Source: a virus
Length of the DNA: 24,710 nt
Direction: 5' to 3' (one strand)
Virus record (IMG/VR): IMGVR_UViG_3300042312_000015
Location: 1-24,710 of that record
Shown: positions 1 through 24,710 of the stretch, in pieces
How positions within the stretch are numbered: position 1 is the first letter of the stretch
Layout: each line of letters starts with the position of its first letter
Program-made: the position numbers and the translations under genes
The notes under the pieces: generated by a model
The model's database searches: none
Seen by the model: only the letters and a program-made list of their open reading frames with translations
Told to the model about the DNA's origin: nothing

Positions 1-345
1 CAAAAAGCAACCGCCACGGGAGTAAAGTCCGAATGGCACACGCCACCACTTACAATGGAGGGTTTTGACATTTTTGTGATGAACTACGAAGGAATAGAGT
101 CGAAAGGAGTTGAACAGTATTTCTCAAATAGAGAGGGTAGATATTCGGCGTTTGTAGGTATCTGTGCACGCATAAAGAAAGAAATCAGAAACGACCAAAT
201 TCAAGGCGGTATGGTTGGACAGTTTAACCCGTCAATTACTCAGCGCTTAAATGGACTCACTGAAAAGACGGACGTAACCACAAACGGTAAAGAGATAAAC
301 GAGATTAAAGTAAACATCGTAAGGGATGGAACTGTCTATAAATAG
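1..345 (+). CDS. Terminase small subunit, 5' truncated by window edge
   Basis: The reading frame is open from base 1, so the gene starts upstream; the first in-window ATG (55) is internal. The visible 114 residues contain a mid-protein segment (about residues 50-85) with RNDQ, then NPSITQRLNGL. I recognise this from small terminase or DNA-packaging proteins of Bacteroidota phages, which bind DNA and recruit the large terminase to start packaging. The 3' end overlaps the large terminase start by 20 bases, which suggests translational coupling. Immediate linkage to a clear large terminase is the strongest support. The N-terminal DNA-binding helix-turn-helix would lie outside the window and cannot be checked. 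Confidence 0.75.
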   Translation, partial: QKATATGVKSEWHTPPLTMEGFDIFVMNYEGIESKGVEQYFSNREGRYSAFVGICARIKKEIRNDQIQGGMVGQFNPSITQRLNGLTEKTDVTTNGKEINEIKVNIVRDGTVYK

Positions 346-1483
346 TACTGTAATATTTGAACAGAACTTCGACGCACTTCAAGACCCGTCGATTCGATTT
401 ATAATTAATCAAGGCGGTTCTCGTAGTTCAAAGACTTACTCACTTTGTCAGGTGTTAATAGTCTATTGCCTACAAAATCCAAACAAGGTTGTTAGTATAG
501 TCAGAAAGACGTTCCCAGCTTTAAGGGCTACGGTGATGCGTGACTTCTTCGAGGTGCTTAAAGACTTGGACATATACGAAAAGAGTTCGCACAATATGAG
601 TGAAAACATTTACCGCTTTGCCAACGGGTCAATAGTAGAGTTCTTCAGCGTAGACGATGAACAGAAGGTTAGGGGTCGAAAACGTGATATCGGTTGGTGT
701 AACGAAGCAAATGAACTTTGGTTTGAAGACTTTCAGCAATTGAATATGAGGACTGAAACGAAAATGATTTTCGACTATAACCCGTCGGACAGTTCAAGTT
801 GGCTTTACGAACTACCAAAAGACGAAAGCATTTTAATTAAATCCACGTACAAAGACAACCCGTTCCTTCCTGAATCAATTATAAGACAAATCGAAGACCT
901 TGCACGGACAGATGAGGCGTTATATCAAATCTATGCTTTAGGTGAAAAGGCAATTAGCAAGACAAATATTTTCAACACTTGGGAGTTCATAACTCAAAAG
1001 CCTCAACGCTTTACTAACTACGTTTACGGGCTTGACTTTGGTTATAACCACCCAACTGCGTTAATGCGGGTTTATTGGTGCGAAGGTGATATTTACATCG
1101 AACCCGTTCTTTACGAATCCTATTTAACAACAAGCGAACTAATTGAGCGATTTAAACAACTAAACATTGAACAGACCGTTGACATACTTGCGGATTACTC
1201 AAGACCCGAAATAATTGCTGAGATGCAAAACGCTGGGTTCAACGTGAACAACGCAAACAAAAACGTCAAGTCAGGACTAAACGCCGTTAAGACTTTCAAG
1301 GTGTGGTGTAAGCAAGACGAGAACCTTAAAAAAGAATACGAAAACTACAAGTGGAAAAAAATAGGCGACAACATAACCGATGAACCCGTGAAACTTTACG
1401 ACGATGCAATGGACGCCGTGAGGTATGCTGTGATGTTTATTAAAGAAATGTACTTTACTGACGACTCTTATTTAGCCTTCTAA
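326..1483 (+). CDS. terL: Terminase large subunit (packaging ATPase and nuclease)
   Basis: This is the motor that pumps phage DNA into proheads and cuts it. The N-terminal ATPase has a Walker A loop GGSRSSKT at residues 30-37 and a Walker B-like strand followed by NEANEL near 121-131. The C-terminal RNase H-fold nuclease shows the expected acidic residues: D237 in GLDFGYNHP, D290 in ILADYSRPE, and a D-rich motif LYDDAMDAVRY at 357-367. At 385 residues it is near the usual length for Terminase_3 or PBSX-type proteins and appears intact. It overlaps the small subunit by 20 bases. A 30-base gap with a promoter-like element separates it from the next gene. Confidence 0.95.
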   Translation: MELSINSTVIFEQNFDALQDPSIRFIINQGGSRSSKTYSLCQVLIVYCLQNPNKVVSIVRKTFPALRATVMRDFFEVLKDLDIYEKSSHNMSENIYRFANGSIVEFFSVDDEQKVRGRKRDIGWCNEANELWFEDFQQLNMRTETKMIFDYNPSDSSSWLYELPKDESILIKSTYKDNPFLPESIIRQIEDLARTDEALYQIYALGEKAISKTNIFNTWEFITQKPQRFTNYVYGLDFGYNHPTALMRVYWCEGDIYIEPVLYESYLTTSELIERFKQLNIEQTVDILADYSRPEIIAEMQNAGFNVNNANKNVKSGLNAVKTFKVWCKQDENLKKEYENYKWKKIGDNITDEPVKLYDDAMDAVRYAVMFIKEMYFTDDSYLAF

Positions 1484-1508
1484 AACACGAAGTTTATTTT
1501 ACTATTAT
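1484..1508 (+). promoter_or_regulatory. AACACG-N12-CTATTAT element, copy 1
   Basis: AACACG (1484-1489) and CTATTAT (1502-1508) lie in the 30-base gap after the terminase, ending 5 bases before the ATG at 1514. A 23-base block (1496-1518) is identical to the block before the tape measure gene (5655-5677). Similar pairs occur before 12847 and 15412 and at 24136-24161. It may be a phage promoter or a translation-initiation element. If TATTAT acts as a -10 box, transcripts would begin at about the start codon. Confidence 0.5.
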
Positions 1509-1513
1509 AAGAT

Positions 1514-2932
1514 ATGGCAATAACAACAATAAACGAACCTTACGACAGGACACCAGCTTACAATCCGATTAAGTTCTTGTACGACTCAACGAACAAAAAC
1601 AACTTAGGATTCAAATACATCTTTGACGTATACGAAAGCGGGACTGCAAACAAGATAGCTGAGTACAGAGTCTTTCCAAGGTATTCAGACGGCTACGGTG
1701 AAATAGACTTAAGTAAGTTACTTCAGAACAAAGTTACGTTTGACTTCGACCCGAACTTAGTTGAAAGCGACCCAGCGACAAATAGTTATTACAAATACGA
1801 TTTGAAAGTCGGAGAGGAGTACGTGGTAACCTATACTTACACGGCTAACCTTGTAAACAATGGAGGTAACATTCAAATAACGCCAACAACGGCACACACG
1901 TTTCAAGTAGGTGACCAAATCGTTTTATTTGCTGGGTTGGCTAACTCAGCGGTTAACGGGCTTTGGACAGTGATAGCAATAAGCGGAACAACAAACTTTA
2001 CAATCAACGCTTTGTTTGCAAATGTAAGCAACCCAACAGATAACGGAACGGTTAACTATGCCGACAACAGAAAGACGATTACACGAGACATTGTAACCAC
2101 TTTAAACAAATATGTTTTTAACGGTGCTTTGCCTTGGTCAATATTTAGAGAATATGAAGAAAACGATTTTATTTTAGATGATGCAGGTGCTAAACTTTTA
2201 ACAAACATTCCTGCCCGTGGTGGTTTTAGAGTTACACCTGAACAAGATTTGTGGGTTAACATAATGAATAACTTTGACACAACAGGTTACATGGTGTTCG
2301 GTAACTCGGACGGTGACATCTTTGCAAAGCCAATAACTGACAACGCTTTAATAACTCAAGTTGGAGTTGGAGCAAACAACCTTGGAACGTTAACACCTTT
2401 GGTCGGAACTTTACCCTTAATTAAACCGACAACAACTTCGTACAGCTTTGTATACACGGACGCAAGTTATAACGACCAATCTTTAATATACACAATAGAC
2501 TTGGACACACGCTGCAAGATTGAAGACTTTGAACTAGCTTTCTTGGATAGGTTAGGGTCATTCGGTTCTTTTGCTTTTCAACTTAGAGCGTATGAACAAG
2601 GTAATGTGAATAAAGAAGTTTATAAACAAGACGTTCAAGGTTACACAAGTGGTGGAATGTGGACTTACGCAACAGATGAGTTCGGAAGTAGAGTAATTAA
2701 TCCAACCGTTGAAAAGACGTACCAATTAAACACTAATTGGCTAACGGTTGAAATGGATACTTATTACCAAGAATTAATCTCAAGCCCTCAAGTTTATATA
2801 AAAATAGGAGGACGTTATTATGCTTGTATAGTTCAAGAAACATCGTTTGAGGTGGCAAGGCAAAAGAACAAGAATTTAATAATGCGAAGCGTGAGTGTAA
2901 TGTTAGCAAATCAAGACTCTATCAATGGTTAG
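1514..2932 (+). CDS. Phage structural protein, probably tail or baseplate, with inserted beta domain
   Basis: This 472-residue, beta-rich protein has no signal peptide or membrane segment. Its N-terminus (PAYNPIKFLYDS, then FKYIFDVY) resembles a family I associate with the tail region of Bacteroidota phages. Residues about 112-185 look like an inserted small domain. They contain TAHTFQVGDQIVLF followed by AVNGLWTVIAI, the pattern of FCCH-type beta domains seen in phage tail proteins. The gene has its own upstream AACACG/CTATTAT element and overlaps the next gene by 8 bases (ATGGTTAG). Position between terminase and tape measure supports a virion role, but the exact part is not determined. Confidence 0.55.
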   Translation: MAITTINEPYDRTPAYNPIKFLYDSTNKNNLGFKYIFDVYESGTANKIAEYRVFPRYSDGYGEIDLSKLLQNKVTFDFDPNLVESDPATNSYYKYDLKVGEEYVVTYTYTANLVNNGGNIQITPTTAHTFQVGDQIVLFAGLANSAVNGLWTVIAISGTTNFTINALFANVSNPTDNGTVNYADNRKTITRDIVTTLNKYVFNGALPWSIFREYEENDFILDDAGAKLLTNIPARGGFRVTPEQDLWVNIMNNFDTTGYMVFGNSDGDIFAKPITDNALITQVGVGANNLGTLTPLVGTLPLIKPTTTSYSFVYTDASYNDQSLIYTIDLDTRCKIEDFELAFLDRLGSFGSFAFQLRAYEQGNVNKEVYKQDVQGYTSGGMWTYATDEFGSRVINPTVEKTYQLNTNWLTVEMDTYYQELISSPQVYIKIGGRYYACIVQETSFEVARQKNKNLIMRSVSVMLANQDSING

Positions 2933-5642
2933 AATACAACTACAAAACGGATATTTAGACGTTAAGGACGGGACAGCGTTTCCGATTAGTTTTCAGGTTG
3001 GTGACATTCGTGACTTGTCAACACGTAAAGGTGCGTTTAGTAAAACGATAGTTCTCGAAAACACTAAGAATAACCACGAACTTTTAAACCATTATTACGA
3101 CGTAAATATCCAAGCGGGGACGTTCAACATAAACACGATTACTAAATGTAGTGTAATTCAAAATGGTATTCCCGTAATGGAAGACGCTTCCCTTCAATTA
3201 ATCGCAGTTAAGAAAGTTCAAACGAACGACGCTCACGAACAAGGTGTTGAATATGAAGTATTAGTTAAAGACAGTCAGTCAGATTTCTTTACTACGTTAG
3301 GCGGTGCTGAATTAACAGACTTAGATTTTTCAGACCTTAACCACACTTACGATAGTGCAACGGTTGTTGGTAGTTGGTCGAATACGGTTGCCGACGGTTA
3401 TAAGTACGTATTACCTTATTCAGGTGACAACTTTTACCCACTCAAAGAAATGAAACCCGCTATTTATGCTCAGACTTATTTCGATAGGATTTTCGCAACG
3501 GCTGGTTTTAGTTACGATTGGTCAACTTTACAAGATGCTTACTTCGACAAGTTGTTGATTCCTTACAACGGGGAGCTTGAAAATGTGGATTATTCAGCGT
3601 ACACTGTTGAAGCAAACAATACCGAAACAATAGACGGCTACCAAACAACAGCTGGACAGAATAACTCGTTTAGTGAGCAGTTAGTCGGATGGACAGAAAC
3701 ACTTGATGCATTTAACTTATTCACACCTTTGACGGGTGTCTACACAAACACGTTCACAGTTAACTCAGGTGAATCCATAAACTTTAACTTCGCTTGTGAG
3801 TACGATATTAACTTAATCAACTCTACGGGTGCAACAGCTTACTTAAACGGCTTTGGTAACTTTACACCGTTTGCAGCTTATCGCTATACTTTGCGCTTTC
3901 AGATTTACGTTAACGGGGTATTTAACTCTTCGAGTAACTTTGCAACAATCGGAACATTCGACGGTGAACAAGACGAAGGCACAAACATACCAAACGGAAG
4001 TACGAACCTTGGTACATTCACAAGAAACTTTACTATACCAGTTTCAAACCTTTCAAGCGGTGACACTATCGAAATTTATGCGGGTCTTCAAGTCCAAGAA
4101 TATTTGGGAGCTGGTGGAACTGGGTTTTTAAGATGGCAAAACGTAGGAGGTACAAACGTATTAATTGACACACAGCTTGATTTAACGAGCGTTGATATGT
4201 CAGTGGTTGCATCAACAAATATAACAGGCTCGGGTGGTACATTAATAATCAATAATTACGTTCCTAAAAAGATTAAACAATCGGACTTCGTTAAGGCTAT
4301 TTTCACAATGTACAATTTGTATACTGAGATAGACCCTGACAATCCTAATAAACTTATCTTGTCACACCGTGACGATTATTACGACGCAGGACAAGAAAAG
4401 GACTGGACTTATAAACTTGCAAAAGACCAACAACAAGACCTTAAATTCTTGCCTGAGATTACTTCAAAGAGATTAATCTTAACATACAAACAAGACAGCG
4501 ACCAACCTAATAAAAATTACTTCGAGGCAACGGGCGAAATTTACGGGCAAGTCGAATACATTTACGACAACGAATATGTAAAGAATATAGACAAAAAAGA
4601 GATTCTGTTCAGTCCTACTCCGATGTCAAAGACGGTATTCAATGCTGTTGTTCCTTTACTTGCTGGTGCTGCACCAAAGACGAACATAAGAATCTTGTTT
4701 GACGGTGGTATGTTTAACTGCGACCCGTTCAATATTTACGACTACGGAACAACGGGACAAACTAACCTCGTTCAATACCCTTCGATAATACATTTTAACA
4801 ACCCTTACGTTCCAAGCTTTGATTTGAATTTTGGGGTGTGTGATTATTATTACTATCAACAAAGCATACTAACCAACAACAACTTATTTAACCTTTATTG
4901 GCGACGAACAATAGGACAGATTAACAACGGTAAAATGTTGACCGCTAAGTTTAACCTTCGAGAAACTGACATCGCTACGCTGAAACTAAACGATAAAATA
5001 CGAATAGACAATTCTTGGTGGAACATAAACAAGGTTATTGACTACGACTGCAACAACCCAAGGTTAACAACGGTTGAACTTTTGAGCATTGATGAGGAGA
5101 TTGACTTCGCACAGTTCCAAACAGGCAAACCTTTTATCCCAACGGTTGGTGAACTTGGAACAATTACCGAACCTATCATAAACACGAATAACGAAAACAA
5201 CAACGTAATAAGTCTTGGAAGTAACGCAATGGTCTATGGTCAAGGTAATGTAATTCAACAAGGTTTTCAAGGTGTTGTCGTAGGTAATAACAAGATTGTC
5301 GGAGCGGGTGACTCAGGAATATGGACGGACACAATAAACGGTAAGTCAGTAAGTGAGCCTTTTCCCTTCGGTATCGTTTACACACCTACTTTAGTTGACC
5401 AAGATTACACAGTAACCACAGACGACACACTTATAATTTCAGACGGAGCAGCTTTAGTTAATGTTACACTTCCAGCGGTTGGTGATTTCGGGCGCACGTT
5501 TATAATTAAAAATATTTCAACTTTCAATGTAGACGTTCAAGGAACTGGTGTAGATTTAATTGACGGGTCTGCAACCTATACTTTAAACCAATGGGACGCT
5601 GTCACTGTTTTGGATTCGGGGACTGAGTGGTTAACCATATAA
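2925..5642 (+). CDS. Large tail or baseplate protein with YadA-like and stalk-like C-terminus
   Basis: The product has 905 residues. The N-terminus (about 1-130) has the pattern RKGAFSKTIVLENTKNN, then YDVNIQAGTFN, which I recognise as a conserved tail-protein start in Bacteroidota phages. The middle is beta-rich. Near residues 765-800 there are short YadA/head-like repeats (VISLGSNAMVYGQGN, GVVVGNNKIVG). The last 75 residues form a repetitive beta domain (VTLPAVGDFGRTFIIKN, then SATYTLNQWDAVTVL), like trimeric tail-spike stalk or tip modules. It is translated from an ATG overlapping the upstream stop. It may form the baseplate hub or a side fibre; which of these is not resolved. Confidence 0.55.
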   Translation: MVRIQLQNGYLDVKDGTAFPISFQVGDIRDLSTRKGAFSKTIVLENTKNNHELLNHYYDVNIQAGTFNINTITKCSVIQNGIPVMEDASLQLIAVKKVQTNDAHEQGVEYEVLVKDSQSDFFTTLGGAELTDLDFSDLNHTYDSATVVGSWSNTVADGYKYVLPYSGDNFYPLKEMKPAIYAQTYFDRIFATAGFSYDWSTLQDAYFDKLLIPYNGELENVDYSAYTVEANNTETIDGYQTTAGQNNSFSEQLVGWTETLDAFNLFTPLTGVYTNTFTVNSGESINFNFACEYDINLINSTGATAYLNGFGNFTPFAAYRYTLRFQIYVNGVFNSSSNFATIGTFDGEQDEGTNIPNGSTNLGTFTRNFTIPVSNLSSGDTIEIYAGLQVQEYLGAGGTGFLRWQNVGGTNVLIDTQLDLTSVDMSVVASTNITGSGGTLIINNYVPKKIKQSDFVKAIFTMYNLYTEIDPDNPNKLILSHRDDYYDAGQEKDWTYKLAKDQQQDLKFLPEITSKRLILTYKQDSDQPNKNYFEATGEIYGQVEYIYDNEYVKNIDKKEILFSPTPMSKTVFNAVVPLLAGAAPKTNIRILFDGGMFNCDPFNIYDYGTTGQTNLVQYPSIIHFNNPYVPSFDLNFGVCDYYYYQQSILTNNNLFNLYWRRTIGQINNGKMLTAKFNLRETDIATLKLNDKIRIDNSWWNINKVIDYDCNNPRLTTVELLSIDEEIDFAQFQTGKPFIPTVGELGTITEPIINTNNENNNVISLGSNAMVYGQGNVIQQGFQGVVVGNNKIVGAGDSGIWTDTINGKSVSEPFPFGIVYTPTLVDQDYTVTTDDTLIISDGAALVNVTLPAVGDFGRTFIIKNISTFNVDVQGTGVDLIDGSATYTLNQWDAVTVLDSGTEWLTI

Positions 5643-5667
5643 AACACGATTAAAATTTTACTATTAT
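5643..5667 (+). promoter_or_regulatory. AACACG-N12-CTATTAT element, copy 2
   Basis: AACACG (5643-5648) and CTATTAT (5661-5667) have the same spacing as copy 1, and the CTATTAT ends 5 bases before the tape measure ATG. The 23 bases ending at 5677 are identical to those ending at 1518, although the downstream proteins are unrelated. That argues for selection on the element. Confidence 0.5.
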
Positions 5668-5672
5668 AAGAT

Positions 5673-7949
5673 ATGGCGGGTACAATTAACGTAGGTACAA
5701 TTCAAGTAGGCGGTTTAAAAGAACTCAAAGCGGAACTTAAAGCGGTTCGTGACGAGTTACTAAATGCAACCGACCCGAAAAGAATGCAAGAACTCGCAAC
5801 CGCAGCGGGTGAACTCAAGGACAGAATAGGAGACGCAAACGAACAAATAAACGTCTTTGCAAGTGGCTCTAAATTCGAACAAATAAACAACTCTTTTGGT
5901 AGCCTTAAGGATTCGATTATGAACCTTGACTTTGAAGAGGCTGCTGATAAAGCGAAAATATTTCAAACAACTGTAACTTCAATAAATCCTGAAACAATAT
6001 CGAAAGGTATTCAAGGCTTAACAAGTACAGTTAGCACGTTAGGAAAAACGTTTATTCAATTTGGGGTTATGTTATTAACGAACCCTATCTTTTTGTTGGT
6101 CGCTGCAATTACCGCCATCGTTGCTGGTATTATTGCCTTAATGAATGCACTCGGAATATTACAGCCAATTATGGATGCTGTCGGTGCAGTGTTTGGTTTT
6201 ATAGGTGACCTTATTCAAATTGTAATTGATGCAATAAAAGAGTTCTTATCGTGGTTCGGTTTAAGTGAGGGAGCTGCTGAAGAGGGCGAAGAAAACGCCA
6301 AAGAACGACACGCCGCAGAAATGAAGCGTAACGAAGAACTAAAAGCGCAGCGTGAACTTCTATACAACAACGAACAAAGCGCATTACAACGAACTATTGA
6401 TTTAAAGAAAGCCGAAGGTAAAGACACTTACCTTTTGGAGATGCAGAAATTAAATGCGACTGTTCAATATCAAAAGCAATTAGTTAACCAATTACAACTT
6501 CAATATAAAATATATGAAGCGATAGCCGCTGAGATGGAACTTAGAGGGTTTGCCAATACTGAAGTAGGGAAAGAGGCTGCAAAAAGACGAGATGATTTCA
6601 AGAAACAAGTAAATGACTCTTTGAATTTAGGGCTTGACGCTGCTAATCAAATGAAGATTTTAACAATTAACTACGAAAAGTCGCAGCAAGAAGAGATTAA
6701 AAAAACCGCAGAAGACAGAGCAAAGGCAGCGGAAGAAAGGCTTGAGGCTTTAGAAAAGATTCAGGAGGTCGAAGAAAAATACAGATACAGTCAACTAAGC
6801 GAACGAAAGCAAGAACTCGAGGACATTGACAAGAATTATAAAGAGGCTTTCACACTTGCTAAAAAATACGGTCAAGATACAAGCACGTTATTAGCCAATT
6901 ACAACGCAGAACGTAAAGCGGTTAACGACAAGTTTGACGAAGAGGAAAGAAAGACGGCTGAAGAGAAAGCCGCAGAAATGGACACTCTTTTACGTGAGTT
7001 AAATTATAAAACACTTTCTGAAACTGAGGCTTCCCGCCAAATGGAAAGAGACGCTCTTAATGATTGGTACGACGAAAAGATTTTACTAAACGAAGCAAAT
7101 GCTGAATTAGTTAAGAAACTACAAGACCAACAACTCACAGACCAGTTAGCTTTAGAACAAAAGTTTTTCGACGAAGATAAAGAACTAAGAGACGAGAAAG
7201 AAAAAGACCTTGCAGATTTACGCAGCGAAGTAGCATATACTTTAATGACTGAAGAGGATGCTGCAAGACAAAAAGAACTTGACGACCTTGCTGCGTGGTA
7301 CGAAGAGAAGATGTTATTAGCAAAAGATGATGCAGCTTTGCAAGTTCAACTACAAAAATCTTTAACGGAACAAGTAAAAGCAATAAACGACCAAGCGAAA
7401 GCCGACGAGATTCAAGCGATTATCGATAAAGGGACTGTAATTGCAGACTTAACAAAAGACGGTTTAAGCGCAGTTAACGACATTGTAAGCGCATTCGCTG
7501 GAGAAAGTGAGAAACAGCAAGAGAAAGCATTTAAAGTTAATAAGGCTGCAAACATTGCAATGGCTGTAATCGATACTTTAAAAGGTGCTGTCTCAGCTTA
7601 CACAAGTCAGATAGTAGCTGGTGACCCTACGAGCGTTATTCGTGGCGCTATTGCTGCGGCAATGGTTACGGCTGCGGGTATTGCAAACATTAAAAAGATA
7701 TCAGCAACACAGTTCAAAGGAGCAACTGCTTCAAGTGCTTCAGGCGGTGCGGGTGCAAGTGGTGGCGGTGGCGGTGTTCAACCAGCAACCCCACAAACAA
7801 ACCTCTTTGGACAGTCCAACAATATGAACACGGTGACAAGCGCACAAAGTGTAGAAAGTCAGCAAGTAATTAAGGCGGTTGTTGTTGAAAGCGATATCAC
7901 AAACAGTCAATCGAGAGTAAAACGAATGGAAGAAAACGCAACACTATGA
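5673..7949 (+). CDS. Tail tape measure protein
   Basis: This protein sets tail length and occupies the tail tube lumen. Its 758 residues have the expected layout: a charged N-terminal region with GGLKELKAELKAVRDELL near 13-30, a hydrophobic block at 127-190 with two or three membrane-type helices, and a long coiled coil rich in E, K, Q and A (about 200-600). A second Ala/Gly hydrophobic segment lies near 625-680, then a Gly-rich tail (about 690-710). Within the coiled coil, two related units (around 7015-7120 and 7240-7345) share the pattern A(S/A)RQ...L..WY(D/E)EK..L, suggesting internal duplication. At roughly 0.15 nm per residue the length would imply a tail near 110 nm (inference). The stop overlaps the next ATG by 4 bases. 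Confidence 0.9.
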   Translation: MAGTINVGTIQVGGLKELKAELKAVRDELLNATDPKRMQELATAAGELKDRIGDANEQINVFASGSKFEQINNSFGSLKDSIMNLDFEEAADKAKIFQTTVTSINPETISKGIQGLTSTVSTLGKTFIQFGVMLLTNPIFLLVAAITAIVAGIIALMNALGILQPIMDAVGAVFGFIGDLIQIVIDAIKEFLSWFGLSEGAAEEGEENAKERHAAEMKRNEELKAQRELLYNNEQSALQRTIDLKKAEGKDTYLLEMQKLNATVQYQKQLVNQLQLQYKIYEAIAAEMELRGFANTEVGKEAAKRRDDFKKQVNDSLNLGLDAANQMKILTINYEKSQQEEIKKTAEDRAKAAEERLEALEKIQEVEEKYRYSQLSERKQELEDIDKNYKEAFTLAKKYGQDTSTLLANYNAERKAVNDKFDEEERKTAEEKAAEMDTLLRELNYKTLSETEASRQMERDALNDWYDEKILLNEANAELVKKLQDQQLTDQLALEQKFFDEDKELRDEKEKDLADLRSEVAYTLMTEEDAARQKELDDLAAWYEEKMLLAKDDAALQVQLQKSLTEQVKAINDQAKADEIQAIIDKGTVIADLTKDGLSAVNDIVSAFAGESEKQQEKAFKVNKAANIAMAVIDTLKGAVSAYTSQIVAGDPTSVIRGAIAAAMVTAAGIANIKKISATQFKGATASSASGGAGASGGGGGVQPATPQTNLFGQSNNMNTVTSAQSVESQQVIKAVVVESDITNSQSRVKRMEENATL

Positions 7950-8584
7950 CAAGCTATTACGCACTATTAAATAAACTCGAAACATTCTTTAACGCTCACC
8001 TACAAGTAAAGAAATTTGGCGGTGAATTTAGAGAGCAAATGCCGAACTTTTCGACAATGGACGAGCGTTATCCTTTGGTGTACGTTGTTCCTACGTCTGA
8101 GATAAGCGGAATGAATACGAACGTGTTTACTTTAGACGTTTATTGTGTGGATATTATTCAGAAAGACCGAGCCAATATAAACACGATTCTAAGCGATACT
8201 CAATTAATATTAAACGACCTTTATTTATACTATACAGACGGGACAGATTTAAGCGTAACGGTAATTACTGACCCGACAATGACACCGTTAAACAACTTTG
8301 ATTTGGATTATGTTGCTGGGTGGGTTGGTACATTTACATTTGAGGTCGACCAGTATTCAGTTTGTGCTATTCCAGTTGAACCGATTACTCCAGTAACTAA
8401 CGAATGTCAGTGTGACCCCGTAACCGTTCAAAACTCGGATGATTCTTATAATGAAGTTGTTGATTGTGGTGACACTTTAATTTTGCCCGATACAACTTAT
8501 AATGTATATTTGGATTCGGTTCTTGTAGCAACTGAGACCGCTGTAACTTTAGCAAACTTTGATATAAACATAATATGGCAGTAA
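7946..8584 (+). CDS. Tail terminator-like protein with Cys-containing C-terminal extension
   Basis: Residues 1-145 look like a small tail-terminator or completion fold: an N-terminal helix (LLNKLETFFNAH), then YPLVYVVPT, a strand FTLDVYCVD near 61-69, a helix with ILSDTQLILNDL near 81-92, and a final strand GWVGTFTFEV near 125-134. Residues about 153-212 form an extension with C154, C156 and C174 and the pattern VTVQNSDDSY...TLILPDTTYNVY. I have seen this kind of beta module appended to other Bacteroidota phage proteins. The start overlaps the tape measure stop (ATGA) and the end overlaps the tail fibre start by 10 bases. The terminator assignment is inferred from pattern and position. Confidence 0.5.
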   Translation: MTSYYALLNKLETFFNAHLQVKKFGGEFREQMPNFSTMDERYPLVYVVPTSEISGMNTNVFTLDVYCVDIIQKDRANINTILSDTQLILNDLYLYYTDGTDLSVTVITDPTMTPLNNFDLDYVAGWVGTFTFEVDQYSVCAIPVEPITPVTNECQCDPVTVQNSDDSYNEVVDCGDTLILPDTTYNVYLDSVLVATETAVTLANFDINIIWQ

Positions 8585-10767
8585 ATATAAACATACCCTC
8601 ACAAGTAAGTCAAACAATTACAGACGGGGTTACAGATAAGGCACCAAGCGAAGACGCAGTACACGACGCTTTGGCATTAAAAGCAAACAGTGCGGATTTA
8701 GGTGCAACGGCTTTTTCTAATGATTATAACGACTTAGATAATTTACCAACGATTCCAAGTTTAACGGGTTATGTTCCTTACACGGGTGCAACTAACGACG
8801 TAGACTTAGGGACTTATAACATAACTGCTGACCATATAAATCTAAATGTGAGTCCTTCAGGTGCTGGTTTTGTCGTAGGTTCTACGCAATGGAATAATAC
8901 AATCGGAAGTTCAGAAACACTTTTAAAAGGTGGTAGCGTAACCTTAAAGAACGGAGTTGATTTAGTTGCACGAGTGGTTAACAAAGTAACACCTAACACT
9001 ACATTAACAAAAGCGGCTTATCAAGCTGTAAGGGTTAGCGGTGCGCAAGGTGGACGCTTAGCTGTTGCTTTGGCTCAAGCAAACAACGATAATAATTCAG
9101 CGGACACAATAGGACTTGTTACCGAAACAATAGCAACAAATCAAGAAGGGTTTATTATTACAGTAGGTCAAATTGAAAATATAAATACAACGGGAAATCT
9201 TCAGGGTGAAACTTGGACAGATGGAGACGTTCTGTATTTAAGTCCAACAGTAGCTGGTAAATTAACAAACATAAAACCAACGGGTGCAACGGGTCATATA
9301 GTTGTTATCGGTTACGTTGAATATGCTCACGCAAACAACGGAAAGATTTACGTTAAAATAATGAACGGTTGGGAACTTGACGAACTTCATAATGTTTCAA
9401 TTTCTTCGGTTGCTAATAATGATTTATTGCAATACGATTCAGCCACTTCGCTATGGAAAAACGAAAGCTTAAGCACTGCGGGAATACAGCCAACTTTACA
9501 AAGTGGGACGAACATAAAAACAATTAACGGAACTTCCTTACTTGGTTCAGGTGATATAACCGTAGGAGGTGGGATAACAGTAGGAACAACTGCGGTAACT
9601 TCGGGAACTGTTGGAAGAATATTCTTTGAAGGAACGGGTAATGTAGTTCAGCAAAGTGCTTCTTTGTTTTGGGACAATACCAACGCAAGGCTTGGAGTAG
9701 GAGCAACACCAGCAAGTACAGTAAGACTTGATATAAGAGCGCAAGGTGCATTATCAACTGACATAGCATTTAGAGTTAGGAATAGTGCAGATAGTACTAA
9801 TATAATATCTATATCAGGTAATGGTCAATTTGCTATAGGATTAAGTGCTTCTACTGCTGCCGCAACTGCCGTTACTATAGGTGGAACTGCATCAACTGCA
9901 TCAGCAACTTCAGTAGCAATTGGTTACGGAGCAAACACAGGGGTATCAAGCGATTCTTCAATGTCTGTGGGTTATGCAGCATCAGCAACAGGTTATAGGG
10001 GAGTTGCATTAGGATTTTTAACAAATGTTACAGGTACTCAAGGTATATCATTAGGTGAAAGGGCAGCAGTAACTGCGACAAATAGTATAGCAATTGGTTC
10101 TGCTGCAAATGTTTCTGCAAGTGGTGCATTTGTAGTAGGTGCAAATGCTTCAAATGCTATTGCTAATTCAAATGCTTTTAGTAATGGTTCTATAAATGGG
10201 TATTCTTTTTTCAATGATATTAACTCAAATTATATTATTAATTCATCAATAATACCTGTTAATAATATATCTTATATAAACACCACAAAAAATGTATTGT
10301 ATTTAGGGACAGGAATTAAGCCATCAAGCAATATTAAAAATGGAGTTCAGATTTACACAAATTATAGAACAATAAGCCAAGCATCATCTACAGTAGGTGC
10401 AACTTGTACAGGAATAGCAAATTCAAAAACATTAACTTTTTCATCTGGTACTAATATGTCAGCATTAACTGTTGGAACAAGACTTATTATTACTAATAAT
10501 GGTGGAGAACAAACACACGCTAATATAGTTTCTGTTGTTGGTTTAGTAGTTACAATTGATACTGCATTAGTTAATATAAATTCTCAAACTATAAGCGCTA
10601 CCGCTACTTCAGTAAGCAATTCTACGGTAGTTATTGTTTCAGATTTTCATCAGGAAACAAGGAATGACCAAGGAGATATTATTAAATTATATAAACAATC
10701 AAGTACAGGAATTATAACTGTTGGTCAATTAGTAACAGTACTTCAAAATTTAGGGCTTTTATCTTAA
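8575..10767 (+). CDS. Tail fibre / receptor-binding protein with YadA-head repeats
   Basis: The 730-residue product has the modular look of Bacteroidota phage fibres. Near the N-terminus it has TGYVPYTGATNDVDLGTYN (about 64-82). A stretch near 270-295 has LHNVSISSVANNDLLQYDS, and NGTSLLGSGDITV follows near 318-330. From about residue 415 to 540 there are about 14-residue YadA-head-like repeats with (S/G)(V/I)A(I/L)G cores, such as SVAIGYGAN, GVALGFLTN and SIAIGSAAN. The C-terminus returns to a conserved ending (GDIIKLYKQ to LLS). Such repeats form trimeric beta-rolls. The likely role is host surface recognition. The 3' part (about 9760-10760) is richer in A+T and poorer in CpG than the 5' part, suggesting a swapped module. 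Confidence 0.7.
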   Translation: MAVNINIPSQVSQTITDGVTDKAPSEDAVHDALALKANSADLGATAFSNDYNDLDNLPTIPSLTGYVPYTGATNDVDLGTYNITADHINLNVSPSGAGFVVGSTQWNNTIGSSETLLKGGSVTLKNGVDLVARVVNKVTPNTTLTKAAYQAVRVSGAQGGRLAVALAQANNDNNSADTIGLVTETIATNQEGFIITVGQIENINTTGNLQGETWTDGDVLYLSPTVAGKLTNIKPTGATGHIVVIGYVEYAHANNGKIYVKIMNGWELDELHNVSISSVANNDLLQYDSATSLWKNESLSTAGIQPTLQSGTNIKTINGTSLLGSGDITVGGGITVGTTAVTSGTVGRIFFEGTGNVVQQSASLFWDNTNARLGVGATPASTVRLDIRAQGALSTDIAFRVRNSADSTNIISISGNGQFAIGLSASTAAATAVTIGGTASTASATSVAIGYGANTGVSSDSSMSVGYAASATGYRGVALGFLTNVTGTQGISLGERAAVTATNSIAIGSAANVSASGAFVVGANASNAIANSNAFSNGSINGYSFFNDINSNYIINSSIIPVNNISYINTTKNVLYLGTGIKPSSNIKNGVQIYTNYRTISQASSTVGATCTGIANSKTLTFSSGTNMSALTVGTRLIITNNGGEQTHANIVSVVGLVVTIDTALVNINSQTISATATSVSNSTVVIVSDFHQETRNDQGDIIKLYKQSSTGIITVGQLVTVLQNLGLLS

Positions 10768-10785
10768 CTTTATAAATAAAAAACA

Positions 10786-11100
10786 ATGGGACTTATAATT
10801 AATTCAACAGAACAAAACACGATTACAATCACGGGAACAACTATTGACGTTCCAAGTGTTTACGGAAGATTAGAGTTTGCTGGAAGAGCAGACGGTAAAA
10901 CTTTAGAAATTGCAGTTGCAACCTACGCAAGTAAAGAAGCTTTTGAAAGCGGTGCTTTAGCACTGAGTACAAATGTTCCGATGGGAAACTTAACAGTAGA
11001 AATTCAACCAAATGAAGTGCAAGGTTTAGACACTGCACACGAATACGGTAAGATAGCATTTGAAAATGCTGGGTATAATGTTACAATTGATTTAAGTTAA
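10786..11100 (+). CDS. Small phage structural protein, function unknown
   Basis: The 104-residue protein is beta-rich and without Cys or membrane segments. Strands such as TITITGTTIDVPSVYGRLEF alternate with a short helix containing SKEAFESG. I do not recognise a named family. Translation starts after an A-rich tract (aaaaaacaATG). The stop and the next start overlap as TAATG, so it is probably coupled to the downstream gp10-like gene. Its position after the fibre gene suggests a minor tail, neck or fibre-associated protein. A fibre assembly role is possible but has no direct support here. Confidence 0.6.
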   Translation: MGLIINSTEQNTITITGTTIDVPSVYGRLEFAGRADGKTLEIAVATYASKEAFESGALALSTNVPMGNLTVEIQPNEVQGLDTAHEYGKIAFENAGYNVTIDLS

Positions 11101-11528
11101 TGGCTAAAGTTTTTAAGGTAAAATACCCGACAAGAAATAAACTTGCAAGGTCTTTGCAGAAAGAAATTCGTGCGCTTGGTTTAATTGACGAAGGTACACT
11201 TTACGATTCCATTAAAATTTCAGCAATGACTGGAAGTAAACTAAACGAGATTAACCTCATTATAAATGCAATGTATTACTATTTGTTTTTAGATGAGGGA
11301 ACAACTCGAGGAATACCTCCTTACTCAATTACTGACAAATGGTTACAGCGTTCAGATACTCAAGCGATAATAGGTGAGATAGTAAACGAGTATATTGCTT
11401 GGCAATTTGAAAACTATCCTTTCCTACAAATGGCAACTATTTTGAATGCACCAAAAGTTAAAATACAATTTAATTGGATTGATTCACCTTATACTGACTT
11501 ACCAACAGAACCAATGACAGCATTTTAA
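11100..11528 (+). CDS. Head-tail or tail completion protein, HK97 gp10-like candidate
   Basis: This 142-residue protein has a basic N-terminal helix (RNKLARSLQKEIRALG) and then DEGTLYDSIKISA, a strand INLIINAMYYYLFLDEGT near residues 52-68, and the helical segment SITDKWLQ. The pattern 'small residue-tyrosines-X-E-G-T' resembles the core of gp10-type tail-completion proteins, which join the tail to the head. That assignment rests on pattern only. The gene ends in TTAA, which is also the stop of the minus-strand gene, so the two convergent genes overlap by 4 bases with no terminator between them. Confidence 0.5.
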   Translation: MAKVFKVKYPTRNKLARSLQKEIRALGLIDEGTLYDSIKISAMTGSKLNEINLIINAMYYYLFLDEGTTRGIPPYSITDKWLQRSDTQAIIGEIVNEYIAWQFENYPFLQMATILNAPKVKIQFNWIDSPYTDLPTEPMTAF

Positions 11529-12259
11529 CTCAAAACGTGTTTCATTGAAAGCATATTAAAAACAAATGTTAAAGGTAGGTCGGTAACTTGGTCTACCTTT
11601 GTAACGTCTTCACCAGCTAAGTTATAAACTAAACTTTCCCAAGCGTATTTGCCTCGTTTCTTTTCCTCTTCAACTTCCTTTTTTTCTTCGGGCGTTAACT
11701 CTTCGGTGTCCTCTTCGCCTTCAAACTGAGGTGCAAATAAATTTTCGTATTGCTTAGTAAAACTGTCTCTAAATTTAAGATACTCAGACACCAAACCAAA
11801 CACCGCAGTAACGGGTATTTCTTTAAACAGTTCAGAACGCTCAAATAGATTGTAATTATAAGGTTCAAAAACACGGTTACCCCATTCGTCAACCTTGGTT
11901 TGTCTGTAAAATATTGCTGTAATAATCGGAATATTACCGATTTTGTCTTTAACCGTGAAATAATCTGCGTCAATAAACTCACCAAGCGTTATTTTGTCGA
12001 ATGGTTTAAACGTAAATTTGTCTATTTGTTCATTGATTTTAACACGGGGTTCAGAGCGTAACCAAATTAAATCCTTTAATACGTTGTTTAGTTCATCAAC
12101 TTCAAGGTCGTAAAGGTCTTCGGGGTCTTCGTCAAGTAAAATTGAAAGCGTCTCTACTTGCATTTCGAAAACGCTCTCAAAATCCTTTTCCTCTAAACTT
12201 GCTAACTCCGTGAATTGATTAACCGTTATTTGATTCCAACTCTTTGGCAACTTCATCAT
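11525..12259 (-). CDS. Tail assembly chaperone-like protein, longer paralogue
   Basis: This minus-strand gene encodes 244 residues. The N-terminus (WNQITVNQFTELASL) matches the start of the upstream neighbour in pattern, followed by an acidic helix and a central region (KITLGEFIDADYF). The C-terminus, after a charged E/K linker (about 180-200), has YAWESLVYNLAGEDVTKVD. That ending resembles the extended tail chaperones (gpGT-type) of Bacteroidota phages, proteins that help tail tube subunits assemble around the tape measure. The start is ATGATG inside the 3' end of the upstream gene (41-base overlap). Its frame is +1 relative to that gene. No obvious slippery site is seen, so separate coupled initiation is more likely than frameshifting. 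Confidence 0.5.
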   Translation of the reverse strand: MMKLPKSWNQITVNQFTELASLEEKDFESVFEMQVETLSILLDEDPEDLYDLEVDELNNVLKDLIWLRSEPRVKINEQIDKFTFKPFDKITLGEFIDADYFTVKDKIGNIPIITAIFYRQTKVDEWGNRVFEPYNYNLFERSELFKEIPVTAVFGLVSEYLKFRDSFTKQYENLFAPQFEGEEDTEELTPEEKKEVEEEKKRGKYAWESLVYNLAGEDVTKVDQVTDLPLTFVFNMLSMKHVLS

Positions 12260-12785
12260 TGATTTGTTTAGCGGTGTCTTTCATTTTTTCACCTATAAAA
12301 GCAATGTAGGGAAGTGTGAACTCGGCGTTTAGTTTCTTAAATAGGTTTGCTTTGTGTTTAATGTGTGCGTCTGCGTAGTGTTCTTGGTCCTTAAGGTCCG
12401 TTCGTTTAAATAGCACCGCAATAACTTTTGAAATATAACTGTTCGGATTGTTCTTAATAATCTTTTCGATGTGCTTCATATCACGAACCGAAATAGTAAG
12501 CTTCTTATCGTGGCTTTTGTAGGTATAGCCTTCAAGTTCAAACGACTTTAAAAACTTTTTAGATGCTTTGTAAGTGATAGCATTAAACTCTTTGACCTTT
12601 TCTTTGAACTCAGTAAACTCAAGTTCGTTAACTTCTGTTTCGTCAGCACCCAAAAACACGAATATATTAACCCACTTTTCAAAGGCGTCTAATTCTTGGC
12701 TGGTTATTTCTGAAACCTTTTCGAACTGTTCAATAGTCAGTTCGTTGATTACGTTTGGTACTTCTTTCGTTCCGATTTTTAACAT
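12219..12785 (-). CDS. Tail assembly chaperone-like protein, shorter paralogue
   Basis: This 188-residue acidic, helical protein is the first gene of a two-gene minus-strand unit. Residues 13-27 (INELTIEQFEKVSEI) align with the N-terminus of the following gene. Both continue with a helix, an acidic turn (ADETEVNELEF here, DEDPEDLYDLE there) and a second helix, so they look paralogous. The pair of a shorter and a longer overlapping protein is the usual arrangement of siphophage tail chaperones, normally just before the tape measure. Here they are antisense to the late genes and about 4 kb after the tape measure. A host-type -7 box (TATATTTG) lies 13 bases before the ATG. Function is inferred. 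Confidence 0.5.
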   Translation of the reverse strand: MLKIGTKEVPNVINELTIEQFEKVSEITSQELDAFEKWVNIFVFLGADETEVNELEFTEFKEKVKEFNAITYKASKKFLKSFELEGYTYKSHDKKLTISVRDMKHIEKIIKNNPNSYISKVIAVLFKRTDLKDQEHYADAHIKHKANLFKKLNAEFTLPYIAFIGEKMKDTAKQINDEVAKELESNNG

Positions 12786-12798
12786 AGCTTTTTTTCAA

Positions 12799-12806
12799 CA
12801 AATATA
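12799..12806 (-). promoter_or_regulatory. Bacteroidota -7 promoter box for the minus-strand pair
   Basis: On the minus strand the sequence reads TATATTTG, a full match to the Bacteroidota primary sigma -7 consensus TAnnTTTG. It sits 13 bases before the ATG of the shorter chaperone-like gene. The -33 region is only a T-rich tract without a clear TTTG. The inferred leader is under about 10 bases. Confidence 0.5.
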
Positions 12807-12814
12807 AAAAAAAT

Positions 12815-12840
12815 AACACTTATAAAATAACACCTATTAT
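12815..12840 (+). promoter_or_regulatory. AACACT-N13-CTATTAT element, copy 3
   Basis: AACACT (12815-12820) and CTATTAT (12834-12840) precede the protease start at 12847. The 13-mer CTATTATTTAGTA (12834-12846) recurs exactly at 24155-24167. A 10-base direct repeat AAAATAACAC (12810-12819 and 12824-12833, 14 bases apart) also lies in this divergent 61-base intergenic region, which must serve both strands. Confidence 0.5.
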
Positions 12841-12846
12841 TTAGTA

Positions 12847-13815
12847 ATGAAAGAGGAGTTACCACTTTATAAAATAACTATCGACGAAGAGTACAGCGAA
12901 GGCGAAGAACTCGGGATTGATATGATTGCATTCACGTCAAAACCCGCCGTTATGGTAAAAGGAATGGCATTTAAAGCTGTTGAAAATTTCTTTTTTAAAG
13001 ACGAACCAAAGATGAGGATAGTAGCACCCGCTATGATTCCAATGAACATCTACAGGAACGACGAAGGCGAAGAGTATTTCGTTCAATTTACGGAACAAGA
13101 GATTGAAAACATTTACTCTAAGTTTATGCAAGACCTAAACAATCAAAACTTGTTTAATCTTGAGCATACAGAAAAGAAAGTTCCAGCTTACATTTTAGAG
13201 GCTTGGATTGTTGACAACCCAAAAGAGGACAAGTCTTATTCAACATACGGTATCGAAGTTCCAAAAGGGACTTTAATGTTGACCGCACAAATTACAGACA
13301 AAGAATATTACCAAGAGTTGGTAAATAAAGACCAAGTAGGCTTCTCGATAGAGGGTTTTTTAGGTCTTAAATTAAGTAATCAATTAAATAAATTAAGTAT
13401 GAAGTTACCTGATGGAGAACACTTAATCGAAGGTAAAATCTACGTTGTAAAAGACGGCGAGGTTATCGAGATTAAGGAAGAAGTTCCAGCGGAAATGGAA
13501 GCGGAAATGGCAGCTGAAGAAGTTGTTGAAGCTGAAGTTGAAGCAGAAGAGGTTGCGGCAGCGGAAGTTGAAGAAAAAGTTGAAGAAGAAATCGCAATGG
13601 CGGTTGACCCACAAACAGATTCTGAAGCGGTTCTTGCTATCGTGCAGCCTGTTTTAGATGCAATGGCTACCGAACTAATGAAAGCTATTGCAGAAGTAAA
13701 AGCATTGATTCCCGTTGTTGAAGAAACGGAAACAGAAGAAGTTGAATTGTCGGAGCAAAAGTTTTCCGCAATTGAAACGCTAAAAAAATACAGACAATTA
13801 TTTAAAGAAAACTAA
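12847..13815 (+). CDS. Prohead protease fused to a scaffold-like domain
   Basis: Residues 1-175 match the XkdF-type prohead serine protease pattern: PAMIPMNIYR near 61-70, EGEEYFVQFTEQEIE near 74-87, NLEHT with likely catalytic H107, AWIVDNP near 119-125, and VGFSIEGF with likely nucleophile S167. From about 210 the protein becomes very rich in E, A and V (acidic repeats to about 250), then helical, ending in KKYRQLFKEN. This matches an internal scaffold that shapes the prohead and is then digested. The fused layout (322 residues) fits its position one base before the capsid gene. It is the first gene of the head operon, with copy 3 of the CTATTAT element at its start. Confidence 0.8.
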   Translation: MKEELPLYKITIDEEYSEGEELGIDMIAFTSKPAVMVKGMAFKAVENFFFKDEPKMRIVAPAMIPMNIYRNDEGEEYFVQFTEQEIENIYSKFMQDLNNQNLFNLEHTEKKVPAYILEAWIVDNPKEDKSYSTYGIEVPKGTLMLTAQITDKEYYQELVNKDQVGFSIEGFLGLKLSNQLNKLSMKLPDGEHLIEGKIYVVKDGEVIEIKEEVPAEMEAEMAAEEVVEAEVEAEEVAAAEVEEKVEEEIAMAVDPQTDSEAVLAIVQPVLDAMATELMKAIAEVKALIPVVEETETEEVELSEQKFSAIETLKKYRQLFKEN

Positions 13816-13816
13816 A

Positions 13817-14749
13817 ATGAACAGAAAATTAAAATTCGATTTAGATATCGAAACTAACGCACTTTTATGTGCAAACCCTGACGAGTTTTATTCTCGTGCT
13901 TATTTAACTGAAGACCTTGTTGATAATTACAGAACTTTGCCTTCAATTAAGTCAGCTACTAAATTAGCAAATGTTACTTTCGGTAACATCCTCGCAGCTT
14001 CTAACTGTAACTTTACAGCACCTAACGATTCACTTGACGCTATCGATATCGACGTTTGTGCGTTGTCAGCAATGGCTCAAATTTGTCAATTTGATTTGGA
14101 GCAGTCTTTTGTTTCTTTACAAATGGCTCAAGGTTCTAACGGTGACTTTACAGTTGCTTCTTTTATGAACTACTATTGGAATGAAATGTCTTTGAAAATT
14201 CAAGAAGACCTTGAGTTAATCAGATGGCAAGGTGACACAGGAAGCGAAGACCCAGTTCTTTCTTTGTGTGATGGTTATCTTGTTAAACTTTGTGGTGATG
14301 GTGATTTGGCTGCTGGTCTTTATAGCGGTGCTGTTGACTCTACTAACGTAATCGCTAAAATGACTGCGGTTTATACTGCTTTACCAGCTGCGGTTATCCG
14401 TAAGAAAGCTGACTTACGTTTCTACGTTTCTTCAAACGTTGCTGCTGCTTATGAGTTGGCTGCTGCTACTGGTAACACTCAGACTTACGTTACTTTACCT
14501 TTAGGATTAACTTTCTTGGGTGTTAAAGTTGTTGTTGCTGACGGTATGCCTAACGACACAATGGTGTTGACTTTGAAATCTAACCTTATCTACGCATTCG
14601 ACGGAGAGGGAGATTCTAAAGCGTTGAAAGCTGTAAACTTGACTGATACTGTTGCTGAGCCTTACTTGAGAACTCGTGCAAATATGAAGGTAGGTTTTTA
14701 CTACACTAACCCTGCGGAGATAGTAGTTTACTCAGTTTGTTTTGACTAA
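13817..14749 (+). CDS. Major capsid protein
   Basis: This 310-residue protein probably has the HK97 fold and forms the icosahedral shell. Evidence is the position directly after the protease-scaffold gene (one base between stop and ATG) and the pattern of a long N-terminal region, a helix with QDLELIRWQGD-like residues (about 131-141), an A-domain containing ADLRFYVSSNVAAAYELAA near 194-212, and a final strand VGFYYTNPAEIVVYS. Codon use shifts strongly to GCT, GGT, GTT, TCT and AAC, as in the tail tube gene and unlike most neighbours, as expected for the most highly expressed virion genes. A strong hairpin terminator follows. There is no N-terminal delta domain, consistent with a separate scaffold. 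Confidence 0.85.
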   Translation: MNRKLKFDLDIETNALLCANPDEFYSRAYLTEDLVDNYRTLPSIKSATKLANVTFGNILAASNCNFTAPNDSLDAIDIDVCALSAMAQICQFDLEQSFVSLQMAQGSNGDFTVASFMNYYWNEMSLKIQEDLELIRWQGDTGSEDPVLSLCDGYLVKLCGDGDLAAGLYSGAVDSTNVIAKMTAVYTALPAAVIRKKADLRFYVSSNVAAAYELAAATGNTQTYVTLPLGLTFLGVKVVVADGMPNDTMVLTLKSNLIYAFDGEGDSKALKAVNLTDTVAEPYLRTRANMKVGFYYTNPAEIVVYSVCFD

Positions 14750-14769
14750 TTAATTTAATTAATAATCTT

Positions 14770-14802
14770 AAGGGGGTTCGGGTTCGCCCTTACCCCTTTT
14801 TT
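14770..14802 (+). terminator. Rho-independent terminator after the capsid gene
   Basis: An outer stem AAGGGG (14770-14775) pairs with CCCCTT (14793-14798) and encloses a nested GGG-TTCG-CCC hairpin (14780-14789), with a T run at 14797-14802. The UUCG loop is a very stable RNA tetraloop. It lies 20 bases after the capsid stop and 13 before the tail tube start. It may cap the capsid mRNA or protect its 3' end while allowing partial read-through. Confidence 0.75.
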
Positions 14803-14815
14803 AATACTTTAAAAT

Positions 14816-15322
14816 ATGGCTTGTACAGCATTAGAGGCAATCGTAAAAGGGTGTGATAATAACATCGGTTCGATTACTAAAATTTATATTAACGACCTTG
14901 AGAATGTAACGGCGGTTACAGAGGACGTTCCAAACTGGATTATAACAGCAATAACGGTAACTGCTGACTTCGAAGAATTCGAGTTCAGAAGAAACACTTC
15001 AAACTACACAGAAGAGGCTGCAATAGATTTAATTAACGGTTCGTCTTTCGTTACTCAAACAATTAACTTAATGTTCCACAGACGTGAGGGAGCTAAGTCA
15101 AGAGCAATCAAAATCCTTGGCGAAGGTCAAAGAGATTTAGCGGTTATCGTTCTTGACGGAAACGGTAAGTATTGGTACTTTGACAAAGTTCAAGTTACCG
15201 CTTACGGTGAAGGTTCAGGAACAGCGAAAGCTGACGGTTCTAAATACTCTTTAGTATTGACTGCGGAAGCTGAAAACTTGGCTTACGAAGTAGACCCAGA
15301 CGTTATTCCTACAATTATCTAA
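14816..15322 (+). CDS. Major tail tube protein
   Basis: The 168-residue product has the beta-rich pattern of phage tail tube subunits. The C-terminal part reads VQVTAYGEGSGTAKADGSKY, then SLVLTAEAENLAYEV near 150-164, a pattern I recognise from tail tube proteins of Bacteroidota phages. Codon choice is biased like the capsid gene (TCT, GGT, GCT, GTT, AAC), which supports high expression. It is a single-gene unit between two hairpin terminators, so its level can be set separately from the capsid. The start context taaaatATGGC resembles the starts at 1514 and 5673. Confidence 0.75.
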   Translation: MACTALEAIVKGCDNNIGSITKIYINDLENVTAVTEDVPNWIITAITVTADFEEFEFRRNTSNYTEEAAIDLINGSSFVTQTINLMFHRREGAKSRAIKILGEGQRDLAVIVLDGNGKYWYFDKVQVTAYGEGSGTAKADGSKYSLVLTAEAENLAYEVDPDVIPTII

Positions 15323-15343
15323 CGATTACGCAAACACGTTAAG

Positions 15344-15370
15344 ACCCTCGATTTATTTCGGGGGTTTTTT
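15344..15370 (+). terminator. Rho-independent terminator after the tail tube gene
   Basis: ACCCTCG (15344-15350) pairs with CGGGGGT (15359-15365), including one G-T wobble, around an 8-base loop, followed by a T run (15365-15370). It lies 22 bases after the tail tube stop. Confidence 0.8.
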
Positions 15371-15381
15371 GTTTTATAACA

Positions 15382-15403
15382 AACACGTAATTAACCCTAT
15401 TAT
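15382..15403 (+). promoter_or_regulatory. AACACG-N9-CTATTAT element, copy 4
   Basis: AACACG (15382-15387) and CTATTAT (15397-15403) lie between the terminator at 15344-15370 and the ATG at 15412. Spacing is 3-4 bases shorter than in the other copies. Its position directly after a terminator makes a promoter role plausible for the portal, connector and lysis genes. Confidence 0.45.
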
Positions 15404-15411
15404 TAAATAAG

Positions 15412-15762
15412 ATGATTTACTTAGACAAAGGCGAAATAAACACGTTTGTGTTAACATTAAGTGAGAGTGCAACTATAACTACTCCCGTTTGGCTGTTCGT
15501 CTTTGAGAACGAATTTAACACGGAAGCCCAACCAATTTACTGGGTAGGTGTTGACACGTCACCATACACTTATCGATACAATTTATTTACTTTAGAGGAA
15601 GGCGTTGACTTGACTTTGATAATAGGTCAATACACTTACAAAGTTTACGAAAGTCCCGTGCCAATAATAGTTGACCCGAACACAAATGCAAACGGCTTGA
15701 ATTTAGTTGAAGAAGGTCGAATGGTGGTTAATGGTAACGCACCAAGTTCAATTTATGATTAA
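15412..15762 (+). CDS. Small conserved phage protein of unknown function
   Basis: The 116-residue beta-rich protein has the pattern GEINTFVLTLSESAT, PVWLFVFENEF, YRYNLFTLEE, GQYTYKVYES and GLNLVEEGRMVV. I recognise this layout as a recurrent small protein in Bacteroidota phages, often near head genes, without an established role. It starts the transcription unit that runs through portal, connector, holin, spanin candidate and endolysin, and its stop is 3 bases before the portal start. A head decoration or adaptor role is conceivable but not supported by residues I can name. Confidence 0.65.
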   Translation: MIYLDKGEINTFVLTLSESATITTPVWLFVFENEFNTEAQPIYWVGVDTSPYTYRYNLFTLEEGVDLTLIIGQYTYKVYESPVPIIVDPNTNANGLNLVEEGRMVVNGNAPSSIYD

Positions 15763-15765
15763 TTT

Positions 15766-17106
15766 ATGAAAATATTCGGAATAGAAATAGGCGGTAAAAA
15801 AGACAGCGTTGAAGTTGTTCAAGGTAATAACTACCAAGCATTCAGCACACCTTTTTTAAGAGTAGGCGAAGGTAACCTTTCACTGCCTTACGTAAACTCA
15901 AGACAAGTTGTAAACGGTCGAATAAGATTCGGAAGCGACGACCTATATCCACAGCTACTTAACCAGATGTATTACACGAGTCCGTTACACGGTGCTATCG
16001 TAGATTATAAAACAAACGCTGCGGTAGGTGGTGGGTTTGAGTTGACCGTTGATTCTCAAGCTTCAGCAACGGAAAAAGTAGACGCATATACTTTTGACAA
16101 GCGTACTAACTTGAAACAGCTTGTTCCCGTACTAACGAAAGACGTTATTATTCATAACCGAGCTTACTTTTACCTTTGCTTTAATCAAATTGGAGACCTA
16201 ATTAAAATAAAACATATCGGAGCTGAAAAGATTCGTAAAGATAAGTACGGTGAAACATACTTTATTTGCGAGGATTGGAGCTCACAGATTGACATTAAAG
16301 AAATAAAGCCTTACCGATGGAACATTAAGCAACGTGAATGCTTATATGTTTACGAAAACAAGTCAGTCGGACAAGACGTTTACCCGTTACCGCAGTATTC
16401 GAGTGCTATGAATTGGGCTTTTTTAGACGGTGAAATGTCGTATTTGCAAAAGAGTAATATAATAAACTCTATTTTCCCATCGTTTGCAATGATGTTTCCT
16501 AAAAAGCCACAGTCTGAGGAGGAAAAGATTGCAATTAAAAACACAATTGACAAGGCGAAAGGAGCGCAAAACGGAGGTAAAGCGATAGCATTCTTTGCAA
16601 ACAACGCAGAAAGCCTTCCTAAAATCGAAAGCATACCGACAAATTCAAACGATAACTTATTTCAAAACACGACCGAGTCGATAGATTCAAAGATTTGTCA
16701 AGCGCACATTATCGACCCTATATTAATGGGTATTCGAGTAAGTGGAAAACTTGGTTCGGGAAGTGACATAAAACAGGCTTACATTATATTCGAAAAAAAC
16801 ACGATAATCCCACTTAGAAACATTATCGAAGACATCGTAAATGACTTGTTAAAAATCGCAGATGTTAAAGCTGACTTCACTATAAACAATTTCCAAATCG
16901 TTAATGAGACAATTGTTGAACTTGACGAGGACACAAACGCCGTTAGCGACGCTCTTAACACGATGTCGCCATTACTTGCAACTAAAGTTCTTGAGTCAAT
17001 GACAATAAACGAAATTAGGGCAATGGCTTCGCTTCCACCTGTTGAAGGTGGTGACATGACAAGAGACCAACAAGCGCAACAAGCAACGCAAACACCGACA
17101 TTATGA
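15766..17106 (+). CDS. Portal protein
   Basis: The 446-residue protein forms the dodecameric ring through which DNA enters and leaves the capsid. Residues 60-80 (LYPQLLNQMYYTSPLHGAI) and the later VPVLTKDVIIHNRAYFYLCF match the N-terminal half of phage portal proteins. A central segment near 215-245 has SYLQKSNIINSIFPSFAMMF, and the clip/stem part near 313-360 contains CQAHIIDPILMGI followed by an Ile-rich helix. The C-terminus is Gln/Thr-rich and flexible. It overlaps the connector gene by 4 bases (ATGA). Placement after capsid and tail tube, about 14 kb from the terminase, is unusual. Confidence 0.85.
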   Translation: MKIFGIEIGGKKDSVEVVQGNNYQAFSTPFLRVGEGNLSLPYVNSRQVVNGRIRFGSDDLYPQLLNQMYYTSPLHGAIVDYKTNAAVGGGFELTVDSQASATEKVDAYTFDKRTNLKQLVPVLTKDVIIHNRAYFYLCFNQIGDLIKIKHIGAEKIRKDKYGETYFICEDWSSQIDIKEIKPYRWNIKQRECLYVYENKSVGQDVYPLPQYSSAMNWAFLDGEMSYLQKSNIINSIFPSFAMMFPKKPQSEEEKIAIKNTIDKAKGAQNGGKAIAFFANNAESLPKIESIPTNSNDNLFQNTTESIDSKICQAHIIDPILMGIRVSGKLGSGSDIKQAYIIFEKNTIIPLRNIIEDIVNDLLKIADVKADFTINNFQIVNETIVELDEDTNAVSDALNTMSPLLATKVLESMTINEIRAMASLPPVEGGDMTRDQQAQQATQTPTL

Positions 17107-17612
17107 TTTACTTTATAACTGAAAACTACTTAAAGACGCAAACACCGATAACGGCAAACGTAGACGTAACCGATGTTACTCCGTACATTAAGACTCAAAG
17201 CGATATGAGAGTGCAACCAATTCTTGGAACGTACTTTTATAACTATATGTTGACGGGTTACAATGCACAAACTTTGAACAACGATGAAGAAACTTTAGTT
17301 ACTTATATTCAGCCAGTCGTAGCGTGGCGTAGTGCTGAAGATGCTGTTTTCGGCTTATCGTACCAACTTAAAAACAAAGGTATACAACAACAATTTGGAG
17401 ACTACTCAAATGCAGTTACACAAAATGAAGTTGCGTTTTCAATGGAACATTACGGACAAAAGGCAAGTTTTTACGAAGCAAGATTATTTAGATTCTTAAA
17501 GGAAAACAAAGACTTGTTTCCTGAGTTTATTTCAGACCTAAATAAAGACTCAGATATAAGACCAAGTAAAAAAGAAGACACAGGATATACAACTCAAATA
17601 CTTATATTATAA
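17103..17612 (+). CDS. Head-tail connector/adaptor candidate (DUF6712-like)
   Basis: The 169-residue helical protein follows the portal with a 4-base overlap. The start (YFITENYLKTQTPITANVD), the central helix with IKTQSDMRVQPILGTYFY near 49-66 and IQPVVAWRSAEDAVFGLSY near 89-107 follow the pattern of DUF6712-type proteins encoded next to portals in Bacteroidota phages. Proteins at this position usually bind the portal ring as adaptors. The family name is recalled from pattern, not computed. The gene ends in TAATG shared with the next start. Confidence 0.6.
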   Translation: MIYFITENYLKTQTPITANVDVTDVTPYIKTQSDMRVQPILGTYFYNYMLTGYNAQTLNNDEETLVTYIQPVVAWRSAEDAVFGLSYQLKNKGIQQQFGDYSNAVTQNEVAFSMEHYGQKASFYEARLFRFLKENKDLFPEFISDLNKDSDIRPSKKEDTGYTTQILIL

Positions 17613-17860
17613 TGGATTTACTACAACAATGGGCTTATGAAGATTTTGGACTTACAGAACCACAAAATGGAAGTTGGCTTTATGCAATTGCTGTAAAGAT
17701 TGGAGCTGATTTAAATGGTAATTTATGGCAAAATATTGCTATTCGAGGCTTTGAAGTTGCAGAACCAGTAAACGGCAGTTGGATTCAAGCAATAGCTACA
17801 AAATATGGAGCAACACAACCAGTAAACGGAAGTTGGTTACAAGCAATAGTAGACCTATGA
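17612..17860 (+). CDS. Three-repeat NGSW protein, function unknown
   Basis: An 82-residue protein is built almost entirely from three related units: PQNGSWLYAIAVKIGA (about 17-32), PVNGSWIQAIATKYGA (about 52-67) and PVNGSWLQAIVDL (about 70-82), plus a degenerate unit with GNLWQNIAIRG between them. The consensus is P-x-N-G-S-W-(L/I)-x-A-I-(A/V). Codon use is more A+T-rich than in the flanking genes. It sits between connector and holin with overlapping stop/start codons on both sides. The aromatic repeat could bind carbohydrate or peptidoglycan, or be a small virion protein, but I do not recognise a family. Confidence 0.65.
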   Translation: MDLLQQWAYEDFGLTEPQNGSWLYAIAVKIGADLNGNLWQNIAIRGFEVAEPVNGSWIQAIATKYGATQPVNGSWLQAIVDL

Positions 17861-18282
17861 AAACTTACATAATCACTTTGTTTAATTCGTTGTTGGTCTT
17901 TTTAAGCCCTATTAAATTTATTGTTTTACTTGTCGCTTTGTCTACGATTATAGATACTTTTTTCGGTGTTTGGAAAGCGCACAACGTAGGTGAAAGCATT
18001 CAGTCTAAAAAACTGCGTCACGGATTCGTTCCTAAATTAATAACTTATTGCGCTGCGGTAATCATTACTTACGCCACGGATTATTATATTTTAAACGACT
18101 TAACACAGACGGTTGTCGCAGTTGACCATTTAAGCACAAAACTACTTGCTTTAGTTCTTATAAGCATCGAAGTCAAATCAATGGACGAAAGTTTTACCAA
18201 GGTTAAAGGTTATTCGTTTATTACCAAGATTACTAACTTAGTTCGAAAAGTTAAAGATGTTAAAAAAGAACTTCAAGAATGA
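17857..18282 (+). CDS. Holin
   Basis: This 141-residue membrane protein starts at the ATG overlapping the previous stop (ATGA at 17857); an upstream in-frame ATG at 17779 lies inside the previous gene and is less likely. It has an N-terminal hydrophobic stretch (about 3-14), a segment IKFIVLLVALSTIIDTFFGVW near 18-38, the motif SKKLRHGFVPKLITY, another helix AAVIITYATDYYIL near 69-82, and a weaker one near 98-110. The C-terminus is basic. This resembles the phage holin family of Bacteroidota prophages, which makes holes in the inner membrane to trigger lysis. The following spanin candidate and endolysin complete a lysis cassette. Confidence 0.75.
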   Translation: MKTYIITLFNSLLVFLSPIKFIVLLVALSTIIDTFFGVWKAHNVGESIQSKKLRHGFVPKLITYCAAVIITYATDYYILNDLTQTVVAVDHLSTKLLALVLISIEVKSMDESFTKVKGYSFITKITNLVRKVKDVKKELQE

Positions 18283-18746
18283 TAAACACAAATAAATTCA
18301 CGTTTATTTTAATGCTTGTTTTAGCGTACATTTTATTATTTAGGTGTTCAGCTACCTATCACTTAGAGAAAGCCGTTAAAAAGGGCGTTAAAATCGATTC
18401 TCATATAGACACGGTTCGAGTTTACTTCCGTGATTCAGTAATAAAAGACGGATTCAAAGAATACTTTTACAACTACCGTGACACTATCGTTCAGAATAAT
18501 ACCGTTTACGTACCAAAGACACGGTACGAAACACGTACTGAGTACAAAATAATCAAAGAACAAATTCAACAAGACGCAAAGACGGATAGACTGCAATTAA
18601 AGCAAGACGCAAAGACAGACCGCAAAGAAATAGCTAAAGAAAAAAAGACTTCATTAAGTTCAACGCTCAAAGTTATTGCCGTTATTCTTGGACTTGTATT
18701 GTTAATTGTTTTACTTTTAAGAGCAAATAAAAAAATAGGCTTATGA
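18279..18746 (+). CDS. Spanin candidate (lipoprotein-like start, C-terminal membrane helix)
   Basis: The 155-residue protein has an N-terminal hydrophobic segment (about 8-21) ending in LLFRC with C23, and a second hydrophobic helix near 130-147 followed by a short basic tail. Between them lies a charged periplasmic-type region with a repeated QDAKTDR (about 98-104 and 109-115). An N-terminal lipid-anchored Cys plus a C-terminal inner-membrane helix is the topology of unimolecular spanins, which fuse inner and outer membranes in the last lysis step. The Arg just before C23 is a poor lipobox residue, so the first segment may instead be a plain membrane anchor. Position between holin and endolysin supports the role. 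Confidence 0.5.
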   Translation: MINTNKFTFILMLVLAYILLFRCSATYHLEKAVKKGVKIDSHIDTVRVYFRDSVIKDGFKEYFYNYRDTIVQNNTVYVPKTRYETRTEYKIIKEQIQQDAKTDRLQLKQDAKTDRKEIAKEKKTSLSSTLKVIAVILGLVLLIVLLLRANKKIGL

Positions 18747-19300
18747 ACAACGTGAGAAAATACACCGACAAACAACTACTTGACAAGGTTAAATCCTTAG
18801 ACACCTTTGAAAGTATACCATCTAATTATTGGGCTTTATTTGTACGGTCCAATGAAGACGCTGCAAACTTATTCGATGACAAATGCTACATTTTTAACGG
18901 GTCTAAATTCGTCACGGTTACAACTTGTACAACTAACAAAGGTCACAAAGGCACTGGAGTAGTTGAAGCGAACGTTTGGAATTACGACGGGTATAAATTA
19001 GGATTACATAGAGGTAAAACTCCAGCAGGTGTACAAGCGAAAGGATTCCCATATAGAAGAGACTTCACCGCAGACGGAAAGACGAACCCAACCACAGAAA
19101 TAAAGAACGATATTCGAGGGTTTAACTTTCACGCTGCAACACACAACTTGAAATCGACAATAGTAGTTAGTCAGATAGGCGGTTGGTCTGAAGGTTGCCT
19201 TGTATTCAACAACACACCTGAATACGTTAAGATTCTAAACCTATTTAAACCACAGCGAACGTGGTCTTTCGTAATTGTAGACGAATTTGAAGCGGAATAA
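18743..19300 (+). CDS. Putative endolysin (peptidoglycan-active, H...H...SxGC motif)
   Basis: The 185-residue soluble protein follows the holin and spanin candidate with ATGA overlap. Conserved-looking residues are GFNFHAATH (H130, H134) and, 15 residues later, GGWSEGCLVF (S149, C152). The H...(G)xWSxGC pattern is common in lysis-region proteins of Bacteroidota phages and recalls the active site of L,D-transpeptidase-like enzymes with a His, Ser and Cys. It could therefore cut or exchange peptidoglycan stem peptides. No signal peptide is visible, so release would depend on the holin. The family and bond specificity are not certain. Confidence 0.6.
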   Translation: MNNVRKYTDKQLLDKVKSLDTFESIPSNYWALFVRSNEDAANLFDDKCYIFNGSKFVTVTTCTTNKGHKGTGVVEANVWNYDGYKLGLHRGKTPAGVQAKGFPYRRDFTADGKTNPTTEIKNDIRGFNFHAATHNLKSTIVVSQIGGWSEGCLVFNNTPEYVKILNLFKPQRTWSFVIVDEFEAE

Positions 19301-19314
19301 CAACCGCTTTTTTT
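19290..19314 (+). terminator. Rho-independent terminator at the end of the lysis operon
   Basis: AAGCGG (19290-19295) pairs with CCGCTT (19304-19309) around an 8-base loop, followed by a T run (19308-19314). The stem starts inside the last codons of the endolysin gene and includes its stop codon in the loop. Confidence 0.8.
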
Positions 19315-19333
19315 ATTTACCTAACCTTTTTTT

Positions 19334-20110
19334 ATGCGTAGACGCTTATTCTTTGACATCGAAGTAAGCCCGAATATTGTCTTTTCGTGGCGTGCAGGCT
19401 ATAAACTAAACATTGACCCTGACAACATTATTGAAGAGCGTAAAATCATTTGCGTTTGTTGGAAATGGGAAGGCGAAGACGAAGTTCACTCTTCGACGTG
19501 GGATAAAAAGCAAAACGATAAGAAGCTTTTAAAAGACTTTATCAAGGTACTAAATTCAGCACACGAAATTGTCGGACATAACAGTGACCGTTTCGATACT
19601 AAATGGCTACGCACACGAGCGATTATGCAAGGCGTTGATATGTTAGCTCACTACGTATCAATTGACACGCTTAAAAAGGCTAAAAACGGCTTTTATTTTA
19701 ATTCTAATAAACTCGATTACTTGGGTAAAGTTTTACTTGGTCAAGGTAAACTTGAAAACGGGGGTTTTGACACGTGGCGAAAGATAGTTTTAGACAAAGA
19801 CGAAGATGCTTTAGAACGGATGGTTAACTATTGTAAAAAAGACGTACAGATTTTGGAGCAAGTTTACCACAAATTAGAGCCTTATATAAAACCAACCCAA
19901 CACTACGGAGTTATGTTTGGCGAAGAAAAGTTTTCTTGTCCTCACTGCTCAAGTTATAATATAGCACGTCACGCAATGTACGCTACAGCAGCTGGAACTA
20001 TTAAATATCAAATGCGTTGTAAAAGTTGCAGAGGCGGCACGTTTATTTTTAATCAAAAGACCTACACAGACTTATTAACATTCCAGATTAAACAGAAAAA
20101 TATTCATTAA
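19334..20110 (+). CDS. DEDD-family 3'-5' exonuclease with C-terminal zinc ribbon
   Basis: The 258-residue protein shows the four acidic residues of DnaQ/PolB-like exonucleases: FFDIEVSP (D8, E10) for Exo I, GHNSDRFDTKWL (D88) for Exo II, and NYCKKDVQIL (Y166, D170) for Exo III, which places it in the DEDDy group. A zinc ribbon follows with CPHC (202-205) and CKSC (229-232), which may bind nucleic acid. No polymerase domain is present. It is a single-gene unit between two strong terminators, oriented like the late genes but just before the early control region. It may degrade host DNA or RNA ends or assist replication and recombination. Confidence 0.8.
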   Translation: MRRRLFFDIEVSPNIVFSWRAGYKLNIDPDNIIEERKIICVCWKWEGEDEVHSSTWDKKQNDKKLLKDFIKVLNSAHEIVGHNSDRFDTKWLRTRAIMQGVDMLAHYVSIDTLKKAKNGFYFNSNKLDYLGKVLLGQGKLENGGFDTWRKIVLDKDEDALERMVNYCKKDVQILEQVYHKLEPYIKPTQHYGVMFGEEKFSCPHCSSYNIARHAMYATAAGTIKYQMRCKSCRGGTFIFNQKTYTDLLTFQIKQKNIH

Positions 20111-20153
20111 ATTAGCAATATCTTGTTTTTTCGGTTAGGTTTGAGGCAAAGAG

Positions 20154-20176
20154 GCGGTAGAAATACCGCTTTTTTT
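20154..20176 (+). terminator. Rho-independent terminator after the exonuclease gene
   Basis: GCGGTA (20154-20159) and TACCGC (20164-20169) form a perfect 6-bp stem with a GAAA tetraloop (20160-20163) and a T run (20170-20176). It insulates the early control region from upstream transcription. Confidence 0.85.
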
Positions 20177-20238
20177 ATGCCCTGAAAGTCCAGTAAACAT
20201 TGACAAACTAAAAATAATTGAAAAAAATATTAAAATAA

Positions 20239-20270
20239 TTATACACAATTAAAAAAGTTGTGTACATTTG
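20239..20270 (+). promoter_or_regulatory. Early control region: DnaA-box-like inverted repeat overlapping a -7 box
   Basis: TTATACACA (20239-20247) matches the DnaA-box consensus TTATNCACA. TACACAA (20242-20248) and TTGTGTA (20258-20264) form a perfect 7-bp inverted repeat with a 9-base spacer. TACATTTG (20263-20270) matches the Bacteroidota -7 box TAnnTTTG and overlaps the right arm. No good -33 TTTG is seen. The flanks (about 20200-20300) are extremely A+T-rich. The site could be an operator over the early promoter, a replication origin, or both. A phage DnaA-type DNA-binding protein is encoded 1.2 kb downstream. Confidence 0.6.
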
Positions 20271-20300
20271 CATATATCAATTAACGAAAAAACAGAAATT

Positions 20301-20375
20301 ATGAAAGACTTTTTAAAATTTGCACTCGCAGTTTATTTACTCGGTTTAATTATCGGAATCATTGAATCACTTTAA
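20301..20375 (+). CDS. Small membrane peptide, function unknown
   Basis: This 24-residue ORF is the first of the early operon, about 30 bases after the -7 box. The peptide starts MKDFLKF and continues with one hydrophobic helix (about residues 7-21, LGLIIGIIE at the end). Its start context, aaaaaacagaaattATG, closely matches the next two genes, which supports real translation. It may be an early inner-membrane peptide, for example one affecting superinfection or the host envelope, but nothing shows a specific role. Confidence 0.45.
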   Translation: MKDFLKFALAVYLLGLIIGIIESL

Positions 20376-20386
20376 AAACAAGAATT

Positions 20387-20551
20387 ATGTCACTTACAGA
20401 AAAACTAATCAATTATCAATTAAAAGCAAACGAGTACACTCGATTAATTGACCAAGCAAAAAAAGACAACAAACAAATATTAGTTGACGTTTACACGGAC
20501 TTACTCAACCAATGTAACAGACTAATTGACCTTTGTATTAATAACCTTTAA
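20387..20551 (+). CDS. Small helical early protein, function unknown
   Basis: The 54-residue protein starts with MSLTEKLINYQLKANEY and is predicted to be mostly helical, with two heptad-like helices (about 3-28 and 30-52). It has two Cys residues (C43, C50). The start lies 11 bases after the previous stop and is preceded by aaaaacaagaattATG, the leader form shared with its neighbours. I do not recognise a family. Confidence 0.5.
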   Translation: MSLTEKLINYQLKANEYTRLIDQAKKDNKQILVDVYTDLLNQCNRLIDLCINNL

Positions 20552-20561
20552 AAACAAGAAA

Positions 20562-20897
20562 ATGGAAAAGTATAAAGATTTTAGAATTGACTTAAGAGAT
20601 GAACAAGCTGAATGCGTTATCAACAACATTTTATTTACTATAAAGTTTGAGGTTTACAGTTACGTTTGCGAATACGATTCATTGCGATTTGAGTTTTGGG
20701 ACGACGACCTTTGTGAGTTGATATTTGTTGAACCAAAAGACCTTGAGAAATACGGTATTACTTCAGATGTTTACGAAAGTTTACACGATGAAATCAGTAA
20801 AGAAATTGAATGCTGGTATTACGAGAACTATGATGTTGACCCTGATGAAGACATAGAATTTTATTTAGAAAGAAAACAAAAATCAATTAATTATTAA
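20562..20897 (+). CDS. Acidic early protein, function unknown
   Basis: I chose the ATG at 20562 (111 residues), which follows aaaaacaagaaaATG; an in-frame ATG at 20526 lies inside the previous gene. The protein is strongly acidic, with D/E far exceeding K/R, and its C-terminal third (VDPDEDIEFYLE) is especially so. Several aromatic residues are present. Small acidic early phage proteins sometimes mimic DNA to block restriction or other DNA-binding enzymes, but no known mimic family is recognised. It is followed after 3 bases by the next early gene. Confidence 0.6.
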   Translation: MEKYKDFRIDLRDEQAECVINNILFTIKFEVYSYVCEYDSLRFEFWDDDLCELIFVEPKDLEKYGITSDVYESLHDEISKEIECWYYENYDVDPDEDIEFYLERKQKSINY

Positions 20898-20900
20898 GCT

Positions 20901-21107
20901 ATGAAAGTAAAATTAGAATTTGAAGACCTTGACCATGCGGAACACTATTTAAAAGGTGGCGACTATTTCAGCGCATTGCACGAATTTAAATATTGGCTTC
21001 GCAACGAATGGAAACACGGTGAACACGACGAAAAAGAGTTCGAAATAGTTGATAAGATTTACGAGAGTTTCAACGAAACATTAAACGATTATAAAATAGA
21101 TTTATGA
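20901..21107 (+). CDS. Conserved-looking small early phage protein
   Basis: The 68-residue protein has the pattern LEFEDLDHAEHYLKGGDYF, SALHEFKYWLRNEWKHGEHD and a C-terminal helix ending in DYKIDL. The 'A-L-x-E-F-x-x-W-L-R' centre resembles a small protein found in many phages next to replication genes, whose function I do not know. The stop and the next start overlap as ATGA, which suggests translational coupling. Confidence 0.6.
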   Translation: MKVKLEFEDLDHAEHYLKGGDYFSALHEFKYWLRNEWKHGEHDEKEFEIVDKIYESFNETLNDYKIDL

Positions 21108-21304
21108 AACATACAGCGGTACAATGGTTACTTGAGAACCTTATTTCAGAACCATATTCAGAAAAGGATTTTGAACACAATAAAAATTGTTGGAACAAAG
21201 CTGAAGAAATGGAGAAAGAGCAGATAATTGAGGCATTTGAACACGTTGATTTTAACCTTGACGATGGGCTACATTATTACAACGAAACCTTTAAATCAAA
21301 ATAG
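21104..21304 (+). CDS. Small early phage protein with AVQWL / EKEQIIEA pattern
   Basis: The 66-residue protein starts HTAVQWLLENLIS and continues with AEEMEKEQIIEAFEH. This pattern (T-A-V-x-W-L ... A-x-E-M-E-K-x-Q-I-I-x-A) is recurrent in small ORFs of Bacteroidota phages. Its function is unknown to me. It overlaps the previous gene by 4 bases, and its stop is one base before the next ATG. Confidence 0.6.
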   Translation: MKHTAVQWLLENLISEPYSEKDFEHNKNCWNKAEEMEKEQIIEAFEHVDFNLDDGLHYYNETFKSK

Positions 21305-21305
21305 A

Positions 21306-21443
21306 ATGAATTACATCGACTTAAACAGCATAATTGAATACTGGACTAAAAAGAAACACGAAGGCGACAAGGGCGGGACTTTCAACGTACAACTTTACTT
21401 ACAATACTTAAAAGCAAAAAGCAATGAAATACAAACGAGGTAA
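21306..21443 (+). CDS. Small early protein, function unknown
   Basis: I chose the ATG at 21306 (45 residues, MNYIDLNSIIEYW...) because it directly follows the previous stop (TAGA-ATG). An in-frame ATG at 21228 would force a long overlap in another frame. The 3' end overlaps the DnaA-domain gene by 20 bases. The protein is short and polar, and no family is recognised. Confidence 0.5.
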   Translation: MNYIDLNSIIEYWTKKKHEGDKGGTFNVQLYLQYLKAKSNEIQTR

Positions 21444-21840
21444 GATAGCAAAGATTATTGAGGTGTCGTCTTTTGAAATGGTCGACTTTTACGAGGCTTG
21501 TCCTTACATTTTTGAAGGCGAACTGTTAAAAACACGAAAACAAGAAGTAGTTATTTGGCGTAATATCGGTATGGTGTGGAACTGGATGAGCGGAAAATGC
21601 TTACAAGATGCGGGTAAAGACTTCGGTAGAGACCACTCAACGGTAATACACGCTATAAAACAAGTCTTAACAACATACGAAGGTTACGGATACCAAGAAA
21701 TAAAAGAAAACATCGAACTAATTAAAGAAAAATCACGTTGCCACATTAAGCCAGTTGAAGATATTAACGTAAATGAGTTAAAAAATTTGGTCCTAATGGA
21801 AAATCGAATAAGTAAATTACTTAAATTAGCAGAAATCTAA
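21424..21840 (+). CDS. Stand-alone DnaA domain IV-like DNA-binding protein
   Basis: The 138-residue protein carries the DnaA C-terminal signature GKDFGRDHSTVIHA (residues 64-77), preceded by a helix with LLKTRKQEVVIWRNIGMVW (about 34-52) that matches the start of domain IV. It lacks the AAA+ ATPase and Walker motifs of full DnaA. In host DnaA, this domain alone binds DnaA boxes (TTATNCACA). It could bind the phage origin or control region, compete with host DnaA, or recruit replication proteins. A matching box lies at 20239-20247. Extra C-terminal helices (about 90-138) could be an interaction module. It is in the early operon just before the recombination genes. Confidence 0.8.
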   Translation: MKYKRGKIAKIIEVSSFEMVDFYEACPYIFEGELLKTRKQEVVIWRNIGMVWNWMSGKCLQDAGKDFGRDHSTVIHAIKQVLTTYEGYGYQEIKENIELIKEKSRCHIKPVEDINVNELKNLVLMENRISKLLKLAEI

Positions 21841-21851
21841 AAACAAATAAA

Positions 21852-22385
21852 ATGAAAAAACAAGAAGAAACAGTTGAAGCTGCGGCTTTAACATTCCTAC
21901 AAAAGTTGCACAACGCAAAGCAATCAATTAAGAAAGTAGCGAAGAACGCTAAGAATCCACACTTTAAAAACAATTATGCAGACATTAACGCATTAATTGA
22001 GGAAGTCGAACCTATCTTATTAGAAAACAGACTTCTATTATTACAACCTATTGAGGACGGTTACGTGTATAGTCGAATAGTTGATATTGACTCGGGTGAA
22101 ATCTGTGAAAGCTGTATGAAGTTACCCGAAATACAAGACCCCCAGCGTATTGGGTCGGCTGTTACATACTACCGTCGTTACACATTGCAATCGCTGATGT
22201 CGTTGCAGTCAATCGATGATGATTCGAATTTAGCTTCTGAAGCTGTTAAAAGTCAAAAACAAGGATTAACTCAAGAAAGATTTTTAAAAGCGTTAGAAGG
22301 CATTAAAAACGGTACTGTGTCGAAACAAGACTTATCCAAGTTTGAACTAACTAAAGAGCAACTAATTAAACTTAACGAGATATGA
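21852..22385 (+). CDS. ERF-family single-strand annealing protein
   Basis: This recombinase anneals complementary single strands in phage recombination and repair. The 177-residue protein has the ERF pattern: FLQKLHNAKQSIKKVAKNAK (19-38), FKNNYADINALIEEVEPIL (41-59), and the conserved core RIGSAVTYYRRYTLQSLMSL (about 97-116) followed by DDDSN. The C-terminus is a helical linker. Pairing with an exonuclease two genes downstream mirrors Red-type systems. The start follows an A-rich tract (aaaaacaaataaaATG), and the end overlaps the next gene by 4 bases. Confidence 0.85.
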   Translation: MKKQEETVEAAALTFLQKLHNAKQSIKKVAKNAKNPHFKNNYADINALIEEVEPILLENRLLLLQPIEDGYVYSRIVDIDSGEICESCMKLPEIQDPQRIGSAVTYYRRYTLQSLMSLQSIDDDSNLASEAVKSQKQGLTQERFLKALEGIKNGTVSKQDLSKFELTKEQLIKLNEI

Positions 22386-22657
22386 CACAAGAAAGAAAAC
22401 AAGAAATTGAAACAGAGGTAAAAAGACGTTTAAATCTTTGGTTAGAAAATAGCACCTTTGAAGAAATGACAGTTAATGGTTCTAAAATGAGGTTTGAAAC
22501 AGCTTTAGGTATGGTAGGTTATCCGTTTGTTCCTGAAAGTTGGATGAGTAAAAAAGAGTGTTCTCAATTTATAAAAGATTACGAATTTTATAGCCAAGAA
22601 TACAATGACATTATAGACGAACTTTTTAAGGAAAATTTTTTAAAATATATAAAATGA
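22382..22657 (+). CDS. AT-rich small protein inserted between the recombination genes
   Basis: The 91-residue helical, acidic protein starts MTQERKQEIETEVKRRL and has GMVGYPFVPESWM near 47-59 and KDYEFYSQEY near 69-78. I do not recognise a family. Its codons are more A+T-rich with fewer CpG than in the flanking ERF and exonuclease genes, consistent with later acquisition. It overlaps both neighbours by 4 bases (ATGA), so it is translated within the recombination operon. It may modulate the recombinase pair or counter a host defence such as RecBCD; this is inference only. Confidence 0.6.
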   Translation: MTQERKQEIETEVKRRLNLWLENSTFEEMTVNGSKMRFETALGMVGYPFVPESWMSKKECSQFIKDYEFYSQEYNDIIDELFKENFLKYIK

Positions 22658-23319
22658 AAATACGTTGCTCACAATTAGGACGCATTATGACAGCGCCTCG
22701 GAGTAAATCTGAGGTGTTAAGTCAAACCGCAAAGACATACGTCGAGGAACTCGCTAAGGAACACTTGTTTGGAATTAAAAAGGTGTTTAAAAGCCGTTAC
22801 ACGGACAAAGGGAACGAAGTTGAAGAGAAAGCAATCGAACTTACTGAGGATGTCTTAGGATTCGAGTTTTTAACTAAGAACGAACATTATTACCAAAACA
22901 ATTGGGTAAAGGGTACACCCGATATTATAACGACATCTTTAGTTATTGACGTGAAAAGTAGCTGGTCAGGTGACACGTTTCCGTTCTTTGAGACTGAACT
23001 ACCAAATAAAGACTACTACTATCAAGTGATGGGGTATATGTGGCTAACGGGCAAGAAAAACGCTTTAATTAGTTATTGTTTAATTAACACACCTGAAGAA
23101 ATTGTTAACGATGAAATACGACGAACCGCTTGGGGTAAATACGAAATCGAACCCTCTGAAGAAACTATTCGAGATGTTATGGCTTTACATAGTTTCGACC
23201 ATATACCGAAAGACCGAAGAGTAAAAGCTTTCCACGTTGAATATAACGAAGGGGTTGTTAACGAGATAAAAACACGGATTGAACATTGTCGAACCTATTT
23301 TAATGAATTGATAAGATGA
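22654..23319 (+). CDS. YqaJ/lambda-exonuclease-like recombination nuclease
   Basis: The 221-residue protein has PD-(D/E)xK nuclease motifs. GTPD (D90) is followed by LVIDVKSSW (D99, K101), a helix with GNEVEEKAIE (about 53-62) supplies acidic ligands, and YYYQVMGYMWLTG (121-133) contains the conserved Q-G-Y segment of YqaJ-type proteins. Such enzymes resect double-strand ends to give 3' tails for the annealing protein. Start and stop overlap the flanking genes (ATGA at both ends). With ERF it forms the phage recombination module. Confidence 0.8.
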   Translation: MKIRCSQLGRIMTAPRSKSEVLSQTAKTYVEELAKEHLFGIKKVFKSRYTDKGNEVEEKAIELTEDVLGFEFLTKNEHYYQNNWVKGTPDIITTSLVIDVKSSWSGDTFPFFETELPNKDYYYQVMGYMWLTGKKNALISYCLINTPEEIVNDEIRRTAWGKYEIEPSEETIRDVMALHSFDHIPKDRRVKAFHVEYNEGVVNEIKTRIEHCRTYFNELIR

Positions 23320-23504
23320 AACCGAGCATTTTTAGAAAATTATTAAGATTTTGGAGAAAGTATATTCATTGTAATCATAGATTTTTTAAGGTTCATTCAA
23401 TACATTGTTATAAGTGTAAAAGAAAAATAAGATTAACCGACGATGAATACTGGAGTAAAATATTAAAAATTCAACAAAAAAAAAATAGGTGGCACTCTTA
23501 TTAA
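23316..23504 (+). CDS. Basic Cys/His-rich small protein
   Basis: The 62-residue, very basic protein has HCNHRFF (about 18-24) and HCYKC (about 30-34), giving four Cys/His positions that could bind zinc as a small knuckle. It is markedly A+T-rich and almost free of CpG, unlike the flanking genes, suggesting recent acquisition. It overlaps the exonuclease stop by 4 bases. It might bind nucleic acid, but no family is recognised. Confidence 0.55.
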   Translation: MKPSIFRKLLRFWRKYIHCNHRFFKVHSIHCYKCKRKIRLTDDEYWSKILKIQQKKNRWHSY

Positions 23505-23527
23505 AACACTAATAAAACTTTTAAAAA

Positions 23528-23740
23528 ATGAACATAACAAACGAAAGCATTCAACACGAAGACACCGTTTTAATAGCGGTTCTCGGGAAATACTGGGAAC
23601 GTTCAAAACTCGGACAACAGAAATACGGAACTAATTTAGACCGAACCGACGTTGACTTGTTAGGATGGTTAAACCACTTGCAAGAGGAGTTGATGGACGC
23701 GACACTTTACATTGAAAAACTTAAACGAGAATTAAAATAA
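23528..23740 (+). CDS. MazG-like nucleotide pyrophosphohydrolase candidate
   Basis: The 70-residue protein has KYGTNLDRTDVDLLGWLNH (about 33-51) followed by LQEELMDATLYIEKLK. The E-E-x-x-D helix, with a downstream aromatic and Leu spacing, resembles the metal-binding helix of MazG-like proteins. Many Bacteroidota phages encode such a short protein next to replication genes. It would cut non-canonical or excess nucleoside triphosphates, but it is short for the family and the assignment is tentative. The start follows an A-rich tract. Confidence 0.45.
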   Translation: MNITNESIQHEDTVLIAVLGKYWERSKLGQQKYGTNLDRTDVDLLGWLNHLQEELMDATLYIEKLKRELK

Positions 23741-23766
23741 TTTACTTAAATTTAAAACAAAAAAAG

Positions 23767-23973
23767 ATGGAACAAAGAGAAAACACGGGAGCGATATTCA
23801 AGAACGACAAAAAAGCGGATAATCACCCAGAGTATAAGGGAAAGCTTAACTACAAAGGTCAAGAAATCGAGATTGCTTTATGGGTAAAAGACGGAAAAAA
23901 TGGAAAATTCTTTAGTGCTAAATTATCAGAGCCTTTCAAGAAAGAAGAAAGCGTGTTCGACGTACCCTTTTGA
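23767..23973 (+). CDS. Small DNA-metabolism protein with SSB-like acidic tail
   Basis: The 68-residue protein begins NTGAIFKNDKKADNHPEYKG and continues with IEIALWVKDGKNGKFFSAKL, a beta-strand pattern seen in short phage proteins (DUF736-like). The C-terminus ends in EESVFDVPF. An acidic stretch followed by a final Pro-Phe recalls the tail that single-stranded DNA-binding proteins use to recruit replication partners. Length is below that of a full OB-fold SSB. It lies in the replication/recombination operon. The final 74 bases also encode the start of the next gene in another frame. Confidence 0.5.
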   Translation: MEQRENTGAIFKNDKKADNHPEYKGKLNYKGQEIEIALWVKDGKNGKFFSAKLSEPFKKEESVFDVPF

Positions 23974-24145
23974 GCGTCCATATAGGGTTTACACTTGGAT
24001 AGAAAACAAAGTCGATTACTTCATTGTCCAAGCTTACTCGAAAGAAGACGCTGTTAAACGGTTAGACATACATCCGAAATTAGTCTTTGAAGTGTGGACT
24101 ATGGAGGAATGGCGAAAATATTGCGATAGAAAAAAAACACTTTAA
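23900..24145 (+). CDS. Small basic protein overlapping the SSB-tailed gene
   Basis: The 81-residue reading frame starts at ATG 23900 inside the previous gene (74-base overlap, different frame). Residues after about 24 (ERPYRVYTWIENKVDYFIVQ, then AYSKEDAVKRL, LVFEVWTMEEW) look like a real folded domain, whereas the first 20 or so are a low-content overlap. No in-frame GTG closer to the domain was seen, so the true start, or a frameshift from the previous gene, is uncertain. Function is unknown. The AACAC/CTATTAT element copy 5 overlaps its last codons. Confidence 0.5.
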   Translation: MENSLVLNYQSLSRKKKACSTYPFERPYRVYTWIENKVDYFIVQAYSKEDAVKRLDIHPKLVFEVWTMEEWRKYCDRKKTL

Positions 24146-24161
24146 CTTTTTATACTATTAT
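24136..24161 (+). promoter_or_regulatory. AACACT-N13-CTATTAT element, copy 5
   Basis: AACACT (24136-24141) and CTATTAT (24155-24161) have the same spacing as copy 3, and the 13-mer CTATTATTTAGTA at 24155-24167 is identical to 12834-12846. Here it is not followed by a start codon but by a structured RNA candidate, which suggests a transcriptional rather than a translational role. Confidence 0.5.
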
Positions 24162-24166
24162 TTAGT

Positions 24167-24260
24167 AGGTTCGCTCTGACAATATAGAACCTTAAAAGGA
24201 TTATTTTAGCCTTTATTTGAACTGCGAGGTCAGAGCCGTGGGGAGAATAGAGGCTTTTTT
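24167..24260 (+). ncRNA. Structured intergenic RNA: candidate small RNA or transcription attenuator
   Basis: Three stems can be drawn: AGGTTC (24167-24172) with GAACCT (24187-24192); GCTCTGAC (24173-24180), in the loop of the first, with GTCAGAGC (24229-24236), 8 perfect pairs; and AGAGCC (24232-24237) with GGCT plus TT (24252-24257), followed by T run 24255-24260. The second and third overlap, so they cannot form together. The first and second can coexist only as a pseudoknot. The region may be a riboregulator before the replication gene at 24280, or a short RNA from the CTATTAT promoter-like element. It does not fit a tRNA. Confidence 0.4.
24232..24260 (+). terminator. Weak rho-independent terminator, possibly conditional
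   Basis: AGAGCC (24232-24237) pairs with GGCT and two more T (24252-24257, one G-T pair) around a 14-base loop, then runs into TTTTTT. Its 5' arm is shared with the 8-bp stem to 24173-24180, so it can be disrupted by that pairing. Confidence 0.45.
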
Positions 24261-24279
24261 ATTGCTTAAAAATATAGTT

Positions 24280-24710
24280 ATGGAAAAAAGAGACGGTTTT
24301 GTGTTTTACGAAAGTTGGTTTGAAGCTATCAAATTACTTAAGGATAACGACAAGTTAATAATGTACGACAAAATTTGTTCGTATGGTTTGGGTTACGAAA
24401 TGGATTTACCTCAACATTTAAAGGTTATTTGGTTACTTATTCAACCTCTTATTGATTCAAACAACAAACGTTACAAAGATGGTAAAAAAGGAGGCCGACC
24501 ACCAAAAGAAAAAACCAGTGGTTTAGAAAATAAAAACCATAGGTTATCAAATCCAAAACCTAAAGAGAAAGAGAATGTAAAAGATAAAGAGAAAGAAAAT
24601 GATAATGATAAACAAATAAACGTGAGTGGTTTTTTAGAGTGGTTTAATAGTATGTTGTTAAAACATAATAGTAAATTAGGTAAGTTTAAAACTCTGTCGC
24701 AGACAGACAT
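24280..24710 (+). CDS. Phage replication protein, DUF6291-like, 3' truncated by window edge
   Basis: The frame opens at ATG 24280 and is still open at the window end (143 codons visible). Residues 1-75 match the DUF6291 pattern: FVFYESWFEAIKLL, KLIMYDKICSYGLG, VIWLLIQPLIDSNNKRY, then GKKGGRPPK. Next comes a low-complexity, highly charged linker rich in N, K, E and D (about 76-115). The final visible part (GFLEWFNSMLLKHN) may begin a C-terminal domain. Proteins with this N-terminus usually act in phage replication initiation, often with a DnaD-like or helicase-loader-like role. The upstream intergenic RNA may control it. Confidence 0.7.
   Translation, partial: MEKRDGFVFYESWFEAIKLLKDNDKLIMYDKICSYGLGYEMDLPQHLKVIWLLIQPLIDSNNKRYKDGKKGGRPPKEKTSGLENKNHRLSNPKPKEKENVKDKEKENDNDKQINVSGFLEWFNSMLLKHNSKLGKFKTLSQTD

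Follow-up and report, generated by a model that had tools for sequence, protein, structure and literature searches.

Probable late promoters of uncultured Bacteroidota phages and the candidate ECF-like sigma factor that may read them

A bipartite element, AAC followed at a nearly fixed distance by the heptamer CTATTAT, occurs five times in the 24,710-nucleotide stretch of viral DNA analysed here (the window), four times shortly before a start codon and once before a structured non-coding RNA. In all likelihood, the five elements are the promoters of the late (virion) genes of a Bacteroidota phage and are read by an ECF-like sigma factor encoded by the phage itself. A fuller picture is one of an uncultured Bacteroidota phage lineage with its own minimal ECF sigma factor, in which sigma and -10 core have codiverged into at least eight specificities around a nearly fixed AAC, late mRNAs are near-leaderless in a phylum where such transcripts are rare, and a kissing-loop RNA figures as a target that switches between host and phage promoters; as a joint proposition, this appears to be favored on balance.

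Recurrence and placement of the elements

The window record comprises 24,710 bases, while its close relatives mostly measure 29–32 kb, and it is evidently cut off at its left end. Its landmarks, the elements (P2 to P6) and the neighboring signals are:

326..1483, + strand: gene for the terminase large subunit (terL), the landmark
1484..1508, + strand: probable late promoter P2, AAC (-35) and CTATTAT (-10), 5 nt before the ATG at 1514 (tail operon)
5643..5667, + strand: probable late promoter P3, 5 nt before the ATG at 5673 (tape measure protein)
5673-7949: tape measure gene
12799..12806, - strand: host-type -7 box TATATTTG, serving the - strand gene pair 12785-11525
12815..12840, + strand: probable late promoter P4, 6 nt before the ATG at 12847 (protease-like/capsid operon)
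12847-13815: protease-like gene
13817-14749: virion structural protein gene
15341..15368, + strand: intrinsic-terminator-like hairpin at the end of the transcription unit that precedes P5
15378..15403, + strand: probable late promoter P5, 8 nt before the ATG at 15412 (head/portal operon), after the terminator hairpin
15766-17106: portal gene
19334 onward: DNA-metabolism genes
20263..20270, + strand: host-type -7 box TACATTTG, preceding the early/replication operon
24136..24161, + strand: probable promoter P6, preceding the structured non-coding RNA, with no ORF
24163..24261, + strand: structured non-coding RNA of ~95 nt, 5' end inferred

A recurring element of this kind, with five copies, had been proposed by a sequence-only reading of this DNA, and its recurrence holds against shuffled sequence: the pattern AACACK-N(6-16)-CTATTAT matches five times in the window, on the + strand only, against 0.03 expected from dinucleotide-preserving shuffles, with at most one match in each of 100 shuffles. 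Over the whole 24,710-base record, there are five forward, no reverse and no backward-control matches of the bipartite pattern. The 7-mer CTATTAT by itself is only weakly enriched (10 observed against 4.5 expected, about two-fold), in keeping with the caution, given with the proposal, that it should occur several times by chance; as a single-motif signal it was dropped as too common. The further sequence details noted at the outset, namely a 23-mer common to 1496-1518 and 5655-5677 and the repeat CTATTATTTAGTA common to two elements, are indeed present. The near-constant spacing likewise stands, except that the upstream half of the fourth element had been assigned to the wrong repeat, at 15382; this start was dropped for AACAAACACG from 15378, which gives an AAC-to-CTATTAT distance of 18–19 nt, in agreement with all the other sites.

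The placement of the elements is equally regular. CTATTAT ends 5, 5, 6 and 8 nt before the ATG at the four late sites, precisely the range first reported, and the elements at 1484 and 5643 start directly 3' of the stop codon of the preceding gene. The fifth, at 24136, has no ORF after it and precedes the structured RNA, which the sequence-only reading had not seen. P4 and a host-type promoter on the opposite (-) strand point away from each other. None of the five elements has the host TAnnTTTG -7 box, again as initially stated; such boxes sit elsewhere in the window, where the box as such is without enrichment, so that those at 12799 and 20263 rest on position. A generic sigma-70 promoter scan of the window did no better than chance (13 matches against 10.0 in shuffles).

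Two features of this late block deserve separate mention. The two-gene - strand unit at 11525-12785, with its TATATTTG box, lies within the late block of many relatives, divergent from P4, and neither of its proteins has a significant family match. Further on, a GC-rich terminator-like hairpin (14760-14815) lies between the capsid-like gene and the gene at 14816; several clades have it, with no late promoter behind it, and it is perhaps an attenuator reducing expression downstream of the capsid gene.

Concerted change of the core among relatives

Relatives were collected by terL from IMG/VR (80 loci, 75–98% identity). The strict motif is present at orthologous places in the nearest nine loci (L006-L014), and over all 80 loci it gives 21 forward matches, against one reverse match and one for a reversed-motif control. 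Beyond the near relatives it vanishes, and the ~30-nt spacer after terL carries a diverged version of it in nearly all loci; P2 thus has an orthologue after terL in nearly all relatives. Each genome has a core specific to its clade, which recurs before its other late operons: CTATTAT in clade A, TACTTAT in B, TTAATAT in C, TCATTAT in D, ACAATAT in E, GCAATAT in F, GCAACAT in G and TACAATT in H. Besides the place after terL, the elements are found in front of the tape measure gene and of the protease/capsid and portal operons; in clades A, D, E and probably C, one also stands directly after the gene for a sigma-like protein (described below). The tape measure gene has no recognizable site in clades B, F, G and H as aligned.

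Upstream of these varied cores, the start of an AAC lies 18 or 19 nt from the core (15–16 nt between) at 47 of the 59 tabulated sites, with three expected when the upstream part is shuffled, a count partly conditioned on clade core patterns that were picked by viewing the sites. Of the other 12, most either deviate from the regular expression or belong to genes for which the clade in question has no site. More contigs, retrieved through the sigma-like protein, are arranged alike after terL and add cores such as ACAATAT and TAATAT, a few nucleotides from the ATG; some of the newly found clades among them have no clear AAC there.

The likeness of sites within a genome was measured by permuting genomes within each site (20,000 permutations). 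Non-homologous sites of one genome have a mean best 10-mer match of 8.25/10, against 7.03 when permuted (sd 0.13, maximum 7.61). Under mere inheritance, the second site of a genome should most resemble the second site of other genomes; instead, non-homologous sites within a genome are alike, the pattern to be expected of a single trans-acting factor that reads every site in a genome. That the elements are a product of chance or base composition, or dispersed repeats without function, is barely credible, for all the modest, roughly two-fold enrichment of the 7-mer by itself: the bipartite pattern occurs 5 times against an expected 0.03, and neither chance nor copied repeats explain a different sequence in each clade at the same positions. 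Matches inside coding DNA are few, and the sites precede the tail, capsid and portal operons and the non-coding RNA. A phage-specific late promoter, as the sequence-only reading had suggested, is supported by this conservation at orthologous sites and low density in coding DNA, the two checks which that reading had named, together with the position before late operons and the lack of the host box.

A candidate sigma factor upstream of terL

The same reading had argued that such promoters would imply a phage-encoded or modified sigma factor or activator. An ECF-sigma-like gene precedes terL without exception in the related virus records examined: all 22 encode a ~170-aa protein 1.1–2 kb upstream of terL, and the gene is also seen in most of the shorter loci that reach far enough upstream. 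It is absent from the window because the record reaches back no more than 325 nt from terL, and searches of the window with TIGR02937 and with the sigma alignment were empty, as expected of a record cut there.

By sequence, the family is a divergent one. The NCBIfam model TIGR02937 (sigma70-ECF) matches 13 of 30 diverse members, at best with 1e-4 and over nearly the full length, in each case below its curated cut-off, which none of the 22 exceeds; PHROG 351, 'RNA polymerase sigma factor', matches seven of the 30 (best 1.2e-5). Pfam returned only weak and inconsistent HTH matches to the protein, and a search of PDB sequences with the sigma profile gave nothing useful. An AlphaFold2 model (pLDDT 80, pTM 0.41) has two helical domains, the low pTM possibly being due to a flexible link between them, and sigma factors make up nearly all of the best 50 Foldseek matches in the PDB, with a best E-value of only 1e-3. 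VIA-align superposes the C-terminal domain on region 4 of sigma-E in complex with -35 DNA (Z 8.0, 2.8 A, 69 residues) and on a sigma-H (Z 8.6); its match for the N-terminal domain is region 2 of SigR (Z 7.0, 3.0 A, 70 residues). Z values of 7–8 can arise by chance for small helical domains, and the argument rests on the consistency of these matches. Viral predicted structures give the same answer. The model thus has the sigma-2 plus sigma-4 architecture, without regions 1.1 and 3, and the ~170-aa protein is predicted to adopt the two-domain fold of ECF sigma factors.

The elements have what such a protein would be expected to recognize. ECF promoters have a spacing of about 16 nt, and the elements combine AAC in the -35 part with a ~16-nt spacer and a specific -10. 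AAC is a common -35 motif of ECF sigma factors (PMC4153023; PMC8791391), and sigma-P uses a -35 of AACA with a conserved TA in the -10 (PMC8791391); since AAC is the usual ECF -35 signature, the near-invariant half of the element is the very part that a protein of this kind should read. Over eight clades, sigma distance is correlated with core distance (Mantel r 0.73, p 0.0008 over all permutations), a correlation confounded by shared phylogeny.

The family is common in uncultured viral contigs. None was found in cultured phages at E 0.01 (tblastn with one member as query), and none was confirmed in 84,980 bacterial and archaeal genomes with a five-member alignment.

Which factor confers specificity

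If the elements are late promoters, they might still be read by an alternative sigma factor of the host, such as a host ECF, rather than by the phage protein. Bacteroidota hosts have several ECF sigma factors (seven in F. psychrophilum; PMC9723704), and AAC is generic for ECF promoters; however, the cores of a phage clade have changed together and in parallel with the phage sigma, which is encoded near the late genes in all 22 records, and the -10 of the one ECF motif that has been mapped in F. psychrophilum contains CGT (PMC9723704). A host factor as the reader is therefore unlikely. Specificity could also come from another phage DNA-binding protein that acts as an activator with the host sigma, for which the product of 21424-21840 offers itself, with a Bac_DnaA_C match of 8.6e-9 and homologues in 10 of 11 genomes. 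This appears very unlikely, given that the homologue was not found in one genome (G018) where the late elements persist, that its gene has recombination genes (Erf, exonuclease) for neighbors, which points to a role in replication, and that the sites have the geometry of sigma promoters without a host -7 box. The protein is of some interest in itself: it is small, has a helix-turn-helix of the DnaA domain IV type, is encoded next to the Erf annealing protein and the exonuclease, and is perhaps a replication-initiation factor.

With the phage-encoded sigma as the favored reader, a temporal circuit can be proposed. Early genes would be transcribed from host TAnnTTTG promoters. A host-type box before the sigma operon, as seen in six of the eight clades, would lead to production of sigma; in these clades (B, D, E, F, G and H), TAnnTTTG lies 300–445 nt upstream of the sigma frame, and none was seen upstream of the frame in clades A and C. 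On the RNA polymerase of the host, the divergent ECF-type sigma would take the place of the primary sigma, with its sigma-4 domain reading AAC as the -35 and its sigma-2 domain reading the core 15–16 nt further on (CTATTAT in clade A). It would thereby switch on the packaging operon, whose promoter stands directly after the sigma gene in several clades, and the tail, tape measure, capsid and portal operons. The small structured RNA would also be among its targets in clades A and B.

Probable near-leaderless late mRNAs

At 46 of 47 sites, the core ends 4–9 nt before the ATG. The longest distance, 17 nt, is that of clade E after terL, where an A-rich leader separates core and start codon. In phage 7-11, transcription starts 6–9 bp from the promoter element (PMC8948821), and, with a similar start distance here, leaders of 0–3 nt would be likely. 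By this analogy, the late mRNAs are probably leaderless or nearly so, as the sequence-only reading had also proposed. Leaderless mRNAs make up only 5.5% in F. psychrophilum (PMC9723704).

Such proximity to the ATG raises the alternative that the elements act in translation initiation or as mRNA-leader signals, for genes that lack a Shine-Dalgarno sequence, all the more as translation in Bacteroidota depends on the bases just upstream of the start (PMC6847099). The geometry runs the other way: the distance from AAC to core is fixed at 18/19 nt, whereas that from core to ATG varies from 4 to 17 nt. Moreover, operon-internal genes are without the element, several having A-rich leaders of their own. 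The 17-nt leader in clade E and the placement of the fifth element before a non-coding RNA gene both argue that the element is not a translation signal, which makes this alternative highly improbable.

At several loci (L062, L039 and, in clade E, L050 and L068), the gene after terL has been swapped for another with the promoter core unmoved, and A-rich leaders precede the new start codon.

Parallels in known systems

The closest parallel to the proposed system is Salmonella phage 7-11 (PMC8948821). It too encodes a sigma factor (gp47) with region 4, has bipartite promoters with a 16-nt spacing (GTAAtg-16-aCTA) before several late operons, transcribes its early genes from host sigma promoters, and shares promoter positions with related phages despite differing promoter sequences. 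In both cases, a phage-encoded sigma, here a candidate, goes together with its promoters before late operons. The lineage described here differs in the host phylum, in the AAC-15/16-core element, in its small (~30 kb) genomes, in a sigma of only ~170 aa and in its probably near-leaderless mRNAs. In phiEco32, gp36 similarly directs the host polymerase to middle/late genes, but from single-element promoters (tAATGTAtA) and without region 4 homology (PMC8948821), in contrast to the bipartite elements and predicted region 4 found here. The system may thus work like those of phiEco32 and 7-11, a likeness of function that makes no claim of common descent of the sigma factors.

Among bacterial regulators, the ECF (group IV) sigma factors, e.g., sigma-P/ECF30, likewise have two domains and promoters with AAC in the -35 (AACA for sigma-P) and TA in the -10 (PMC8791391). 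In contrast to these, the genes served here are those of a phage, no anti-sigma or stress regulon was seen, and the core diverges strongly among clades. The TAnnTTTG promoters of the Bacteroidota primary sigma (PMC9723704) also occur in these genomes, where they precede early genes, the - strand pair and, in other clades, the non-coding RNA, but the elements lack this box and differ from these promoters in -10 core and spacing. No description of a sigma factor, late promoter or sigma regulon of Flavobacterium/Bacteroidetes phages was found in searches of the open-licence literature, which turned up at most a review of jumbo phages. This is apparently a known kind of system in a new lineage, undescribed for Bacteroidota phages.

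For a common but uncultured group of phages, the proposed system offers a temporal switch from host sigma to phage sigma to late genes. With a near-constant -35 and a diverging -10, its natural sigma-promoter pairs, of which there would be at least eight, form an unusually clear series for studying how sigma-2 specificity evolves, and orthogonal promoters for use in Bacteroidota could be drawn from them. Late mRNAs that are near-leaderless, if real, would also bear on the initiation of virion-protein synthesis by ribosomes that do not use Shine-Dalgarno sequences.

A structured RNA with two types of probable promoter

The RNA behind P6 (24163..24261) begins with a hairpin, GGTTC/GAACC, whose loop GCTCTGAC pairs with GTCAGAGC in the loop of the terminator hairpin, forming a kissing-loop or pseudoknot. 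Its 5' hairpin is matched by 109 viral stretches, and the complementary stretch is found downstream in 75 of 82 distinct instances among the loci examined. In an alignment of 54 sequences, every cell of the loop-loop helix (100%) is paired, the covariation score of the two helices is 0.328 against 0.118 when shuffled and at most 0.064 when slid, and a terminator stem of 7–14 bp follows in every sequence. A covariance model finds the RNA in nine of 11 near-complete genomes. A search of Rfam gave no relevant match, nor did blastn of the composite sequence against cultured phages give any. This RNA with a loop-loop pseudoknot and an intrinsic terminator is previously undescribed.

Its probable promoters are of two types. 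In 52 other instances of the RNA, a host TAnnTTTG box ends 5–7 nt before the conserved GTTC, and in clades A and B the phage core takes this place, ending 7 nt before the GTTC in clade A and 11–13 nt before it in clade B. The presence of two promoter types at one place before one RNA is a natural promoter swap. The RNA is widespread in uncultured Bacteroidota phages (A2 loci, e.g., L152, L158 and L196), mostly under host-type promoters.

Follow-up and report, generated by a model that had tools for sequence, protein, structure and literature searches.

DnaA autoregulates the dnaA promoter through DnaA boxes. The consensus of the box is TTATnCACA, in which the fifth base is free (PMC5742627), and the contact residues of E. 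coli DnaA are R399, H434, and H439 (PMC7561715, PMC5742627). Within the box, R399 recognizes TTA from the minor groove and the recognition helix recognizes TnCACA from the major groove (PMC5742627). Another protein relevant here is GafA, which is an activator and acts on a gene transfer agent (PMC6363796, PMC9638019). Many uncultured phages encode stand-alone DnaA C-terminal proteins, and we found no paper among the openly licensed literature that describes a phage stand-alone DnaA domain acting at its own promoter. In this study, we analyzed the early promoter region of a phage that encodes such a protein, within a stretch of 24,710 nucleotides (IMG/VR record IMGVR_UViG_3300042312_000015), the whole of which is referred to as the window.

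Organization of the early promoter

The features described below are on the plus strand, except for the inverted repeat, which has no strand. An exonuclease gene (19334..20110; RNase_H_2 / DNA polymerase exonuclease type) is located upstream of the early promoter and served as the anchor for finding relatives. It is followed by an intrinsic terminator (20154..20176), which was read from the sequence as GCGGTA-GAAA-TACCGC and then a T run; it was not listed by a generic terminator scan, and its pairing is kept in contigs L005-L007 by a compensatory change (GCGGTG-GCAA-CACCGC). Upstream of the promoter there is a conserved A-tract stretch (20206..20238), which we infer to be UP-element-like and which has a mean pairwise identity of 0.80 versus 0.48 further upstream.

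The promoter is marked by a -7 box of the Bacteroidota sigma-A type, TACATTTG (20263..20270), which the initial annotation had placed inside the A+T-rich gap and which is present there. It fits TAnnTTTG, the Bacteroidota -7 consensus (PMC9723704, PMC7366714), and is invariant in all 34 contigs compared. A TTTG at -33 is absent from the window and present in relatives of the TTTTGCACR type; in F. johnsoniae promoters in general, no -33 motif has been found (PMC7366714). The first small ORF of the early operon (20301..20375, 24 aa) was read from the sequence. As a separate observation, a sharp mosaic junction is located just past the -7 box (20271-20300, and the same place in L004-L059), where three interchangeable leaders (CATATATCAATTAACG, TAAGGTAATCAACAACG, and TAAGGTCAATAAGGCACAAAAC) recur across the tree beside the invariant -7 box.

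The initial annotation also pointed to a DnaA box, TTATACACA, which is found at 20239..20247 as an exact match, and to an inverted repeat, TACACAA / TTGTGTA (20242..20264; arms 20242-20248 and 20258-20264, with 9 nt between them), whose perfect 7-bp right arm overlaps the -7 box. Neither the box count nor the inverted repeat is remarkable taken singly, because the chance expectations are near the counts seen: the 190-nt gap holds a single 7-bp inverted repeat, with 1.0 expected, and the window holds three exact TTATNCACA boxes, one of them that at the promoter, with 1.2 expected (P = 0.13). An exact box in the 47 nt preceding the -7 box has a P of 0.0013 in shuffles, for a region that was picked because of the box. 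If the inverted repeat were a palindromic repressor operator, it might be conserved in relatives, but its arms pair at 7/7 positions in only 1 of the 34 contigs, which is the window itself, and at merely 3/7 positions in nine. The inverted repeat was therefore rejected as a functional element and is judged to be incidental.

The region was also considered as a possible replication origin, with either host DnaA or the DnaA-like protein of the phage recognizing it. In agreement with this, an A+T-rich gap with box-like repeats adjoins replication and recombination genes. However, the three exact boxes in 24.7 kb form no cluster, there are only two sites at the promoter and no iteron cluster, both of these sites are tied to promoter elements, and the phage protein has no AAA+ domain. 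The cumulative GC skew climbs steadily through 20.2 kb with no turn there, in a record that may be incomplete and that has most of its genes on one strand. We therefore consider an origin very improbable.

Conserved direct repeat in relatives

Relatives were gathered with two queries, the DnaA-like protein and the upstream exonuclease, and conservation was followed in the 34 contigs that share the promoter (the main clade). This set was partly collected using the pattern itself, and the independence of the contigs is limited by recombination and shared ancestry, so the argument rests mainly on the pattern of change position by position.

The exact DnaA box occurs in only 7 of the 34 contigs. 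What the comparison with related phages brought out instead is a direct repeat, TTnTnYACR-N10-TTRTKTACA, present in 34/34 contigs and consisting of two asymmetric DnaA-box-like 9-mers arranged head to tail 19 bp apart. In the window, the left (upstream) half-site is the exact box described above, situated at the approximate position of a -33 element, and the right (downstream) half-site is TTGTGTACA (20258..20266), which runs directly into the TTTG of the -7 box, TACA being common to both. Parsimony changes on the exonuclease tree of the 34 contigs, counted for positions 1-9, are 0,0,10,0,8,2,0,0,5 in the left 9-mer and 0,0,7,0,3,0,0,0,0 in the right. T1, T2, T4, A7, and C8 have thus not changed in either copy, and positions 3 and 5 have changed repeatedly. 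Across the 110 columns compared, the stretches starting at 20239 and 20258 are the only ones that differ from the DnaA box at no more than three positions in each of the 34 contigs. The direct-repeat element has a single occurrence per phage, always at the early promoter, and the pair are the sole intergenic half-sites within the window. The element had no match in a scan of 257 Gb of genomes from bacteria and archaea, nor did the exact pattern of the window's repeat have a match among viral contigs.

The inexact boxes in most relatives are TTTTGCACG, TTGTTCACA, and TTATTTACA. TTTTGCACG is the commonest left site among the closest relatives of the window and is a poor DnaA box; the TTTTGCACR form is found in 11/34 contigs, and the TTTG of TTTTGCACG also fits a -33 element. 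In a rival explanation, there would be no operator, and the box would be a variant of the -33 region, kept by ordinary promoter conservation. The contigs are close relatives, the spacer and the A-tracts are likewise invariant, and the TTTTGCACR type reads TTTG-N19-TAnnTTTG, all of which suit this explanation. However, it is the TTnTnYAC pattern that is kept and not the -33 TTTG/TTG, and positions 3 and 5 vary many times in both copies where their neighbors never do, which makes a promoter with no operator extremely improbable. An extra half-site, TTATTTACA, noticed in some relatives about 30 nt upstream of the start codon of DnaA_C, was rejected because it falls within LYLQ codons of the gene before it and is not conserved.

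The DnaA-like protein

The DnaA-like gene (21424..21840) is located about 1 kb downstream of the half-sites in the same operon, and its 138-aa product is their proposed ligand. The initial annotation described the product as a lone DnaA domain IV with no ATPase, and the profile searches agree: PF08299 (Bac_DnaA_C) matches at 35.7 bits (cut-off of 31.5) and is the sole Pfam domain in the ORF, and an AAA+ ATPase domain III was looked for and not found in the 138-aa protein, whose score is far below the cut-offs for full-length DnaA. All 14 aligned family members match PF08299, with E values up to 0.01. Residues R38, D70, H71, and H76 of the window protein are the equivalents of E. coli R399, D433, H434, and H439; R38, H71, and H76 do not vary among the 14 relatives, and either D or N occupies position 70.

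The structure prediction for the full-length protein had a pLDDT of 56, too poor for use, and gave no resolved C-terminal tail; the domain alone reached 79. Foldseek with the domain model returned weak matches, none of them with an E below 0.001, and 1j1v (Z of 5.2) stood amid unrelated rows of similar Z. Since the structure matches are weak, the domain assignment is carried by the sequence profiles, which place the 138-aa protein in the family of DnaA domain IV. The protein is not itself a DnaA initiator. A check for a GafA-type organization, with a DnaA-like N-terminal and a sigma-like C-terminal part, gave Bac_DnaA_C only in Pfam.

Early operon and phage lifestyle

Next after the DnaA-like gene, the operon encodes an Erf-like single-strand annealing protein (21852..22385), and further on a recombination exonuclease (22654..23319). 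The DnaA-like gene is present in every contig that has the direct repeat and a sufficient length of DNA downstream. Contigs with no DnaA-like match may simply end too early, because they hold less than 1.6 kb past the upstream exonuclease gene; elsewhere, the DnaA-like gene starts 0.7 to 1.8 kb past it. The content of the block of small ORFs between the promoter and the DnaA_C gene (20376-21423) differs greatly from one relative to another, even where these are otherwise close.

An integrase and an HTH_3 repressor were looked for in eight long relatives, whose records may be incomplete, and neither was found; the simplest picture is therefore probably that of a lytic phage that uses feedback and not lysogeny. 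No prophage copies were found in the bacterial and archaeal genome contigs scanned, and tblastn searches with three members gave no match to cultured phages. The only DNA similarity, a distant one, was to the exonuclease of filifjonk/mumin-group Flavobacterium phages, in which the early region has a different arrangement. The host of the phage is probably Flavobacterium or a close relative.

Protein type and the sites of other clades

The proteins of the D433 type (RDH) go with C at box position 6 in 20/20 contigs, and T at this position is found only with the D433N type (RNH), in five of six contigs, the exception being L055. The one-sided Fisher value of 9e-5 for this association ignores ancestry, and on the tree the association amounts to about one joint change; for this reason, it only suggests a connection between the residue and the box base. 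E. coli D433 has been reported to act at box position 7, not 6 (PMC8235120), so the link would be indirect.

These data also bear on whether host DnaA itself binds the sites and couples early transcription to host replication, or whether the phage protein competes with it there and at oriC as a decoy, a role that the initial annotation had considered. Exact host-type boxes are found in 7/34 contigs, and the phage domain retains the contact residues of DnaA, which is all that speaks for the decoy version. On the other side, the boxes in most relatives are inexact (TTTTGCACG, TTGTTCACA, and TTATTTACA), the phage genomes are not enriched in boxes, and the box variants partly track the type of the phage protein. 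A role of host DnaA, or of a decoy, is thus improbable.

A divergent clade (L060, L061, L064, and L129-L136) encodes proteins that share about 33% identity with the window protein and have H, not R, as the residue preceding D/N. Its members carry TTATNAACA 16-18 nt before the early -7 box, in the forms TTATTAACA, TTATCAACA, and TTATAAACA, which differ from one another in the fifth base alone (T, C, or A). Since 5-7% of the shuffles of a promoter are expected to contain a box with one mismatch, the strength of this case lies in recurrence at one place.

A third clade (L138-L147), with KNH instead of RDH, has no DnaA-box-like site at the early promoter, the best candidate having three mismatches. 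This may either count against the proposed regulation or reflect an altered specificity. It was also observed that L138-L147 and L062 have the spacer TTGYGTAKTAAWWWTAAWGC in common before the -7 box, which looks like a different operator. In other phages that carry a related exonuclease, there are proteins that end in a DnaA-like RNHSTILH motif and have an unrelated N-terminal part (L065 5262-5630, L067 6860-7228, L071 7523-7891, and L076 7158-7541).

The third clade, having a DnaA-like protein and no DnaA-like promoter sites, agrees with the possibility that another regulator, of phage or host, has the direct repeat as its operator and that the DnaA-like protein does another job. Several early ORFs have no assigned function, and the function proposed for the DnaA-like protein follows just from co-occurrence and site shape. 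However, for asymmetric 9-mers arranged head to tail, a monomeric DnaA-type domain is a better fit than a dimeric repressor, the fixed bases agree with those of the DnaA box, and the eight long related records have no HTH_3 family protein. We regard another regulator as doubtful. A wider, tentative idea, which we hold to be possible but on the unlikely side, is that the phage stand-alone DnaA domain IV proteins are a family of early-operon autoregulators whose recognition residues and half-sites have diverged together by clade, the pairs being RDH with TTnTnCACR, RNH with TTATTTACA, H(D/N)H with TTATNAACA, and KNH with an unrelated element. If so, these phages would provide a series of naturally occurring shifts in the specificity of the DnaA recognition helix, in a context other than replication.

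Proposed feedback repression of the early operon

We suggest, with a probability of roughly 0.4, that the phage protein binds the pair of half-sites and turns down its own early operon. The region would then be the early promoter of a probably lytic phage with a built-in two-site operator, in which TTnTnYACR covers the -33 place and TTRTKTACA runs into the -7 box, each presumably bound by a monomer. Because the half-sites overlap the -33 place and share four bases with the -7 box, candidate binding should block the polymerase. Once enough phage protein was made, RNA polymerase would be blocked at the promoter, and the early recombination and replication operon would be turned down via negative feedback.

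The proposal that a phage DnaA-like protein acts at its own early promoter was already part of the initial annotation. It has gained a conserved box-like pair that occurs once per relative, with the gene wherever the downstream DNA suffices, and in which substitutions are confined to certain positions; the inverted repeat, as incidental, has dropped out of it. The half-site pattern is counted in favor of repression, since the same positions are fixed and variable in both copies and match the free fifth base of the DnaA box. Counted against it are L055, the third clade with no site, and the poor box TTTTGCACG with its -33-like TTTG.

The same sites and the same protein might also serve activation, with the upstream half-site at the -33 place helping RNA polymerase in a positive early-to-middle switch. 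The window and the TTATNCACA/TTATTTACA types have no TTG at -33 and thus a poor -33 element, and GafA, a regulator of phage origin whose N-terminal domain is DnaA-like, acts as an activator (PMC9638019, PMC6363796). A poor -33 is uninformative, however, as F. johnsoniae promoters in general yielded no -33 motif (PMC7366714), and an early promoter must fire before the phage protein exists. In addition, four bases of the second half-site belong to the -7 box as well, so occupancy of this half-site should exclude the polymerase. Activation is therefore unlikely.

Comparison with known systems

The phage protein and bacterial DnaA domain IV (PF08299; E. coli 1J1V) have the same domain by profile and by sequence matches to solved DnaA chains; the fold match of the model to 1J1V is weak, and the contact residues R, D, H, and H are kept. 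Unlike bacterial DnaA, the phage protein has no AAA+ ATPase and no domains I-III, carries a C-terminal extension of about 35 residues, and has only two candidate sites, located at a promoter. Among uncultured Caudovirales, the stand-alone DnaA C-terminal proteins in BFVD (e.g., A0A6J5MQZ8) share the DnaA-like annotation and a weak fold match, and Bacillus phage Pony has a protein annotated as a DnaA-like replication initiator (PMC3853050). No target site or function was found reported for the BFVD and Pony proteins, nor any job for phage stand-alone DnaA C-terminal domains, whereas one such domain now has a conserved candidate target.

With respect to use, the closest system is GafA, which is likewise a phage-derived regulator that employs a DnaA-like DNA-binding domain in transcription control. 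However, GafA has a sigma-like C-terminal part and activates, whereas the phage protein is small and is proposed to repress. The regulation suggested here also resembles the autoregulation of the dnaA promoter, with DnaA boxes at the promoter of its own operon and feedback, but it would involve domain IV alone, at a phage early operon, through sites that overlap Bacteroidota promoter boxes. The candidate promoter role would be a testable new use of a known domain. If it is true, a piece of a replication initiator became a phage transcription switch for early genes, and the differences from clade to clade are natural variants for how the DnaA helix reads its box.
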